Source: Mucilaginibacter daejeonensis (GTDB lineage: Bacteria > Bacteroidota > Bacteroidia > Sphingobacteriales > Sphingobacteriaceae). From it: a DNA stretch of 64,000 nucleotides. Made by a program: the position numbers and the translations under genes. Each line of letters begins with the position of its first letter. Position 1 is the stretch's first letter. The notes under the pieces were generated by a model. The model was not told the origin of the DNA, searched no databases, and was given only the letters and a program-made list of their open reading frames with translations. The stretch covers positions 1,798,001 to 1,862,000 of the forward strand of contig NZ_CP086068.1 of assembly GCF_020783335.1 (NCBI RefSeq). The letters run 5' to 3'. Of the stretch, positions 1 through 64,000 are shown in pieces.

Positions 1-3000
1 TTACATCGTATCCAAGCTTAATAAGCTTCGCATTTTTAAGGTATAAGGTTGCCAGTGCATTGTCTCTTAACCCTGCATTTTTTAAGTATCGGGTTTGTTC
101 AATATACTGCGTATAATCATACCCGTAGCCGGCCAAACCCAGTTCTTCGTACTTGCGCTCAATAGGAATGTCGGGTATTCCAAAGTAGGCACTGGTTGGC
201 GCACTTTCGGTAACATTAGCTAACTCTGTATCATCCCAGGTAAAATAGTCAGACGAGCTAGATCCTTGATTTAGGTTGTAAGCCCAACTGGCTGCCGGGG
301 TAATCTCATCCAGCGAAGCATCATACATAGTTGCTACCATTTCGGCCATTTCTTTGGATGGTCCATCGTTGCCTACCTGCAAACGCCATTGTTCTTTCTG
401 GCCAGGCTGCAGTTTATTGCGGTAGGTAAGTAACCGCAGAGGAAGATTTTTGCCGGTATCGTTTACGGTAACATTTTGATAAGAGGTGTATAGCCGGTTA
501 TCCTTAATCATTAAAAACTGCACCTGAATGCTGCTTTTTCCTGCCATCGGCTTTACATCAATGGTTTGCTGGCTGGTGCCACTTAGTTTTAGCCACTTAG
601 AAGATAGCAATGTGCTGCCATCATAGGTTTCCATCAGTACCGTGGCTTCCCGGTTAATGCCTATCCTGAATTCTGCCGACTTGCCTTTTTGTATAGTTAT
701 GGATATGGGTGTCACCCAATCTTGCATCCTTTGAGCAGGCGCAGGTTCGTTAACCACCTGCAGGTATTGTATCAACTGTACAGTATCGCCCTGAAGGCTT
801 TTGCCACTGATAGTAACCTGATAGGTGCCCGACGGCTGCTTATGTAGTTCCTGCAAATTCAGCATCGGCCGTTGTATGGTATCGGTCACGAGGTCTTTGG
901 TGAATACCTCACCAGCTTTAGGCCACTTGGTAACATCATCTTCCTGTTGATAGGCATAATCCGGAAAACTTGCTTTAAAAACATCACGGCTTAAGAGAGT
1001 TAAATCCGGCACCGCCCATAAACGAGATTTGAACACCTGAAGTGGGTGGTTCAGCGTATATACGCTAACATTTATGTTGCCGGCCAATGGCTGGTTGTTC
1101 AGGTTAGTAAAGATTATGGGCAGTAAATGCTCAGTTTGAGTCGTTAGCTTTTCAGGTAGCGTTATGTTTAATTTAATGGGCTGGTTACTTACGTTTACTG
1201 TTTGCTCGGCAGGTTGTGTTTCGCCACTGCCGTCGGTTACTGTGGCGCTAATTTGATATTGGTACGTTAAGAGGCGTCCAACTTCATTGTCCTCGGCTTT
1301 AAACTTAATTTGAAACTCGCCGTTGTTGTCGGCAATTACCGTATCCGCCTCCAAATCATTTACTGCATCCGGAACGTCTCCATTTTCATCATCGGCAGGT
1401 TTGTCTTTGTTTTCATAATTCAAATCGATATGGTAAGCTACCCGCGCTTGTGAGATACCATAACCCGAAAAGGCGGTTACTTTGCCTTGCAGTACCACCG
1501 TATCGTTTAGACGGTAACTTTGCTTAACAGGCAAAAACGTTACCTGAAAGGTAGGCCTTTTGTATTCCTCTACACGGATACTGGCACTGCCAAGTGCTGT
1601 AGCAATCTGGAAACTACCGTTCAGCAGGCTAGGCGGCAAGATAAAAGATCCGGTTGCTGAGCCAAACTCATTGGTGCGTAAGTTTTGAGTTTGCAGCTTT
1701 TTGCCATACTGGTCTTTCAAAAAGATGTCTATAGCCTGATTCGGCAATATCGAATTTAGGCCTTTTGATTTTTGCAGTTGTAAGGCCTTGATATATACGG
1801 TTTGCCCCGGCCGGTAAATTTCCCGGTCGGTAAAAATGATGGTATGAACAGCAGGCAGGTTGTCATAATCATCATGTTGCCTGCCCGACGTGTAATGGTC
1901 TTTTTGTAACAGATAATCGTTCTGTTGTTTCAACTCAATATCGTAATATTCTTGCGCAAACTTGAATAAAAACTGGCCGTCTTTGTTTGTTATCCCTTGA
2001 CTGATGATATGCTTTTGAGATTGTTTACTATTCTCATTCTTGTTAGAAACAATTACCTGAACACCGTTTAACGGCGCACCTGTTTCGCGGTGCAGTACCC
2101 TGACCTCGTGCATACCATTGGGCAGCCTGCGCGAGCTGTACGCCAATGCTGACAACTGAAATTTTACCAGTTGTGTTAATCGTTCATTGTGTGCTGAATC
2201 TTCCAGCAGCAAAACATAATGCCCGGTACTTTGCGGATTAATACTAAACTCCACACGATGTTTACGGTAGTCGTGTGGGTTGGGTAAAGTTAAAAAATCG
2301 TTCTGCACCGGTTTAATGCGCCGCAGATACAGTAGTATTTCCGGGCTTGATTGCAGTCCGTTGCCATCATAATCTTTATTCAGTTTCCGCAGCCGCTCTT
2401 GTTGTTTTTGCGTGAGCTGCAAAATTTTAAAACGGATAGCATTCAAATTACGATACTCCAGCAACGCCAGCAGAGGGCGACCGGGCACGTTTACATTTTC
2501 AACGGTTGCCGTTAGTTGTTGCTGCTTAATTTCTTTAATTAGTTGAAGAGCATTTTGTCCGCCTATACTAGTGGGAAAGTTTTTAGCCGCTTTTTGCAAA
2601 TAGTATAAGGCCGTAACCAGGCTGTCTCTGTCATCATAATACTTTCCAATAAGCACCAAAGCATCTGCGCTGATAGGTTTATCGGCTACGGATGTGGCTA
2701 CCTGGTTTAAACTCCGCAGGTACAAAGTGTCTTTTGGGGCAAATGATGCTCTGCTATGAATGAGTTCTAAACGTTTGATAGCTAAATCAGCCAGAGCTTC
2801 ACTGCTATTATCTTTTAAGTGAAATTGCGTGCCCTGTTGCAGATAATAAATACCCTTGTAAAGCAATGACGCGGTATCTGTAGGGTTTATGGTTAAAGTA
2901 GCAAAGGTATGGTTATCGGCAAAAAGCTGACGGTCGTTTATGTTAAACGGCTTATGCGGCCGGGGCAAATCCAGCTCATCATTAAGGTAAAAATCAAGTG

Positions 3001-3598
3001 CCCGATGCAGCAGCAAGTCATACAAGGTTGGGCGCAGGTAGCGGGTTGCTTTATCGCCAATTAAAGCAGCATCCAGTGCATCAACAGATGTTTGCTGCTC
3101 TTTTTGCCAGTTTTGCAAGGAGCTTTGATACAGCTGGCCGGTATACTTGATTAGTGTTTGTGAATCCCAGCGGGTAAAGTCAGGATCCGGACTATCTAAC
3201 CGACTGCGCCTGCTTATTTCCCAGCGGTTATCCTGATAATACTGCCAGTACATTTCGGCAAGTAACGATTGAAGTACCGGCTTTACCGGATAAATTGCTT
3301 TTTGTATATCGTTGTGAAGCCTTTTTAAAATGAGGGTAAGTGCTTCTTCCTGTAAATAGCGTTGAAAGCGGTTGCGATACAAGGCAACTTTTACTAACTG
3401 TGCGGCATCATTGTTTTTATGCGCCATTTGCTCCAGCTTATCAACCTCAGCTAATGCCGATTTTGGTAGGCCTACATTGGCTAAAGAGTCGATACGAAAA
3501 GCCTGGTTGTTGTAGTTCTGAGCAAATACGAGTTGGCAGATGCAGGTTAACGATAAAATAAGTAACCCTTTTTTGATAAACGAAACGCGGTAAGGCAT
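1..3598 (-). CDS. Alpha-2-macroglobulin family protein, N-terminal part (cut by window edge)
   Basis: I translated this reading frame directly: it is open from an ATG at 3596-3598 to the left edge, giving 1199 residues without a stop. Residues 1-26 form a signal peptide (basic start, hydrophobic core, then VFA before Q27). A long helical region follows, then beta-rich MG-type domains; a segment near residue 587 with EIYRPGQTVYIKAL is the classic MG2 motif of bacterial alpha-2-macroglobulins. The thioester and C-terminal domains, if present, lie outside the window. Known family members are periplasmic, sometimes lipid-anchored, protease traps; in Bacteroidota many lack the thioester. The gene is monocistronic as far as seen, with a 92-nt gap to the WYL gene upstream. 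Confidence 0.85.
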   Translation of the reverse strand, partial: MPYRVSFIKKGLLILSLTCICQLVFAQNYNNQAFRIDSLANVGLPKSALAEVDKLEQMAHKNNDAAQLVKVALYRNRFQRYLQEEALTLILKRLHNDIQKAIYPVKPVLQSLLAEMYWQYYQDNRWEISRRSRLDSPDPDFTRWDSQTLIKYTGQLYQSSLQNWQKEQQTSVDALDAALIGDKATRYLRPTLYDLLLHRALDFYLNDELDLPRPHKPFNINDRQLFADNHTFATLTINPTDTASLLYKGIYYLQQGTQFHLKDNSSEALADLAIKRLELIHSRASFAPKDTLYLRSLNQVATSVADKPISADALVLIGKYYDDRDSLVTALYYLQKAAKNFPTSIGGQNALQLIKEIKQQQLTATVENVNVPGRPLLALLEYRNLNAIRFKILQLTQKQQERLRKLNKDYDGNGLQSSPEILLYLRRIKPVQNDFLTLPNPHDYRKHRVEFSINPQSTGHYVLLLEDSAHNERLTQLVKFQLSALAYSSRRLPNGMHEVRVLHRETGAPLNGVQVIVSNKNENSKQSQKHIISQGITNKDGQFLFKFAQEYYDIELKQQNDYLLQKDHYTSGRQHDDYDNLPAVHTIIFTDREIYRPGQTVYIKALQLQKSKGLNSILPNQAIDIFLKDQYGKKLQTQNLRTNEFGSATGSFILPPSLLNGSFQIATALGSASIRVEEYKRPTFQVTFLPVKQSYRLNDTVVLQGKVTAFSGYGISQARVAYHIDLNYENKDKPADDENGDVPDAVNDLEADTVIADNNGEFQIKFKAEDNEVGRLLTYQYQISATVTDGSGETQPAEQTVNVSNQPIKLNITLPEKLTTQTEHLLPIIFTNLNNQPLAGNINVSVYTLNHPLQVFKSRLWAVPDLTLLSRDVFKASFPDYAYQQEDDVTKWPKAGEVFTKDLVTDTIQRPMLNLQELHKQPSGTYQVTISGKSLQGDTVQLIQYLQVVNEPAPAQRMQDWVTPISITIQKGKSAEFRIGINREATVLMETYDGSTLLSSKWLKLSGTSQQTIDVKPMAGKSSIQVQFLMIKDNRLYTSYQNVTVNDTGKNLPLRLLTYRNKLQPGQKEQWRLQVGNDGPSKEMAEMVATMYDASLDEITPAASWAYNLNQGSSSSDYFTWDDTELANVTESAPTSAYFGIPDIPIERKYEELGLAGYGYDYTQYIEQTRYLKNAGLRDNALATLYLKNAKLIKLGYDV

Positions 3599-3690
3599 AG
3601 CTTATAGTGGTTAAGCGTGGAAGGTATTAGGTGAAGGATTTCTATTAATCGAGTTTGAAAACTTTCTGCGGTATTATATTTCGAGTGAAT

Positions 3691-4740
3691 TTATTTTTCT
3701 TCTACTACGTTATTTGCTAGTGCCTCAACATGATTGTATCTCTCCAGCGCTCTCGCCAAATTTTGTTTTATTTGTTTTACCAATATCCGCGGTCTGAGTA
3801 TTTTTATTTTTGAACCAAAGCCTAACAGCTCCCTTTCCAATTCATAATTCAGGATAACCTTTATGCTGAAGACTTTTCCGTCATTCTCTTCCATCAAAAA
3901 TTTTTGAGTGTGGTGCAGCGGCTTGGTGATAATGTAAGGTGCATTGGCATTGTCTATCCAAAACACCACTTCACAGTCGCGCTGACCTAGCGATTTGGTT
4001 ACGCCGATGACATCATTATAATAAGTTGTCAGGTCAATTACTGTATTTTCCCGGTACACATCCTCGTGTTCCTCAATCGACTCAATCCGGTCTAAGGCCA
4101 AATTTAGTAAGTGTCCGCCCCTGCCATGGCGCATACCTAATATAAACCAGCGGTTGCGGTATTCTTTCAACAAGTATGGACTAAAGCAAAAGGTGCTGGC
4201 TTCCCGTGCCTTAAAAGATTGATAAGTGACACATAATGTTTTTTGGGCCACAATAGCCTTGCGTATCCCTTCAATATACTCGAGCCCCTTCAGATTATCA
4301 TTCCTTTCAAAATCAACTACCGGCGGGCAGTGTGTTTTTTGTGAGTAGATTTTGTCCTCCAGTTTACTCACCATCTCATTCAGGTCAGCAAAGTGGTTAA
4401 AGCCTTTGAATTGCTTTAATAAGCCGGATACTTCGCTGAGCACCTGCATGTCCTGCTGGCTGATGGGGCTGTTGGTGATACTGTAGTTTTTATCGGCGTA
4501 AGTATAATACTTACGGTCGACCACAATGATCGGCGCCTCATATCCTAGCTTATTGCTGCGCATCATCTCAATATCCGCCTGTACAGACCGGCGGCTTACG
4601 CCCTTGTCAATGCCTTCAAACTCATACAGAGCGTCCGAGCAGGCATCAATCAAGTCCTCCAGCGTCCATCTCTTGTAACGGTTGCGCAGGCAGTTATCAA
4701 TGGTACGATAACGAATGAGGGCATTGCGGTTGACAGGCAT
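3691..4740 (-). CDS. WYL-domain transcriptional regulator
   Basis: 349 residues. The N-terminal 80 or so residues resemble a winged helix (LEDLIDACSDALYEF, then RRSVQADIEMMR). A WYL-type ligand-binding domain spans roughly residues 160-240, with the core FSPYLLKEYRNRWFILGMR and a downstream LALDRIESIE. WYL proteins are DNA-binding regulators that often sense nucleic-acid ligands. It is divergent from the hen1-pnkp operon across a 168-nt gap, which makes it the likely regulator of that operon; this is inference from position. No transmembrane segment is seen. The start ATG at 4740 is the only reasonable one, because the motif region begins soon after it. Confidence 0.85.
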   Translation of the reverse strand: MPVNRNALIRYRTIDNCLRNRYKRWTLEDLIDACSDALYEFEGIDKGVSRRSVQADIEMMRSNKLGYEAPIIVVDRKYYTYADKNYSITNSPISQQDMQVLSEVSGLLKQFKGFNHFADLNEMVSKLEDKIYSQKTHCPPVVDFERNDNLKGLEYIEGIRKAIVAQKTLCVTYQSFKAREASTFCFSPYLLKEYRNRWFILGMRHGRGGHLLNLALDRIESIEEHEDVYRENTVIDLTTYYNDVIGVTKSLGQRDCEVVFWIDNANAPYIITKPLHHTQKFLMEENDGKVFSIKVILNYELERELLGFGSKIKILRPRILVKQIKQNLARALERYNHVEALANNVVEEK

Positions 4741-4908
4741 AAGGTTGAAATATTTTTATAAATATGAATATTATTTTTTACTACGCAAAAAGGCTGCGCA
4801 CCGGCAGCCAATCTTTGCATCGTTGGTGGCGTGCATGGCTGTAAAAAGAGGGACATACACGCCTAACCAAGGGAATAGTTTTATATTAACCATTCAATCT
4901 TTAACCTG
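4741..4908. promoter_or_regulatory. Divergent intergenic region between WYL regulator and RNA-repair operon
   Basis: This 168-nt gap separates two divergent genes and must hold both promoters. The half next to the WYL gene is very AT-rich and includes an AATATT inverted repeat. No confident TAnnTTTG box could be assigned, so this entry rests on gene orientation only. Confidence 0.4.
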
Positions 4909-6348
4909 ATGTTATTAACGATTACTACCACGCATTCGCCAGCTACCGACCTGGGCTACCTGCTGCACAAGCATCCGGATAAGTTGCAAACCGTCGAGAT
5001 TGCTGCCGGTAAGGCGCACATATTTTACCCCGAAGTAAGCGAGCAAAAGTGTACTGCGGCATTGCTACTGGATATTGACCCCGTTGGCTTGGTACGCAGC
5101 GAAGGCCCTAGAGGAAACGACTTTGCACTGGAACAGTATGTAAACGACCGGCCTTATGTGGCCAGTTCATTCATGAGCGCGGCTATTGCCAAAGCCTATT
5201 CATCGGCCTTAAATGGCAGGTGTAAAGACAAACCGGAGTTGCCTTTGGTAGCTATGCCTTTTGAAGTTACAATGGCCGTTCTTCCGGTTAAAGGCGGTGA
5301 AGGTGTTCTTCGCATGCTGTTTGAGCCGCTGGGTTATGAGGTTACTTGTATCCGGCATGAGTTGGATCCAGCCTTCCCTCAATGGGGCAACAGCCGGTAC
5401 TTCACCGTAACGCTTAAGCATAACCTTACTTTGCAGCAACTGCTATCCCATCTGTACGTACTCATACCGGTTTGCGATACCGATAAACACTACTGGGTAT
5501 CGAAAGATGAAATAGAAAAGCTGCTCACCAAAGGCAAAGACTGGTTGGAGGCGCATCCTTCAAAAGAAATGATCGTACGGCGGTACTTAAAAAACCAGCG
5601 CTCACTGGCCAATCAGGCTTTAAGTGTGCTATTGAGCAAGGATGAAAGTGAGGAAGAAAGCGTTACTGAAACGGAAGAAGTGCCGGACCAGGTTGAAGAA
5701 CCAAAAGTAAAGATTCATGAACTGCGGCTGCTGGCTGCCAAAGAAGTGCTGCTGCAATCGGGTGCCAAGCGGGTAGCCGATTTAGGTTGCGGCGAAGGCC
5801 GGCTCATCAAACTTTTGCTGCCCGAAAAGCAGTTCGAGTACATTTTGGGCATGGACGTGAGCTACCGCTCTCTTGAGATTGCCAAAGAGCGCTTAAAGCT
5901 GGAGCGCATGCCCGAAAGGCAGGCCCAGCGCATACGACTCATTCAAGGCTCAATGACCTACCGCGACAAGCGCCTGGAAGGGTTTGATGCTGCGGCACTG
6001 GTAGAAGTAATTGAGCATTTGGATGAACCAAGACTGGCAGCCCTCGAAAAATCGGTTTTCGCATATGCGCGTCCGGGAACCGTAGTGGTGACCACCCCCA
6101 ATGCCGAGTACAACGTACGGTTTGCTAATTACGAAGAAGGCAAAATGCGCCACACCGATCACCGCTTTGAGTGGACACGCGCGCAGTTCGCTGATTGGGG
6201 TAACCGTATTGCGCACGAGCATGGCTATACCGTAACCTATCAGCCCGTTGGCGAGGAAGATGGAGAGGTAGGCGCCTTAAGCCAGATGGCTGTGTTTACT
6301 TATACCGGTCATGTAGCAGATACAGTATTTAAAACATTAGAAGCATAA
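4909..6348 (+). CDS. hen1: 3'-terminal RNA ribose 2'-O-methyltransferase Hen1
   Basis: 479 residues. The N-terminal half (about 1-240) matches the bacterial Hen1 ligase-activating domain. An acidic linker follows near residues 240-265, then a Rossmann SAM methyltransferase with DLGCGEG at 291-297. The metal-binding residues that set Hen1 apart from other methyltransferases are visible: E366, E369 and H370 in EVIEHLD, and a further His in HTDH near 415-418. Known bacterial Hen1 methylates the 2'-OH at the break in cleaved RNA before Pnkp seals it, so the repaired RNA resists the same ribotoxin. It is the first gene of the operon, and pnkp starts 4 nt after its stop. Confidence 0.93.
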   Translation: MLLTITTTHSPATDLGYLLHKHPDKLQTVEIAAGKAHIFYPEVSEQKCTAALLLDIDPVGLVRSEGPRGNDFALEQYVNDRPYVASSFMSAAIAKAYSSALNGRCKDKPELPLVAMPFEVTMAVLPVKGGEGVLRMLFEPLGYEVTCIRHELDPAFPQWGNSRYFTVTLKHNLTLQQLLSHLYVLIPVCDTDKHYWVSKDEIEKLLTKGKDWLEAHPSKEMIVRRYLKNQRSLANQALSVLLSKDESEEESVTETEEVPDQVEEPKVKIHELRLLAAKEVLLQSGAKRVADLGCGEGRLIKLLLPEKQFEYILGMDVSYRSLEIAKERLKLERMPERQAQRIRLIQGSMTYRDKRLEGFDAAALVEVIEHLDEPRLAALEKSVFAYARPGTVVVTTPNAEYNVRFANYEEGKMRHTDHRFEWTRAQFADWGNRIAHEHGYTVTYQPVGEEDGEVGALSQMAVFTYTGHVADTVFKTLEA

Positions 6349-6352
6349 CAAC

Positions 6353-8902
6353 ATGTCAACTATAAAAATACCGGAACTTTCTTTAGTAGTGCTGATGGGC
6401 GCTACCGGATCCGGAAAATCAACTTTTGCCAGGAAGCATTTTAAACCTACCGAAATTGTATCGTCTGATACCTGCCGTGGTTTGGTAAGCGATGATGATA
6501 ACAACCAGGCTGCTTCATCGGATGCCTTTGCCTTGGCAAGATACATCACCGGCCTGCGTTTGAAACGCGGTTTATTAACCGTAATCGATGCCACTAACGT
6601 ACAGGAAGAGGACCGCCGTGACTGGATTAAACTAGCCCGCGAGTTCCACGTACTCCCAGTTGCCATTATCATTAATGTACCTGAAAAGGTTTGTGTAGAA
6701 CGTAATAAGCTGCGCAGCGACCGTAATATGGGGCCGCATGTTATTCCGAAGCATATCTCGCAGCTAAAGCGAAGTTTTAAAAAGCTGAAATATGAAGGTT
6801 TCAGGCATATAATTGAGCTCCGATCACAGGAGGAGGTAGATGCTGTTACCGGAATCATCCGCGATCCACTGTACAACAACAAGAAGCAGGAGACCGGGCC
6901 ATTGGATATCATTGGCGACGTGCACGGCTGCTATGACGAGTTAACAAAATTACTTACCAATTTGGGTTATGCCCATAACGGTAGCACTTGGTCGCATCCC
7001 GGAGGCCGGAAAGCGGTATTTGCAGGCGACCTGGTAGACCGCGGGCCGAAAACACCCGAGGTACTGAAACTGGTAATGAGCATGACCAAAGCTGGTACCG
7101 CCTATTGCGTACCCGGCAACCACGATGTGAAATTAATGCGCTGGCTTAACGGCAAGAATGTGCAGCCTAAACACGGGCTGGAACAATCTATTGCACAGCT
7201 GAGTAACGAAACGCCGGCGTTCAGGGAAGAGGTAAAGCGCTTTATTGATGGGCTGGTTAGCCATTATGTGTTCGACGAAGGCAAACTGGTCGTCGCCCAT
7301 GCCGGTCTGAAAGAAGAAATGCAGGGTCGTGGTTCGGGTGCTGTACGGGAGTTTTGCTTGTATGGGGAAACCACCGGCGAGATAGATGAGTTTGGTCTGC
7401 CCATCCGCTATAACTGGGCCAGTGAGTACAAAGGGAAAGCGACTGTTGTATACGGGCACACTCCCGTAACGCAGGCACAATGGCTTAACAATACCATTGA
7501 TATTGATACCGGCTGCGTATTTGGCGGCTCATTAACCGCTTTGCGCTATCCGGATAGAGAACTGGTTTCCGTAAAGGCAGCACAAGTTTATTGCGAACCG
7601 GTAAGGCCCTTGGACTATAAAGCGCCTGTAGCTGAACTGAGCTTACAGCATGAGAATGACCATGTGCTGGATATAGCTGATTTTACCGGCAAGCAGATTG
7701 TAGAAACTAAATATGGTAACAACGTTACCATCCGCGAGGAAAACGCTATTGCCGCCCTGGAAGTGATGAGCCGTTTTGCTGTAAATCCAAAATGGCTCAT
7801 TTACCTGCCACCTACTATGAGTCCGTCAAAGACAAGCATACTGGATGATTACCTAGAATTTCCGACCGAGGCTTTTGAGTATTATAAAGAAAATGGTGCA
7901 GGTAAGGTAGTATGTCAGGAAAAGCATATGGGTTCGCGTGCGGTGGTCATTGTGGGTAAAGATGAAGATGCCATCCGCAAAGCCTTCGGTATTACGGGTG
8001 AAGGTATAGGTACAGTTTATACCCGTACCGGCAGAGCGTTTTTTAACGATAAAGCGACTGAGCAAGCTTTATTACATCGGCTAAACGAGGCCCTGATCGT
8101 CTCCGGCTTTTATGAGCGGTTTGATACCGACTGGGTATGCCTGGATACAGAGTTAATGCCTTGGAGTGCCAAAGCACAGGCTTTACTGGAAACCCAGTAT
8201 GCAGCAGTCGGCTCGGCGGCAACACATGCCTTGGCCGAAACCCGCAAGGTGCTGGAGCAATTTGCAAACAGAAGCAGTGCAGCAGAAGAATTAATGAATG
8301 CCTACCAAGCGCGACAAGCAGAATCCGGCCTTTTTGTAGAAGCCTACAGGCGTTACTGCTGGCCCGTACATAGCCTGGAAGATTACAAGCTGGCACCGTT
8401 CCATATCCTGGCTACTGAAGGTAAGCAGTGGACCAGTGAGAACCATGAATGGCATATGGAAGAAATCAAACGCGTTTGCCTGGCCGATCCTGCCATATTG
8501 GTGGCAACGCCTTACGGTATTGTTGATTTGGATGATGCAGCCAGCGTGCAGGAAGCGACCGACTGGTGGCTGACCTTAACAGCAAAAGGTGGCGAAGGCA
8601 TGGTGGTCAAACCGTATGATTTTATTACGACCAACAAAAAAGGCTTGATACAGCCTGCTATCAAAATCAGGGGCCGCGAGTATCTGCGCATCATTTACGG
8701 GCCCGAATATACTGAGCCGCAAAATATGAGCCGCTTAAAGGCCAGGGGCCTGGCGGCCAAAAGAGGCTTGGCTTTTCGGGAATTTGCTTTGGGCGTGGAA
8801 GGCTTGGAGCGTTTTACAGCCCAAGAGCCCTTGAGGCGGGTACACCAATGTGTGTTTGGTGTGCTGGCAATGGAGAGCGAGCCGGTTGACCCAAGGTTGT
8901 AA
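6353..8902 (+). CDS. pnkp: Polynucleotide kinase-phosphatase-ligase Pnkp
   Basis: 849 residues in the three-domain order of bacterial Pnkp. The kinase has a P-loop GATGSGKST with K22. A calcineurin-like phosphatase starts near residue 184 with DIIGDVHGCYDE and continues with GDLVDRGP and GNHD. The C-terminal adenylyltransferase (ligase) domain has its nucleotidyl lysine K524 in EKHMGSR. Known Pnkp heals 5'-OH and 2',3'-cyclic phosphate ends and, with Hen1, seals RNA broken by ribotoxins. The length and order are typical, so the enzyme should be active. It sits 4 nt after hen1 and 17 nt before the first nucleotidyltransferase gene, consistent with one transcript. Confidence 0.95.
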   Translation: MSTIKIPELSLVVLMGATGSGKSTFARKHFKPTEIVSSDTCRGLVSDDDNNQAASSDAFALARYITGLRLKRGLLTVIDATNVQEEDRRDWIKLAREFHVLPVAIIINVPEKVCVERNKLRSDRNMGPHVIPKHISQLKRSFKKLKYEGFRHIIELRSQEEVDAVTGIIRDPLYNNKKQETGPLDIIGDVHGCYDELTKLLTNLGYAHNGSTWSHPGGRKAVFAGDLVDRGPKTPEVLKLVMSMTKAGTAYCVPGNHDVKLMRWLNGKNVQPKHGLEQSIAQLSNETPAFREEVKRFIDGLVSHYVFDEGKLVVAHAGLKEEMQGRGSGAVREFCLYGETTGEIDEFGLPIRYNWASEYKGKATVVYGHTPVTQAQWLNNTIDIDTGCVFGGSLTALRYPDRELVSVKAAQVYCEPVRPLDYKAPVAELSLQHENDHVLDIADFTGKQIVETKYGNNVTIREENAIAALEVMSRFAVNPKWLIYLPPTMSPSKTSILDDYLEFPTEAFEYYKENGAGKVVCQEKHMGSRAVVIVGKDEDAIRKAFGITGEGIGTVYTRTGRAFFNDKATEQALLHRLNEALIVSGFYERFDTDWVCLDTELMPWSAKAQALLETQYAAVGSAATHALAETRKVLEQFANRSSAAEELMNAYQARQAESGLFVEAYRRYCWPVHSLEDYKLAPFHILATEGKQWTSENHEWHMEEIKRVCLADPAILVATPYGIVDLDDAASVQEATDWWLTLTAKGGEGMVVKPYDFITTNKKGLIQPAIKIRGREYLRIIYGPEYTEPQNMSRLKARGLAAKRGLAFREFALGVEGLERFTAQEPLRRVHQCVFGVLAMESEPVDPRL

Positions 8903-8919
8903 ATCAAATTGTTAAAATA

Positions 8920-9672
8920 ATGAATGAAACCATACGGATGAAGCTGCTCGAACTGGAGCAGCTTCATCATATAAAAATATTGTATGCCTGTGAGTCGGGT
9001 AGCCGGGCCTGGGGCTTTGCCTCGCCCGACAGCGATTTTGATGTGCGGTTTATCTATGCCAGGCGCATGCAGGATTATCTGCGGATAGCTGATACGCCTG
9101 ATACGTTGGGCTTGCCGGTAAACGAAGTGCTGGATATCAGCGGCTGGGACGTGAGGAAAGCACTGCAACTTTTCCTGAAGTCGAACAGCCCTCTTTATGA
9201 GTGGCTGCAATCGCCTATTGTATACCAGGAGGATAATGACTTTACCAGTGAGTTAAAAGCAATGATGCCTCAATACTTTTCACCCAAGGCGAGTGCTAAT
9301 CACTATTTATCTATGTCGCATAACACACTCATGCAGGATTTGCAGGCAGAGCAGGTAAAGCTTAAACGTTACTTTTATGCCTTGCGCCCGGCATTAGCCT
9401 GCCTGTGGGTCGTACAAGAGAAAAGAGTACCGCCTATGGAGTTTGAGCCGCTAAGGATATTAATTAAAGATGATACTGTTCAAAAGGCGATAGATGTATT
9501 GATGCTCAGAAAGCAAGCTGCAGATGAAAATGCATTGATAGCACCTGTTAATGTACTGAACGACTGGTTAACCTCGACGCTCACTTATTGTAAAGAACAA
9601 ATGTCTTTACTGAATAGTACCAGGCGGACGACTGAGGAACTAGATGACCTTTTTAGGCGAGCTATAACATGA
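8920..9672 (+). CDS. RlaP-type nucleotidyltransferase (first of two)
   Basis: 250 residues. The N-terminal segment has the polymerase-beta fold signature: GSRAWGF followed by PDSDFDVRFIY, that is, a GS motif and a D-x-D metal pair. This matches the RlaP/YcgL family (DNA polymerase beta superfamily), which is often encoded beside bacterial RNA ligases and Pnkp. The exact reaction is not known; adding or restoring nucleotides at RNA ends is inferred. It follows pnkp by 17 nt and overlaps the next gene by 4 nt (ATGA), so it is part of the repair operon. Confidence 0.8.
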   Translation: MNETIRMKLLELEQLHHIKILYACESGSRAWGFASPDSDFDVRFIYARRMQDYLRIADTPDTLGLPVNEVLDISGWDVRKALQLFLKSNSPLYEWLQSPIVYQEDNDFTSELKAMMPQYFSPKASANHYLSMSHNTLMQDLQAEQVKLKRYFYALRPALACLWVVQEKRVPPMEFEPLRILIKDDTVQKAIDVLMLRKQAADENALIAPVNVLNDWLTSTLTYCKEQMSLLNSTRRTTEELDDLFRRAIT

Positions 9673-10745
9673 TGACTTATCCCGAACTCAAGCAGCAAAA
9701 GCAACTCATCCTATTAGATTGTATCAGTGGCAGCACGGCTTATAACCTGAAGGTTGCGGGTTCTGATACGGATAAGAAAGGCGTGTTCATCATGCCGCAA
9801 AATCAGTTGTATGGCTTTAACCGGCAGGAGCAGATCGCCAATGAGAGCAATGATGAGGTATACTTTGAGATAGGCCGCTTTTTGGAACTGCTTACAAAGA
9901 ACAATCCTAATATATTAGAATTGCTGAGCACGCCTCAGCAGTTCATCCTGTATAAACATCCGCTGATGAACCTGATCAAAGCCGAAGATTTCCTGTCAAA
10001 GCTTTGTTTGGAAACCTTTGCCGGTTATGCGCAAACGCAAATTAAAAAAGCACGCGGACTGAACAAGAAGATTAACAAGCCGCTGGATAGCGAGTGCAAG
10101 TCGGTATTAGACTTTTGTTACGTGGTGCAGGGAAACGGCAGCGTGCCGCTACAGGCATGGCTTAGCGAAATGGGGTATTCGCAGCAACACTGTGGCCTGA
10201 CGGATCTGGCTCATTTTCGTGATGTGTACCTGCTGTACCACCAATCGCAATTAACGGATGGTAGCTGGTTTAGGGGTATTATATCCGGGCCGGATGCGGA
10301 TGATGTGCAGTTAAGTCCGGTTCCTAAAGGCATAGAATCATTAGCTGTGATGAACTTTAATAAAGATGGTTATTCGGTGTATTGCCGGGAGTACCGGGAG
10401 TATAAAGCTTGGGAAGAAAAGCGCAATCAACTTCGTTACCAAAGCACGCTGTCGCATGGCAAAAGCTACGACGCCAAGAACATGATGCACACTTTCAGGC
10501 TGCTGAATATGGCTGAAGAGATCGCTTTGTATCGTGAGGTCAGGGTGCATCGAAATGACCGGGACTTTCTGCTCAATATTCGAAATGGCGAGTTTGAATT
10601 TAATGCACTGATGAAAATGGTCGAAGAAAAAATGGAACGAATCAGAGAGGTATATCAAAAATCTGCTTTGCCGGACCAGCCGAATTTGCATAAAGCGGAA
10701 GATTTATTGATAGAAATTAGAAAGCGCTTTTATGCAGGCAATTGA
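9669..10745 (+). CDS. RlaP-type nucleotidyltransferase (second of two)
   Basis: 358 residues. A polymerase-beta-like GS motif is seen near the N-terminus (CISGSTAYNL), followed by GSDTDKKGVF, which supplies the D-x-D metal ligands. It is longer than its neighbour, with a helical C-terminal part. It overlaps that gene by 4 nt and ends the operon. Two such enzymes in one Hen1-Pnkp operon suggest separate substrates or roles, which the sequence cannot decide. Beyond this stop the next gene is convergent, 20 nt away. Confidence 0.78.
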   Translation: MMTYPELKQQKQLILLDCISGSTAYNLKVAGSDTDKKGVFIMPQNQLYGFNRQEQIANESNDEVYFEIGRFLELLTKNNPNILELLSTPQQFILYKHPLMNLIKAEDFLSKLCLETFAGYAQTQIKKARGLNKKINKPLDSECKSVLDFCYVVQGNGSVPLQAWLSEMGYSQQHCGLTDLAHFRDVYLLYHQSQLTDGSWFRGIISGPDADDVQLSPVPKGIESLAVMNFNKDGYSVYCREYREYKAWEEKRNQLRYQSTLSHGKSYDAKNMMHTFRLLNMAEEIALYREVRVHRNDRDFLLNIRNGEFEFNALMKMVEEKMERIREVYQKSALPDQPNLHKAEDLLIEIRKRFYAGN

Positions 10746-10765
10746 ATTTATAGATTACTTGAGAT

Positions 10766-11851
10766 TTAAGTATTGAAATCACAATCTTGTTTAGCTCTTT
10801 TCCAAATAAATCCATCCAAAACATAATGTGTTGATTGCGGCAAGGCGAGCAGGGGTATTAATAAGGCCAGCGTTAAAGAATCATTTATTAAAGGCAACTT
10901 ATTAAAAGCCTGAAAAAATGTAGTGTGCTCACGCCAAACAAGTCCATCCCATAAGCCTTCCTCTACATATGCCAGTAGAATTAAAAATATCACAAAAACC
11001 AGCACTCCGGTATATGGCCTAAAGGCGGCCCTTAAAAGCGGCCGTTCATTTGCATTGCTTTGCTTCAATCGTTTTTGTTCCATTAGCCATACCAGCGCCA
11101 TGTAAGGAATGCCATGAGAAATCACGTTTAAGGTAGTGAAAGCCATATCACCATTGTAATATACAATGCCGAAGTACCAGGATAGAAAGGTGCCCAGTAC
11201 AATAAGATTACGCGGTAAATTGATTTTTTGGGACTGTAAAAAGAACACAGTCTCTTTTACTAAATAGGTTACTATTACAAAAGCATATAGCCAACTGCCA
11301 ACTGTTGATATCCAAGCTGATCTAAATATCAGGAAATCACCATTAATAAACCAGTTGAACTGCCGGCCACCTGCTACATGCCAATAAACCAGTGGATATA
11401 GTGTTGCTGTGTAAATGGCCAACGTGTCTATGCGTCTATATAATTGAGCTTGTTGCTCTTTGCGGCTGTACAAGCGCATAAAGCCATATTGTTGCCTGAT
11501 AAAATGAAATACTGCCAGGTAGGCCAGTATGCGCCAAAATATCATGCCATCAATATTGTACAATAAAACCCCAACCACATAGCACAGGAACGGTATTACT
11601 ACCAGCATTGGCTGCTGCCTTATGGCTGATAAACGAAAATAAGTACGGTACAAAGTGCTGTATACATGCGCTACGTCTATCATTACAACAAGCAAAACCC
11701 AATATATCAATGGCATAGCTGATGTTGTTTTAAAAGCTTCGGGAAAGCAGGCCACTGCCAACAAAGCCAAAAATGGTGGAGACAAAATAAATATGCCATC
11801 CACCAGGCCCGAGCTTAACCAAGGCTGTTTATTTGGTTTAAGCGTGTTCAT
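10766..11851 (-). CDS. Multi-pass membrane protein, last gene of the polyamine operon
   Basis: 361 residues, largely hydrophobic, with about eight or nine predicted membrane spans by eye (for example residues 19-36, 45-62, 85-102, 266-284). I do not recognise the family. Histidines and aromatic residues cluster near the span boundaries (VFHFIRQQYGF, NVISHGIPYM), which could hint at a metal or lipid site, but this is speculation. It overlaps the upstream FAD oxidoreductase by 4 nt (ATGA), so it is translationally coupled to the polyamine-related genes. Confidence 0.7.
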   Translation of the reverse strand: MNTLKPNKQPWLSSGLVDGIFILSPPFLALLAVACFPEAFKTTSAMPLIYWVLLVVMIDVAHVYSTLYRTYFRLSAIRQQPMLVVIPFLCYVVGVLLYNIDGMIFWRILAYLAVFHFIRQQYGFMRLYSRKEQQAQLYRRIDTLAIYTATLYPLVYWHVAGGRQFNWFINGDFLIFRSAWISTVGSWLYAFVIVTYLVKETVFFLQSQKINLPRNLIVLGTFLSWYFGIVYYNGDMAFTTLNVISHGIPYMALVWLMEQKRLKQSNANERPLLRAAFRPYTGVLVFVIFLILLAYVEEGLWDGLVWREHTTFFQAFNKLPLINDSLTLALLIPLLALPQSTHYVLDGFIWKRAKQDCDFNT

Positions 11852-13521
11852 GCCTGCTCCAGTACTTGGGTCGCGGCTTGTATGCCCTGATGAAAAGCTT
11901 CTTCAAACACCGAAATCCCGCTTAAATCAGTGTGGGCAAAAAAGATCTGATTGTTTATAGGTTGCCGGGCCTTTGTACGCATACCTCCCCAGATATAGTT
12001 TACCGCAGGGCTGATCATCCCGTGCCCCCATAGCCATAATTCTGCTTCCTCAATATGTGGGGTGATGCCCAGATGCAGCTTTTCCATTTCCGGAATAATG
12101 ATATCCAGCCATTGCTCGTAAGTGCGGGCATATGCAGCCAATCGGGACACCCGTGGTTCTTGATTGCACAAAGGCAGGTAGTAAGTAAGCACTTTTTTAT
12201 TTTCGCGCATGCTTACGCTTTGCTGATTGGCATTTACATAGCCTACCGATGGCGTATTGTAAGCTACATTATCCCAGCATAGCTGCACCCCTTTTGCATA
12301 CGGTAAACTATCTACGGTAAGGTTGGCTATAAGCCACGGGCTGTAGTGCATTGCTTTATAATCAATTCCTGGCCGGTTGGTGCCTTTGAGCAAGCGCTGA
12401 TTTACAAACTGTGGTGATGCCATTATTACCTTGTCGGCATAAATGGTTATCGTTTGATGGAGTTGAATATCATACACTGTTACAGCAACCCGGTTTCCAT
12501 CCGGCTTTATAGCGTAAGCCATCTGATTGGTTTTAATGTGTTCCGTCACCTCATCACGAAGCCTGCTCATGAGCCAGCCGTTGCCTTCGGGCCAGGTCAA
12601 AACAGCATTGTCTTCGGCATTAGCCGCTTTTCCTTTGCGGGCCGCAAAATAATGCAACCCTGCCCATGCAGATACTTTATCCGACAGGACGCCATAATCA
12701 TCCTTACAGCAATAATCTAAATACCAAAGCAGATGCTCAGAGGTGAAACCGTAGGTTTTCAGGTAGTCTTTAAACGATATCTGATCTAGTTTCCTATAAG
12801 CGTTGTCTGTTGAACTTTCATCGAGCGGCAATGTAAAGGCATATCTATCATCCTTACCTTTAGCTTGCTTTAGGGTGTTAATTAGTTTAAAGAAACGGTC
12901 AATCTGTTGCTTATCTTTTGTTGGTACACCAAAGTCGGGTACCAATCCTTCCTGCCATTCGCCGTTGATCAGCAGCCGCTCTTCGGGGTCAAAGCACAAG
13001 TAATACTCGTTATAAAAGGGCAGTCTTTTGTCATTAAAGCCAGTAATTATATTATGTTGTTGCAGAAACTCTATAAGCAAGCCATCATCGTTATTCACAA
13101 TGGGCAGATAGTGGGCGCCTAAGGGATATTTTGAAACAGCATTGCTGCCATAATACGCATTGCCGCCTGCATGGTTTTCCAATTCTAAAACTTCAAAGTT
13201 GTGTTCACCTTGCTTTTTTAACCAGCGCGCGGCAGATAAACCCGATATCCCGCTGCCTACAATCAGCGTCTTTACAGTTCTAGACTCGGTAGGAACGGGC
13301 AGTTGCAATTTATCGCGGAGTATGTGGCCTGCTTTGTGGTTGGGTCCGTTTAGTTTGCCTTTAATGTGTGCATAGGCCTGTTTGTGACCAGTTACTTTAC
13401 TTACACAGTTTTGTAGCATAACACCACCTACTGACAAACCCGCACGCAGCAGAAAGGAGCGGCGATTGATACTGCTTAGCAACTGGCTGCGCTTATAAAA
13501 CGGTCGACCACTCATCTTCAA
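11848..13521 (-). CDS. Tat-exported FAD-dependent amine oxidase-like oxidoreductase
   Basis: 557 residues. The N-terminus carries a twin-arginine signal (NRRSFLLRAG near residues 19-28, then a hydrophobic stretch). A dinucleotide-binding motif follows at about residue 88: TLIVGSGISGLSAARWLKK, then an acidic residue in VLELENHAGG. This is the fold of flavin amine oxidases and related phytoene-desaturase-type enzymes. Beside AdoMet decarboxylase and a spermidine synthase, it may oxidise a polyamine or its product outside the cytoplasm; this is inferred from context. Its start overlaps the end of the synthase gene by 29 nt. A second ATG at 13515 is equally possible. Confidence 0.8.
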   Translation of the reverse strand: MKMSGRPFYKRSQLLSSINRRSFLLRAGLSVGGVMLQNCVSKVTGHKQAYAHIKGKLNGPNHKAGHILRDKLQLPVPTESRTVKTLIVGSGISGLSAARWLKKQGEHNFEVLELENHAGGNAYYGSNAVSKYPLGAHYLPIVNNDDGLLIEFLQQHNIITGFNDKRLPFYNEYYLCFDPEERLLINGEWQEGLVPDFGVPTKDKQQIDRFFKLINTLKQAKGKDDRYAFTLPLDESSTDNAYRKLDQISFKDYLKTYGFTSEHLLWYLDYCCKDDYGVLSDKVSAWAGLHYFAARKGKAANAEDNAVLTWPEGNGWLMSRLRDEVTEHIKTNQMAYAIKPDGNRVAVTVYDIQLHQTITIYADKVIMASPQFVNQRLLKGTNRPGIDYKAMHYSPWLIANLTVDSLPYAKGVQLCWDNVAYNTPSVGYVNANQQSVSMRENKKVLTYYLPLCNQEPRVSRLAAYARTYEQWLDIIIPEMEKLHLGITPHIEEAELWLWGHGMISPAVNYIWGGMRTKARQPINNQIFFAHTDLSGISVFEEAFHQGIQAATQVLEQA

Positions 13522-15007
13522 AATATTTCACCAGTATCTGGTTATTTAAACGGTTTACGCTGGCCGGCAGCCGCGCCATATCTCTTGGAAAGTAAAGCAT
13601 CTGCTCCAGCGTACCTTTTGACATAAAACGTAAACCCGGTAAATACTTATCTGGAACGTGATAGGAAGGCTTGTACATGGCCATAATATATCCCCATTCG
13701 CCAAAAGAGGGTACATAATTGTGATAGGGTACCGTATGCAAGCCCACCGATTGCAGGGTTTTTTCCACTGTCCAGAACGATTTAGGTGCTACATACGGCG
13801 AGGTGGACTGAATAACCATAATCCCGTTTGGTGATAGCAAACGCTTGATGATGCTGTAAAATTTATTGGTATAAAGTTTACCTACCGAGTAGTTGGACGG
13901 ATCAGGGAAATCAATAATGATAGCATCATAGTTGGTATGCTGCATACGTGCCCAGGCAAAGGCATCGGCACTGATTACCTTTACTTTAGGTGATAGCAGC
14001 GAACGCTGGTTAAGTTTAATCAGCATTTCATTGGATTGGAAAAGCTCCGTCATGCCTTTGTCCAAATCCACCAGTGTAACACTTTTAACTTGTGGGTACT
14101 TGAGAATTTCACGTACAGCTAGTCCATCACCTCCGCCCATTACCAGTATATTTTGCGCCTGGGGTAATGCTTGTAATACCGGATGTATAAGTGCCTCATG
14201 GTAGCGGTATTCATCGATAGAGCTAAACTGCAGGTTACCATTTAAAAACAATCTTAAATCGCGCCCGCGTTTGGTTAGGATGATACGCTGGTAAGGTGTG
14301 CTTTTAGAATAGATGATGGTGTCTGCATAGGTTAAACTTTCCGAAAAACTGGTGATGACATTAGCCAGCACAAAACCGGTTAATAAAGCAATGAGACTGA
14401 TGATAGATGCGCTTTTCAGATAGCGTACCGCGTTAATTTCTGGAGCAAAGCCAAAGCATACCAGCAATGCTACGCCAACATTAAGTATACCAAACAAGTA
14501 AGCGGTGCGCACCAACCCCAAGTATGGAATCAATATCAGCGGAAACACGAGCGAAGCAATGAGCGCACCAATATAATCGAATGTAAAAACTTTGGATACC
14601 AGGTCTTTGAATTCATATCGATCTTTTAAAATGCGCATGAGCAGCGGAATTTCCAGACCTACCAGTATACCGGTGATGGATACTAAGCCATAAAGTACCA
14701 GGCGGAAGGAGCTGACGCTCTCGAACACCATAAATAAAATAGTAGAACTGGTTCCGCCTACCAGTCCCACCAGAATTTCGATTTGGATAAACCATGATAG
14801 CAGGTTTTTCTCAAAGTACTTGGAAAGCCACGAGCCAATTCCCATTGAGAAAAGGTAAACGCCAATGATGGTAGAAAATTGGGTAACAGAGTCACCCAGC
14901 AGATAACTGGCCAGCGTACCAGCTATGAGTTCATAAATCAGTCCGCAGGTGGCAATAATAAAAACGGAAATAAGGAGCAGGACAGGAAGCCTTTTATGCA
15001 TAACCAA
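13493..15007 (-). CDS. Membrane-anchored spermidine synthase-like aminopropyltransferase
   Basis: 504 residues. The first 210 or so form six or seven membrane spans. The C-terminal 280 residues are a spermidine synthase domain with MGGGDGLAVREIL (SAM-type binding loop), VTLVDLDKGM and the conserved IIIDFPDPS. The catalytic Asp and YRYHEALIHP match the family. Such fusions of a membrane part to an aminopropyltransferase are common in bacteria. The substrate is probably decarboxylated AdoMet, made by the decarboxylase four genes upstream. The acceptor amine is unknown. It starts 2 nt after the stop of the small upstream gene. Confidence 0.85.
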   Translation of the reverse strand: MVMHKRLPVLLLISVFIIATCGLIYELIAGTLASYLLGDSVTQFSTIIGVYLFSMGIGSWLSKYFEKNLLSWFIQIEILVGLVGGTSSTILFMVFESVSSFRLVLYGLVSITGILVGLEIPLLMRILKDRYEFKDLVSKVFTFDYIGALIASLVFPLILIPYLGLVRTAYLFGILNVGVALLVCFGFAPEINAVRYLKSASIISLIALLTGFVLANVITSFSESLTYADTIIYSKSTPYQRIILTKRGRDLRLFLNGNLQFSSIDEYRYHEALIHPVLQALPQAQNILVMGGGDGLAVREILKYPQVKSVTLVDLDKGMTELFQSNEMLIKLNQRSLLSPKVKVISADAFAWARMQHTNYDAIIIDFPDPSNYSVGKLYTNKFYSIIKRLLSPNGIMVIQSTSPYVAPKSFWTVEKTLQSVGLHTVPYHNYVPSFGEWGYIMAMYKPSYHVPDKYLPGLRFMSKGTLEQMLYFPRDMARLPASVNRLNNQILVKYFEDEWSTVL

Positions 15008-15009
15008 AA

Positions 15010-15204
15010 TTATTTATGATAAAAATGAGCACCGTAACCGCCGCCATGATGACCGCCTCCTGTACTATGATATTCCGTGTTGCGCTCTACATTGCCGCTT
15101 TCCCAGTAAGCAATGCCATGGAGCGTAGCATAAGTAAACCAACAGGCTATAGCCAGGGCTATGATAAGATAGAATTTATTAAGCTTTATATTTTGAGCAT
15201 TCAT
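15010..15204 (-). CDS. Small single-span membrane protein with Gly/His-rich tail
   Basis: 64 residues from the ATG at 15202-15204. An earlier start at 15252 would overlap the upstream gene by 46 nt and is less likely. There is one membrane span (FYLIIALAIACWFTYATL) and a C-terminal tail rich in Gly, His and Tyr (GGGHHGGGYGAHFYHK). The tail could bind metal or simply be a flexible surface segment. It lies between a DUF4178 gene and the spermidine synthase with 2-nt gaps, so it is part of the operon. I do not recognise the family. Confidence 0.65.
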   Translation of the reverse strand: MNAQNIKLNKFYLIIALAIACWFTYATLHGIAYWESGNVERNTEYHSTGGGHHGGGYGAHFYHK

Positions 15205-15206
15205 TT

Positions 15207-16646
15207 CTATTCGTCGTCTGTATGATAAGGGGAGAAGTCGCTGTTCATCCAACGTTGCTTTTCAAAACGTTCCATGCGGTAATAGCAATAAAACGGGTAA
15301 AGGCACAAAAAGAAGATAGTGACCAATATATTACGCCACAGCACCACATTTTCGGTAACGGTAATTTCAATATTGGGTATAGATACGGATCCGGCAAACG
15401 GGTAAATGTTTAAATGATATTGCCCGCTCGGAATATTGGAGAGCAGTACATCGGCTGTTGTACCACCTTCCGACCAGCTTTCGCCATCTTCATAACCATG
15501 ATAATATTCAATACTCTCGGTAACCTCCCAGGTTTCGTTGGTTTTGTCATTCACGAGTACAATTGTGGTTTCCGACCAGTTGTTGTCGACATTTGATGTG
15601 ATATCAAACTCAAGCGGGGTTGCATTATCTACCTTGAACGACGCCGTTTTTATGGGTTTAAATTCTATATTCCGATTTGTATCTGCAATATATTGGTCCG
15701 GCAGATTAGAATCCAGTTTAGTTTGACTGCTGTCACTCACGCCAAACCGGATAGCTGTATCTATAATTCCCGCTGATACGGCAGTGGTATCCCGGTTAGC
15801 TGGTGAACTTGCGGTTAACGGCAATACTTGGCTGAATACTACTTTACTTGGCCTATCAATACTAAATATCAAAGCCACCACCAGCACAGCCAGTATAATG
15901 AATGGCGTAATCCAGGATATAGATTTCCATCGGGCATAATGCTTGGAAGGTTCATTCGGCGCAATGCCAAGCTTGGTTGAGAAATCGGCTACCGGTATTT
16001 TAAAAGCTTCTGCTATTTCGCGGGTTTCTGTGTATTCGCCTTTGTACCAATTTTTTATGTTCTTGCTATGTTTATCCTGTTCTTTAACTAACAGATAAGG
16101 CGGTGCAATAAACTCCCATGATCGCACTTTTTCTTCCAGCACGTTCCAGTCGTACTCGCCCAGTATACCTGTAATTACCGGGGTGTATTTATTAAACAAG
16201 CTATATTCAATGCCATTACATTCAGCTCCACTAATGTCATCATAAACTTTCTCCAGTTCCGGAAATTGTTCCTTGCCTGTTATAAAGTTCCATTGCCCCT
16301 GGTATTCTGACAGAAAAGCATATCCTTTGTTGAAATTGTAAAGCATGTACTCTTTCCAGTTGTAAGTGGTACCGGCTTCCACTTTTTCCATATAACCAAT
16401 TACCTTATAGGGTAAGCCTTTCAGCTCGGCCTGGCTGCCCAGCGGTATAAGCGGTTTTAATTTCGGCTTTGGTGCCGGTGAATGTACAAGGTGAAAGCCT
16501 TTTTCTGAGTAGTTGATGTAAGAGTTGCAGGCGCAACAAACAAAGTAATCGCACGCTTCAGCATCGTAAAGCGTGATCTCATGTTTGCACTTAGGGCAGG
16601 TTATGTGCTGCTCTGCTGGAAATGCCTTTAAATTAATAGTTGCCAT
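15207..16646 (-). CDS. DUF4178 domain protein with zinc ribbon and membrane spans
   Basis: 479 residues. An N-terminal zinc ribbon uses CPKC (about 18-21) and CCAC (about 37-40). One or two DUF4178-type beta domains follow (LGSQAELKGLPYKVIGYMEK and the NWKEYMLYN region). A membrane span near residue 245, a charged periplasmic region and a last span near 445 complete it. DUF4178 genes are often found with spermidine synthase and AdoMet decarboxylase genes, as here, but their biochemical role is not established. It lies 2 nt after the decarboxylase gene. Confidence 0.8.
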   Translation of the reverse strand: MATINLKAFPAEQHITCPKCKHEITLYDAEACDYFVCCACNSYINYSEKGFHLVHSPAPKPKLKPLIPLGSQAELKGLPYKVIGYMEKVEAGTTYNWKEYMLYNFNKGYAFLSEYQGQWNFITGKEQFPELEKVYDDISGAECNGIEYSLFNKYTPVITGILGEYDWNVLEEKVRSWEFIAPPYLLVKEQDKHSKNIKNWYKGEYTETREIAEAFKIPVADFSTKLGIAPNEPSKHYARWKSISWITPFIILAVLVVALIFSIDRPSKVVFSQVLPLTASSPANRDTTAVSAGIIDTAIRFGVSDSSQTKLDSNLPDQYIADTNRNIEFKPIKTASFKVDNATPLEFDITSNVDNNWSETTIVLVNDKTNETWEVTESIEYYHGYEDGESWSEGGTTADVLLSNIPSGQYHLNIYPFAGSVSIPNIEITVTENVVLWRNILVTIFFLCLYPFYCYYRMERFEKQRWMNSDFSPYHTDDE

Positions 16647-16648
16647 GC

Positions 16649-17002
16649 TTATCGGGCGATTTCCTTTTTGTGGATTTCGGTACCATCAAAAAAGCTTAGC
16701 ACATCCTGATAAATACTGCGGGCTTTTGCACTGTTGTCTTTTTTATAATTAGACAAAAATACATCAAAGGTAGCCAGTTGATACTCGGGCCAGGTATGGA
16801 TAGACAAATGGGATTCTGTTAGACAAACAACTGCGGTGAAGCCTCCGCCTGGAAAATCGTGATATACTTCACCTACATTCTGAAGCCCGTATTTAGTGAT
16901 GAGCTGTGTAAATAACGTTTTACATGGAACATTAGATTGCAGTAAAGAAGTTTGCGCGGTGTTAAATTCAGCTAAAATGTGAAGGCCCGGTTGATAACTC
17001 AT
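16649..17002 (-). CDS. speD: S-adenosylmethionine decarboxylase proenzyme
   Basis: 117 residues, the usual length of the class 1B bacterial enzyme. The self-cleavage site is LTESHLSIHTWPE: cleavage between E63 and S64 would make the pyruvoyl group, and H69 matches the conserved processing residue. The product, decarboxylated AdoMet, is the aminopropyl donor for spermidine synthases, so this gene supplies the downstream synthase. It is the first gene of a six-gene minus-strand operon with gaps or overlaps of a few nt. Confidence 0.93.
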   Translation of the reverse strand: MSYQPGLHILAEFNTAQTSLLQSNVPCKTLFTQLITKYGLQNVGEVYHDFPGGGFTAVVCLTESHLSIHTWPEYQLATFDVFLSNYKKDNSAKARSIYQDVLSFFDGTEIHKKEIAR

Positions 17003-17344
17003 TTAAATTAATTAATCAGGCATTAAATATATTTAAATAGTTTTTAAGGGTAAAATTTAATAGTAATACAGATTTTTAGCTTTTAATACAACCGGCGTTT
17101 AATTTAGTTATGCTTGCTTTTAAATCTCCTATTATCCAACTGAAGCTGTTCTGTTAAATGTAGTTTGCAATAATTTACAGAGTTGATTTTAAAAGGTTAT
17201 TGGAATATGTGAAGCGTTATTGTACTGGCTACGTAGAGGACCGTACCCATTATAACAGACATAAGTAAGCAGGGAAGATGCTATAATGCACGAAGTGAGT
17301 TTTCCTAAGGATTGGTCGTGGCCAAAACCCTAAAATGTATCTCA
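17003..17344. other. Intergenic region upstream of speD
   Basis: This 342-nt stretch lies between speD and the zeta-like gene. It is AT-rich next to speD and must contain the operon promoter. I see no RNA gene, strong hairpin or repeat in it. Confidence 0.4.
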
Positions 17345-18004
17345 TTAAATTTCAAACCGTCTTTTCGAACCTCGTCTTTCATTCTCTTTTACATCATTGA
17401 CAGAATGCTTATAGGTTTCATTAGTTTTTATCAATAGATGGACCTCTGGGCTCAAGCGTTCGTGTAGTAGCCCGTAATCTGCAAGCTTTTGCGGATACTG
17501 TAAGGCGTTCTCTTGATAGTAGGTAAGTAAAGACCGTTGAAAACTCATAATTAACTGATTCTTTCCTGTGATACCTGTATAGATGAAATCTGACTGATCA
17601 AAATAGAAAAAATATGTGGCAACGTTTTTAAAGCTTTCATTGAAGTTGATTTTAATGTTGTTACCACTGATAATTAACCCGCTTTGTTCGATGCTTCGAA
17701 AAGCAACACGTTCAAGCGAATGCTGAGGACTATCCAAAAACAATACTACGAGAGATGTGTGATAACCTGCATGCCGGGCTTCGTCAACTAAATTTTTAAA
17801 AGAAGAGTCATTAAAGACAGTTTCTAGTATAATGTCTTTTCTTGCAGTGAGAGCTTGGGTGAATATTTCCTTTGTTCTTCCCTTATAGACATCTGTCATG
17901 ATGACCTCAAATCCTTGCAAGGCATCAAGACGCGTTCGGATAAAACTTGACTTCCCGGCCGCATTAGGGCCCACCACAAAGACAAGCTCTGGTTTTCTCA
18001 TCAA
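17345..18004 (-). CDS. Zeta-toxin-like P-loop kinase
   Basis: 219 residues. A Walker A motif lies near the N-terminus (VVGPNAAGKSSF, about residues 10-21), followed by VIMTDVYKGR and DIILETVFND. This is the order seen in zeta-toxin and related kinases, which phosphorylate UDP-sugars or other small substrates. Length and motifs fit the family. The gene overlaps the small upstream gene by 4 nt (ATGA), the usual arrangement of an antitoxin-toxin pair. A housekeeping nucleotide kinase-like role cannot be ruled out. Confidence 0.72.
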   Translation of the reverse strand: MMRKPELVFVVGPNAAGKSSFIRTRLDALQGFEVIMTDVYKGRTKEIFTQALTARKDIILETVFNDSSFKNLVDEARHAGYHTSLVVLFLDSPQHSLERVAFRSIEQSGLIISGNNIKINFNESFKNVATYFFYFDQSDFIYTGITGKNQLIMSFQRSLLTYYQENALQYPQKLADYGLLHERLSPEVHLLIKTNETYKHSVNDVKENERRGSKRRFEI

Positions 18005-18243
18005 GGTCGAAGCTGTTTGATAATGGTATCCTGAACTTTAACAGGTAAATCATTTTCATCAGTAATGATCGTGACGCTAACTAAGTATTGTTCGCCGGTA
18101 GGTAATTCCTTGCGGTAGAATTCTCCATCACCTTCGTACCTTGCATAAAAAGGATTACCGAGTTCGAATGCCCGTTGTCTGCCGAGTTCATGAATGTTAT
18201 CGATGTTAGTCAAGAGTCGGTCAACTATTGGTGATCTTTCCAT
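18001..18243 (-). CDS. Small partner protein of the zeta-like kinase, probable antitoxin
   Basis: 80 residues, cytoplasmic, charged, with no known motif that I can name. It begins MERSPIVDRLLTNIDNIHEL and ends with a beta-like segment. It is encoded directly upstream of, and overlaps by 4 nt, the zeta-like kinase gene. The antitoxin role is inferred from this arrangement and from size; epsilon antitoxins are of similar length but I see no clear similarity. Confidence 0.55.
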   Translation of the reverse strand: MERSPIVDRLLTNIDNIHELGRQRAFELGNPFYARYEGDGEFYRKELPTGEQYLVSVTIITDENDLPVKVQDTIIKQLRP

Positions 18244-18815
18244 ATTGCAAAATACGTTATTTTAGCGGTTAAACGGTTAAAGTTCTTAAAATCCGGATAG
18301 AAAGAACAGGTGAAGTTCGCTTTTATCCAGTACCTAATACTAACCCCGTGCCAAAATTACTACTTGGCGGTTTTGCTGATTGAATTGTATTTGAAGTCCA
18401 TTGCTTAGTTAAAGAAGTTCGGCGCTGGTTTCCAACCCTGTGAATCATCAGTTGTATTCCATTATGCTTGAGGAGGCAGTCTCATTTGTTTTTATTGGAA
18501 GTTATCAAATCAGAAACTGTTATCTGCAAATCATTCTCCTGCTTGAAAAGGTTACACTTTAGTTTTCTATATCTAACCTGATTTGATAGTAGGGAGGGAG
18601 GCCTTTTTTATTTAGAACATAGCCTTTTAAGTACTATTAATTATAAACTTTCATCTCCAATTAATAAGCGGGTTTAGAAAGTAAAAACCGATTAAATAAA
18701 TCTTCCATGGGAAGATATTACATGTCGTCGGGAATTCTCTCTATTCATGGGCCCGGCTCTTAGCTGCACCTTTGTAATGTCAAAAGACAATAACAAAATT
18801 TAAATAAATCAAATC
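18244..18815. other. Intergenic region with a palindrome upstream of the peroxidase operon
   Basis: This 572-nt stretch has no convincing gene. A perfect inverted repeat, ATCTTCC-atg-GGAAGAT, sits at 18700-18716, about 100 nt before the next start codon, and could be an operator. A CACCTTTG box at about 18768-18775 resembles the Bacteroidota -7 element (TAnnTTTG) but is imperfect. Confidence 0.45.
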
Positions 18816-19364
18816 ATGAAAAATTTCCCAATCCCAACCAAAGAACAAGTTTCTCCAGCAAACCAAACCATTTTTGATAACCTGAATGGTATGGTAGGTT
18901 TCGTACCTAACCTGTATGCTATCTTCGCTCACTCTGATACCGCCTTAAGCGATTACCTGGCTTTGCAAAACAGAAAGTCATCTATTCGCGCTAAAGAACG
19001 TGAAGTAATTAACTTAGTGGTTAGCCAGGTAAATAACTGTTCTTACTGCTTAAGCGCACATACTCAATTTGCCAAAATGAATGGTTTTACTGATGAGCAA
19101 ATCCTTGACATCCGTCGTGCAAACATCAGCTTTGATCCTAAACTGGATGCTTTAGCTAAACTGGTAAAAAGCACTACTGAAAACCGCGGCCATGCAAGCG
19201 CAGAGGTGTTAGAAAACTTCTTTGCAGCAGGCTATACAGAATCTAACCTGATCGATGTAGTGATCATCATTGGCGATAAGATCATCACCAACTACCTGCA
19301 TGCTTTAACTGATATTCCGGTTGACTGGCCTTTAGCTCCTGAACTGGAAGCAGCTGCCGTTTAA
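18816..19364 (+). CDS. AhpD/carboxymuconolactone decarboxylase-like peroxidase
   Basis: 182 residues. The redox motif CSYCLSAH gives C75, C78 and H82, the active-site pattern of AhpD-like alkylhydroperoxidases and peroxidase-related enzymes of the carboxymuconolactone decarboxylase family. The length and helical content fit. It is first in an operon with an enoyl-CoA hydratase-like gene, a peroxiredoxin and an SDR, so a role in removal of organic peroxides is likely. No signal peptide is seen. Confidence 0.82.
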   Translation: MKNFPIPTKEQVSPANQTIFDNLNGMVGFVPNLYAIFAHSDTALSDYLALQNRKSSIRAKEREVINLVVSQVNNCSYCLSAHTQFAKMNGFTDEQILDIRRANISFDPKLDALAKLVKSTTENRGHASAEVLENFFAAGYTESNLIDVVIIIGDKIITNYLHALTDIPVDWPLAPELEAAAV

Positions 19365-19449
19365 TGATAATTCCCGGGAGGTGTACTTCACCTCCCTTTA
19401 TTTCACTGCTTTAATTTTCCTGTTAACCTCTCCTAAAACAAACTACATC

Positions 19450-20250
19450 ATGGAAACTAATAACACCCCAGCATATTTTACCCGTTTTGAGCACCTGAAT
19501 ATGAGCCGCAGCGCAAACGGTGTCCTAACTGTTCACTTTACTACTAACAACGGTCCGATCGTATTTACCGGTACTGACCACCGCGAATTTGTAGAGGCCT
19601 TCAGTCAGATCGCTCAGGACCGCGACAACAAAGTGGTCATTCTGACTGGTACCGGTAACGAATTCTTTGCCCAGATTGACGGACCCAGCTTAGGCGATAT
19701 CACCAATCCACGCGACTGGGATAAAACCTGGTGGGAAGGTCAGCAATCGCTGCAAAACCTGACCAGCATTGGCGTACCGGTTATATCCGCCATCAACGGC
19801 CCTGCTATTGTACACTCAGAATTTGCCTTAACTGCCGATATTATCCTCGCCAGCGAAAAAGCTTATTTTCAGGATTACCCTCACCTAACTTTCGGCATAG
19901 TTCCCGGAGATGGCATGCAAACCGTTTGGGCAAGGGCATTAGGAGAATACCGTAACAAATACTTCCATTATACCCAACAAAAAATTACCGCTGCTGAAGC
20001 TAAAACATTAGGCGTTATTGCTGAAGTGCTGCCAGACAATGAAGCCCTGCTCAACCGCGCTAATGAACTGGCAGAACAGTTATTGAACATCCCGGAACTG
20101 ACCCGCCGCCATATGCGCGCCATGTTTATCGCACCATTACGTAAAGCCTTATTGGAGCAGGTAGGTTATGGCTTAGCCGTAGAAGGCATCACCGCTACCG
20201 ACCTTAGAATTGCTGCCGAAGAAAAAGCCAAACAACAAAATAACGCTTAA
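19450..20250 (+). CDS. Enoyl-CoA hydratase/isomerase-like protein
   Basis: 266 residues from the ATG at 19450; the open frame extends upstream to a GTG at 19381, but that segment looks like leader. Crotonase-fold features are visible: KVVILTGTGNEFFAQIDG, then VPVISAINGPAIVHSEFAL and ILASEKAYFQDYPH. The second oxyanion-hole region (HSEFAL) differs from the usual acidic pair of true hydratases, so the substrate is uncertain. It stands 85 nt after the peroxidase gene and 12 nt before the peroxiredoxin gene. Confidence 0.8.
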   Translation: METNNTPAYFTRFEHLNMSRSANGVLTVHFTTNNGPIVFTGTDHREFVEAFSQIAQDRDNKVVILTGTGNEFFAQIDGPSLGDITNPRDWDKTWWEGQQSLQNLTSIGVPVISAINGPAIVHSEFALTADIILASEKAYFQDYPHLTFGIVPGDGMQTVWARALGEYRNKYFHYTQQKITAAEAKTLGVIAEVLPDNEALLNRANELAEQLLNIPELTRRHMRAMFIAPLRKALLEQVGYGLAVEGITATDLRIAAEEKAKQQNNA

Positions 20251-20262
20251 ATACAAGAAATA

Positions 20263-20922
20263 ATGGATAAACAAACTATCAATACCCCAACCTTAGCCAC
20301 CGAACTGGCAGACTTTCAAACCTCTTGGAATGCTAAAGCGCCAGAAGGCTTGCAGGACAAATTCGAGAATGGAGTAGAAGAAATAAAAGCGTTGAACGAT
20401 ACGGCATTAAAGGTTGGTGATATTGCTCCCGACTTCGAACTGAACAATGCCTTAAACCATCCAGTTAAACTTGCTGACCTGTTAAAAAACGGCCCGGTAG
20501 TATTAAGCTGGTACCGTGGCGGCTGGTGCCCATATTGTAATATTCAACTGCGCTATCTGCAAAGTTATCTGCCTCAGTTTAAAGCCGCAGGCGCTATATT
20601 GGTTGCACTTTCGCCGGAATTGCCCGATAAATCACTAACTACAACGGAGAAGAACAACCTTGAGTTTGAAGTACTGACTGATTATAACAACGAGGTAGCG
20701 TGCCAGTTCCGTATTGTCTTTAAGCTGAACGAAGAATTGATCGACATCTACAATGACTTCCACAAGCTGGAAACCTACAATGGCGTAGCTACAAACGAAC
20801 TGCCTGTTCCGGCAACCTACGTAATTGGAACCGACGGGGTAATCAAATATGCCTTTGTTGACACCGATTACCGCAAGCGCGCCGAGCCCGCAGAAATTCT
20901 AGAAGTTCTTAAAAGCTTATAA
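20263..20922 (+). CDS. Peroxiredoxin-like (AhpC/TSA) protein
   Basis: 219 residues. A long N-terminal helix region precedes the thioredoxin-fold domain, which begins at VGDIAPDFEL (about 51). The active-site segment is RGGWCPYCN, with C89 and C92, matching the PRX-like group with a CxxC pair. Residues of the second half (LPVPATYVIGTDGVIKYAFVD) fit the family. Cytoplasmic, no signal peptide. It is in the middle of the operon, 2 nt before the SDR gene. A similar but secreted protein is encoded at 27127. Confidence 0.85.
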   Translation: MDKQTINTPTLATELADFQTSWNAKAPEGLQDKFENGVEEIKALNDTALKVGDIAPDFELNNALNHPVKLADLLKNGPVVLSWYRGGWCPYCNIQLRYLQSYLPQFKAAGAILVALSPELPDKSLTTTEKNNLEFEVLTDYNNEVACQFRIVFKLNEELIDIYNDFHKLETYNGVATNELPVPATYVIGTDGVIKYAFVDTDYRKRAEPAEILEVLKSL

Positions 20923-20924
20923 CC

Positions 20925-21695
20925 ATGTGGAATTTAAATAAAAAAAAGATACTGATCACCGGTGGCACTAAAGGTATAGGCCGGGCGGCCGTCATCGAAA
21001 TTTTGAAACTGGGTGCCGAAGTGCTGTTTACTGCCCGTAACCAGGATGAGGTTGCATCCTTTGAACAGGAGCTTCAGGAGGCGGGATTCGCCGCGACCGG
21101 ACTGGTTAGTGATATTGCGGATACAGCGAATCGCCACGAGGTGATTACCTGGATCGAGAAGCATTGGGGTGCGCTGGATGTACTGGTTAATAATGTCGGC
21201 ATGAATATCCGTAAACCCACATTGGAATTTACAACCGAAGAGTACAAAAGGATATTAGATGTAAATCTCATAGCACCTTTTGAACTTTCACGCAGCCTCC
21301 ATCCTTTATTGGTTAAAGGCCAAAATCCTGTCATTATCAATGTAGCTTCCATTGCCGGTTTTCTGGATGTACAGACTGGTTCGCCCTACGCAATGTCTAA
21401 AGCAGCTTTGATACAACAAACAAAAAATCTGGCAACAGAGTGGGCAAAAGACGGCATCAGGGTAAACGCCCTTTCGCCCTGGTTTACGGAGACACCACTT
21501 ACCGAGGCGCTCCTTTTGAATGAAAGCAAAGTGCAGGACGTGCTTAGCCGGACACCTTTAAAGCGCGTGGCCCGTGCAGAGGAAATGGCAACCATAATCG
21601 CTTTCCTGGCTATGAATGCTTCCTCTTATATCACTGGTCAGAATATTATTGCCGATGGTGGCATGAGTGTTACAGCACTGCTTAGCCGCAGCTAA
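20925..21695 (+). CDS. SDR family oxidoreductase (tropinone-reductase-like)
   Basis: 256 residues. The nucleotide-binding motif TGGTKGIG is at about 12-19, NNVG follows at about 90, and the catalytic S and YxxxK are in the SIAGF and YAMSK segments. It shows close likeness to the SDR at 28791 on the other strand (shared MWNL-like start, LFTARN, NIRK), so the two are probably paralogues. It ends the operon, which begins at 18816. The substrate is unknown. Confidence 0.87.
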   Translation: MWNLNKKKILITGGTKGIGRAAVIEILKLGAEVLFTARNQDEVASFEQELQEAGFAATGLVSDIADTANRHEVITWIEKHWGALDVLVNNVGMNIRKPTLEFTTEEYKRILDVNLIAPFELSRSLHPLLVKGQNPVIINVASIAGFLDVQTGSPYAMSKAALIQQTKNLATEWAKDGIRVNALSPWFTETPLTEALLLNESKVQDVLSRTPLKRVARAEEMATIIAFLAMNASSYITGQNIIADGGMSVTALLSRS

Positions 21696-21804
21696 AATGC
21701 AACACATCACAAATCTTCAGTAATTTTTGCCTCAAAGTTTCCTTTGAATACATTAAGGGAAGTACGGCAAACATTTTTAAGTCAATTTAAATTACCTCAT
21801 TATT

Positions 21805-22497
21805 ATGGAAAATAAACAAACTGTATTAGTTGTTGGTGCTTCCCGCGGGTTGGGATTAGCCCTGGTAGAAGAATATTGCAAACGCGGATTCGACGTTATC
21901 GCGACAGTTAGACAGCAAACCGATGCATTGCAGGGTTTACAAAAACAGTATCCCGAAACCCTGGAAATACATGAACAGGTGGATGTTGTAAACCTGGATA
22001 GCGTTCGTATTTTACATAACAAGCTCAAGGGACGCAAGTTAGATGTGCTGTTTGTAAATGCAGGCATCAGTCGTGCAAATGAGTTAACTCCATTGCAGGT
22101 TGAAGAACAGGATTATATCGATATGATGCTGACGAACGCCCTTAGCCCGATGCGCGTGGTTGAACTATTTCATGAAGATTTAGTACCTAACGGAGTCATT
22201 GCACTCATGTCATCCGAATTGGGCAGTATTACCAATGCCAGCGCTTTCTGGGAGTTGTACAGTTCAAGCAAAGCAGCACTAAATATGCTGGCTAAATCAT
22301 TTGCCGCCCGCCATTCTAATGATTCCAGGGCGATGCTGCTGATTGCCCCCGGATGGGTAAGAACAGACATGGGTACTCAGGATGCGATATTAGATGTATC
22401 TGAAAGTATTCCATTGGTGGTAGACGTGGTTACTCAAAACGCAGGAAAGCCCGGGCTGCGCTACGTAGATCGTTTTGGAAAAATCATACCTTGGTAA
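21805..22497 (+). CDS. SDR family oxidoreductase (C-factor-like)
   Basis: 230 residues. A GASRGLG nucleotide-binding loop lies near the N-terminus, followed by NAGISR and a catalytic YSSSK. The sequence ends in the DRFGKIIPW type seen in C-factor-like SDRs. It is 109 nt beyond the previous operon, so it probably has its own promoter. The hairpin at 22505-22544 ends the unit. Confidence 0.82.
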   Translation: MENKQTVLVVGASRGLGLALVEEYCKRGFDVIATVRQQTDALQGLQKQYPETLEIHEQVDVVNLDSVRILHNKLKGRKLDVLFVNAGISRANELTPLQVEEQDYIDMMLTNALSPMRVVELFHEDLVPNGVIALMSSELGSITNASAFWELYSSSKAALNMLAKSFAARHSNDSRAMLLIAPGWVRTDMGTQDAILDVSESIPLVVDVVTQNAGKPGLRYVDRFGKIIPW

Positions 22498-22504
22498 ATG
22501 CATA

Positions 22505-22544
22505 AAAGAGCCATACAGTTGCTTGTGTAGTTGTATGGCTCTTT
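22505..22544. terminator. Bidirectional terminator between convergent genes
   Basis: A perfect 13-bp stem (AAAGAGCCATACA with TGTATGGCTCTTT) encloses a 14-nt loop. It lies between two convergent genes and is flanked by A and T runs, so it can act for both strands. Confidence 0.88.
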
Positions 22545-22556
22545 AAATAATCGGTC

Positions 22557-23309
22557 TTATAAGTCTATGGCTGCTCCGGGTGGCAATAGTTTTAACCGGT
22601 TGGCAATACCTAGGGCTGTAAAGCTTTGTTGCAATGCCTCTCCTGATTCGGTATAGTGCGACCAGCCTTCAAAATGCACCGGTATAATGGTTGAATCAGG
22701 AAATATTGACGCAGTATCCAGGGCATCGTTCGTACTCATGGTTATACTGAATGGTCCACGGGGCTTTGCTGCTCCTGCAAATATGAATACATATTTAGGA
22801 TTAAATTTCTGAGCTACCTCTTCAACGCCTTCATAGAATACAGTATCGCCGGTGAGGTAAATTTGCATCTCCTTGGTCTCAACGATAAAACCTATCACGT
22901 CGCCGGTTATTTTTTCACTACCGGCCGGTCCGTGTCTTGCCGGGGTAGCGGTAATGGTTACTTCTTCGTTAAGCTTTATAGTTTCCCATGGATCCAATCC
23001 GATTGCATTGCCACCTAGTCTATCTGCGCCGACTTTCGTGGTGTACGTATGCTGAACGTCAGGTAGAAGTTTACGTCCGGCCTCATCCAGATTATCACCG
23101 TGTTGGTCATGGCTTAGCAGCACCAAGTCTATTTTTCCGATATCGGTAGTCGCCGGCCCTTCAGTTTTCCAATAGCCAAGGTTTTCACCAATCATAAAAG
23201 ACTTGCCTTTAGGATCTAAAGTAGGGTCTGTCATTATTCGTAAACCACCGAAGTCTAAAATTACCGTAGGTCCACCGATGTAAGTAACACTATTCTTCTT
23301 GATCATCAT
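22557..23309 (-). CDS. MBL-fold metal-dependent hydrolase (UlaG-like)
   Basis: 250 residues from the ATG at 23309; the frame opens further to 23360, but homology begins at SVTYIGGPTVILDFGG. Metal ligands are visible: LLSHDQHGDNLD (a variant HxDxHxD, here H-D-Q-H-G-D), TATPARHGP, GDTVFYEG and PVHFEGW. This is the UlaG/L-ascorbate lactonase-like branch. It is the last gene of the minus-strand operon led by the DUF1223 gene. The first ligand site differs slightly from the classical order, which is known in this branch. Confidence 0.8.
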   Translation of the reverse strand: MMIKKNSVTYIGGPTVILDFGGLRIMTDPTLDPKGKSFMIGENLGYWKTEGPATTDIGKIDLVLLSHDQHGDNLDEAGRKLLPDVQHTYTTKVGADRLGGNAIGLDPWETIKLNEEVTITATPARHGPAGSEKITGDVIGFIVETKEMQIYLTGDTVFYEGVEEVAQKFNPKYVFIFAGAAKPRGPFSITMSTNDALDTASIFPDSTIIPVHFEGWSHYTESGEALQQSFTALGIANRLKLLPPGAAIDL

Positions 23310-23369
23310 TTTTAAATTTATTCTTTTTTGAGCATCCCTAAGGAGATACGAAATTTTCACAATCCTAAT

Positions 23370-24158
23370 CTATAGGCCAGAGTAGTAGTCATACCCTTGT
23401 TCTGCCCAATAATCGCGTGGGCGCCTATCGCTGAAGCTGATCTTGCCAATACGTTTGAGATTCTTGATCCCATATTTAACGGGAATGATTAACCGGAGGG
23501 GAGCGCCATTCTCAAGCGGCACCGGTTTGGCATTCATCTCGTAAGCCAATATGGTTTGCGGATGCAGCGCGCTTTCGCGGTCGAGCCCAATGTAATACTC
23601 GCCATTAGGTGTCTCCATGCCGACATAATCTTTTTGAGCCAGGCGCTGCAGGCCATAGTGATCGACAAGGTCCGCGAATTTGAGACCACCCCAATATTGT
23701 ATCTGGTCCCAGCCTTCCACACATTTGAAAGAATACACGATCTCGGTTTTAGGCAGCGCCTTAATTTCGTCTATACCTATTTTCAGTAAATCGCCACCAG
23801 GCTTAACTATTTCAAGTTTCCAGTCAGCCGGATTAAAGCCGGTATCATCAATTCCGATATCCCCATTTGTCCGCACCTCTTTAGCAGCCATTGACTTGGG
23901 ATAGATCTTTACGTGGTGGTCATTGCTGAAGAACCGGCGAAAGAAAAGCTCTGTTTTATTCAGCGCCTTCCTTAAAGGTTTACGGGCACCCGCTGTTATA
24001 CCCGACGTTTCTTCCGGCGAATGATAAAGCGCTTCCCAGCCCCCGGCAGCAGCGGCGCCCAAGCCTAAAAAGGTGGCAAAAGATATGAAATTCCTTCGTT
24101 TAATCTTTTTATTGATCAGTTCGTCAGGGGTTGTCGTTTTTTGATCTTTGATTTCCAT
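23370..24158 (-). CDS. Molybdopterin-dependent oxidoreductase, MsrP/YedY-like
   Basis: 262 residues. A twin-arginine signal peptide is clear (KRRNFISFATFLGLGAAA, about residues 20-37), so export is by Tat with the cofactor bound. The sulfite-oxidase fold is shown by YSFKCVEGWDQIQYWGG, in which C146 should ligate molybdenum, and by LRLIIPVKYGIKN near the C-terminus. Known MsrP reduces methionine sulfoxide in periplasmic proteins using a membrane cytochrome b. The next gene upstream encodes such a cytochrome, with a 5-nt gap. A sulfite-oxidase-like role is the alternative. Confidence 0.85.
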   Translation of the reverse strand: MEIKDQKTTTPDELINKKIKRRNFISFATFLGLGAAAAGGWEALYHSPEETSGITAGARKPLRKALNKTELFFRRFFSNDHHVKIYPKSMAAKEVRTNGDIGIDDTGFNPADWKLEIVKPGGDLLKIGIDEIKALPKTEIVYSFKCVEGWDQIQYWGGLKFADLVDHYGLQRLAQKDYVGMETPNGEYYIGLDRESALHPQTILAYEMNAKPVPLENGAPLRLIIPVKYGIKNLKRIGKISFSDRRPRDYWAEQGYDYYSGL

Positions 24159-24163
24159 AAGAT

Positions 24164-24871
24164 TTAGTTTAAAGAAACAGGCGGCGTTTCATTTAAAACA
24201 GTTATTTCTTCGGGATCGGGTTTTTCGACAATTTCAAAGCCTGAAACCACTGAGCGGAAATTATTCCATCCCGCCAGAACTACCTGTACCACATGAATAA
24301 CAAAGAAAAGCAGGTACCCGATGGTTAAGGCAAAGTGCAGGATACGGGCCAGATGATAGCCGCCGCACAGCCAGGTTGCCCAATAAAACTGAACCGGTTT
24401 GTAGATAGCCAGGCCGGTAAACACAGAACCAGCCCCCATAACAATGATGGCGGTATAAGCAATCCGCTGTGCGGCGTTGTACTTTTTTTGCGGAGGCGCC
24501 GTTTTCCGGATATGCAGATCGTGCAATACTACCAGCCAGGCCTCTTTAAACGAATGCCGGTTAGGTATCAGTTCGCGCCATTCTCCTGATATCAAGGTAT
24601 AAAGCACATAAAAAACACCATTGAGCGTAAAGAACCACATGAATAAGAAATGGAATGCCATGCCTTCTGATAACCGGTGCGGGATGCTTAGCCAATTATA
24701 AAACCAATCAGGAAAAAAGCGGACGAAGGTATGACCGAAAATGGTAATCTTATAAACATCATTGGCCCAGTAAATCAGCAGGCCACTCCAGATCATAATC
24801 GTTAAAATTGGAAAGTTCACCCAGTGGGTCCACCGCATCACCAGCGGATGTTTTTCTTTGATCAATTTCAT
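24164..24871 (-). CDS. Cytochrome b membrane partner of the molybdoenzyme (YedZ1-like)
   Basis: 235 residues with about four or five membrane spans. Candidate haem ligands include His in MRWTHWVNF near residue 16, IPHRLSEG, and HLARILHFALTIG and FFVIHVVQVVL near the C-terminus, the pattern of b-type cytochromes of the Ni/Fe-hydrogenase/formate dehydrogenase subunit family. It probably passes quinol electrons to the Moco enzyme encoded 5 nt downstream. It is 36 nt after the DUF1223 gene in the same operon. Confidence 0.82.
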   Translation of the reverse strand: MKLIKEKHPLVMRWTHWVNFPILTIMIWSGLLIYWANDVYKITIFGHTFVRFFPDWFYNWLSIPHRLSEGMAFHFLFMWFFTLNGVFYVLYTLISGEWRELIPNRHSFKEAWLVVLHDLHIRKTAPPQKKYNAAQRIAYTAIIVMGAGSVFTGLAIYKPVQFYWATWLCGGYHLARILHFALTIGYLLFFVIHVVQVVLAGWNNFRSVVSGFEIVEKPDPEEITVLNETPPVSLN

Positions 24872-24907
24872 AAATCAGTACATGAAGGCGTTACTTATTA
24901 ACAAGGT

Positions 24908-25723
24908 TTATTTTGAAGAAACAGCATTTGTAAACCTTATATCGTTCAACGGTACCTTAGCAGCGGCGCTGATCATACCATTAGTTGAATTTTGAATAAG
25001 GGCGATAATTTCTGCATACTGCCCGCCGAAGTCCGATGGAAGCTCAAGAACTGCGTTGCCGCTGCTTTTGCCATTTAGGGCTACGGTTTTAAGATTGCGC
25101 ACAATCTGTACATGAGCAAGTGTATGTCCGCTATTCTCTCCTCTTTTAACATTGGTAACGCCTGACTTCTGTACAACTGCTACTATCAAAACTTCATTAG
25201 CTTTAGGTGCATCTGCATGATATTGCACCTCGATATATTTATTTCCTGATTTAACTACTGATAAGTTAAGGTGGTAAGCAGACGAAGATTGCAGCCCGGC
25301 TTTAATGGCATTCCGTAAAGTACCTTCTTCGGAACCTACAAACTCCTTTTTGCCGTTTACGATAACCTGCGGCGTATAAACCTGATCAGTATTTAACCAT
25401 TTGCTGTATTGCTGCTGACGAACTGAATAAGCATGGTCGCTAAAAACATCTTTCCAGCCTAACCGGTTCCAGTAGTCAACATGGTAAGCCAGGATGTACA
25501 CGGGCTGATCATGACTTTCTTTCTCAATTCTGGCAACCAGTTGGTCTGCGGGCGGACAACTGGAACAGCCCTCTGAGGTAAACAATTCAATCACAGCAAA
25601 ACCCTTATCGCTTGCCGCATAAGATGACTTATCTTTAATAGGATTTGATTTTGTAAAAAGGGCGAGGCTGGACATCACGCCAACCAGCATAAATATTTTA
25701 AATGTTTTCATGTCGAAATTCAT
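24908..25723 (-). CDS. DUF1223 family secreted thioredoxin-like protein
   Basis: 271 residues. A signal peptide covers about residues 1-28. The mature part starts with FAVIELFTSEGCSSCPPAD, the CxxC signature of DUF1223, and contains LAYHVDYWNRLGWKDVFS, also typical. The function is not established; a thiol-redox role is likely. Two starts are possible, 25723 or 25711 (MKTFKIF). An AAGGAGG lies just before the first, whereas the ECF-type promoter at 25734-25760 would give a transcript starting very near it and so favours the second. First gene of a four-gene operon with the cytochrome, molybdoenzyme and MBL hydrolase. Confidence 0.85.
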   Translation of the reverse strand: MNFDMKTFKIFMLVGVMSSLALFTKSNPIKDKSSYAASDKGFAVIELFTSEGCSSCPPADQLVARIEKESHDQPVYILAYHVDYWNRLGWKDVFSDHAYSVRQQQYSKWLNTDQVYTPQVIVNGKKEFVGSEEGTLRNAIKAGLQSSSAYHLNLSVVKSGNKYIEVQYHADAPKANEVLIVAVVQKSGVTNVKRGENSGHTLAHVQIVRNLKTVALNGKSSGNAVLELPSDFGGQYAEIIALIQNSTNGMISAAAKVPLNDIRFTNAVSSK

Positions 25724-25733
25724 ATTTCCTCCT

Positions 25734-25760
25734 TGGTAGGAATAAGCAATAACTCCTTAC
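25734..25760 (-). promoter_or_regulatory. ECF-type promoter of the DUF1223 operon
   Basis: On the minus strand GTAAGGA is followed after 14 nt by CTACCA, the same architecture as the sigma-factor gene promoter. The -10 match is weaker than in the others, and it overlaps a Shine-Dalgarno-like AAGGAGG, so it is less certain. Confidence 0.6.
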
Positions 25761-25780
25761 AATAATTTTTACTTTTTTTT

Positions 25781-25807
25781 GTAAGGTTCATCTTTTGAAT
25801 CCGACTA
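25781..25807 (+). promoter_or_regulatory. ECF-type promoter of the sigma factor gene (autoregulation)
   Basis: GTAAGGT at 25781-25787, exactly 14 nt, then CGACTA at 25802-25807, 53 nt before the ATG of the sigma factor gene. An identical pair of boxes precedes the methionine-rich peptide gene, which supports autoregulation. Confidence 0.78.
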
Positions 25808-25860
25808 AGCAGTCGCCGGTAAATACGGACAATAATTGCTATCGTTTATATCGAATTATT

Positions 25861-26460
25861 ATGCAAATCGAGAAAAAGGATTTGGAGAATACAACAGCTA
25901 CTTCTATCAACCCTCACCTATGGGTAAGCCGACATGCGGACTACCTTTATTCTTATGCGCTAAGTCGTTTGAATGACGAAGATTTAGCCCGCGATCTTGT
26001 GCAGGAAACCTTCCTGGCAGCGTTAGAGAAGGCTGACCAGTTTAAGGGCAACAGCACAGAACGAACATGGCTTACCGCTATATTAAAATATAAGGTAATA
26101 GACATCTATCGCAAGAAATCATCTCAGATTGTATTGAAGCCAGATATTGCTCATGCAGAAAAAGAACAGGAAGATTTTTTTGACCCTGAAGACGGGCATT
26201 GGAATGTGTCTCACCGGCCTCAACTGCTTGGAATAGAAGAAAATGATCCTTTTACCAATAAGGAGTTAGCCGCTATACTTCACCTATGTATGAAAAAGCT
26301 TCCGGTGTTGTGGCTCTCTGTCTTTACCATGAAGCATATGGGTGATGAGGCTACGGAAAACATCTGCTCCACTTTAAAGGTATCGCCGTCTAATTTCTGG
26401 GTGATCATTCATAGAACAAAGCTGAATCTGAGGGCCTGCCTTCAAAAAAACTGGATTTAA
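25861..26460 (+). CDS. ECF RNA polymerase sigma factor
   Basis: 199 residues from the ATG at 25861. The frame can be read back to a TTG at 25795, but that codon lies inside the promoter, so the later ATG is chosen. Region 2 is clear (YLYSYALSRLNDEDLARDLVQETFLAAL, with TWLTAILKYKVIDIYRKKS). Region 4 is at about 130-199 (ILHLCMKKLPVLWLSVFTMK, and the helix-turn-helix TLKVSPSNFWVIIHRTKLNL). An anti-sigma gene follows after 12 nt. The factor probably drives the five units that share GTAAGG/CNACNA boxes. Confidence 0.9.
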   Translation: MQIEKKDLENTTATSINPHLWVSRHADYLYSYALSRLNDEDLARDLVQETFLAALEKADQFKGNSTERTWLTAILKYKVIDIYRKKSSQIVLKPDIAHAEKEQEDFFDPEDGHWNVSHRPQLLGIEENDPFTNKELAAILHLCMKKLPVLWLSVFTMKHMGDEATENICSTLKVSPSNFWVIIHRTKLNLRACLQKNWI

Positions 26461-26472
26461 GGAGGTATTGAT

Positions 26473-26745
26473 ATGGGAGAATTAAAGAAAATTGCCTACA
26501 ACTGTAAAAAGGCTACTCTGCTGATCGAAAAAAAGCAGATCGAGTCACTTACACTTCGCGAGAAACTGGAGCTGAAGATCCATCTGGCAGGTTGCTCTGT
26601 TTGCCGGATCTTTGAAAAGCAAAGCGTGATGATTAATCAGATGGTCAAAGATTTATTTAAAGAGTCAGCGCAACGCGATATCAAGCTGGCCGACGACTAT
26701 AAAAAAGAATTGCAGCAGAAGATTGAAGAGAAGCTGAGCAAATAA
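26473..26745 (+). CDS. Zinc-finger anti-sigma factor
   Basis: 90 residues. HLAGCSVC gives H37, C41 and C44, the HxxxCxxC zinc motif of cytoplasmic anti-sigma factors (ZAS). No membrane span follows, so it is a soluble sensor, fitting a thiol-redox switch in which oxidation of the cysteines frees the sigma factor. An AAGGAGG lies 7 nt before the ATG. It is directly downstream of the sigma factor gene. Confidence 0.85.
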   Translation: MGELKKIAYNCKKATLLIEKKQIESLTLREKLELKIHLAGCSVCRIFEKQSVMINQMVKDLFKESAQRDIKLADDYKKELQQKIEEKLSK

Positions 26746-26758
26746 ATTTTTATTTTTT

Positions 26759-26785
26759 GTAAGGTCCTGCGGTTATTAACGACTA
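26759..26785 (+). promoter_or_regulatory. ECF-type promoter of the methionine-rich peptide gene
   Basis: GTAAGGT at 26759-26765, 14 nt, then CGACTA at 26780-26785, identical in both boxes and spacing to the promoter of the sigma factor gene. It ends 40 nt before the ATG. Confidence 0.8.
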
Positions 26786-26825
26786 CCAGAGAAAACACAA
26801 TTTAATAACCAAAGACTTTAACAAA

Positions 26826-27065
26826 ATGAAAAGCTTAAAATCAATTTTATCAGTGGCCGCAGTAGTGGCTTGTTTAACTGTTACCGCTGAAGCTAAGACC
26901 CTTACGGCTGTTGCTGACACCTCTAAAATGTCTAAAATGGACCACAAGATGGACAAGAAATCGAAGATGTCCAAAATGGATCATAAAATGGACAAGAAGG
27001 CTAAAAAGATGGATAAAATGTCTGACGATAAAATGGACAAAAAGCCAGCCACAAGTAAAATGTAA
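26826..27065 (+). CDS. Secreted methionine-rich repeat peptide (MxKDx / MrpX-like)
   Basis: 79 residues. A signal peptide covers about residues 1-23 (AAVVACLTVTAEA). The mature part is almost only Met, Lys, Asp, Ser and His, with a 13-residue unit (KMSKMDHKMDKKS) present twice and ten methionines in about 50 residues. It matches the small secreted pentapeptide MxKDx proteins, and resembles the MrpX peptide that serves as a sacrificial methionine pool against hypochlorite and is repaired by the YedY1 reductase. It has an ECF-type promoter and its own terminator. Confidence 0.85.
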   Translation: MKSLKSILSVAAVVACLTVTAEAKTLTAVADTSKMSKMDHKMDKKSKMSKMDHKMDKKAKKMDKMSDDKMDKKPATSKM

Positions 27066-27069
27066 TATC

Positions 27070-27097
27070 ATGGCCCGGTGTTAAGCCGGGCCATTTT
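27070..27097 (+). terminator. Terminator after the methionine-rich peptide gene
   Basis: A perfect 9-bp stem, ATGGCCCGG and CCGGGCCAT with a 7-nt loop, is followed by a short T run. It begins 4 nt after the stop codon. Confidence 0.85.
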
Positions 27098-27126
27098 AGA
27101 TTTCCTAACTCCTGATTTTTATCATT

Positions 27127-27819
27127 ATGAATATGCTTCCTATATACTCACGGTATAAACGACTGTCTTTTATTTTGCTGCTCATTTCGGGCCTTTCTTA
27201 CACAGGCCAAGCAACTGCTAAGAATTCAACTACAAAACAATTAATCTATGTCCGCGATACTGTTCCGGCTAAACCAACTGATATCAGCCCATTGCTCATC
27301 GGCGAATCCGTGCCTGCTGTAACTTTACCGGATGCAACAGGTAAACCTATTTCTTTGAATGATAAAATAGCGGTAAAACCGACGATCCTGATTTTCTACC
27401 GCGGGGGCTGGTGTCCGTTCTGTAACAGGGAACTGGCCGGCGTTCAAAGCATTGAAGCTAAACTTCGTGGATTGGGTTACCAGATCATCGCGATTAGTAC
27501 AGATAGCCCGGAGAACCTTAGCAAGAGTATTGATAAGCATAAATTAACTTACACCCTTTTGTCAGACAGTGAACTTTCCGCTTCAAAACAATTCGGCATT
27601 GCATTCGTGGCGCCTAAAGCCTACGAGAAAACCTTAATTGAAGGCTCTAACGGTAAAAATGCAGATAAGCTTTTGCCTGTACCTTCTGTATTTATACTTG
27701 ACACAAAAGGTACTATTCAATTCGAGTACATCAATCCGGATTTCAGACAAAGAATAAGCCCTGATCTGTTAAATGGAGTTGCGGAGGCCTTAATGAAAGA
27801 TGCTAAGGCAAAAAGTTAA
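27127..27819 (+). CDS. Secreted peroxiredoxin-like protein
   Basis: 230 residues. An N-terminal signal peptide (LSFILLLISGLSYTGQATA) is followed by an AhpC/TSA domain with YRGGWCPFCN (C96 and C99). Later LLPVPSVFILDTKGTIQFEYI fits the fold. It is the periplasmic counterpart of the cytoplasmic protein at 20263. It lies beyond the terminator at 27070-27097, so it needs its own promoter or read-through. A thioredoxin-like gene follows by 16 nt. Confidence 0.82.
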   Translation: MNMLPIYSRYKRLSFILLLISGLSYTGQATAKNSTTKQLIYVRDTVPAKPTDISPLLIGESVPAVTLPDATGKPISLNDKIAVKPTILIFYRGGWCPFCNRELAGVQSIEAKLRGLGYQIIAISTDSPENLSKSIDKHKLTYTLLSDSELSASKQFGIAFVAPKAYEKTLIEGSNGKNADKLLPVPSVFILDTKGTIQFEYINPDFRQRISPDLLNGVAEALMKDAKAKS

Positions 27820-27835
27820 TTAACGGTTGGAAGTA

Positions 27836-28297
27836 ATGAAGGGCATAAAATCTTCTAAAATCCTGGTAGCATTAATATCATTATGTATGCTTGTTATAAA
27901 CGGTGAGGCGGCCTTGGGCCAACATCGTACTAAAGCAAAATATGGTATAGCGTTTATTGACAATTCATGGAATGATGCGTTAAATAAGGCAAAAGCTGCC
28001 CATAAATACATATTTGTAGATGCCTATGCTACTTGGTGCGCGCCATGCAAGCAACTGAAAGCAACTACTTTCAGCGATGCCAGGGTGGCTGAATACTTTA
28101 ACCGAAATTTCGTTAACCTTTCTTTGGATGTAGAGAAAGGAGATGGTGTGGCATTTGGTTCGAAGTGGGATTTACAATCCTATCCAACCTTGTACTTCTT
28201 TGATAGCGATGGCAATCTGATTAATCGCTATGAAGGTTTTATTACTTCGCTAGACTTATTAGCACTGGCTCAGAAATTGAACCAGCAAAAAAAGTAA
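27836..28297 (+). CDS. Secreted thioredoxin-family protein
   Basis: 153 residues from the ATG at 27836; an upstream TTG at 27827 is in frame but less likely. A signal peptide (about 1-28) is followed by a thioredoxin fold with DAYATWCAPCKQL (C68 and C71) and a cis-proline segment SYPTLYFFD. It probably reduces the secreted peroxiredoxin encoded just upstream; this is inferred from position. Confidence 0.83.
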   Translation: MKGIKSSKILVALISLCMLVINGEAALGQHRTKAKYGIAFIDNSWNDALNKAKAAHKYIFVDAYATWCAPCKQLKATTFSDARVAEYFNRNFVNLSLDVEKGDGVAFGSKWDLQSYPTLYFFDSDGNLINRYEGFITSLDLLALAQKLNQQKK

Positions 28298-28396
28298 TCC
28301 TAAACATTTTAATAAGCGGTTATCTATAAGACTAACCAAGTTATGTTGTTAATATTAGCCCCACCATACCGGAGAAGTTACTGCCCGACTACAAAA

Positions 28397-28438
28397 AAGT
28401 CTTCGCAAAACACCTTCCAAAGGCTATCGCGAAGACTT
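28397..28438 (-). terminator. Terminator of the SDR / monooxygenase unit
   Basis: On the minus strand a perfect 10-bp stem (AAGTCTTCGC and GCGAAGACTT) is followed by a run of six T. The stop of the broken monooxygenase gene lies inside the structure. Confidence 0.8.
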
Positions 28439-28747
28439 ATTCCTGGCCAGTTGTTTATTTGCAGCTAAAACATCGACCTGCTCAATAACAGGAGGTACGG
28501 CTAACAACTCCGGAGCGTGTTCCATTAAGGCCTGGGCAATCTGTCCGCCTAAATGCGCATTTCGCCCCTCTTCGGTTTCGAATGTATCGAAAATACCAAA
28601 CGTAGAGGGGCCTGTTTGCAGGGCATACCAGTTGATGGTTTCTGATTCCTCCTAAGCCAGGGCTAATGCACTTTTAATAAATTCAGCCACTTCCAGCTCT
28701 TTGCCCGGTTTCGCTTCCAGGCGCGCTATTAATGCAAACTTTACCAT
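28424..28747 (-). pseudogene. Antibiotic biosynthesis monooxygenase-like gene with an in-frame TAG
   Basis: Reading from the ATG at 28745-28747 gives a 107-codon ORF of the ABM/YgiN family (MVKFALIARLEAKPGKELEV, and later INWYALQTGPSTFGIFDTF). The frame is intact except for TAG at 28652-28654, codon 32, where the family usually has an ordinary residue. Everything after it still reads as a full domain, so the loss is recent or is a base error. It sits 43 nt downstream of the SDR gene in the same unit. Confidence 0.78.
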
Positions 28748-28790
28748 TGTTGTAATTTTTAGTTAGTTGATAAGAAAATTTTATCTGTTG

Positions 28791-29555
28791 TTATAACAAG
28801 CCGGTTGTAACACCACCATCAACAACAAGATTGTGTCCTGTTAGATATGATGATTTGTCCATCGCTAGAAAGGCTATAGCTGCTGCAACTTCTCCATCTT
28901 GCGCAATCCTATTTAAAGGCGTACGCGAAGTTATTTTAGTAACCTTTGCCTCATCGGTAAAAACGTTTTTAGTTAGTGGCGTATAAGTAAACCATGGTGA
29001 CACCGTATTCACCCTTATACCAGCGGAGCCCCATTCAGCCGCAAGGTTACGTGAAAGCTGTATTAAGCCTGATTTTGCCATTCCGTATGGTGCACCACTT
29101 TTTAGAACATCATAAGAACCAGCTACGGAGGCTACATTAATGATCGATGCCTTTCCGCTTTTTTCTAAAAAGGGATATAGAATTTTACATAGCTCGAAAG
29201 GAGCGAGCAAATTAGTGTCCATAAGGCTTAGCAGGTCGCCCGGCTCATAATCTTTAGAAGCTTTACGAATATTAATTCCGGCATTGTTAACTAAAATATC
29301 CAGTTTACCCCAGTTACCAGAAATCCACTCCGTTATAGCTTCACGATGGTGATGATCGGTAACGCTTCCTGCAAGGGTATGTCCGTTTAATCCCAAAACA
29401 GATAATTGCTGTTTTGTAGCAGCAAGTTCTGCTTCGTTACGGGCCGTAAACAGCACCTCAGCGCCAAGCGACGCTAATTCTTTAACTACCGCTTTGCCGA
29501 TGCCTTTAGACCCGCCTGTTACCAACGCCTTCTTGTTTTCCAGATTCCAGTTCAT
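28791..29555 (-). CDS. SDR family oxidoreductase in the ECF regulon
   Basis: 254 residues. TGGSKGIG nucleotide-binding loop near residue 14, NNAGINIRK, the catalytic SVAGS and YGMAK, and an SYLTGHNLVVDGG ending. It is a paralogue of the SDR at 20925. The gene starts 26 nt after a GTAAGGT/CTACAA promoter, so it belongs to the sigma-factor regulon by sequence. The substrate is unknown. Confidence 0.87.
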   Translation of the reverse strand: MNWNLENKKALVTGGSKGIGKAVVKELASLGAEVLFTARNEAELAATKQQLSVLGLNGHTLAGSVTDHHHREAITEWISGNWGKLDILVNNAGINIRKASKDYEPGDLLSLMDTNLLAPFELCKILYPFLEKSGKASIINVASVAGSYDVLKSGAPYGMAKSGLIQLSRNLAAEWGSAGIRVNTVSPWFTYTPLTKNVFTDEAKVTKITSRTPLNRIAQDGEVAAAIAFLAMDKSSYLTGHNLVVDGGVTTGLL

Positions 29556-29580
29556 AATTATGAAAATGAGTTGTTTTATT

Positions 29581-29607
29581 TTGTAGGGCGAGGAGGTATA
29601 ACCTTAC
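29581..29607 (-). promoter_or_regulatory. ECF-type promoter of the SDR gene
   Basis: On the minus strand GTAAGGT (29601-29607), 14 nt, then CTACAA (29581-29586). The predicted start gives a leader of about 19 nt. Confidence 0.75.
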
Positions 29608-29712
29608 AAGGTTTTTGAATTTTTTCTAATCTTGCCAAGGTAAACAGCTTGCTTTTCCACCGTGGTTTTTTGTAAGCTATGTCAAATTGGCTTCTTAGAT
29701 GCCACTTAACAA

Positions 29713-29746
29713 AAAGCACAAGTAAGAATTCACCTACTTGTGCTTT
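29713..29746 (-). terminator. Terminator of the spondin lipoprotein gene
   Basis: A perfect 12-bp stem, AAAGCACAAGTA and TACTTGTGCTTT, with a T run on the minus strand, starting 23 nt beyond the stop codon. Confidence 0.85.
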
Positions 29747-29768
29747 CATAAACTTCCTGTTACTACTG

Positions 29769-31076
29769 TTATTTAAGCGTCACCTTGATAATATTTGAAA
29801 TACCGGGCAAAGTGGTAAATGTATTCGGGTTAGGAACCGCTGTTATCGGTTGACTCTCTTTAAGTGGTGTTCCTGCAAGATTGAATTGGGTGATGCCAGC
29901 GCCAGGGAACTGGTTGATAGCAGTACCGTCATCATATAACTGAATACTTCCTGATATATCACCTTTCTGGGTAGCATCTACGCCGTTGCCCGTAGTAGCA
30001 AAGAACCAGTCATTTGAAAAGCCGTACATGGTTGCTATAGCAATCCGGTCACCCTGGCCAATTGTAAGTTGTTGCGAAACAACACCACCCGGCTGACTGC
30101 CAATAACCGGCAACAATACCTTTGTATTCGGTGCTGATAGCACGTAAACTGCTTTAATACCTGGCTTGCCTTTAAGGTAGGCTGCTAACGTATCTGCATT
30201 GCCTTTTTGTGCCAATGGCGTAAGTCCCTGATTACGATCTAACTCGCCCGTTTTATAAATCGGATTATCAATACCATTGTAGACAACAACCAGTACCGGT
30301 GATAACGGTGTAAAGATCCCGGTGATACTTTCAATGTAAGCTGCCAAAGGTGTGTTGTCTCCCGCTTCGGCAATATTCGTTAAACCGTTTGCAGTAGGTT
30401 GTCCGGCTGTATAAAGCGGGTTTGGACTTTGCAAGGTTCCACCTACTATGTAAGATACAGACCAAACGCCCGGGCTAAGCGGCGTTTCATTGGCTGTTCC
30501 TCCGGAAGTATTTTCCAGGGTAAGAGTAAATACAGAATTACCTTTGTATTTTAACGTCGCTTTGACAAGCTTAGAGGCTGGCAAATAGCTGTTGCCTTGT
30601 GCATCTGTACCATTTACTTCAGTAATATTTTTTACATCCGCCGTGCCCGGATGACTGACATTTGCACTTGGCTTTTGGTTAATTCGGGTACCGTTATCCC
30701 ATAATTTAATTTGAGCGGATACATCTCCTTCGATAGGATTTCCACTGTTATCGTAAACCTGTATACCCGGACTAGCAGGGGCAAAAAACAAGTCGTTAGA
30801 CCAGCCGTACATTGTAGCAAAGCTGATAGCCTCACCTTTAGCAGCTGAAAACTGAATAGAAGTGGCCTGACCAGGTAAAATTAAAGCCGGAGAGCCTGAA
30901 CCCTGGAAAGTTCCCGATTCTACCAAGGGTTGTGATTTAAGCACATTTTCTACAATAATAGTGGATTGCTGGGTGGGTGCTGTTGACGAATCTTTTTGAT
31001 CTTTCTTGCAAGCGGTAAAGGCTAACGGTAAGATAGCTACCAATAAGCCGCGGTTGATTTTTTGAATAAAATTCAT
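29769..31076 (-). CDS. Spondin-domain lipoprotein with two internal repeats
   Basis: 435 residues from the ATG at 31074-31076. An upstream ATG at 31094 would lie before the predicted transcription start, so the later start is chosen. The signal peptide ends LAFTACKK, a lipobox-type cysteine. Two similar spondin N-like domains follow, each with an ATMYGxSND motif, then a GD/GSIQLxDxGTxINQ segment. The two copies are about 240 residues apart. The function of bacterial spondin lipoproteins is not established; it lies in the oxidative-stress regulon by promoter. Confidence 0.8.
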   Translation of the reverse strand: MNFIQKINRGLLVAILPLAFTACKKDQKDSSTAPTQQSTIIVENVLKSQPLVESGTFQGSGSPALILPGQATSIQFSAAKGEAISFATMYGWSNDLFFAPASPGIQVYDNSGNPIEGDVSAQIKLWDNGTRINQKPSANVSHPGTADVKNITEVNGTDAQGNSYLPASKLVKATLKYKGNSVFTLTLENTSGGTANETPLSPGVWSVSYIVGGTLQSPNPLYTAGQPTANGLTNIAEAGDNTPLAAYIESITGIFTPLSPVLVVVYNGIDNPIYKTGELDRNQGLTPLAQKGNADTLAAYLKGKPGIKAVYVLSAPNTKVLLPVIGSQPGGVVSQQLTIGQGDRIAIATMYGFSNDWFFATTGNGVDATQKGDISGSIQLYDDGTAINQFPGAGITQFNLAGTPLKESQPITAVPNPNTFTTLPGISNIIKVTLK

Positions 31077-31095
31077 TTTAGATATTTTATCCAAT

Positions 31096-31122
31096 TTGTC
31101 GGGCCTGGATAATTAGCCTTAC
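31096..31122 (-). promoter_or_regulatory. ECF-type promoter of the spondin lipoprotein gene
   Basis: On the minus strand GTAAGGC (31116-31122), exactly 14 nt, then CGACAA (31096-31101). It fixes the start codon at 31076, since the -10 box abuts the ATG at 31094. Confidence 0.78.
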
Positions 31123-31602
31123 ATTAACTTTGTAATACAAGTGTCAGACCTTAACCTATAGAACGCTTGTATCTTCTTACCAACCCTTTCGAGATTTTAA
31201 TCTTCCAATAAGCGATGATAAGAATGACAAAATCTCCTGTTAATCGGCGGTTTGTATGAGGCTAAATGACGCGAATAGAGCGTAAATGCTACTACAGAAG
31301 TAAATTTCCGGCTACTGATGACATAATAAACGGATGAGAAGTTAGGAGGTTGCCTGATACCAAGTTTCGTGAAATAAGATAAATCACTTATCTAGTAATT
31401 GAAAAATTTGTCAGTAAATTTCACTAAAATGAGCATTATAAAAATAAGTCGATACAGTGTGCCGTGGAAATTCCTGCATCGGAAATCAACAAATCATTAT
31501 AAATATCCCGCCCCCTGTTTTCACCAAAGATCATCAACAATCAGGGAAACAGGGGGGTCCTCAAACGGGCTCTGCATCGCGGAGCCGTCCGGCACTTTTC
31601 AA
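31123..31602. other. Intergenic region, probable left junction of the conjugative element
   Basis: About 480 nt without a convincing gene lie between the stress regulon and the first element gene. The change from host-type genes to DUF932 and tra genes occurs here, so the left end of the element may be inside. I could not identify an att repeat without the other end. Confidence 0.35.
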
Positions 31603-31628
31603 AACAAGGGGAAGTAATCCCCCTTGTT
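31603..31628 (-). terminator. Terminator after the DUF932 gene
   Basis: Stem AACAAGGGG with CCCCTTGTT, 8-nt loop, then TTTT on the minus strand, 5 nt past the stop codon. Confidence 0.8.
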
Positions 31629-31632
31629 CGCT

Positions 31633-32700
31633 TTAATTATAATGTAGTGCGTCCGCGCCATGACTGGCAAAATCCCGGCAAAGATCGAAGGCGGTTTGCG
31701 CCCTTTGTTTAGCCGTCCCGTCCATGATCGACTTAAATTTGGCTTCGTCGTTTTTGAAGCTGCGTACGTTTTGAAAGTAACCAGTAACGGCATTGTACGC
31801 GCCAAATACTGTTCCTGCGGTCGTCTCGATCTGCTGGGTCGGGCTGCCTAAAGCATACTCATAAACGCTGTCTACCATGTTCGTGTAATGGTAAGAAAGC
31901 TGGTCCGATTTGCCTTCGGCTAAGCTTTCTAATACTTCCTTGTTGGGTGCCATAGCGATCTGTATCAGCTTTTTAACCTCGGCATCCGTGATGCGCACTT
32001 TGGCCCACCGGTTAAACAAGTCTCCCATTTCATGGCTTAATTCTCTGCTGATACCGATAAGCGTATGCGCCTGTTTCAGCCGTTCTGCTGCGGATGCGGT
32101 GTGACGTATCTTGATTGCGCCCGAATGATCACGCATGGCTGCATTAAGCGTGTTGTTACATACAATCCTGATTGGCGTAAACGCTGCCGTTATACTACCA
32201 AAACCGTCGTGCGAAGTGGTTAGAAACAAATACTGCTCTATCCAGTCCTTAACGCCAACACGAATATAGTCGGGTAACTTGGCGGTAATAAAAACCCGTT
32301 CGCCGTTCCCTAATGCGCCTGCGGTCTCATACAAGATACCATCGCCACCGCCCACAATGGCGTCAAAAAATGAAAACACATCACGGTTCTGTACCACTTC
32401 ATAATCATTGCCGACAACCCCCAAAACCTGCTCCGTGTCTGCCCGTACAGTGGCAAAAAAATTAGGTACTGAAATTTCAGGTATTATAATATCGTCGCTG
32501 CCTTCGCCTAAGTGGTTAGCGGTATCATACGTAAACAAAGGGCGTTTTTCTACAATATAGTCCAAACCCGCGTGCTGTATCGCTTCGGTACTGGTGGGAT
32601 AACGGTCAATGATCTGCCCTAAACCGTGCCAGGCTTTTTCCTTTACACTCATAAAGCTGTGTTTGCCTGTTCTCTGATTGAAATTGATCTGATGTGCCAT
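31633..32700 (-). CDS. DUF932 domain protein
   Basis: 355 residues. Starts MAHQINFNQRTGKHSFMSVK and has EKAWHGLGQIIDRYPTSTEA, the N-terminal signature of DUF932 phage/plasmid-related proteins. These are common cargo of plasmids, phages and Bacteroidota conjugative elements, with unknown function. It is the leftmost recognisable gene of the element, downstream of a 57-codon gene by 4 nt. Confidence 0.85.
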   Translation of the reverse strand: MAHQINFNQRTGKHSFMSVKEKAWHGLGQIIDRYPTSTEAIQHAGLDYIVEKRPLFTYDTANHLGEGSDDIIIPEISVPNFFATVRADTEQVLGVVGNDYEVVQNRDVFSFFDAIVGGGDGILYETAGALGNGERVFITAKLPDYIRVGVKDWIEQYLFLTTSHDGFGSITAAFTPIRIVCNNTLNAAMRDHSGAIKIRHTASAAERLKQAHTLIGISRELSHEMGDLFNRWAKVRITDAEVKKLIQIAMAPNKEVLESLAEGKSDQLSYHYTNMVDSVYEYALGSPTQQIETTAGTVFGAYNAVTGYFQNVRSFKNDEAKFKSIMDGTAKQRAQTAFDLCRDFASHGADALHYN

Positions 32701-32704
32701 TGCT

Positions 32705-32878
32705 TTAATTTTTAATGTTGCGTGTATTCATGGGTATGATCTCGGTACGCAGTACCTGTACATTTTCAGTGCTGGTAATTTTTACGTCGCTGTTTTGCAG
32801 TTCTGCAATTGCGTCGTGTATAACAGGGTGTGTGGTCTTGATGGTCACTTTCACCAATAAAAAAATCTTGTCTTCCAT
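32705..32878 (-). CDS. Small 57-residue element protein
   Basis: I translated this short frame directly: it starts at the ATG of 32876-32878 and ends at TAA 32705-32707. The sequence begins MEDKIFLLVKVTIKTTHPV and ends NTRNIKN. It is compact, with alternating hydrophobic beta strands. No family is recognised. It is 4 nt from the DUF932 gene and reads in the same direction, so it is likely co-transcribed. Confidence 0.6.
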   Translation of the reverse strand: MEDKIFLLVKVTIKTTHPVIHDAIAELQNSDVKITSTENVQVLRTEIIPMNTRNIKN

Positions 32879-32882
32879 CGCC

Positions 32883-33009
32883 TTAACATTGATAAGTGTT
32901 CAGAAAATCTCTAAATTCCAGTCGAAACTGTGCTGGATTGTCCTGCGCCAGTTGTTCGGCGTAACCCTCCCAATATTTGGTTGGTCAGTTCTATAAATTG
33001 CTCGTACAT
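32883..33009 (-). pseudogene. Small element gene with a one-base frameshift
   Basis: From the ATG at 33007-33009 the frame reads MYEQFIELTNQI, then is broken. Shifting by one base gives WEGYAEQLAQDNPAQF and on to a TAA at 32883-32885. Together they make a plausible 41-residue amphipathic protein. The length of 127 nt is not a multiple of three. Loss of function or a base error are both possible. Confidence 0.5.
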
Positions 33010-33072
33010 GGGAGTTGCTGTTTTAAGTTAATCTTTGGAAATGCTCCCGACTAAGCCGTGAGCAATAGCCGT

Positions 33073-33675
33073 TCAGGCATTAGGAAAAACGATGTTCGCT
33101 TCGATATCCGCCAATTTTTCATGGCAGGCATCAAAAATGAATTGTGCTACCATGCGGATCAAGTTTGGCGTATTGGTGACGAACTCACGGCGTTTATCAT
33201 CCTGAATAATGAGTTTGCAGCCCTGGTAAGGGTTGCTTTCCAGTTCGTCGTTACCTTCCAGTAGTTGTACCTCAAAATCTTCTAAGGTCTTGATACGTGC
33301 GATCAAGGCTAAACGCTGGATAGACAATCGGTGGAGGTCATTTACAGATCTCAGGGTCTGCTCTAAGTTCAACGCAAATTTTTCAGGCTTAAATTTGACT
33401 TCCGCCGCTTTAGGTGCTTTCATTTCTTCGGAGGCAGGTGTGTTCGCAGGGTTAAGGGGTTGGTTATCCACTGCAGCGGTGCTGCTGGTCGTAGCCTGGG
33501 CAGGCGCAGCTTCCACAGCTTGTAAAATGTCGGCTGGTTTTTCATCGGTTGTGTTTCCATGTTCTTTAGCTTCTTTGCCTGTCAGGCTTGGGAGGTTCCT
33601 GGTTCTGTTTGCTTCAACGCTGGCTTTCACTGCTGTACCTTGTACACCGTTCGCATTTTTTTCTGCTGTTTTCAT
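33073..33675 (-). CDS. Element protein of unknown function with disordered N-terminus
   Basis: 200 residues. The first 95 or so are low-complexity, rich in Ala, Glu, Thr and Pro, hence probably disordered. The rest (FKPEKFALNLEQTLRSVNDL onward) is helical with no recognised motif. It lies upstream of the frameshifted small gene, and is probably an accessory protein of the conjugative element. No membrane span or signal peptide is seen. Confidence 0.6.
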   Translation of the reverse strand: MKTAEKNANGVQGTAVKASVEANRTRNLPSLTGKEAKEHGNTTDEKPADILQAVEAAPAQATTSSTAAVDNQPLNPANTPASEEMKAPKAAEVKFKPEKFALNLEQTLRSVNDLHRLSIQRLALIARIKTLEDFEVQLLEGNDELESNPYQGCKLIIQDDKRREFVTNTPNLIRMVAQFIFDACHEKLADIEANIVFPNA

Positions 33676-34139
33676 TTCTAATGAATTTTAAAAGGTTAAA
33701 AAATTTGTTTTCTCATTTCCCTCTTTCCCCAAAGACTTCCCTTAAAAGCTATTTTTCAAAAGAAAAAACGGTAAAAAAGAAAGTCAAATAAGCGGTCGTG
33801 AGCCAGAGCGGGAGAACTATAAGTCCCGAAGGGTGGCCGCAGCGAAGCGAAGGACATTATGCGTTCGTACGTGACGGCTGACCGAAGATCGACGCCGCTT
33901 TTGTCCGTTTTCGTTGGAAAATAGCACCTCAAAAAGTCCACTTTAAAAAATCAGCAAGTGCAGGAATGCAGGCAAGCGCCGCTTTTCCCGGCGAAGAGAA
34001 ACAGAGCGGGTAAACAAGCGAGGTCCGGAATGATGCGCTTGCAGGACGTTGCCTTTCTTACCTCATCAGCGGATGCTTTAGCGGCACAGCCATAAGGCAG
34101 GAGCTGCACTTTTTGCCTTCTAAACTGTCAGGGATCGCA
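33676..34139. other. Non-coding, GC-richer stretch of the element
   Basis: No convincing gene. The stretch contains a short hairpin with CGCCG and CGGCG arms near 33980 and is rich in GAAG/CGAAG. Short reading frames on both strands have no domain signature. It could be decayed coding DNA or a structured non-coding element. Confidence 0.35.
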
Positions 34140-34276
34140 ATGGCATCCTTTGCAAAAGATAAAATGGAGAGCCTGACCGAAGGGACAGCCAAAGACACCA
34201 TCATAAAAATCGATGGTATATGCACTTATAGTTATTTTTAATCAGGTGATCAAGAACCCCGATCCGAATGGCTGGA

Positions 34277-34499
34277 ATGAGCAATAAAAAGGAGATTTTA
34301 TTTAGCGTATTTGCTTAAGACCACTGGCTTCCAATCCGACGATGATATAAGACAGTACATAAAGCTCCTGACCGATCATTATGTCAGAAGAGATCATCAT
34401 CAACCTGGTAGACCGTTTTGGAACTATTCGGATCGCATAGGCATAGTCAAACAAGAGGTGGACCTCAAAAGATCTAAGTTTATCGATGAGAAAAAGTAA
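34277..34499 (+). pseudogene. Frameshifted small element gene
   Basis: From the ATG at 34277 the frame reads MSNKKEILFSVFA and stops. Dropping one T continues as KTTGFQSDDDIRQYIKLLTD to the TAA at 34497-34499. The product would be about 74 residues and begins inside the end of another broken frame (34140-34290). The family is unknown. The break may be real decay or a base error. Confidence 0.45.
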
Positions 34500-34503
34500 A
34501 CAA

Positions 34504-35295
34504 ATGCATTAACTGCCAGTGATCTTTCCGCTTTTAGTTTTTGCCCGGTATCCTATGTGCTCGACCGAAGCTTTGAGATCGAACATCCGAGTGATCAGAA
34601 CGAACTTGAACTTGGTACAGAATTTCACGGACGGCTACTAGCTGCCAAAAGGAAATATGTCAGGGACACAGATAATGGAGATCTTTCTTCAGTAGAAACC
34701 TACAATAAGGGCATTCTTACTGTGATCAGAGCCAGCACCCTTATTTATGCAAGCCATAAGGAGCAGGAGCCTTTTTATAACCTTCAGGAGAATTTTTGGG
34801 GCGAACCAGATCATATTTTTTGGATGTGACTGGCACCAGGTTCGTTTTCGAAGAGAAATTTTCCTATAAACGTGACCCCGCCAGGCTTTCAGAGGATGAA
34901 AAGAGCTACGACCGGTATGATCAGAAAAACCGCGATCATGAAGCTGAAAAAAGCGAACGAATCGGAAATATAAGAAAGTGCATTTCTATGAGAATCACAT
35001 TCTTCAGATCTATTCTTATATTAGAAATCACCCGGATAGTGTGAGGTATGGTTATCTCAGCTATTGGTACTATGATCTTGACGAGTCGGGACCTTATATA
35101 CATAAATACGACGTCAAAGAGATCTTACCGACTGAAAGTTACGAACAAAAATATCAGGAGGTAAAATTAGGTATTGAAGCTTTGAGCAAAACCAAAGTTC
35201 ATCTTACAGAGGCGTTAGCTATAGATCATAAAAAATGTATGAGGTGTTCTGTAAACAAGTATTGTGGCCATAAAAGGAAGCGATCAATGGTCTGA
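34504..35295 (+). pseudogene. PD-(D/E)XK (Cas4/RecB-like) nuclease gene with several frameshifts
   Basis: Joined across frames, the sequence shows a nuclease of the Cas4/RecB type. It has a start region TASDLSAFSFCPVSYVLD with the first Cys, then ELGTEFHGRLLAAKR. The catalytic GEPDHIF...DVTGTRFVFEEKF gives the PD and E-x-K residues. A C-terminal CMRCSVNKYCGH supplies further cysteines for an iron-sulfur cluster. At least three single-base shifts (near 34507, 34820 and 34978) break it. The catalytic residues are all still present, so the loss is recent, or the shifts are base errors. Confidence 0.65.
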
Positions 35296-35416
35296 CTTTT
35301 CCTTATCATCATGGTTTCTTAAGGTCGTACCTGGCTGACTTCCCTGCAAACTGGTTAACCAAATATAATTTTAGATATTCTAAATTGTTTTTAGATTTGC
35401 AAAACAAGCGAAGGTC

Positions 35417-35709
35417 ATGGTTGTCATTAGCTATAGTACTTACGGGATTTCTTTGACATCCATGCGGGTGCTAAAGATGCGTTGAACAATTGGTACCGAC
35501 TGGTGAGCCAGGCAGACTGGGCGAATTTCCATGAAGTGAGATCCATGTTTAACACAGTGGATGCTGTAGGCAACGACCGCTTTGTATTTGATATCAGAGG
35601 CAATCATTACCGCATCGTGGCAATGATCTTTTTTGATATCAGGACGGTTTATATTCGGTTCGTAGGAACACACAAGGAGTATGACCGGATCGATTGCTCG
35701 ACGATCTGA
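35417..35709 (+). pseudogene. higB: HigB-type toxin gene with a single-base deletion
   Basis: From the ATG at 35417 the frame reads MVVISYST. One missing T near 35440 shifts it, and the other frame continues LRDFFDIHAGAKDALNNWY, then the HigB core DAVGNDRFVFDIRGNHYRIV and TVYIRFVGTHKEYDRI. The RelE-like fold is complete apart from the shift. The antitoxin gene 75 nt downstream is intact, so the toxin appears inactivated while the antitoxin remains. Confidence 0.72.
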
Positions 35710-35784
35710 GAGAACGGGCACCATAAACCGCCTATGGAGAAAGGCGGCAGAACATTCAATGGATCTTTTTGATCAACGGAACTG

Positions 35785-36150
35785 ATGAAAGAGATAAAAA
35801 GCGAAGCCGATTACCAAGATGTAATGGCGAAGATCGACGGCCTGATGGCCAAGGGAAGCGATAAGGTTTCCAAAGAAGAACTTGCAGAGATCCGTTCTCT
35901 GGCGCAAGCCGCACAAAGCTTTAAACAGGCTAAGTATGTGATCGAGGCACCCACTACGATCGTGGGTATGATCGAAATGCGCATGTTTGAAATGAAGCTC
36001 AAACAACGTGAGTTGGCTCAAAAACTGGATGTCAGCGATGCCAAGCTTTCACTCATTATGAACGGTAAACAAAAGCCAGACGTTTCATTTCTAAAGGCGG
36101 TCCACACGCAGCTTAATATTGACGCTAATTTTTTATTAGAGCATGCCTAA
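35785..36150 (+). CDS. higA: HigA-type antitoxin with helix-turn-helix
   Basis: 121 residues. An XRE helix-turn-helix occupies about 66-110 (MFEMKLKQRELAQKLDVSDAK, SLIMNGKQKPDVSFLKAV). The N-terminal acidic helix region suits toxin binding. It follows the broken higB gene, in the toxin-first order of the HigBA family. It may still repress its own promoter. Confidence 0.8.
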   Translation: MKEIKSEADYQDVMAKIDGLMAKGSDKVSKEELAEIRSLAQAAQSFKQAKYVIEAPTTIVGMIEMRMFEMKLKQRELAQKLDVSDAKLSLIMNGKQKPDVSFLKAVHTQLNIDANFLLEHA

Positions 36151-36714
36151 TAGTTGCTAACAAGCGCTCTATCAAAGCTTAACCAGACATTTGAACCCTT
36201 CGAAAGTCCTTCTGACACATGGCTTTCGTCGCTATTGAGCGCGTCGCATTTGTTACGACCTTCGCCGGTAAATCTACAAATTCCCTAATTCCGACCTTGT
36301 CCCCGTGAACCCCCGATCTATCCCTGTTTTCTTCCAATGAACATCCGAAGTTTTTCCGACCTCAAAGAGTGGATACAGGGCGTACCTAAAATGCCCTTTC
36401 TATTTGTAGGATCCCTCCTGTAGTTTCATCAACAACTATCATCGGAGCTGAAGATGCTCCGCAATTAGTGTGAACAGGTGCACCAGCACAATCAAGAACA
36501 TCAATATTCTGAAATGAAGGGATCCGTCACTCAGCTAGAATATATTGTACAAGGGCAGCAAAAAGCATCGACCTTTTTAAAGGGCCGATGCTAGCAACGG
36601 TCAACTATCTCACCCATAAGTCCTATCACTTAGAAATGGTCCTAGTTCCTCCATTGTTATCAAGAACAGCAAGCAATTAATTCGCGTCTTAGGTCCCAAC
36701 ACCTGGAGTAATCC
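36151..36714. other. Intergenic region between higA and the IS110 element
   Basis: 564 nt with no gene I can support. A hairpin with AGCATCG and CGATGCT arms lies at 36564-36592 and may be a terminator or part of the IS end. Confidence 0.4.
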
Positions 36715-37803
36715 TTAATTCACTTGCTGTATATCTTCCGATGTGGTTAATGCATGGCGATACACGCGGTCTTGATTTACACACGCAAAGATCCTATTGA
36801 TCAATTTGTTCCTTACAGCGTTCAACACCGCCATTTTTGGTTTTCCTTCAACTATAGCTTTGCGATGATAATAGAACTTGATCTCCCGGTCATGACGTAT
36901 AGCATTCAGCGAACAAATATGCAGCAAAGCTTTAACGCGCCTGTTGGCTAATGGCGAGACCTTTCCTTTACCTTTGTGTAAACCGGAGTCTTTCACAAAC
37001 GGTGCGACACCAGCGTAACAGGCAAATTTCTTTGGTTGAGATATATCTTTAAATTCATTGGTCGTCAAGATGATCTGCACAGCGGTCACCGGGCCGACAT
37101 TAGGTACCGAAGTGATCAGCTGATTAAGTCGCTTCAATAAAGGGTCACTTTGGATCAGTGCATCTATCTCCCGCTCAATAGCTACGAGGTCAGCGTTCAC
37201 AGCAAGAATGCTGTTCGTACAAAGGTCGGTCGTAACTGTATGTAATTTTCGTTTAATGAATGTACTTTGCTCTTTAAGCGATGAGCGCAGGGACATTTGT
37301 AAAGTTTGTAGCCTTGTCCGAAGTCCATCAAGCATGGCCAAGAGCTCGATTTCAGGGCGTTTGGGTATCCATAGCCGTAGCGATCTTGCGTTCTTTAGTG
37401 CATAGGAAGCGATCCTTACAGCATCGATCTTATCATATTTTCCACGTATCAGCCCCAGGGAGCTCTTGATCTGTAATGCATTTTCCAAACAGACATTTGC
37501 TTTTACTTTTCTTAATACGGAAAGAAGGTGATTGCAATAATATCCTGTGTTTTCCATACAAAAGAATGATCGCGACATCGTAAAAGAGGGGAGGGCCTTT
37601 AATTCCGTTAAAAATTGGTGAATAGCTTCAAGGTCATTGCTACCCACTTTGTGAAAAAGCAATTTTCCGTCAAACATCACAGCATAATCCAATTTGTTCT
37701 TGGAAACATCGACACCTACGATGTAATTATAATTCTTTGTTCTTTTTTTGGCCAAGCCTCTCTTCAATGATCGATCAACATCCATATTTAGTGACAAATC
37801 CAA
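36715..37803 (-). CDS. IS110 family transposase
   Basis: 362 residues. The DEDD (RuvC-like) domain opens with YIVGVDVSKNKLDYAVMF, then FCMENTGYYCNHLL and GKYDKIDAVRIA supply the other acidic residues. The C-terminal transposase_20 part is visible as LITSVPNVGPVTA and KKFACYAGVAPFVKDSG with its conserved Ser. IS110 elements leave no terminal inverted repeats, and recent work shows they use a bridge RNA from the non-coding end. The copy appears intact. Its ends were not resolved here. Confidence 0.9.
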   Translation of the reverse strand: MDLSLNMDVDRSLKRGLAKKRTKNYNYIVGVDVSKNKLDYAVMFDGKLLFHKVGSNDLEAIHQFLTELKALPSFTMSRSFFCMENTGYYCNHLLSVLRKVKANVCLENALQIKSSLGLIRGKYDKIDAVRIASYALKNARSLRLWIPKRPEIELLAMLDGLRTRLQTLQMSLRSSLKEQSTFIKRKLHTVTTDLCTNSILAVNADLVAIEREIDALIQSDPLLKRLNQLITSVPNVGPVTAVQIILTTNEFKDISQPKKFACYAGVAPFVKDSGLHKGKGKVSPLANRRVKALLHICSLNAIRHDREIKFYYHRKAIVEGKPKMAVLNAVRNKLINRIFACVNQDRVYRHALTTSEDIQQVN

Positions 37804-37860
37804 TATTTACTTAAAAATACTGTTCACATATTAAACAGCTATAAGTTGAGCGTTAAATTA
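37804..37860 (-). other. Non-coding end of the IS110 element, possible bridge-RNA region
   Basis: This AT-rich stretch lies upstream of the transposase start. In IS110-group elements the bridge RNA is made from this side. No fold was verified, so the call is by analogy only. Confidence 0.3.
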
Positions 37861-37864
37861 TCGG

Positions 37865-37975
37865 TCGCAGCATGACCGCAATGTCGAGACATGTTTGCAA
37901 ATATCCACACCGATGAAATGCCTGAATTTCTTAGTCGTGAAGTTCTGTTTCAGCGTATCTATTAATGGTGGCGGA
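37865..37975 (-). pseudogene. N-terminal remnant of a second IS110-type transposase
   Basis: On the minus strand a frame reads NFTTKKFRHFIGVDICKH; after a one-base shift it continues LDIAVMLRP. The F-I-G-V-D-I-x-K-x-x-L-D-I-A-V pattern is the start of an IS110 DEDD domain. It breaks off before the intact IS110 copy. No remainder was found beyond that copy. Confidence 0.45.
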
Positions 37976-38006
37976 TTAATAAGGCGACCATCGATCTCAG
38001 GTCCAT

Positions 38007-38321
38007 TTAAATTTGCTTAATTTTCGTTCGACATTTGAGTATCGCCTCGATCTTGAGTGTCGCAAATATCGCCGCCGAGATCACAGGGTCTTTAATTTGA
38101 GGTAATTGATCATCGTGAGTCTGCTGTCCCCGTTGTTCTATAAGTGCTATCCCGATAAAGAGCATGTGCGCCATTTCGAGCTTGTCAATGTGATCATCGA
38201 TCGTCAGCTCATGAAGTTCGGTGCCGACGTTGTTCATATTGTATGCCCTGATCTCATCAATGATCTGGTCGACCGAGTTTTCAATCAGTTCAAGGGTATC
38301 GAACAATTCCCGGATCTTCAT
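38007..38321 (-). CDS. Small helical protein downstream of the sigma-Cas12f unit
   Basis: 104 residues, mostly helical and acidic in the first half (MKIRELFDTLELIENSVDQI). No recognised family, no membrane span. It reads in the same direction as the Cas12f-like gene and starts 198 nt after its stop, beyond the hairpin array. It may belong to the same unit, but nothing in the sequence proves it. Confidence 0.55.
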   Translation of the reverse strand: MKIRELFDTLELIENSVDQIIDEIRAYNMNNVGTELHELTIDDHIDKLEMAHMLFIGIALIEQRGQQTHDDQLPQIKDPVISAAIFATLKIEAILKCRTKIKQI

Positions 38322-38417
38322 CTTTTTATCATGTTACATCAAATTCAATTGCCGACGTGATGCGGAAGTTGACCACAATATCAATCCGGCGGAACTGTAT
38401 ACATTTATCGCTATAAC

Positions 38418-38472
38418 GAACGATGCGTTCAGTGAGACGATCTTTGCTCACCCTACGGCTGTACAGGCAGCC
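38418..38472 (-). ncRNA. Three-hairpin RNA candidate (guide/scaffold RNA of the Cas12f-like protein)
   Basis: On the minus strand, 47 nt after the Cas12f-like stop, three tight stems follow one another: GGCTG-N6-CAGCC (38457-38472), GTGAG-N10-CTCAC (38432-38451) and GAACG-cat-CGTTC (38418-38430). No credible gene occupies the stretch 38322-38519. Known TnpB and Cas12f guide RNAs are built from such short stem series, with the guide at the 3' end. On that model the guide would lie towards 38322-38417. This assignment is inferred; no T-rich terminator follows. Confidence 0.55.
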
Positions 38473-38519
38473 TCTATGAACTACTAAACTATTCTCATAT
38501 CTTAGTTGGACCACTTTCT

Positions 38520-39599
38520 CTATTCCATTATTAAGATGATACCCGCTGCCGCAGCCTTATAGGCGATCTTATCCTTCAAACCCTGATAACCCCAATTGCG
38601 TATCAATAGGGGGTCTTCCTTTGCAGTTACCTCTTTGTTCTCCTGGCCGACCAACAAGATCGTTCCCGCCTGATTGCGGACGCATATGTCAATCAGTTGT
38701 TTGCTGTACTTATGGGTCTGCTGCTCACAATATCGATGTTCGAGACCATGGAAGCGTTCCAGATTTTTGTGTTGACGTTTGATTCCATGGTCGTTACGGT
38801 TATAATTGACGCTTTGTTGTGCGCGCTTATATGCTGCCTGGATAGCCAGTCTTTTATAGAAGAATTCCTCTTTATTACCGATACCAAAATGTTGGCTACC
38901 GATCATAACGGTAAGAGGACGCTGCGGGGACAATGATACCTCAGCGATCACAGCACTGTCCAGTGTTTGGATCGTACGGTCCTGCCGATACGAAATGTAT
39001 AAGAATATGCGCGTCCTTTCTAATTTCAAATAGCAGCCAGAGATCTTTGTTCTTCCCCGGAACACATCCCGCAAAAGATCACGCTTGTCATAACCTTTGC
39101 CGATCCAGGTGATAAACGGTACCCCGAATAAAATGAACCTGAAATTTTTACCATCCTCTGCCATGTCAAAACGTTTGATACTAATCGTACTGAAAGGCAA
39201 ATGAATGTCCCTTTTAAAATTGGTCAATGACCTTTCACCCGTATAATAAAGTTTTCGGTTCTGCTGGAAGGAGACATGTAGACGACCGTTCAAAGTATTC
39301 AAGATATCAGTGGGTATCTCACCTTTGAACCGGTCGGACAATAACCGGTAGGTAGAGTTCATATGAGAACTGGTCAGTATACCATCCTTATCAGCTTTTA
39401 TACTGCAAAGCTTAGCACGAGTGCCCTTGTTAAGGTACAGGATCTCTTTGATCTGTTCCTGTAAGTATAGATGCGTATAAATATAGTTCGCGCTTCTAAA
39501 GGCGATCTTTTGCCAGCTATATAATCGTTCCTGGTGAGCTTTGACCTCCGCAGCATCATTTCTATCAATGAACAATTGGATCTTACGGGTGAACATCAT
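38520..39599 (-). CDS. Nuclease-dead Cas12f/TnpB-like protein
   Basis: 359 residues. It matches Cas12f through most of its length: RKIQLFID at the start, an ILYLNKG segment near 53-59, GERSLTNFKRD at 121-131, and LIRNWGYQGLKDKIAYKA near 332-349. The RuvC-I position, normally GVDLG, reads IAEVS, with E220 in place of Asp. The RuvC-II Glu is V317 (ILLVGQ). The protein ends at GIILIME, before the zinc ribbon and RuvC-III Asp. It therefore cannot cut DNA but could still bind a guide RNA and target. It overlaps the sigma factor gene by 4 nt. Confidence 0.83.
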   Translation of the reverse strand: MMFTRKIQLFIDRNDAAEVKAHQERLYSWQKIAFRSANYIYTHLYLQEQIKEILYLNKGTRAKLCSIKADKDGILTSSHMNSTYRLLSDRFKGEIPTDILNTLNGRLHVSFQQNRKLYYTGERSLTNFKRDIHLPFSTISIKRFDMAEDGKNFRFILFGVPFITWIGKGYDKRDLLRDVFRGRTKISGCYLKLERTRIFLYISYRQDRTIQTLDSAVIAEVSLSPQRPLTVMIGSQHFGIGNKEEFFYKRLAIQAAYKRAQQSVNYNRNDHGIKRQHKNLERFHGLEHRYCEQQTHKYSKQLIDICVRNQAGTILLVGQENKEVTAKEDPLLIRNWGYQGLKDKIAYKAAAAGIILIME

Positions 39600-40417
39600 G
39601 CAGCTTTCTCCTTTCTCATTTGCTGGTGGGCGATCACGAAGGCCCGCTGTATATCAGCCTGCTGAATGTTCATCAATTTTGCGATCTCGGCAAAGCTGTA
39701 ACTCAGTTCGTAACGGTAGCGCAGTATATTGGCCTGTTCTTCCGTAAGGCCTCCGGTGAGTACGACCTGTTTCCTGATGACCTGACCATCGGAGACAACT
39801 GCGCCGCTGATCAGTATGCTTTTGAGGAGCGCAATGGTGCTTTCGATCCGTTTAGCTGCCACGTAGCAGGATACGCCACCTAGATGCCAGGCGATACGCT
39901 CATAGTCGAAACCGTGCCGCAATAACAGATCAATCACTTGCTTTTGGCTTCCAGGCAGGCCGGGCAACACAGCGAACAATTGTGCACGTTGCCGTTCCCG
40001 CTCCATGTTTGCCGCCTCAGTAACGGCCTGGCCATTCTCTTGGCGATCGACGGATCCAGGGTCGATCATGAAGTGATCTGCTGCATTCTCGATGCCGTCA
40101 ATTTGGATCAGGCCACGGTAGAACCGGGTAGAGGGAAGCCTATAATAACGATAAACCGCTTGTTTGATCTGGTCATGCAGGAAGTCATTCAAGTGTCCCA
40201 GATCCTTGATGTTCACCCTACATTGCCAAAGGCGTAAAAAGCCTTCCTGGGCGATACTGGTGGCCGCTATATCTTCCTTGACCATTCGCTGCGCCATGTA
40301 AAGAAAGTTGGGAAACAATTTGCGGTACAAAAAGGCAAATCCAATCTCTTGTGCTTCTCTGAAAAGCTCAAAGTGTACGTGGAACTCTTTGCTATATTTG
40401 ACCGCTGATCGTGACAT
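39596..40417 (-). CDS. Sigma-70 family factor partnered with the Cas12f-like protein
   Basis: 273 residues, larger than a usual ECF factor. Region 2 is at about 28-70 (FLYRKLFPNFLYMAQRM, IAQEGFLRLW). Two region-4-like helix-turn-helix segments follow: one at about 155-200 (KQVIDLLLRHGFDYERIAWHL) and one at 223-270 (EEQANILRYRYELSYSFAEI). Its TGA overlaps the ATG of the Cas12f-like gene (ATGA), so both are made together. Reports of nuclease-dead Cas12f proteins that recruit an ECF sigma factor make RNA-guided transcription the leading hypothesis. No anti-sigma gene is near. Confidence 0.78.
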   Translation of the reverse strand: MSRSAVKYSKEFHVHFELFREAQEIGFAFLYRKLFPNFLYMAQRMVKEDIAATSIAQEGFLRLWQCRVNIKDLGHLNDFLHDQIKQAVYRYYRLPSTRFYRGLIQIDGIENAADHFMIDPGSVDRQENGQAVTEAANMERERQRAQLFAVLPGLPGSQKQVIDLLLRHGFDYERIAWHLGGVSCYVAAKRIESTIALLKSILISGAVVSDGQVIRKQVVLTGGLTEEQANILRYRYELSYSFAEIAKLMNIQQADIQRAFVIAHQQMRKEKAA

Positions 40418-40548
40418 TGTGAACGCAAATTACGACCAATAGGGGATGTACCGAACCACCACTAGGTTGTAAAACACAATATCACAGTTGTTTAATACAA
40501 CCCATCAGGTTGTATCGGACGCGGCAAATTTTTGATTATATTTGAGCT
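40418..40548. promoter_or_regulatory. Divergent promoter region of the sigma-Cas12f unit and the XRE regulator
   Basis: In 131 nt there are several TTGTA/ACAA repeats, including the perfect palindrome GTTGT-TTAAT-ACAAC at about 40487-40501. On the plus strand TATATTTG at 40537-40544 fits the Bacteroidota -7 consensus TAnnTTTG. It ends only 4 nt before the XRE start codon, so the transcript would be almost leaderless. The repeats are likely operators for the XRE protein. Confidence 0.6.
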
Positions 40549-40929
40549 ATGGCAGAAACAATACATATCGGAAGAAAGATCAGCCGTATCCGGGAATTAA
40601 GAGGTATGAAGCAGGATGCTTTAGCTGCGCAATTGGGTATTAGTCAGCAGGCTATATCTAAGCTAGAGCAAAGCGAAAATGTTGAAGATGAAACTTTAGA
40701 AAAGGTTGCCAAAATTTTAAACGTTTCACCAGAAGCTATCAAGAATTTTAGCGAAGAGGCTGTTTTTAATAATATTAACACTTTCCATGACAACAGTTCT
40801 TTGAACGATTATAGCTCGTTATTAAATTATCAGTGTACTTTCAACCCTATCGATAAAATTGTAGAGTTGTATGAGCGCCTGCTCAAAAGTGAACAGGAAA
40901 AAGTCGAGCTACTTAAAAATTCCAAGTAG
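40549..40929 (+). CDS. XRE-family regulator
   Basis: 126 residues. A helix-turn-helix covers about 7-62 (IGRKISRIRELRGMKQDALA, AQLGISQQAISKLEQSE). The C-terminal half is helical (KIVELYERLLKSEQEKVELL), probably for dimerisation. It is divergent from the sigma-Cas12f unit and likely controls it and itself through the TTGTA repeats in between. The RRM gene follows 5 nt after its stop. Confidence 0.83.
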   Translation: MAETIHIGRKISRIRELRGMKQDALAAQLGISQQAISKLEQSENVEDETLEKVAKILNVSPEAIKNFSEEAVFNNINTFHDNSSLNDYSSLLNYQCTFNPIDKIVELYERLLKSEQEKVELLKNSK

Positions 40930-40934
40930 TTATT

Positions 40935-41297
40935 GTGACCAAACTGTTCGTCAGCGGCTTCCCTTTAGAGATCACGGAAATGGAACTGGCCAGGATGTTG
41001 GGCCCATATGGTGATATCAGTACGATCAAGATCATCAGGGACAAACAGACCCGTAAGTGCAAAGGTTATGCATTTATCGAGATGGTCTCACCCGAAGCTG
41101 CCGAAAAAGCGATCGAGGCACTTGATGGCGTGGAGATGCAAGGCCGTCCTCTAACCGTTAAGATCACGGAAGATAAACCTGTTCTGTCAGCCACTAACTA
41201 CCGTAGATCTTTTGCCGCTCCTTCAATGAAATTCAACGAGAGCTTTAAAACAGATCCATCTGGTCGTCCAAAGCGCCCAAGACGAACATTGCAATAG
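40935..41297 (+). CDS. RRM-domain RNA-binding protein
   Basis: 120 residues, GTG start at 40935. A single RRM has RNP2 LFVSGF at 4-9 and RNP1 KGYAFIEM at 43-50, followed by a basic, disordered tail (PSGRPKRPRRTLQ). Such proteins are common in Bacteroidota and bind single-stranded RNA. Here it is 5 nt downstream of the XRE gene, so the two are an operon. A role in handling the nearby RNA is possible, but only by position. Confidence 0.88.
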   Translation: MTKLFVSGFPLEITEMELARMLGPYGDISTIKIIRDKQTRKCKGYAFIEMVSPEAAEKAIEALDGVEMQGRPLTVKITEDKPVLSATNYRRSFAAPSMKFNESFKTDPSGRPKRPRRTLQ

Positions 41298-41445
41298 TAT
41301 AGATCATCGTTCATTCTTTGACCCCTATTTCTTGGGTAATGTGCTCGCGAACGTGAGGGAAGTTATGTTACGCCTGCATTACTTTTCATACAAGTTCTCA
41401 TAGCTTAATATTTTTGTTGTTCTATTCTATGCAATTTGGAACATA

Positions 41446-41464
41446 ATTGTACTATTTATACAAT
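41446..41464. promoter_or_regulatory. TTGTA palindrome, possible second XRE operator
   Basis: ATTGTA-N7-TACAAT is a perfect 6-bp inverted repeat and uses the same TTGTA/TACAA half-sites as the region at 40418-40548. Further TTGTAT copies lie at about 41476 and 41505. Confidence 0.45.
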
Positions 41465-41515
41465 AGAAATGTTTGTTGTATATATGATCCAATAAATGCC
41501 ATTATTGTATGTTAT

Positions 41516-41671
41516 ATGAAGCTGGCAGATCATCCTTGGTACAAGTGGGGTCAGCTAACGAATCAAGCCCGATCGTATGAAAAGCAGAATGATCTTAATG
41601 GCCGACATTATCGGCAGTGGAGAATACGATCAAAGATCTCTGAAGTCATTTTAAAGATATCCCCCTATTGA
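41516..41671 (+). CDS. Short ORF of unknown function
   Basis: 51 residues from the ATG at 41516. It begins MKLADHPWYKWGQLTNQARS and is basic and aromatic. No family is recognised. Its support is the position after the TTGTA repeats. It may be a gene fragment. Confidence 0.3.
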   Translation: MKLADHPWYKWGQLTNQARSYEKQNDLNGRHYRQWRIRSKISEVILKISPY

Positions 41672-41784
41672 TGAAGATGACCAGGAGATCATTTCTGATC
41701 ATCCGAGGATAAATGCATGCCTTTCAACAACAAGATAAAACAATCATTACTTTAACAATACTGGCATGTTCACGAGAAAGGGAA

Positions 41785-41925
41785 TCAATTCAAAGGTCGG
41801 AGGAGGAGTTCTGCTAATTGCTCTAAACTTATATCAAGGTGATCCGCAACATCGGTGGCTTTAACATGGTCAAGCAGATCGGGATAGCGGCGTATCAGCT
41901 TGTTGAACCGGTCACCATAGCTCAT
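41785..41925 (-). pseudogene. Detached C-terminal helix-turn-helix part of a Crp/Fnr-like regulator
   Basis: 46 codons from the ATG at 41923-41925, beginning MSYGDRFNKLIRRYPDLLDH and continuing VKATDVADHLDISLEQLAEL. This is the DNA-binding end of the Crp-like protein encoded just upstream, in another frame and joined by an ATGA overlap. A single-base shift in one original gene is the likely cause; a coupled two-part protein is the alternative. Confidence 0.55.
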
Positions 41926-42350
41926 TGATCGCCGTTAAGTTCCACACTCGCCTTGAACATATACTCTGCTAAAACGCGACGACATTTCTCAAATTCGGGA
42001 TAGCCTGTTGTGATGGCGTCAAGCGCTTCATAGCTCAACGATGCTACTTGTCCTGCTTTTTGTACTTCAATATTGTCAGCAGCGCCATTCTGATCATAGA
42101 ATCCACGCCCGGCAATAAGCAATTCACCCGGCCCACGGAACCATAGAGTGCGTTCTTTATACTCATCTATATAAAAGCATCTTACATAACCGTCAATCAA
42201 AAAAAACATTCGTATGTCCTTATCCTCTTCAATTATTAACAGGTCATGTTTTTCAATATCTGTAATCTGGATACAAGCCGACAGTGCCTTTACGACCTCG
42301 GGCGATAGGGGAGAGAGGTCATTCAAAAAGCCGATAAAGGATATCGCCAT
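41922..42350 (-). CDS. Crp/Fnr-like cyclic-nucleotide-binding domain protein (lacks own DNA-binding domain)
   Basis: 142 residues. The cNMP-binding beta roll is visible (LIIEEDKDIRMFFLIDGYVR, WFRGPGELLIAGRGF). The frame stops at ELNGDQ, just where the helix-turn-helix should start, and the rest is found in the next frame. Full-length members are about 190 residues. Without the second part it cannot bind DNA in the usual way. Confidence 0.65.
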   Translation of the reverse strand: MAISFIGFLNDLSPLSPEVVKALSACIQITDIEKHDLLIIEEDKDIRMFFLIDGYVRCFYIDEYKERTLWFRGPGELLIAGRGFYDQNGAADNIEVQKAGQVASLSYEALDAITTGYPEFEKCRRVLAEYMFKASVELNGDQ

Positions 42351-42390
42351 AGTTATTAAAAATGCCAGGCCGTAACCGGCCTGGCGAAAA

Positions 42391-43161
42391 TCAAACCTTC
42401 AATTTATTTCTGTTGGAACGCTTTGTTTCATGAGACACCTCCTGTGTCCCTTCTGTTCTTTTGGTCTCTTTAGCAGACCTTGCTGAAGTGAAGAGCAATT
42501 CCTCCCGCCTGACCTTTTCTCTATGCTCATTGAACACCGAAACGGTCTTATATTGCGGGTCAGCGGCGATGTAATATTTTCGGTCGCCCGTTTCACCGCT
42601 TACGGTCACTTGCTGTGCATTGCCTTTTTTCAACGATCTAAGCAGGTCATCTTTCGCCTTAGGGCTTTCCATTTCCTTGATCCCTTTACCGGTAATAACC
42701 TTCTCGATGTCATAACCATAATTCTCATGATAGTGTTTCATCTTTTTGCTGCCCTTATCCGTAAGGTTCTGGTCATCTAATGCCAACCAAGCCGTATAAC
42801 GCTGGCCTTCCAGATTCGTTAGTTGTTTTTGCACAGCACGTCCTTCCATCAGGTTGAACGCCTCTTTAGCAGTGACCCCATGACCTTTATTGATATAAAA
42901 GGTCTGCGCGTCTCCCTGCGCCTGTCCGTTCGCATCAGTGATCCTGGTATCGTACTTGTTAAAGAAATATATCTCCTGTTCATTCCCTGCTTTGAAATGC
43001 AAGGTATGGTCGACATTCTTATTATCGAACCGATGGGACGTGTTCAAAGTGAACTCCGGCAGCCGGGCGTTGATGTTGCGTTCCAGTTCCTCATTCATTT
43101 TGTCGCCGAACCCCAGGTTCAGCAAACTTTTCTTCAGAAATTCTGCATTTTGTGTATTCAT
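42391..43161 (-). CDS. Element protein of unknown function (DUF3945-like)
   Basis: 256 residues, soluble and highly charged. The C-terminus is basic (ETKRSNRNKLKV). Segments such as DQTFYINKGHGVTAKEAFNL-type text and TAWLALDDQNLTDKGSKKMK recall DUF3945/DUF4099-like proteins encoded in Bacteroidota conjugative elements, but the match is only by eye. It has no signal peptide, so it is not a TraN-type outer membrane component. Single gene, with gaps on both sides. Confidence 0.55.
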   Translation of the reverse strand: MNTQNAEFLKKSLLNLGFGDKMNEELERNINARLPEFTLNTSHRFDNKNVDHTLHFKAGNEQEIYFFNKYDTRITDANGQAQGDAQTFYINKGHGVTAKEAFNLMEGRAVQKQLTNLEGQRYTAWLALDDQNLTDKGSKKMKHYHENYGYDIEKVITGKGIKEMESPKAKDDLLRSLKKGNAQQVTVSGETGDRKYYIAADPQYKTVSVFNEHREKVRREELLFTSARSAKETKRTEGTQEVSHETKRSNRNKLKV

Positions 43162-43553
43162 AATTGTGGTATTTATTTTTCAACCTGGTCTTTCACAAGT
43201 GATAGGGTCAGAGTGACTAATGATGGCGCTCATTAAAGATCTGCACGCAACTAGAAGGGGCTGAGACCGATGCATGTGACCCCTCTTTTAAGGATATCTC
43301 AGTCTCGAAACTTCCGAACCTTTTTTCATTCGGCGTGTTCGTATGCCGAAGGTGATAGTTACCAACACCGATCATCTTTGCTATCGCTGTCAAAGTTCAG
43401 TACGATATAATGCCTGCCTTGAAGCGATGCGTTGCTTTTTTGAGTAATAGACCAATGGTTATAGACATTCTTAAAAGTTCAACAAATGCCGATGCATCTA
43501 TGCCATAGTATGTATTCGAGATCCGACCTTTTAAGCACTTGCTCTTTGTTATA
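43162..43553. other. Intergenic region where traN/traO would be expected
   Basis: 392 nt with no gene I can support lie downstream of traM. In CTnDOT-type elements traN and traO normally follow traM here. Only short, featureless reading frames are seen. Confidence 0.4.
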
Positions 43554-44579
43554 TTAATTTCCCTTTTTGAGCAGTACCGGGTACTCATCGCTTAGTTTAA
43601 CTTTGATCTTTTTCATCTTTTTGCTGAAAAGGTCTTTGGCGGCGTTGATACCACCCGCAGCAGCCTGTCCCGCGATGGACTGGTCCATGCTCATGATCTG
43701 CATGCTTTGTAGGGTCTGATCAGCATTATTGCTGGTCACGCCGCTCAGTTCCGCTTCAGGTGCTGGTATGCCGGGCATTCCGTCCTGGCTGAATACCGTA
43801 AGCTCGACCGGTATGATCTGGGTCCCGAGACGGATGGTCTTGATATTGACCAGCAGCCGCTGGTTAACCACATGCCCCGTGCCGAAAAGTTCCTGCCCCT
43901 TTTCCAGCAATTGTCCTTTGATCGTTGCGGTGTCGGTCAGTCTTAGTTTAACGGCCGCGCCATCGGCCACTTTCTGTTTCCCATCGATCACGGCCGGTAT
44001 CGCACGGAACGGTTTAGCAGGTTCGGTAGATCTAGTTTCTTCTTTTGACGGAGCCGCATTGGGGTTCTGTATGGCCTGTATCTTATCCAGCATCTTGTCG
44101 AGTTGCTTCAACTCCGGGTCCGGCTCGTTAGCAGATGCGGTTTGTTGCCGCATCATCCTATTAAGGCGTTTGACCTGCGCCGGGTCGGGTTCATCCGCAT
44201 AATGCGATGAACTTGCCTTCGGCTCATTGATCTGTTTGTTGAGTTTGGCCAGTTTTTCTTGTATGGCGTCGGCCTGTGCATCGGCATTTTGGGTGCTGTC
44301 CTGTTTTGACGTACCATTTTGATCGAGCCCGACCGCTTTGAGGAACTCGGGGGAGACGCCGTTCTGTCCCGAATCACGTTTGGCCGATTGGTAGATGGTA
44401 AGCTTGTCACTTTTCTCTTTGTCCTTGAATTGCGCCTGCGGCAGATCGGTATCGAGGCCTTTGTTCTGTACGATGGTTTGGCCGTCTCCTTTACCGCCGC
44501 CCAATGCCCAGAAAGCGAGCGTCAGGAACGGGATCACCAGTAGCGGCAATACTAGCAGGAACTTCTTTTGCTTCTCCAT
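43554..44579 (-). CDS. traM: Conjugative transposon protein TraM (VirB10-like)
   Basis: 341 residues. One N-terminal membrane span (FLLVLPLLVIPFLTLAFWAL), then a long polar linker rich in Gln, Lys and Asp, and a C-terminal conserved domain from about 195 (KPFRAIPAVIDGKQKVADG, IKTIRLGTQIIPVELTVF). This is the layout of CTnDOT TraM, a scaffold of the type IV secretion core. It lies 5 nt after the traL-like gene and is the last tra gene of the operon present here. Confidence 0.88.
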   Translation of the reverse strand: MEKQKKFLLVLPLLVIPFLTLAFWALGGGKGDGQTIVQNKGLDTDLPQAQFKDKEKSDKLTIYQSAKRDSGQNGVSPEFLKAVGLDQNGTSKQDSTQNADAQADAIQEKLAKLNKQINEPKASSSHYADEPDPAQVKRLNRMMRQQTASANEPDPELKQLDKMLDKIQAIQNPNAAPSKEETRSTEPAKPFRAIPAVIDGKQKVADGAAVKLRLTDTATIKGQLLEKGQELFGTGHVVNQRLLVNIKTIRLGTQIIPVELTVFSQDGMPGIPAPEAELSGVTSNNADQTLQSMQIMSMDQSIAGQAAAGGINAAKDLFSKKMKKIKVKLSDEYPVLLKKGN

Positions 44580-44584
44580 ATTCG

Positions 44585-44809
44585 TTATCGTTTATGTGTT
44601 GAACTAATTGGTGGCAACTCCCCTGATGGGCTGCCGATGTTGACCGGGGTACTAATGCAGAAAACTTTTGCATCGAAGCTGATGAACCGTATACAGATCC
44701 AACCGACCAGGATAATGACCACGAAGCTTAGGATGAGCAGCCATTTACGGGTGCCGTTGTCCTTTCCGTTGAACCATTGGCTTAGCTTTTCAATTGATGT
44801 CTGTATCAT
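44585..44809 (-). CDS. Small membrane protein, TraL-like
   Basis: 74 residues with one membrane span (WLLILSFVVIILVGWICI). It lies between traK and traM, where TraL is found in CTnDOT-type operons. Naming it TraL rests on size and position. It overlaps traK by 4 nt. Confidence 0.65.
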   Translation of the reverse strand: MIQTSIEKLSQWFNGKDNGTRKWLLILSFVVIILVGWICIRFISFDAKVFCISTPVNIGSPSGELPPISSTHKR

Positions 44810-45423
44810 GGCGTGCTGGTTGTCGTATCACGATTAATGATGGTTTCCCATTTCTCGATGAGGAAACCATGAGGGTTATTGTCGGAGCGGCCTACATTAC
44901 GCAGGTAGCCTTTGGTGATCAGTACTTTGTGGATGGTCGAGGTCGCCCTTACCAGTTTCTCTTTGGCATAGCATTTAAAGAAATAGGGATAGCTATTCAT
45001 ATTGAGCTGAATGCTGTCTACCTGTATCTCCTGGCTGATGTTACCCGAGATGAGGTTATTGTAATAGCTTTTCTCCTTTAAGCCATTGTACTGGTTACTG
45101 GCGCTTTCATCCGCCAGGTATAAAGCCTTGCGGATATTGCCCTCGATCACTTTCTCATCCGGGTCGAGCGTAAAAAAGTAATGATGGAACATTTTGATGT
45201 GGTCACGTGCCTCCACCGGAATGTTCTCCCTGCGATCTGCTGACATCGCTTCTAATGCTTTACCATTCGCCAGTACGTACACTTTGGCATCTGCCTTTTG
45301 GTAAGCGCGAAAGGCCAGGTACATGGCGGCGATGGCGATCAGTGCACTGGTGATGATGACGAGCGCGACGATCCGTTTGTTCTGCTGGAACGCCGTTTCG
45401 ATGTTTCTTAAATGACTGAACAT
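44806..45423 (-). CDS. traK: Conjugative transposon protein TraK (VirB8-like)
   Basis: 205 residues. N-terminal MFSHLRNIETAFQQNKRIVA then one membrane span (LVIITSALIAIAAMYLAF) and a periplasmic domain, the standard TraK layout. It is in the order traJ-traK-traL-traM and starts 5 nt after traJ. The C-terminus ends TTTSTP. Confidence 0.88.
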   Translation of the reverse strand: MFSHLRNIETAFQQNKRIVALVIITSALIAIAAMYLAFRAYQKADAKVYVLANGKALEAMSADRRENIPVEARDHIKMFHHYFFTLDPDEKVIEGNIRKALYLADESASNQYNGLKEKSYYNNLISGNISQEIQVDSIQLNMNSYPYFFKCYAKEKLVRATSTIHKVLITKGYLRNVGRSDNNPHGFLIEKWETIINRDTTTSTP

Positions 45424-45428
45424 GGTGT

Positions 45429-46643
45429 TTATGTTTTAGGGTTTCCATTGAGTTTTTCGGCCTGGTAGGACGATGGCTGTTTATCTGCACTCTTGTTTTG
45501 ACCATCCCACGTGTAGCCGGAGTTGGTGATGATGTTACCGCTGCTTTGAGACCTCTGTCCTGATGAAACGTTGCCTATGCTACCGAGCGAATTGCGTACA
45601 TTACTGACAGTTACTCCCGTCAGGTTGGTCACTTTGTTGAGCAGGCCGTTGGCACCACCGGGATGGATAATTAAACCGGTCACGGCAGGTACGGTGAAAT
45701 AGCCGATGATACCGATCAGCAGGAAAATGAGATAGGCGGTGTCGGTGGAACTGAAGAACGTATCTCCGGCATTTTGCACCTGCTCGATGTCCAGTTTGAG
45801 CATATTCTCCTGCACCTTACCGATGATACTGCCAAAGATGTTGGCCACCGGTAACCATAGGAAAACGTTGAGATAACGTGACAGCCACGACGTGAGCGTA
45901 TGCTGGAAGCCGTCGAACACCGACAGGCCGAAGACCAGGGGGCCGAGGATGGCGAGCACGATCAGGTAAAAAGTGCGGATGGTATTGATGCAAAGCGCAG
46001 CTGCCTCGAACACGACCTGTAACACTTCGCTCAGCCATTGCTTCACACTATTGCGGAACCTAAAGCTCGCTTTATCCATGGCGAACTTGACATCATTGCC
46101 CAGCCCGGAAAGCATGCCTTCATTTTCGCCGGTGGGATCATCGGGGTGGGTGTACTTGTACCATATGTCGCGGTCACCTTCCCCGTCATTGCCGACATAC
46201 ATCTGCCAAGTATCGGTCTTTTCGATAGCTGCCTGCTTGGCTTCGAGCAGTTTGGCAATGGCCGCATCGGAGTTCTTCACCATGCCTGCCGTAGCGGTCA
46301 CGGTCGGCTTCATCACCCCGTTGATCATACCGATCACGGCCGGGAATAATAGGATTGCCATGCCTAAAGCGAAAGGACGCAACAGTGGGTACAGGTCGAT
46401 GGATTCCGCGTTGGCGATATGCCGCCATACTCTTGCTGCGATATACCATAAGGCACCGAAGCCGGCGATACCACGCGCCACGCCGATGAGCTGGCTGCAC
46501 AGCGGCATCATCTCATCATAGACCTGATCCAGCACGCTTTGCAGGCCGTGGATATCGGTTGCCAGGCCTTCGGCACGGGATAGTAAGGGAGAGACCATCC
46601 CCGTCAGGGCCAGTACGGCGCCGATGAATAGTTTCTTTTTCAT
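45429..46643 (-). CDS. traJ: Conjugative transposon protein TraJ (VirB6-like)
   Basis: 404 residues. A signal-like start (LFIGAVLALTGMVSPLLSRA) is followed by at least five membrane spans (for example GIAGFGALWYIAARV, FALGMAILLFPAVIGMI, YLIVLAILGPLVFGLSVF). The C-terminal tail is Ser/Asn/Gln-rich. It forms part of the inner membrane channel of the type IV system. It lies 22 nt downstream of the traI-like genes. Confidence 0.88.
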   Translation of the reverse strand: MKKKLFIGAVLALTGMVSPLLSRAEGLATDIHGLQSVLDQVYDEMMPLCSQLIGVARGIAGFGALWYIAARVWRHIANAESIDLYPLLRPFALGMAILLFPAVIGMINGVMKPTVTATAGMVKNSDAAIAKLLEAKQAAIEKTDTWQMYVGNDGEGDRDIWYKYTHPDDPTGENEGMLSGLGNDVKFAMDKASFRFRNSVKQWLSEVLQVVFEAAALCINTIRTFYLIVLAILGPLVFGLSVFDGFQHTLTSWLSRYLNVFLWLPVANIFGSIIGKVQENMLKLDIEQVQNAGDTFFSSTDTAYLIFLLIGIIGYFTVPAVTGLIIHPGGANGLLNKVTNLTGVTVSNVRNSLGSIGNVSSGQRSQSSGNIITNSGYTWDGQNKSADKQPSSYQAEKLNGNPKT

Positions 46644-46665
46644 AGCTATAGGTTTTTTGAGGTTT

Positions 46666-47310
46666 CTATTGGATACCGTAAAGCTGCTTGAGCGTCCGGG
46701 TATCGTTCAAGTCCTTGCTGCGGCCAAGGCTGAGCATGACGGCCTTACGGTTGAACCAGCGCAGGAACTGCAATTGTTCCGTGCTGTTGGTATAGATCCG
46801 GTCAATGGCACGCAGCCTATCATCATCTGTCATCCGCAACTCATTCGCTTTCATCACGGAGCCTAGGTCATCGACATTGTTATTGCTTTGCTTCACCAAT
46901 TGGTCGAACACGTTATCAATGTAGCCGAGTTCCTTATTATTGAAACTGCCGCTCTTTCGAAAAAGATCGCGGTAGCGTTTGTATTCGTTCACGAGATCGT
47001 ACTGCTGTTCGATGACCTGGTTTACCCTTGGGTTATCCCGCACCGCCGGGCTGACTGCCAATAAACCTGTCAGGTAAACGTTGTGCAAATTGAAGTTGCC
47101 TTTCGATAGGTTCGAGATCGTACCATAGCCCTGCTGGTAGATCTGGTAACCCTTTTTCATATCCGAGAGGATAGCCTTGAACTGCGTCAGCTTTTCGATG
47201 TTGAGCGCTAACTGTTGCAGTTCATCGGCCTGGGCATTGGCTTTCATTGTTATGAGGAGGATGCTGCACAGAATGAGCAGGCAACCTTTCCATTTATTTA
47301 TCGCTTCCAT
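46666..47310 (-). CDS. TraI-like secreted protein, third paralogue
   Basis: 214 residues. Signal peptide (GCLLILCSILLITMKANA), then a helical domain with QALNIEKLTQFKAIL-like content, RMTDDDRLRAIDRIYTNSTE and a final TRTLKQLYGIQ. The last motif (xTIKxLYG) is shared with the two genes upstream, so the three are paralogues. It overlaps the middle gene by 17 nt. A TerB-like label is sometimes given to such proteins, and a role in the transfer channel is inferred. Confidence 0.75.
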   Translation of the reverse strand: MEAINKWKGCLLILCSILLITMKANAQADELQQLALNIEKLTQFKAILSDMKKGYQIYQQGYGTISNLSKGNFNLHNVYLTGLLAVSPAVRDNPRVNQVIEQQYDLVNEYKRYRDLFRKSGSFNNKELGYIDNVFDQLVKQSNNNVDDLGSVMKANELRMTDDDRLRAIDRIYTNSTEQLQFLRWFNRKAVMLSLGRSKDLNDTRTLKQLYGIQ

Positions 47311-47983
47311 ATAACTTCTTTATGGTGTTCACGTCCTTAAGCTCTTTATCCTTTTGCAAAGCATAGAGCCTGACCTCTTCGGTCATTGCTGCGGCAAAAC
47401 GGTAGTTGTCCTGCATGTTGTCATACAGGCGGCCGATCTGCCGCAGGCGCTGCTCATCGCTCATTTCGGTTCGGTCGTTCTCCAGTATGATCTGTAGGTC
47501 GTGTAACTGGCCATCACAATCTTTCAGCAGCGCTGTGCAGGCATCTTTTACATGCTGCTTTTCCGTTTGGTTGAGCCCCCTGGTGGCTTTGGCCTTTGCG
47601 GTCTGTTCCAGTATTTCACGCTGCCAGCGCAGGATGGCTTTGACCTGCGGGTCGTTACTGACGACCGTGTTCACCGTTTTGAGGTTCGTATAATAGCTTT
47701 CATGCAGGCCATACTCTTTGCCGACATAACTACCGATAGAACCCAGCCCGCCTTTGGCGATGTTATAGCCTTTCATGGCGTACTGCTTGTACATCCACAG
47801 GGCTGAGATCTGCTGGAGCAGGTATTTGCGCTGCGTCTTTTTTTGATCGAACCATTCGGCGAACGTTTGTGCCTGCACGTGTTGCTTGCCGATGACCAGG
47901 GTCATGGCGGCAAAGGCCAGCAGACTTTTTGCCGCTTTTTTTAGCGTGCTGGCTTTGCGGTATGCTTTTTCAATGGAAGCCAT
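47294..47983 (-). CDS. TraI-like secreted protein, second paralogue
   Basis: 229 residues. Basic start, signal-like segment (LLAFAAMTLVIGKQHVQA), then a helical domain. DRTEMSDEQRLRQIGRLYDN and the ending NTIKKLYGSDK match the adjacent paralogues. It overlaps traI by 14 nt and the third copy by 17 nt, so all three are tightly coupled. Confidence 0.75.
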   Translation of the reverse strand: MASIEKAYRKASTLKKAAKSLLAFAAMTLVIGKQHVQAQTFAEWFDQKKTQRKYLLQQISALWMYKQYAMKGYNIAKGGLGSIGSYVGKEYGLHESYYTNLKTVNTVVSNDPQVKAILRWQREILEQTAKAKATRGLNQTEKQHVKDACTALLKDCDGQLHDLQIILENDRTEMSDEQRLRQIGRLYDNMQDNYRFAAAMTEEVRLYALQKDKELKDVNTIKKLYGSDK

Positions 47984-48632
47984 AATATTGCTTGATGGTG
48001 TTCACTTCGTTCAGGTCCTTGCTGCGGTGCAAACTCAGGATCATGTTCTGGTTATTGTATTGCTTCAGGTCCCCATAGTTCTCATCGAGACGGTCACCCG
48101 CCTTGTTGATCATCTCCAGCCGCTGCTGGTCGGTCATCTGCGTTTTACCGGGGTTGATGGCGAGCATCACCTGGTCAAGGTTCTTGGCGCTGGCATCCAG
48201 TATGCCTAAATACACTTTCTGCATCTCGGCCAGTTCCTCCGGCTTGAAATGCTTATCGGCACCGAACAGCTTCCAGGCGCGCTGATATTCCCCGACGAGA
48301 GCGACCTGTTTCATACTGACCTCTTTGACCCGCTGGTAATAGGCGATGGCCGACTTGACCTTGCGCAGTTCTTTGTAATATTCATCATAGAGTTTGCGCT
48401 GCTTATCCGTCCAGTTGGAGATCTCATCCAACCGGAACTTGGCCAACTGGTTCTCGATCGTCTTTTGGGTGTTCTGCAACCAGATCGTTTTGTTCTGCAA
48501 GCGCTGCACCTGCAGGTCGATCGCTTTGATCACTTTTTTGATGATCGTGGTGATGATCTGGTACTGGGCATTGGCCTGGTAGGTGCCGAATGACAGTATT
48601 GCGGCGATCAGTAGTATTCTCAATGCTTTCAT
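47970..48632 (-). CDS. traI: Conjugative transposon protein TraI
   Basis: 220 residues from the ATG at 48630-48632; an upstream in-frame extension lacks a signal peptide and overlaps the previous gene. Signal peptide (ILLIAAILSFGTYQANA), then KVIKAIDLQVQRLQNKTIWL and LDEISNWTDKQRKLYDEYY, which are highly characteristic of CTnDOT TraI. The protein is periplasmic and essential for transfer in related elements, though its precise part is unclear. Confidence 0.88.
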   Translation of the reverse strand: MKALRILLIAAILSFGTYQANAQYQIITTIIKKVIKAIDLQVQRLQNKTIWLQNTQKTIENQLAKFRLDEISNWTDKQRKLYDEYYKELRKVKSAIAYYQRVKEVSMKQVALVGEYQRAWKLFGADKHFKPEELAEMQKVYLGILDASAKNLDQVMLAINPGKTQMTDQQRLEMINKAGDRLDENYGDLKQYNNQNMILSLHRSKDLNEVNTIKQYYGFH

Positions 48633-48943
48633 GGCGCTTTGGTGTAAATTGTGTGACCGATGATGACCTGATCCTCTTTGAACAGCACCGGCGGTGCGTT
48701 CTCGCTGTTGATCTGCCACGTTCGTGTTTTGTGTCCCTCTGGTAGCAGCTTACCCTTACGTATCTTTTGATAACCCGTTCGCCTGGTGATAAAATTGCCG
48801 TTTACGATGAGCGTATCATCGGCCACCGAGTATTCACCTTTCAGGTGGGCGGTATAGATACCGTCATGATTGGTTGTATTCTGGCAGGCGATTGCATTGA
48901 TGGCGATGATCGCTATGATCACGATAATGAGGTACTTTTTCAT
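48629..48943 (-). CDS. Small lipoprotein between traG and traI
   Basis: 104 residues from the ATG at 48941-48943, which overlaps the traG stop by 4 nt. The signal peptide ends in a lipobox-like AINAIACQ, so the mature protein starts with a lipid-bearing Cys. The rest is a small beta-rich domain (GEYSVADDTLIVNGNF). Its family is unknown; the position suggests an outer-membrane or periplasmic accessory of the transfer machine. Confidence 0.7.
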   Translation of the reverse strand: MKKYLIIVIIAIIAINAIACQNTTNHDGIYTAHLKGEYSVADDTLIVNGNFITRRTGYQKIRKGKLLPEGHKTRTWQINSENAPPVLFKEDQVIIGHTIYTKAP

Positions 48944-51399
48944 GCGGCTTTCTCCTTTCCTTCTTTTTCTTCCTGCACGATGACCGAAATGGCTTTTTTG
49001 ATATCGCCATACTTGGCCTGGCACTTTTTCACTTTGGCCTTCTCGCTCGATTCGGTGGTATAGGTCCAGTATTCCTCGCGGCTTACTTCCGTGCGGTACA
49101 CGCGGGAGAGCTGGCCGTTCAGACTGATGAACACTTCCTTGTAGCGGTACCTCGGGTCGTTCGCGCGGTTCATGCTCATGATCATCGCCGTCTCCTTATC
49201 GGTGATGCCTAAGAGTTGCTGGATCTTCGGGAAATCGTTCTGGTACTTGCGTTGGTCGAGCAGGATCTTACAGTCACTGTTATTGATGATGGCCTGTTTG
49301 ACCACGGGTGAACTGATGATATCCTCGATGTCCTGCGTCACCACCAATGCTTCGCCAAAATACTTACGCACCGTTTTGAACAGGTATTTGATGTATTCGG
49401 CCATGCCTTCCCTTGCGATCGCTTTCCAGGCCTCCTCGATCAGGATCATTTTTCGCGTCTCCTTGGGTAACTTGCGCATCTTGGAAACAAAGGTCTCCAT
49501 GATGATGAGCGTCACCACCGGGAACAGGATCGGGTGATCTTTGATATTGTCCAGCTCGAACACGATAAAGCGACGTTGCAGCAGCTCGAGGTTTTCGGTG
49601 GCATTGAGCAAATAGTCATATTCCCCGCCTTTATAGTACGGCCGCAACACGAACAGCAGGTTATCGATGTCAAAGTGTTTATCTTTTACCTTGCTTTCCT
49701 TCATCGTTTCGTAGAACGGGCCTTTCAGGAACTCGTAGAACGTATCGAAGCAGGCAAAGCCATCCAGTTGCTCATAGTAATGGAACAGCGCATCGGAGAT
49801 CGCGATGTATTCAGAGCGTTGCACGCCTTCATCCTCTTTTTTCCATAAGGCCAGGATCATGGCCTTGATGCTTTCCCGCTTTTCAGTATCGAGCGTATCG
49901 CCTTCACCTATATGGAAGGGATTGAAGCTGATCGGCTTTTGCTCACTGTAGGTGAAGTAATAGCCGCCCACGAACTCGCATAGGCCTTCATAACTATGGC
50001 CAACATCGACCAGTACGATATGGGCACCCTGTTCATAGTAGCTACGCAGCAGGTGGTTGGTGAAGAACGACTTTCCGCTGCCCGATGGGCCTAAGATGAA
50101 CTTGTTGCGGTTGGTAGTGATACCGCTCTTCATCGGTTCATCGCTCAGGTCGACGTGAAGGGGCCTGCCGCTGAGGCGGTCACCCAGCCGTATCCCGCAG
50201 GGTGACACGCTGCTCCGGTAGTTGGTCTCCAGGTTGAGGAAACAGCAGGCCTGCTCAGCGAACGTATCAAAAGTATCGTTGATGGGCAGGTCTCCCGCGT
50301 TGCCGGGCAGACCAGCCCACCAGATCTGCGGCGCACCATCCGTTTCCTGTTTGGGCTGGGCGTCCAGTTGCGCCAACGCCGAACTGACCTTGTTCTTGAC
50401 CTCTTTTTGTTCATTGAGGTCACTCGTCCAGGCAAGGATATTGAAATGGGCTTTGACCGGCAACCGTTGCTGGCTGATCGCCTCATTCAGGAACTCCTGT
50501 ATGGCATCATGACCGATGGCATTCTCCCGCGAGTAACCGGCGAGCGAACGCAGCCTTAGCTTTTTCGCTTCGAGCGCTTTGATCGTTTTGGCCGCATCAC
50601 CGATGATGAGGTACTGGTTATAGATGTGGTCACAATCCAGCAGCGCACCGACCGGTGTGGTAAAACCCGTGCTGAACTTGGTCTTGTCCGTGCTGTAGGC
50701 ATCATAGGTGACCCTTGGCCCGCACAGGGCGGGCAGGTCGTTCACATCGGCCAGGGTAAAGAGCTGGCCGTGATCATCACCGATCCGTATACCGTCCTTC
50801 AGGTGAATGTCCCGCAGTAGCGGTTTGTCGGCATCGCCCAAGAGGAAACAGTATTGTTCCAGTATACCTGCCTTAATTTCTGTACCTGCAAGTTCATCAT
50901 TGCTCAACCTTCGCAGTTCCACGAGGCCGCTGTCCTCCAGTACGCGCTTGAACTGCCCGGCCTGGTCGGTGAAGTCGCGGAAATGTTCGGCGCTTACGGC
51001 TTCTTTCGGGGTGATGTGCCTGCGCATCAGCGTGCTCATGGCGCTGCTCACGGGCCTATGGTTGTTGGGACGTTTGGTGAGCATCATCAGGCAGCGATGG
51101 TCGAGATACGGCCGCTCGTTGAAAAAACGCTCGCTGGCCTGGCTCAAAAAGGTGTGCTCACCAAATGCTGCTTTGTAACCTTTACTGGTAAAACGGTCCT
51201 GTTTATGGAAGATGCTGTGTTTCGGGAGAAGCCTCACCGCTTTCACCCAGGCCTGGTGAAAGGCCATGTATTCCTCGTTGGAAAGGGTGAACAGTTCGGG
51301 CAGGCGCACCTCGAAGGCAATGGTCACATCACCATGGACAGAGACCATCGCGTCATGCTCCACTTTACAGATCGGAAAGATGTGCTCAGCGCTTTTCAT
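48940..51399 (-). CDS. traG: Conjugation ATPase TraG (VirB4-like)
   Basis: 819 residues. Walker A LGPSGSGKSFFTNHLL near residue 435, Walker B KMILIEEAWKAI near 660, and a TrwB/VirB4-type C-terminal end (MNRANDPRYRYKEVFISLNG). The N-terminal half carries the TraG-type segment DVTIAFEVRLPELFTLSNEE. This is the motor of the conjugation channel, in the membrane/cytoplasm. It overlaps traF by 14 nt and the lipoprotein gene by 4 nt. Confidence 0.93.
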   Translation of the reverse strand: MKSAEHIFPICKVEHDAMVSVHGDVTIAFEVRLPELFTLSNEEYMAFHQAWVKAVRLLPKHSIFHKQDRFTSKGYKAAFGEHTFLSQASERFFNERPYLDHRCLMMLTKRPNNHRPVSSAMSTLMRRHITPKEAVSAEHFRDFTDQAGQFKRVLEDSGLVELRRLSNDELAGTEIKAGILEQYCFLLGDADKPLLRDIHLKDGIRIGDDHGQLFTLADVNDLPALCGPRVTYDAYSTDKTKFSTGFTTPVGALLDCDHIYNQYLIIGDAAKTIKALEAKKLRLRSLAGYSRENAIGHDAIQEFLNEAISQQRLPVKAHFNILAWTSDLNEQKEVKNKVSSALAQLDAQPKQETDGAPQIWWAGLPGNAGDLPINDTFDTFAEQACCFLNLETNYRSSVSPCGIRLGDRLSGRPLHVDLSDEPMKSGITTNRNKFILGPSGSGKSFFTNHLLRSYYEQGAHIVLVDVGHSYEGLCEFVGGYYFTYSEQKPISFNPFHIGEGDTLDTEKRESIKAMILALWKKEDEGVQRSEYIAISDALFHYYEQLDGFACFDTFYEFLKGPFYETMKESKVKDKHFDIDNLLFVLRPYYKGGEYDYLLNATENLELLQRRFIVFELDNIKDHPILFPVVTLIIMETFVSKMRKLPKETRKMILIEEAWKAIAREGMAEYIKYLFKTVRKYFGEALVVTQDIEDIISSPVVKQAIINNSDCKILLDQRKYQNDFPKIQQLLGITDKETAMIMSMNRANDPRYRYKEVFISLNGQLSRVYRTEVSREEYWTYTTESSEKAKVKKCQAKYGDIKKAISVIVQEEKEGKEKAA

Positions 51400-51691
51400 A
51401 AAAGATCCTCCTTGTGCTGAATTTGATGTAATTGGGTATTTGCCGTTTGGCGGCCATTTTCATCAGGCCGTGCTCGCCATACTTATGACTGAGTTGGAAG
51501 ACCTTATAGAACAATGCACTGCCCGATCCCAATATGACCGACAGGCAGATGTATATCTTGATGCCGGCCAAGTATAGGACCGTGAATAAAAGCAACAATA
51601 GCACTAAGCCTATACCCAGGTACATGATGTATTGAGCCTGAAGTCCCTTGAACTCGACAGGCCTGTTGATACCTTTATTGATCGCGTACAT
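51386..51691 (-). CDS. traF: Conjugative transposon protein TraF (DUF4133)
   Basis: 101 residues from the ATG at 51689-51691; the open frame extends upstream into traE but without sense. MYAINKGINRPVEFKGLQAQ is the DUF4133 signature, followed by two membrane spans (YLGIGLVLLLLLFTVLYLAG and IYICLSVILGSGSALFY). It is the VirB3-like partner of TraG, whose gene it overlaps. Confidence 0.88.
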   Translation of the reverse strand: MYAINKGINRPVEFKGLQAQYIMYLGIGLVLLLLLFTVLYLAGIKIYICLSVILGSGSALFYKVFQLSHKYGEHGLMKMAAKRQIPNYIKFSTRRIFYEKR

Positions 51692-51701
51692 AAGCTGATA
51701 T

Positions 51702-52040
51702 TTAAACGCCAAAGAATGACTTGAGAATGGTGGAGACGACGACCAAAAAGATGCAACCACCGAACCAGGCAGACGCCACCTTCCCGGTATCACCGTCACC
51801 ATCCTGAAATTTCTTGTAGACCTTTACGGCACCGACCAACCCGATGATCGCGCCTATGGCGTACATCAGACTTGTGCCACCTTCAAAATAGCCTTTGACC
51901 TGGCCGGTCGCTTCATTGATACCCGCGTTGCCGTCCTGGGCATATAGGGGAAAGGTAAATGTGAGCAGCAAAAGCGTGATCACTGAGCTCCTCAGATTAT
52001 CGTACCGGGAGATCTTTTTTTTAATTTCTTTGATCTTCAT
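51702..52040 (-). CDS. traE: Conjugative transposon protein TraE (DUF4134)
   Basis: 112 residues. Signal peptide (VITLLLLTFTFPLYAQD), then INEATGQVKGYFEGGTSLMY and two membrane spans (AIGAIIGLVGAVKVYKKF, FGGCIFLVVVSTILKSFF). DUF4134 proteins are VirB2/pilin-like subunits of these systems. It lies 10 nt upstream of traF. Confidence 0.88.
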   Translation of the reverse strand: MKIKEIKKKISRYDNLRSSVITLLLLTFTFPLYAQDGNAGINEATGQVKGYFEGGTSLMYAIGAIIGLVGAVKVYKKFQDGDGDTGKVASAWFGGCIFLVVVSTILKSFFGV

Positions 52041-52069
52041 GATCTTGGGTTAAATGGTTACAGATAATG

Positions 52070-52606
52070 TTAATTGGTTTGTTCGTGAAATTCAGCGACC
52101 GTAACGGGGAAAGGGAGTTTGGACCGGGCCAGCCCAGCTATCTGTTCAATGGAACTTCGAAGGTCAATAGCTGCGAGACAACGTTCATAAGGGCCGACCA
52201 AGATCCTAAAGAGTGTGAGGAATCCTTCTTTGTCGTTGGTCTCCCGAAACGCATCAATTAGTTCGTTCGCCTGCTGATAAAGGCCTTGACCGGCTGAAGG
52301 GGGCTGATCTTTGTTCTGGTGAGTAGTGGGAGAGGTATCCCTCTTTTCGATAAGCTCATCGACTGGGGCGAATCGCAGTTCTTCCTGATCGACAAAACTG
52401 ACATCTGCGCTGTCCCGAGCATCGCCCAGTACATGACCGGTCGGGCGTGGGGAGGGAGTGTCGGCGTCCGGAGGCGATCGACGCTTACTTTGAAAAGCCT
52501 TGAAAAAAGCCTCCCGATAATAGCGGGCAATGACATAAAGATAATAAAGCCCTGCAATAATGATAACGGCTGCAAAATATTGCTGCCAGGATACGTTAGA
52601 CAACAT
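52070..52606 (-). CDS. Element membrane protein of unknown function, upstream of traE
   Basis: 178 residues. One N-terminal membrane span (YFAAVIIIAGLYYLYVIARYY), then a Pro/Asp-rich disordered region and a helical C-terminal domain (LTLFRILVGPYERCLAAIDL). It is 29 nt upstream of traE and probably the first gene of the tra operon. No known family is recognised; the position is that of TraC/TraD-like small proteins in related elements. Confidence 0.6.
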   Translation of the reverse strand: MLSNVSWQQYFAAVIIIAGLYYLYVIARYYREAFFKAFQSKRRSPPDADTPSPRPTGHVLGDARDSADVSFVDQEELRFAPVDELIEKRDTSPTTHQNKDQPPSAGQGLYQQANELIDAFRETNDKEGFLTLFRILVGPYERCLAAIDLRSSIEQIAGLARSKLPFPVTVAEFHEQTN

Positions 52607-52683
52607 GATACTTTACTTTAAAGGTCATCTGCACCATGCAGCGACCGGTAAAGCAAAGGTTGGGTCATTCGGATCATTTTATT

Positions 52684-52707
52684 CACACCTCATGTAGAGG
52701 TGATGTG
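52684..52707. promoter_or_regulatory. Palindromic operator-like element upstream of the tra operon
   Basis: CACCTC-atgta-GAGGTG at 52686-52702, flanked by a wider CAC...GTG pair, 80 nt before the first gene of the operon. On the minus strand it continues ACATGAGGTGTGA, the same text as at 58176-58195. Confidence 0.55.
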
Positions 52708-52744
52708 TTTTTTTATGAGTACTGGCATGTCTCGTGCGTCAGAA

Positions 52745-53611
52745 CTAAAAATTCATAGAGCTTTGACCATGGGCATCATGGTCGAACTTCTCATCGATCC
52801 TCCTCAACAGCGAGATCTTCAATTTATCGAGGAAAGCCGTGCGGTCCTTCTTCCGGCGGGTGATATCCGTGTATTTGTGATAATAGGCACCGAGTTCAAT
52901 GTGGAAAACCATTTGGAAACAGTTCACCACCGAACGGATCTCTACATTACCGTTATTGAATACACCCGCAGCTACAAGCGCATAGATCAGCTCGATGAGG
53001 TCGGTCTTGTTAAAGGTCCAGGTCAAGGGTAGTTCCATATCTTGCTCTGTACGGGCTTCGTCCGGATTGTTGATCCTGATCAGTTCTGTGTTCAGAAACT
53101 CCTGGTATCGTTCGTTGGCAATGATATTTGACAACTTATAATCGTGGCTGGTGGAATAGATCTCATCCTCTTCGAATTTTTCCAGTTCCACATGCACATC
53201 GAAGCCACCCCTGGTAAAATAGACCCGATCCATCAGCGTTGAGCCTGAACGATAATATTGATAAAAAGCTGCGTTATGGTCGAAATACCGTTTAAGGTCG
53301 GCCAGTTCCGAGTAGATATATTCCTTGAGGTGATCTTCGGCCCCGGTAGGGCGTTTCATCAGGAAATTATAAACGCTGATAAAATAGATGTACTTGCTGT
53401 AAAAACGAGGCTTTACGACCTTAAAGAACTCGATCTCTTCATCGGTGTCCTGAAATACATAACTGGAAATGTAATTCTTAAGTTTTGCCATCGCTTTTTT
53501 ACAAATCATGATAGAGCTTTTATAACGGGAGGCGAGAGACTCCCCATTCCCCGAGAGCTCATTCAACTCATTTTCCAGGGCAGTAAAAAGTCGGTCAGCT
53601 ATCGTATGCAT
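52745..53611 (-). CDS. rteC: RteC-like regulator
   Basis: 288 residues. The sequence fits the RteC family over its length, with ELADLKRYFDHNAAFYQYYR, a FTRGGFDVHVELEKF segment, and a winged-helix-like C-terminal half (TFNKTDLIELIYALVAAGVF, NVEIRSVVNCFQMVFHIELG). Known RteC activates excision genes in CTnDOT. Here it lies between the tra operon and the mobilisation genes. RteA and RteB were not found. Confidence 0.85.
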   Translation of the reverse strand: MHTIADRLFTALENELNELSGNGESLASRYKSSIMICKKAMAKLKNYISSYVFQDTDEEIEFFKVVKPRFYSKYIYFISVYNFLMKRPTGAEDHLKEYIYSELADLKRYFDHNAAFYQYYRSGSTLMDRVYFTRGGFDVHVELEKFEEDEIYSTSHDYKLSNIIANERYQEFLNTELIRINNPDEARTEQDMELPLTWTFNKTDLIELIYALVAAGVFNNGNVEIRSVVNCFQMVFHIELGAYYHKYTDITRRKKDRTAFLDKLKISLLRRIDEKFDHDAHGQSSMNF

Positions 53612-53738
53612 AAAGTGAAAAGGTATGTACTGTTAACTTTTACGCAATACTAAAGATAGGCGTTACCACATGTTTATCGAAAATTAACGTTTTGATGCAT
53701 TATTATTAATATTTGAATTTGACGATATTTCTTATGGA

Positions 53739-55667
53739 TCAATTTGCTAAAGTATTGATCAGTTGATGGATATCATCGCGTATCTGTTGGTAGCAGGATA
53801 GGATCAAGTCTGGATCAGCAGGTCTGACAGGAGGGATGTCCTGATAATTACGCTCTTCCTCGGCGATCGCCTGATGATCGTTCTGTATCTCATTATGGAA
53901 AACTTTATGTTCGATCTTTACGGTAGGGTCATCAGCGACCATACCCACGAAGTGTCCAGATGACAGGCCTGCGATCTTAGAAGGAGGGATGGCGAGATCA
54001 AGTTGGGTCGAACGGCTAACTGAGGTGTCGCTGCTGTTGATCGATACGCTCTCTTTTTGTTGGTTGATCTTTCCGAAACGCTCTGAGAGTTGCTTGGCTG
54101 TATCACCGGACACCTGTCCGCTGATCACATTGCCGACAATATTCATAATGACCTCTGCCTGATCCCGGCCATATTCTTTTTTAAGCTGACTATGGTCCTG
54201 TACAGCTAGTGTGACCGCCACTCTATTGGACCTGGCCGTGGCGATCAGGTTATCGATACCGTTAAAGTAAATGGTCGGGAACTCATCAAAGATCAAACTG
54301 CATTTTTGACGGCCTTTCTGGTTCACCAGCTTATTGATGCGGTTGATGTATAGGGATAGAACCGCACCGTTGACCTGTGCTTTCTGCGGGTCATTCGCCA
54401 GGCATACGATCTTTGGTGCTTGCGGGTCGTTAATATCCAACGATAGGTCATTCCCACTCAGAACATAGTAAAGTTGTGGCGATGATAATCGCGCCAGACT
54501 GATCTTTGCACTTGCGATCTGACCTTCCAGTTGATCGAACGCTTCGTTCTTCCAGGCCGAGATAAAAGGGTCGATCAAGGCCTGGATCTGGGGTTCCTTT
54601 GATAGTAGGGTAAAAAGCTCGTGATAATCAGCCTGCGCCAGTTCGATAACGTGGGGCAAGGTACAAAAGCGCCCGTTCTCATATTTCCTAAGGAACCACA
54701 TGATAGCCGTCACGAAGTTGATAGGCGACTCGACGAAGAAATCACCCTGCTTCTTGATCCATTCCCGGTTCAAGCCGAGCATAATGGTCCGGCTGGCATC
54801 TAATGCATCGGTAATGTCCAGCATCGTTTCGGGCCCTAAGGGATTTGCCCGATGCATGGCCTTTTCGAGGTCGATCACATACAGAGATGGCCTGACCGGG
54901 TAGAGATGACCATATCGCAAAAGGGTGTTGTAAACGATCTTGGTCAGGTCGTCATATTTGAAGTCATATACGAGCATGGAGAATCCTTTTCTGATATGCT
55001 GAGTGATGATGTGCCTGATCACAAAATATGACTTACCCGAGCCTGGGCTGCCACAGATCAAGGTACCTCGAAAAGGGTTGATGATATTGATCCAGCTTTT
55101 GCGGACCTTGCCTTTGAGCCTATACATGGCAGGCAGGTTCACTGAATACTCATTCTCCAGCAATCGTTCCTCCTGAGGGAAGGTCTCATTCTCCAAGTTG
55201 AACACATCCTCGCCCGATCTCAACTTCAATCTTCTGAACAATAAACTCAGACCTGAGAGCAGGAGGAGATACCCCACCATGGTCAAACCTATATACAGTA
55301 TAGCTTTGAAACCTGTATCAAGCCTGGTGTCCAATACAAAACCACTTAACCAAAAGAGCAAAAGCCCGGTAAGACAATACGTGATGATCGTTCCAAGGCA
55401 GATCTTCTCGTCTTTTTTGCCTTTGCTTCCCAGCAACGAGATTAGTAATGTGATCAGGCTTCCTGCCTTGGCCCAAAGCATACTTTGAAAGATGAACAAC
55501 TGCGAGACCGGGAGCAGCAGCCTGTTCACGATGGTTACGCTGAGGCCCCAGCTCCGAAATGTGGTGAAGCAGCATAAATAGAAATGGATAAATAGGATAG
55601 CCAGGCTGATGAACCTTGTAAGGTCGATGACCTTTCGTAAAGCCTGTTCGTTCTCACCGGTTTGCAT
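53739..55667 (-). CDS. mobC: Type IV coupling protein (MobC/TraG-type)
   Basis: 642 residues. Three or four membrane spans in the first 130 residues, then Walker A TLICGSPGSGKSYFVIRH near 203-220, Walker B SLIFDEFPTIYFNGIDN, and VTLAVQDHSQLKKEYG. This is the VirD4-like ATPase that brings the relaxase-DNA complex to the channel. It lies 11 nt after mobB. The C-terminal tail is acidic (DIPPVRPADPDLILSCYQQI). Confidence 0.9.
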   Translation of the reverse strand: MQTGENEQALRKVIDLTRFISLAILFIHFYLCCFTTFRSWGLSVTIVNRLLLPVSQLFIFQSMLWAKAGSLITLLISLLGSKGKKDEKICLGTIITYCLTGLLLFWLSGFVLDTRLDTGFKAILYIGLTMVGYLLLLSGLSLLFRRLKLRSGEDVFNLENETFPQEERLLENEYSVNLPAMYRLKGKVRKSWINIINPFRGTLICGSPGSGKSYFVIRHIITQHIRKGFSMLVYDFKYDDLTKIVYNTLLRYGHLYPVRPSLYVIDLEKAMHRANPLGPETMLDITDALDASRTIMLGLNREWIKKQGDFFVESPINFVTAIMWFLRKYENGRFCTLPHVIELAQADYHELFTLLSKEPQIQALIDPFISAWKNEAFDQLEGQIASAKISLARLSSPQLYYVLSGNDLSLDINDPQAPKIVCLANDPQKAQVNGAVLSLYINRINKLVNQKGRQKCSLIFDEFPTIYFNGIDNLIATARSNRVAVTLAVQDHSQLKKEYGRDQAEVIMNIVGNVISGQVSGDTAKQLSERFGKINQQKESVSINSSDTSVSRSTQLDLAIPPSKIAGLSSGHFVGMVADDPTVKIEHKVFHNEIQNDHQAIAEEERNYQDIPPVRPADPDLILSCYQQIRDDIHQLINTLAN

Positions 55668-55678
55668 GATTTCATTAT

Positions 55679-56932
55679 TTAAAGTGAATGACCTCTGCGC
55701 TTTTTCTTACGCTTTCTTTGCTGGGTATCTCCAATAGTGTCCGTACGTTCTCTTTCTCCCTGAAAAAGGACCTCGATAGCCGACCGGTCATCATAGTGTT
55801 GCCCATCATCGCTCACCAAGGATGATCTTATAGATAGATCTGTACGTAACACCATAGTTTGCTGGGGCAGAATCGCCGGATCAGTTCTCTGCGCAAAATG
55901 TTGAGAGAGACCGTTAGCGCTGTGTTCTTTGCATAGATCGCTGCCATTGAATACCGCCTTAATGTGATGATCAACGAAAGTGACGCCATACAGCCTGCCA
56001 TCGTTGCTGTGTCTGAAGATGGCATCGATATTTTGATCCTTCAACTTCACCTGAAATTCAGCTGTCGTATTTGAGTTAGCAAGTACCTTGTCAATTCGAT
56101 CTCTTAGTTCTACCCTAAGAACTTTTCTCAGTACCTCATTCAAGGTAAACCGCCCCTCAAGAGTTCTGATCGTTGGCTTGCCATAAATGCTACTGGCCTT
56201 AATGGGGACGCCGATCTTACCACCTTTAACATCTAAAGCCCAATAGACCAACCCGTTCTTCTCGAACATCTTCGATTCTTTGCCACCTCGGTCAGCGGTC
56301 ACATTGAAGGTGTTCAGTACAGCATTCAATTCAGGAAGGCTGGTAAACTTGTAGGTGCGCAACACCTCGTTGACCACATTGGTTATTGCCCGTTTAGTTT
56401 CTGACCGACCATAGGTGACCTGCTCCAGGGATAGGGAGGGGAAAAGCTTTTGATCTTTCCTCTGATCTTCTGCCTTGATCAGTCCAAAATCTTTCTCTAC
56501 CTTTTTTCTAGATAGCTCTGACGCCTTATTCGCCAGCAAATGAAAACTGATCCTATCTCCGTCCGGTCTGATATTCGTCGAAACGATATGGAGGTGCGGA
56601 TGACCGGCATCGTAGTGCTGATAGACCAAATAGGGCTGCCTGCCAAACCCTAAACCTTCCATGTACTCATTTGCTATCTGCTGCAACGTTCCCTGACCTA
56701 AATTTTCGCCCATGGCAAAGTTCAACGAGACATGCAGCGCGTTGACCTGCGTACGTTCGTTCCTTCTGGTCAGGTCTGTCAACCGCTCGACCTTGTTATC
56801 AAAAGTGAGGTCACACGGTTCCTTCAGATAGCCCTGAGCCATGATCAGTTCTGCCTTTCCCGAACACACTTTGTGTTCGTTATAATTTATTGCGCCGACG
56901 ATACATCGTCCGGTCTTAATTTTTGCGACCAT
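55679..56932 (-). CDS. mobB: Relaxase MobB
   Basis: 417 residues. The metal-binding motif HYDAGHPHLHIVSTNIRPDG near residues 106-125 is the three-His signature of MobP-type relaxases. An N-terminal Tyr in GAINYNEHKV may be the nucleophile. The region INPVNEVLRTYKF-like to FTLNEVLRKVL fits relaxase_MobB family members. It nicks at oriT and stays bound to the 5' end. Its start overlaps mobA by 46 nt, in another frame. Confidence 0.9.
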   Translation of the reverse strand: MVAKIKTGRCIVGAINYNEHKVCSGKAELIMAQGYLKEPCDLTFDNKVERLTDLTRRNERTQVNALHVSLNFAMGENLGQGTLQQIANEYMEGLGFGRQPYLVYQHYDAGHPHLHIVSTNIRPDGDRISFHLLANKASELSRKKVEKDFGLIKAEDQRKDQKLFPSLSLEQVTYGRSETKRAITNVVNEVLRTYKFTSLPELNAVLNTFNVTADRGGKESKMFEKNGLVYWALDVKGGKIGVPIKASSIYGKPTIRTLEGRFTLNEVLRKVLRVELRDRIDKVLANSNTTAEFQVKLKDQNIDAIFRHSNDGRLYGVTFVDHHIKAVFNGSDLCKEHSANGLSQHFAQRTDPAILPQQTMVLRTDLSIRSSLVSDDGQHYDDRSAIEVLFQGERERTDTIGDTQQRKRKKKRRGHSL

Positions 56933-57309
56933 AGTTCTGAAAAGTTTTGCATCCGCTCTTTGATCTGGGCAATGGCCGGGTCTACTTTGGTCCCGATGAT
57001 CGACATCAAGGTCAGCCAGAGCCGGTTGTCGGCCGAACCATGTGCAGCGTTGATCTGCCGGACAGCTTGATTCAAACTATTGCCAATGGCATTGAGCTCC
57101 CTGCGTAATAATGAAAGCTCCTCCAGCATGTCATCCATAGAGCGGTCGCGATAGTTGACCGTCACCGGTCTCTCCAAAAGAACGCACCGAATGTACTCGC
57201 TCATTTTGCGGAAGCGTGTCTTTTTGAAACGCCGGTCGATCAGCAGGAACTCACCTGGTTTGAACCTTGTCGTGATCTTTCGTTCACGGTTCTCTTGTTC
57301 ATTTTCCAT
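56887..57309 (-). CDS. mobA: Relaxosome accessory protein MobA
   Basis: 140 residues from MENEQENRERKITTRFKPGE; a few codons upstream are also open. The N-terminal ribbon-helix-helix segment (RFKPGEFLLIDRRFKKTRFR, KMSEYIRCVLL) and the LSLLRRELNAIGNSLNQAVR motif match the MobC/MobA-like relaxosome family of mobilisable elements. It should bind oriT directly upstream and load MobB, whose gene it overlaps. Confidence 0.85.
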   Translation of the reverse strand: MENEQENRERKITTRFKPGEFLLIDRRFKKTRFRKMSEYIRCVLLERPVTVNYRDRSMDDMLEELSLLRRELNAIGNSLNQAVRQINAAHGSADNRLWLTLMSIIGTKVDPAIAQIKERMQNFSELWSQKLRPDDVSSAQ

Positions 57310-57327
57310 ACCACTCGTCATTTAAAT

Positions 57328-57438
57328 GGACCGACTTCGGAGGATCATTGCCAAGCCCCCAGGACCGACTTTGGAGGGGAGGGCAAGATCCCGTTGTCGG
57401 ACAACGGTTTATCTTGCTGATCGCGAAAAAGTGCGATC
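57328..57438. other. Candidate oriT region
   Basis: Upstream of mobA lie a 16-bp near-perfect direct repeat (GGACCGACTTYGGAGG at 57328-57343 and 57362-57377), then a nested inverted repeat GCAAGAT-c-CCGTTGT-cgg-ACAACGG-ttt-ATCTTGC at 57383-57417, then GATCGC-N8-GCGATC at 57419-57438. No T run follows, so a terminator is less likely. Position next to mobA-mobB fits an origin of transfer. Confidence 0.65.
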
Positions 57439-57477
57439 TCGGCCTTCTACAAAGTCCTCGATCCGGATTTGTTAAAC

Positions 57478-57798
57478 TTAATACGACACACCGTAAAATG
57501 ACGACTGTCGTAATCTGCGTTTGGCTTCCTGCCGATGGTTGTAGATCCATTCAGCTGCACAGACTTTCCAATTGTAAATGGTGCCGCCGGTCGGAGTCTT
57601 CCATCCGCGAGCCTGATGCTCGTTGAAGAATTCATCCGTCAATTCACCTTCGCCTTTTTGGTCAAAATAGATGTGCAAAACGTCCTTGTCAGGTGGCATG
57701 GTCGTCCCCATGCCGTCGTGAATTTGCAGGGTATGTTTGCTGCTTTGCCTGACCTCATTCGGCTGCCTTGGCAAAGTGCGTTTGGCTTTGCGTTTCAT
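57478..57798 (-). CDS. Element protein of unknown function upstream of mobA
   Basis: 106 residues. Basic N-terminus (MKRKAKRTLPRQPNEVRQSS), then an acidic segment and KVCAAEWIYNHRQEAKRRLR. The C-terminus ends FYGVSY. No family recognised. It overlaps the excisionase-like gene by 4 nt, so both are one transcript that runs towards oriT. Confidence 0.6.
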   Translation of the reverse strand: MKRKAKRTLPRQPNEVRQSSKHTLQIHDGMGTTMPPDKDVLHIYFDQKGEGELTDEFFNEHQARGWKTPTGGTIYNWKVCAAEWIYNHRQEAKRRLRQSSFYGVSY

Positions 57799-58124
57799 GC
57801 CATCTTGATTTGATCGTTCAACTTGCCGGAGCCCATCAGCTTTTCGATTTCCTCGGAATTGTAATAGGTGATACCACCCAGTTTTTTGAAAGGGATCAGG
57901 CCCTTGTCCCGAAGATATTGCAGTTTGCTTTCGGACAGGCGGAGCATTTTTTTGATCTCAAAAGCTTTTAGCCAATGGTGGCCAGGCTGACCAGGTTGTT
58001 CTTTCAGTAGCTTTTTAATATCGACAATTAGCTGTTGCTTAAAGTCGAGTAAGTCCTGAACCGTGATCAGCTGATTACGGTTAACTTTAAGAAAGTCCTG
58101 TGGGATTTCATTATGATCTGCCAT
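57795..58124 (-). CDS. MerR/excisionase-type helix-turn-helix protein
   Basis: 109 residues. The second half is a helix-turn-helix of the HTH_17 excisionase type: WLKAFEIKKMLRLSESKLQY, then LRDKGLIPFKKLGGITYYN and SEEIEKLM. In CTnDOT-family elements such proteins act in excision or regulation. It is upstream of the 106-residue gene (4-nt overlap) and preceded by the palindrome at 58178-58193. Confidence 0.8.
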   Translation of the reverse strand: MADHNEIPQDFLKVNRNQLITVQDLLDFKQQLIVDIKKLLKEQPGQPGHHWLKAFEIKKMLRLSESKLQYLRDKGLIPFKKLGGITYYNSEEIEKLMGSGKLNDQIKMA

Positions 58125-58177
58125 AGCTTAAAATTTAGCGACAGCAAATGTGAAGAAGTGCAAAATAAATTTATCAC

Positions 58178-58193
58178 ACCTCATGTACGAGGT
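58178..58193. promoter_or_regulatory. Palindromic operator-like element upstream of the excisionase-like gene
   Basis: ACCTC-atgtac-GAGGT, 53 nt before the gene start. Its minus-strand context ACATGAGGTGTGA-AAA is shared with the element at 52684-52707, upstream of the tra operon. Confidence 0.55.
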
Positions 58194-58634
58194 AGGGTAT
58201 TTTATAGCTAAATAGGGGATGGAATTTAAATGTGAAAGCTTGATAATGTTCAGTTATCCATTATTGACCTATCTAGGTAAGTTTGATTATAGTGGTCTAT
58301 TAATTAAAGATAAATTCCGCAGTTTGACTTGGGTGGCATTTGGTTGTATTAATGAAGGGCTGAATCGAATGGGATTAAGCTTGTGATTAAACAACGTCTG
58401 CAACGATTGTAAAATGGATATTTCAATTTAGAAACAACTGTGATATTTATATTCCGGTGGTGGCTTGATTTGCCTCGAACCATTTGCCCTAATAATAAAC
58501 TTTGCACGAAAATTAACACAGAGATTATCAACCATTATTTGAGATTTACTAATGGATTTAGTATATTTATTTGTGATTGAGGCGGTTAAAAATCGGGCCT
58601 TATTATACCATTCAATAAATTAATAAATTTGCAT
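58194..58634. other. Intergenic region at the right side of the conjugation genes
   Basis: About 440 AT-rich nt with no supported gene. Conjugation genes end here and the plus-strand genes of the defence region begin after it. An att site or integrase gene was not seen. Confidence 0.35.
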
Positions 58635-58910
58635 ATGGAAATGACATTAATGCCTACCAAACCGGGACAGATAGTATAAATTATTTCCGATGTTCCGGAT
58701 CTTGAATCTTCTGACGTTTACATCGTTTCTGAAGACCCTATAGATATCGCCGATGACGATGATGTGCTTATCGTACGTCTTAACGAACTTCAGCGTAATA
58801 TTCGTAATCCGGAAAAAGCGGAAAGGATTTCCGTAAAAAAAGACCAGTTAGTGGTGGTCAGCGAGGACCTTGCCAGCCACATTCAGTCATGGAACGATAA
58901 AGGAAATTAA
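58635..58910 (+). pseudogene. Small acidic protein gene with an in-frame TAA
   Basis: From the ATG at 58635 the frame reads MEMTLMPTKPGQIV, then TAA at 58677-58679, then continues without a break as IISDVPDLESSDVYIVSED and on to a TAA at 58910 (92 codons in all). The TAA probably replaced a Lys codon. The product would be acidic and beta-rich. I do not recognise the family. Decay or a base error is possible. Confidence 0.6.
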
Positions 58911-58921
58911 AGTATCAGCAA

Positions 58922-59167
58922 ATGAGTTTTTGAAGAAATAATGCCTATCCCTTCATTAAGGTTATAGAAATTAGTGAAGATGAATTTATCCTGTTACTGA
59001 ACGGGCTCGACCGGGAAGACATTATCGAGTGGCTGATGTAGAATGATCCTAACGGCATTTACAGTGATGAGCAATTTCTAATAGAATTTGGCAATGTAAT
59101 GCCCAGAGACGAAGGAAATGAAATAATGCTGCGCCACGCAGAAGAAAACAAAGTGGTAAAAATTTAA
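58922..59167 (+). pseudogene. Small gene with a frameshift and an in-frame TAG
   Basis: From the ATG at 58922 the text is MSF, then shifted, and then NAYPFIKVIEISEDEFILLL, DREDIIEWLM, a TAG at 59039-59041, and DPNGIYSDEQFLIEFGNVMP to a TAA at 59167. A shift of one base at each of two places near 58928-58941 restores a start MSFEEINAYPF. It follows the previous broken gene by 11 nt, so the two decayed together. Confidence 0.55.
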
Positions 59168-59178
59168 AAGTTACAGGT

Positions 59179-59466
59179 ATGATCACATGCATTGGAACGT
59201 TGGAGGATGTGAAAATTTTCGTCAAACAATTGGTTAAAGAAGGATTAAACTATCATCCCGATGATGATTTTAGTCAATATATCAATATTCAGACTGACAA
59301 GCCAACCTACTCTCCGGAACAAGCCTCCCTTAGAAATAAATTAAATATTCAGTGCTTTAATGTCTGCGAGGTTCTAGGGATAGATATTTATGATGTAGCT
59401 CAGGAGGTATTTCTGATGAAAACAGGGCTGGATAAATACATCCCTTTGCCATCACAGGTTTCCTGA
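59179..59466 (+). CDS. Small protein upstream of vsr
   Basis: 95 residues, intact. MITCIGTLEDVKIFVKQLVK, then KPTYSPEQASLRNKLNIQCF and LGIDIYDVAQEVFLMKTGLD. Helical, cytoplasmic, family unknown. It follows the two broken small genes by 11 nt and comes 34 nt before vsr. Whether it belongs to the broken gene set or to the defence cassette is unclear. Confidence 0.6.
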   Translation: MITCIGTLEDVKIFVKQLVKEGLNYHPDDDFSQYINIQTDKPTYSPEQASLRNKLNIQCFNVCEVLGIDIYDVAQEVFLMKTGLDKYIPLPSQVS

Positions 59467-59500
59467 CCTGTTTTGGCACCTTAGTTGCCTGATAGAAGAT

Positions 59501-59917
59501 ATGAGCGATGTTCATTCCAAAGAAACACGAAGTTTCAATATGTCGCGTATCCGCGGCAAAGATACGAAACCCGAATTACTCGTAAGAAAATTCCTGTTTG
59601 CGGCAGGTTTCCGTTATAGGCTGCATGACAAAAAACTTCCCGGAAAACCCGATATAGTATTACCCAAATACAAAACTGCTATTTTTATTCATGGCTGTTT
59701 CTGGCATGGCCATGAAGGATGTCGCTATTATGTTGTTCCTAAAACTAGAAGTGAATGGTGGCTGAATAAGATCACCTCCAATAAAATCAAAGACAGCCGC
59801 GATATTCTTTCGTTAAAGGAAGAAGGATGGAAAATCCTGACCATTTGGGAATGTGATCTCAAGCCTAAGGTGCGTTCTGCAACCCTCTCTCTGTTAACTG
59901 CCAAAATCGGCGGCTAA
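59501..59917 (+). CDS. vsr: Very short patch repair endonuclease Vsr
   Basis: 138 residues, the usual length. MSRIRGKDTKPELLVRKFLF, YRLHDKKLPGKPDIVLPKYK with the catalytic Asp, and AIFIHGCFWHGHEGC match Vsr at every core position. Vsr nicks T:G mismatches left by deamination of 5-methylcytosine, so it pairs with the cytosine methyltransferase gene 134 nt downstream. Confidence 0.93.
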   Translation: MSDVHSKETRSFNMSRIRGKDTKPELLVRKFLFAAGFRYRLHDKKLPGKPDIVLPKYKTAIFIHGCFWHGHEGCRYYVVPKTRSEWWLNKITSNKIKDSRDILSLKEEGWKILTIWECDLKPKVRSATLSLLTAKIGG

Positions 59918-60051
59918 TATTTTGATTATGCCTATTGTTTAAAGGCAGATTTTTCGATAGCTTTCCTGATTATATTTAACAATTAAAGACTGCTTCTGCA
60001 CCATACTCAGCCACAACTGTGGCCTGATGGCCAAGCGGTGAAATTTAGCTT

Positions 60052-61659
60052 ATGCCTATTCCAATCATAGATATTTTTGCGGGCCCAGGTGGACTGGGAG
60101 AAGGATTTTCCGCGTTTATCAATGAAGAGAACGAACGCGCTTTTAAGATCGCGCTTTCCATTGAAAAGGATACTCTGGCGCATCAAACGCTGCGGCTCCG
60201 CAGTTTTTTTCGTCAGTTTGCGCCGGATGAAATACCTGAGGATTATTACAGCTTTACGCGCGGGGAAATTACGATCAACGAATTGTATAACCGCTGGCCG
60301 GAACAAGCAACACATGCCAGACAAGAAGCCTGGTGCGGGACATTGGGTGACCCTGACGAACGCGATCTCAATGCGGTTTCCGACGATGAGGTAGATCAAC
60401 GGATTAGAGAGGTGCTCAATGGCGAAACTAACTGGTTATTGATCGGAGGCCCCCCTTGCCAAGCATATTCTATTGTTGGCCGCTCTAGGCGGCAGGAAAA
60501 AATTTTGAATGAACAGACAGATAAACGGGTTGGGCTTTACAAGCAATACCTCCGCATACTGTCGGTACACAGCCCCGCGATTTTCGTGATGGAAAATGTA
60601 AAGGGGATTCTTTCTGCCGAGACCTCAGAAAATCAGGTTTTTTCAAAAATACTCAACGATTTGTCCGATCCCGCATCGTCATATTTGTCGGACAATGATG
60701 CAGCCTGTGCCGATATACAATACCCAAGTTACCGGATTTATTCATTAGTTAATACACCGGACCAGATTGATATTTATGGAAATCCGGAATACCAGCATAA
60801 AAAATTTGTTATTAAAGCCGAGGAACATGGCGTACCACAGACCCGGCATCGTGTTATTCTTTTAGGCGTAAGAAGTGATATAGATGTAATTCCTGGGATT
60901 ATTCCACGGCACGCTGAAGTCCCAGTTTCAGATGTTATCGGTGGCTTGCCAGCTTTGAGAAGTGCACTATCGAAATCAGACAATACATTTGAAAACTGGC
61001 GAAGGCTGATCAGTGGTATACTTGGCGAAGCTGTAATGGATGGAGCAGATGATGCTGTAAAAGATGCAATCAGGAACCGTGCAGAAAATATGGAGGAACC
61101 ACCATTTGGTACAGGAGCTGATTTTTTACCTGTTTTAGACGCAGGTACAGACTATTTGCCGGAATGGTACCTCGACCCAAGGATTGGAGGTGTGTTAAAT
61201 CATGCATCCCGTGCACACATGGATAGTGACCTTCACCGGTATTTGTTTGTTTCATCATTCGGACAGGTCAGAGGGATTTCCCCAAAGCTCAGTGATTTCC
61301 CTGAACGATTGTTACCAGCGCACGGCAATGTTCGCCAAGGTATCGAAGAAAAAAAATTCGCTGATCGTTTCCGTGTTCAACTGGCAGGAAGAGCATCCAA
61401 AACAATTACAAGTCATATTTCAAAGGACGGACATTACTATATACATCCGGATCCTGCACAATGCCGGAGTCTTACGGTAAGGGAAGCCGCTCGCCTGCAA
61501 ACTTTTCCGGATAATTATTTTTTCTGCGGTCCCAGAACATCCCAATTCCATCAAGTCGGGAACGCGGTGCCGCCATACCTTGCCTTTCAGATCGCTTCGG
61601 TCGTAAACCAGGTTTTTGAACAGGCTTTTGCAAATTTAGCAGATGATCTCCGCCCATAA
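60052..61659 (+). CDS. dcm: DNA (cytosine-5) methyltransferase
   Basis: 535 residues. Motif I IDIFAGPGGLGEGF at 6-19, motif IV GGPPCQAYS with catalytic C136, motif VI ENVKG with E181, motif VIII QTRHRVILLGVR, and motif X VGNAVPPYLA near the C-terminus. It is longer than M.HhaI-type enzymes because of a large segment before motif IV and a long recognition region. It presumably marks host DNA for the cassette. The GHKL ATPase gene begins 5 nt later. Confidence 0.93.
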   Translation: MPIPIIDIFAGPGGLGEGFSAFINEENERAFKIALSIEKDTLAHQTLRLRSFFRQFAPDEIPEDYYSFTRGEITINELYNRWPEQATHARQEAWCGTLGDPDERDLNAVSDDEVDQRIREVLNGETNWLLIGGPPCQAYSIVGRSRRQEKILNEQTDKRVGLYKQYLRILSVHSPAIFVMENVKGILSAETSENQVFSKILNDLSDPASSYLSDNDAACADIQYPSYRIYSLVNTPDQIDIYGNPEYQHKKFVIKAEEHGVPQTRHRVILLGVRSDIDVIPGIIPRHAEVPVSDVIGGLPALRSALSKSDNTFENWRRLISGILGEAVMDGADDAVKDAIRNRAENMEEPPFGTGADFLPVLDAGTDYLPEWYLDPRIGGVLNHASRAHMDSDLHRYLFVSSFGQVRGISPKLSDFPERLLPAHGNVRQGIEEKKFADRFRVQLAGRASKTITSHISKDGHYYIHPDPAQCRSLTVREAARLQTFPDNYFFCGPRTSQFHQVGNAVPPYLAFQIASVVNQVFEQAFANLADDLRP

Positions 61660-61664
61660 GAAGC

Positions 61665-63194
61665 ATGACAACTGAATCTCAACCATCAACCGAATCCGCA
61701 GAACCAAATCCTGAGTTTCTGATCAAGTCTATTGCTGAACAGGGTTATAGTTTAGAAACCGCACTTGCGGACCTGATGGATAACTCTATCTCTGCGAAGG
61801 CCGATTTGATCGAAGTAATGATCCGGATGGATGATGAGCCATTTACTCTTTTTCTTGCGGATAACGGTGATGGTATGAATGAAGACGCTCTCCGTAAAAA
61901 TATGCAGTTCCCAAGCAGTTCGCCAGAGGGCAGCCGTCAGCAAATCGATCTCGGTCGTTTTGGCCTTGGTATGAAAACGGCATCTTTTTCTCAAACACGG
62001 CGGTTTACCGTGCTTTCCAGGAAAAAAGGAACCTCTGATTACTCAGGCCGTACTTGGGACGTTGATTATCTGAAAAAAGCAGGATGGAAGCTAATTATAA
62101 ATACGCAGGAAGAAGTATCTTCCCTACTGGCAGCATGGCAACATTTATCAGAATCGCATCTGAACGGTTTTGATGGTTTTAAGCCAAATACGCTGGTCAT
62201 TTGGCAAGGGCTGTTCAAGTTCGAAAGTTATCTGGAGACCAATAACCGACAAAAGGCGCTGAAAAAAGAAATTACTGAAGTTACCAGTGAGTATCTGGCT
62301 TTGGTCTTTCATAGATTCATGGAGCGTGCCAACAAACCGCTCCGTATCAGAATAAATAATAGTATTATAACCCCATTTAACCCTTTTCCTGAAAACGAAA
62401 AAGATTTCCGGCAAATGGAATTTCGGCAAAAGAGCTTCCGCAGTGACACGATAAAGATGGAAGGATTTATTCTGCCCTCGCGGAGTATTGAAGAAAGCCG
62501 GGATAATCACAATATCTGGACCACTAAAAATCGTGGCTTAATGGATATGGAAGGTATTTATCTGTACCGGGCGGACAGGGTTATTTTATTTGGAGGCTGG
62601 AACGGACTGATCAGGAAGGCACCTAGGCTTCAACTAGCACGTTTGCGTGTCGAAGTTGGAAACAGCGTTGATCATTTGCTTCACCTTAATGTTGCAAAAT
62701 CACAGATTGCTATACCGCATGACCTGAAAAACGCATTTGAGAATTATATTACAGAACTTAAAACAGAGGCCGAAAGAGAGTATTTTAACCGCGGAGTTCA
62801 TAAATTTTCAAGTGTCGGAAAGAAGGATTCAGTTCAGTTGTTTCAGCGCAGGTCTTCCAGTAAGGGAGTATTGCTGGAAATCAATACCGACTTTACGCTG
62901 GTAAGTAACTTGGCAGCTTCGCTTGATGCGCGTCAGCAATCTCAGTTTCGCCTCATTATGAGAATGGTAAATACTACTGTCAACCAGATTAAACAATCAC
63001 ACCAGGATGTAGGGTTTGTCGAAAACAACGATGTTCATAGAGGGCTTAACAGTAGTGATATTAAATTATTTATTGAAGAACTGAAGGCTTCAGGCATCAG
63101 TACCGATCAGATAAAAAAGGAAATATTACCTGGTCTGGGCTATTCGCTCAGTTCTTTTCCAACCGACGTACGCAACCTATTGAATCTATCTTAA
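61665..63194 (+). CDS. MutL/MORC-type GHKL ATPase of the defence cassette
   Basis: 509 residues. The GHKL ATP-binding motifs are clear: N box LADLMDNSISAKA (D36 in the usual Glu position), G1 DNGDGM at 66-71, and G2 GRFGLGMKTAS at 97-107. The rest is a MORC-like transducer and helical C-terminus. Known in restriction-like systems with Z1 ATPases (mza and related). The change of N-box Glu to Asp may lower hydrolysis. Its TAA shares one base with the ATG of the Z1 gene. Confidence 0.85.
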   Translation: MTTESQPSTESAEPNPEFLIKSIAEQGYSLETALADLMDNSISAKADLIEVMIRMDDEPFTLFLADNGDGMNEDALRKNMQFPSSSPEGSRQQIDLGRFGLGMKTASFSQTRRFTVLSRKKGTSDYSGRTWDVDYLKKAGWKLIINTQEEVSSLLAAWQHLSESHLNGFDGFKPNTLVIWQGLFKFESYLETNNRQKALKKEITEVTSEYLALVFHRFMERANKPLRIRINNSIITPFNPFPENEKDFRQMEFRQKSFRSDTIKMEGFILPSRSIEESRDNHNIWTTKNRGLMDMEGIYLYRADRVILFGGWNGLIRKAPRLQLARLRVEVGNSVDHLLHLNVAKSQIAIPHDLKNAFENYITELKTEAEREYFNRGVHKFSSVGKKDSVQLFQRRSSSKGVLLEINTDFTLVSNLAASLDARQQSQFRLIMRMVNTTVNQIKQSHQDVGFVENNDVHRGLNSSDIKLFIEELKASGISTDQIKKEILPGLGYSLSSFPTDVRNLLNLS

Positions 63195-64000
63195 TGGCAA
63201 AAAATAACAGAGATTATATTGATCGCATGAAGCTTCTGGTAAGCGGCAAATTTGAAAGTTACCGTCAGGTGAACACTGCCGTAACCCGCGAATTTTTCGA
63301 GGCTCCCGGCCTTCGTGATGAGATAAGAGCTAATATGAAGATGCTTGCCGGCATGGGAATCCCTGTACCCGGCGAAGATAAGTTCGACGATCTTTTTACA
63401 ATAGCGCTCAGGGAGTCCCGTCTTGCTCATACACAGGGGATGACCCCAAGCGTATCGCTCAGCAGTAAAGACGCAAGAAAACGCAGCTGGCTCACACCGC
63501 AACGAATTGCCGCTCTCAAGTGGGACGATGATGAACTCATCACGTACAGGGCGCGGTATCTGGGCTTCCTGAAGAAAATGGGGCGTTCAAGGTCTTATAT
63601 TAAAGAGACAAAGAGGTCCAGCCTGGAGATCCTGAAAAAAATGGGTGATCCTTTATCTCAGGAACCATTTTTTGTAAGAGGGTTGGTAGTTGGAAGCGTG
63701 CAGTCAGGCAAAACGGCAAATTTCAATGCAGTGATCAACAGCGCTATAGATGCGGGATATGACCTGATCATTGTTCTATCCGGAATCATGGAGGATCTCC
63801 GCAGCCAAACACAAAAGCGAATTGAAAAAGAGGTAGAGGGTAAATATAAGGCCGGTAGTTTTATAGGTGTGGGCGAGATATCATCCTTTGGCTCCCTTGG
63901 TGCCTATCCTGACGTAAAACAAATCGTCGTGCCCACTTCTCCGGATACAGACTTCAGTAAATCCATTAAGGAAGCTGATTTTTCCCTGAACAATAAGAAT
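63194..64000 (+). CDS. Z1-domain ATPase/endonuclease, N-terminal part (cut by window edge)
   Basis: The frame is open for 269 codons to the right edge. It starts MAKNNRDYIDRMKLLVSG and has a Walker A GSVQSGKTANF with K173, followed by LIIVLSGIMEDLRSQTQKRI, the hallmark of Z1 proteins. Full-length members are about 900 residues. Z1 proteins are paired with MutL-like ATPases in anti-phage systems. The remaining genes (a PD-(D/E)XK-type protein, an AIPR-like protein) would lie beyond the window. Confidence 0.88.
   Translation, partial: MAKNNRDYIDRMKLLVSGKFESYRQVNTAVTREFFEAPGLRDEIRANMKMLAGMGIPVPGEDKFDDLFTIALRESRLAHTQGMTPSVSLSSKDARKRSWLTPQRIAALKWDDDELITYRARYLGFLKKMGRSRSYIKETKRSSLEILKKMGDPLSQEPFFVRGLVVGSVQSGKTANFNAVINSAIDAGYDLIIVLSGIMEDLRSQTQKRIEKEVEGKYKAGSFIGVGEISSFGSLGAYPDVKQIVVPTSPDTDFSKSIKEADFSLNNKN

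Follow-up and report, generated by a model that had tools for sequence, protein, structure and literature searches.

Introduction

The closest described relatives of the locus reported here are the dCas12f-sigmaE systems, on which Hoffmann, Sternberg and colleagues, and Xiao, Chang and colleagues, reportedly posted preprints in 2025. These systems are said to use a 5'-G TAM and to have RNA polymerase initiate transcription a fixed distance downstream of the R-loop. Structures of dCas12f-sigmaE systems were released in December 2025. To our knowledge, little has been established about the natural role of these systems. TldR proteins, which are nuclease-dead relatives of TnpB, are described as RNA-guided repressors (PMC13418256).

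We analyzed a stretch of 64,000 nucleotides from Mucilaginibacter daejeonensis (NZ_CP086068.1, positions 1,798,001 to 1,862,000), hereafter the window, in which a sigma factor gene and a Cas12f-like gene lie on a conjugative element. The locus is a further member of an already known family, and its predicted guide-RNA gene is what is new here.

A sigma factor and a predicted nuclease-dead Cas12f in one unit

The first-pass annotation had read a sigma factor of 273 residues and a Cas12f-like protein of 359 residues whose genes share ATGA, and both were found, with this overlap, on the minus strand (Table 1). Its description of the two as fused was wrong: they are separate genes that overlap. 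Promoter and terminator scans gave counts not above those of shuffled sequences, and TANNTTTG, which we take to be the Bacteroidota -7 promoter motif, was rarer in the motif scan than in shuffles. A gene at 40935-41297 for a small RRM-like protein, so labeled from a reading of its sequence, adjoins the XRE gene.

Table 1. Features of the dCas12f-sigmaE unit and its surroundings, in window coordinates.
Feature	Position	Strand	Remarks
Sigma factor gene (sigmaE, dCas12f-sigmaE family), 273 aa	39596..40417	-	First gene of the unit
Nuclease-dead Cas12f-like gene (dCas12f), 359 aa	38520..39599	-	ATGA overlap with the sigma gene
Two-hairpin guide-RNA scaffold core, GAGGC...CTCACTGAA	38428..38474	-	45 bases past the dCas12f stop; covariance model R1
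Repeat-like 3' end of the scaffold, terminating TGTATACAG	38395..38427	-	Locus comparison and conservation with M. aquatilis from TAAATG on
Predicted guide, TTCCGCCGGATTGAT	38380..38394	-	One difference from M. aquatilis; conservation stops sharply beyond
104-aa ORF	38007..38321	-	Behind the guide; M. aquatilis homolog at the equal place
Divergent XRE-type repressor-like gene	40549..40929	+	HTH_3, E=2.6e-13
Conjugation and mobilization genes, among them TraM, TraJ, TraG P-loop, RteC, T4CP, relaxase and MobC	42391..57321	-	Pfam

Relatives of dCas12f were found in 95 of the 399 genomes of the same taxonomic family that were searched, and a protein search found 379 dCas12f homologs, of which the best 120 are listed. 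Searches of plasmid and phage collections and of viral contigs found no dCas12f relative. We inspected 40 loci, namely the window, the M. aquatilis locus (L036, genome G141), a second locus from the window's own genome (L038) and 37 stretches of 20 kb (L120-L156) that come mostly from the upper score table and are not a random sample. All 40 have a sigma match on the same strand at most 0.8 kb upstream of dCas12f; the gap in L135 is 750 bases, and in L132, L134, L150, L154 and L155 the ORF finder returned a short sigma ORF. The dCas12f proteins of the window and M. aquatilis are 82% identical. In a quick tree, the window's protein belongs to a clade of five with a stem of 0.79 changes per column and an SH-aLRT of 100.

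A single PDB chain matched the sigma factor at E<=0.01, chain C of 9n9q ('RpoE', E=4.4e-29), over residues 15-268 of 273 against 5-251 of 261. The TIGR02937 profile also matched (E=7.8e-17), Pfam places a sigma-70 region 4 at residues 223-263, and a sigma-70 region 2 is present below Pfam's cut-off. Among the sigma proteins scanned, region 4 was matched in every one (21/21) and region 2, at E 0.01, in 11/21. A sigma factor with two region-4-like segments had been put forward as new; given that the C-terminal region 4 recurs in all 21 proteins and that the solved sigma factor aligns nearly end to end, this region is a trait of the family.

By phmmer, the best solved relative of the window's dCas12f is 9n9c, 'Nuclease-deactivated Cas12f' (E=7e-94, residues 3-358); 9n9m, 9n9o and 9n9q also contain a dCas12f sequence, and Cas12f effectors rank behind this group, from E=1.9e-25 on. 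With a match this strong and a sigma match upstream in 40/40 inspected loci, the observation is not a matter of chance. Entry 9n9q contains both the sigma and the dCas12f sequences, and since our dCas12f matches the 9n9c group and our sigma factor matches 9n9q, the two proteins are each related to a member of the same solved pair.

The predicted fold of dCas12f (mean pLDDT 80.8, pTM 0.60, from a 30-row alignment) has as its top Foldseek matches 9n9m (E=5.1e-34), which is titled as a dCas12f-gRNA-DNA complex (partial R-Loop), and 9n9c, followed by Cas12f nucleases, with 41-45% identity to the solved dCas12f in the structure alignments. The lack of a RuvC/Cas12f fold, which had been named as grounds for abandoning the idea, was thus not what the prediction returned. 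In a profile comparison with the TnpB and Cas12f families, likewise suggested beforehand, the PADLOC Cas12f model matches at E=2.5e-36, and the guided_TnpB model scores a weak 36.9 bits against a cut-off of 100.

The two Cas12f landmarks named in the first-pass annotation begin at residues 121 (GERSLTNFKRD) and 332 (LIRNWGYQGL), and the early stop is borne out by residue 354, which aligns to 412-414 of 506-508 in Al3Cas12f. Loss of both acidic RuvC residues holds as well, with a shift of two residues for one of them, as the RuvC-I position is S222 and not E220. In the phmmer alignment, S222 lies opposite the Asp of GVDLG in Al3Cas12f, presumably its RuvC-I Asp. Among aligned homologs, E220 is invariant (30/30), position 222 is S in 26, A in 4 and never D, and position 317, a V in the window, is in no case Glu (30/30), where 317 as the RuvC-II site is an ungapped reading of a place at which the printed alignment is gapped. 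With S222 and V317 in place of the RuvC-I Asp and RuvC-II Glu, and with an end before RuvC-III, the protein departs from the Cas12f nucleases on each count, and the conclusion from these alignments that dCas12f lacks the RuvC catalytic residues stands; the protein is predicted not to cut DNA. The shortening of the protein had also been considered new; it is the norm of the family, with dCas12f ORFs of 340-383 aa in the 40 inspected loci and a solved relative of 365 aa that also ends before RuvC-III.

A predicted guide-RNA gene downstream of dCas12f

A block of the form GAGGC...GCCGTAGGGTGAG...CTCACTAAA recurs downstream of many dCas12f genes, singly or in rows. We defined the scaffold from these relatives in the present analysis, and not from a publication, by aligning 46 blocks. 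The window, L003, L004 and L036 were left out, identical blocks and those with no clear end were omitted, one of 47 blocks was dropped as too short and three were trimmed at the start. A two-hairpin structure pairs 96.5% of helix cells, against 27-48% for slid structures. Changes on both sides of a pair were seen in 11 cells, against 2.0 in shuffles, and the covariation score was above that of 500/500 shuffles, which ignore the relatedness of the blocks. The weak one of the five measures was the number of pairs with both-side changes (3), equaled by 50/500 shuffles.

Built from this window-free alignment, covariance model R1 scores 55.5 bits at the window's scaffold core, for an E-value of 1.3e-12 when 144 kb are searched and of 4.2e-11 when the own genome is, and 56.5 bits at that of M. 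aquatilis. The own genome has five scaffold matches among the 150 of 1257 first-look candidates that were scored, and all are beside its two dCas12f genes, one in the window and four at the second unit. A family scaffold adjoining dCas12f counts toward membership in the dCas12f-sigmaE family and, judged by its sequence, the window unit is a member. Taken alone, the guide RNA has modest fold z-scores (-0.48 to -1.30), and Rfam gave nothing at gathering score in the window.

Array-like relatives have a repeat-like end, ...ATACAAC or ...ATACAAT, that is followed by a variable part; the counterpart in the window ends TGTATACAGT. This repeat-like end would set the start of the guide at 38393 or 38394, so that the first T of TTCCGCCGGATTGAT is either scaffold or guide. 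Among the relatives, CRISPR-like arrays occur beside single-guide genes; in L014/L136 and L032/L145, a repeat resembling TTTGAAAGGTATATACAA recurs in rows behind the scaffold, its copies separated by variable parts.

A predicted guide shared by two mobile elements

The scaffold cores of the window and M. aquatilis differ at three positions. From the end TAAATGTATACAG through the next 15 bases, TTCCGCCGGA[T/G]TGAT, there is one difference. Divergence is seen in the hairpin arms in between, ahead of the scaffold and past the guide. Different mobile elements thus share a guide that is one base apart, a pattern which, with two sequences compared, is suggestive, though no proof, of selection on about 14-16 nt of the guide. 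A 104-aa ORF lies ~73 nt from the start of the guide; its M. aquatilis counterpart (L036 6698-6997) is 38% identical (E=2e-23), and a protein search with this ORF returned its own protein only. An IS110-family transposase gene at window 36715-37803 is directly behind this ORF.

Guides recur elsewhere as well. Seven congeneric units (L005, L006, L008, L010, L012, L013 and L015) have a common guide, GGCTCGCTTRT(T)CGT, for which the four genomes searched held one one-mismatch site besides the guide genes and the controls five. A second recurrent guide, GG[GT]CTGCTGTWATTCC-like, is found across genera.

Searches for guide targets

Across 149 congeneric genomes, the exact guide with G ahead of it occurs in the two guide genes only. 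Allowing at most one mismatch in the 16 nt with G, we found 31 sites in 27 of the 149 genomes, of which 29 are non-guide sites (28 fetched), against 17 for the reversed pattern; the own genome and M. aquatilis have no such site except the guide genes. The exact 16 nt gave two further sites in the 399 family genomes, where the reversed pattern gave 0 and the chance estimate is about two, and both sites are antisense within long ORFs. Genomes G136 and G258 carry all 15 guide bases in coding DNA, with A or T ahead instead of G. The longest match to the window's guide among 58 fetched other sites (L089, G136:C11:293790-293805) covers 19/20 guide bases on the sense strand of an lpxC-like ORF, has A ahead and belongs to a genome with no dCas12f match. 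As 58 sites make a four-base extension unsurprising and the own genome (G000) has no site of such quality, we regard it as a weak lead, likely due to chance.

Looser patterns were also run. In G000, 20 nt with at most 3 mismatches returned, apart from the guide gene, a single site, which we dismissed; it is located where an ORF begins whose first residues resemble a signal peptide. Patterns of 15 nt with at most 2 mismatches, guide genes included, gave 19 sites against 17 reversed in G000 and 22 against 7 reversed in G141, a threefold excess of two-mismatch sites in G141 that is unlike the own genome. We fetched 30 of the 41 sites, 15 from each genome and the two guide genes among them; the other 28 all fall within open frames of 90 codons or more, a weak criterion when either strand counts. 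G plus the first 10 nt gave one further site in each of G000 and G141, where the reversed pattern gave 4 and 2. Translated, the reverse complement of the guide reads I-N-P-A-E, which resembles what we take to be the SusC plug motif, and a SusC plug target was rejected when no row among 62 (58 other sites and the two guide genes twice) fitted the motif pattern; the L158 site is in a SusC-like gene, but at another place and in another frame.

Near the units themselves, 14 nt with at most one mismatch gave 28 matches in the 40 unit stretches, against 1 for the reversed pattern. These are mostly in neighboring guide genes or repeats, with few exceptions (window 51416, L122, L152 and the direct repeats of L135). 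For 82 repeat-end-anchored guides with a leading G, matches near units were not above controls, scaffold copies aside, and one 12-nt register gave 9 against 0-2 in controls, 6/9 being scaffold copies. A guide of the second unit (system 2) matched its own gene only (16 nt, at most one mismatch), and searches with guides of system 2 and of four congeners gave no good site, one search having one 16-of-19 site against one in the control. In sum, there is no convincing guide target in the searched genomes or near units. The natural targets would be either imperfect or located off these chromosomes, and given a conserved guide with no conspicuous match on the chromosomes, we think that the targets are most likely either imperfect or carried by other mobile DNA.

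The same searches bear on two other accounts of the unit. It may have decayed, such that the proteins persist and the guide has no remaining target in the host, as the failure to find one would suggest. We hold this to be unlikely, since the guide and scaffold have stayed alike between the window and M. aquatilis where the neighboring noncoding DNA has diverged, and both reading frames are intact in the window and in M. aquatilis. Alternatively, the guide could act in cis, its own gene being a legal target from which transcription would run toward the 104-aa ORF. A guide that starts at the first T has G directly ahead of it in its own gene. This G is common to both species, with the ORF at equal distance, and with G the guide gene is the sole match at one mismatch or fewer of 16 in either genome. 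A self-target could change freely in sequence, yet it is the guide that has been kept and the DNA behind it that has diverged; further, in the array-like relatives read, ACAA is followed by C or T, which would move the start in the window one base later and put T ahead, not G. Such a self-acting unit therefore seems to us quite improbable.

Two units on sister conjugative elements

The genes that surround the unit include Pfam matches to TraM (1.4e-46), CtnDOT_TraJ (7e-13), P-loop_TraG (3.6e-217), RteC (1.2e-75), T4SS-DNA_transf (1.3e-18), Relaxase (1e-25) and MobC_2 (1.3e-10). An integrase-like match outside the window, at G000:C1:1874255-1875397, would belong to the same element, which with its tra operon, relaxase, coupling protein and this integrase match has the makings of a CTnDOT-type element. 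The setting in an ICE, claimed beforehand as new, is thus real as to the conjugation set and integrase match but not unique, as 11/40 inspected loci are near mobility genes (matches to an integrase, a relaxase or tra genes that score 60 bits or more, with tra genes in 3 of them), a lower bound given that the queries were proteins of these elements. On the quick tree, the mobility label needs 7 changes, and branches with strong support force at least 4 of these. The label also shows clustering, as the shuffled mean is 10.0 changes and 8/500 shuffles were as low.

The own genome carries a second dCas12f-sigmaE unit at G000:C1:2494476-2498552 (L002, within 2487001-2507000, L038), with a dCas12f 45% identical to the window's and four guide-RNA scaffolds. 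It is on a sister conjugative element with an integrase match near 2473.8-2474.9 kb. Between the DUF932 region and MobC, parts of the backbone of this element are 66.8-81.5% identical in DNA to the window's; in the window, backbone similarity begins at ~31.4 kb. Both units, each with a divergent XRE gene, are flanked by the DUF932 gene on one side and by the tra genes, TraM end first, on the other, and because the XRE match runs opposite to the backbone matches, the units are flipped relative to one another. The two dCas12f proteins fall in different parts of the quick tree. The XRE gene was dismissed as a specific partner of dCas12f, since it belongs to such elements in general, with matches in 90/149 congeneric genomes, and dCas12f is found in few.

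In L036 1-14653, the M. aquatilis unit is between tyrosine integrases (3047-4267 and 5723-6622) and a DUF5712 gene (11133-12077), and no tra gene of the window's type was matched in this 20-kb stretch; from its gene content, we assign it to a different kind of mobile element. Window 59501-63194 encodes a Vsr endonuclease, a C5 cytosine methylase for which DrmMII is the best PADLOC model, and a GHKL protein that is MzaB-like (E=1.3e-44); together these possibly form Mza-like defense cargo of the element.

Discussion

We consider it likely that the sigma factor, the Cas12f without RuvC catalytic residues and the predicted guide RNA on this conjugative element act together as an RNA-guided sigma factor, with transcription starting where DNA matches the guide. 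This reading builds on gene order, homology to the solved pair, the absence of catalytic residues, a scaffold that a covariance model recovered independently of the window, and the conservation of the guide in a second mobile element. The guide RNA would be made and then bound by dCas12f, the guide would pair with DNA adjoining a short TAM, 5'-G, and the resulting R-loop would position the sigma factor such that RNA polymerase initiates a fixed distance downstream. Recruitment of RNA polymerase by the pair, proposed from the first and still a prediction, has partial support, in that the pair fits the family by sequence, dCas12f by its predicted fold and the locus by its predicted guide-RNA gene. 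That dCas12f would instead block promoters as TldR does, with the sigma factor controlling only the unit's own expression, is highly improbable: nuclease-dead TnpB relatives do repress (PMC13418256), and there is the weak guided_TnpB score, but a sigma match is upstream in 40/40 inspected loci and the solved 9n9q entry contains both proteins.

Selection appears to act on the guide in two mobile elements of different kinds, and in one genome two sister conjugative elements each carry a unit in the corresponding interval. These observations make a question testable, namely which genes a mobile element switches on through RNA guidance and whether its transfer is affected. Very tentatively, mobile elements of Bacteroidota might have acquired RNA-guided sigma factors as remote controls, the guide here turning on genes on incoming or rival DNA, or in particular hosts, and not one on the element's own chromosome, with units swapping in one backbone slot in either orientation, though we would sooner doubt this than rely on it. 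The scaffold model is a means to find guide genes of the dCas12f-sigmaE family.

Comparison with known systems

The CTnDOT-type elements of Bacteroidota resemble the window's element in TraM, TraJ, TraG, RteC, relaxase, T4CP and the integrase match, and differ in that here a dCas12f-sigmaE unit is cargo. TldR proteins are likewise exapted, nuclease-dead, RNA-guided regulators that may be on mobile DNA (PMC13418256); in the window, the TnpB model is below its cut-off and the sigma partner suggests activation. CRISPR type V-F Cas12f nucleases (Al3Cas12f, AsCas12f and the Cas12f1 of 7l48) share the fold, with Foldseek E=1.8e-19 to 6.5e-12, whereas the window's protein is missing the catalytic residues and the C-terminal part and is linked to a sigma factor. 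Closest are the dCas12f-sigmaE systems (9n9c, 9n9m and 9n9q), in which both proteins are homologous nearly over their full length, the sigma gene is beside dCas12f, the catalytic residues and C-terminus are likewise lost and, by the titles of the entries, the solved complexes contain a guide RNA. From these, the window unit is set apart by an identity of 41-45%, a separate clade on a long stem, its place on a conjugative element and a guide held in common with another mobile element.
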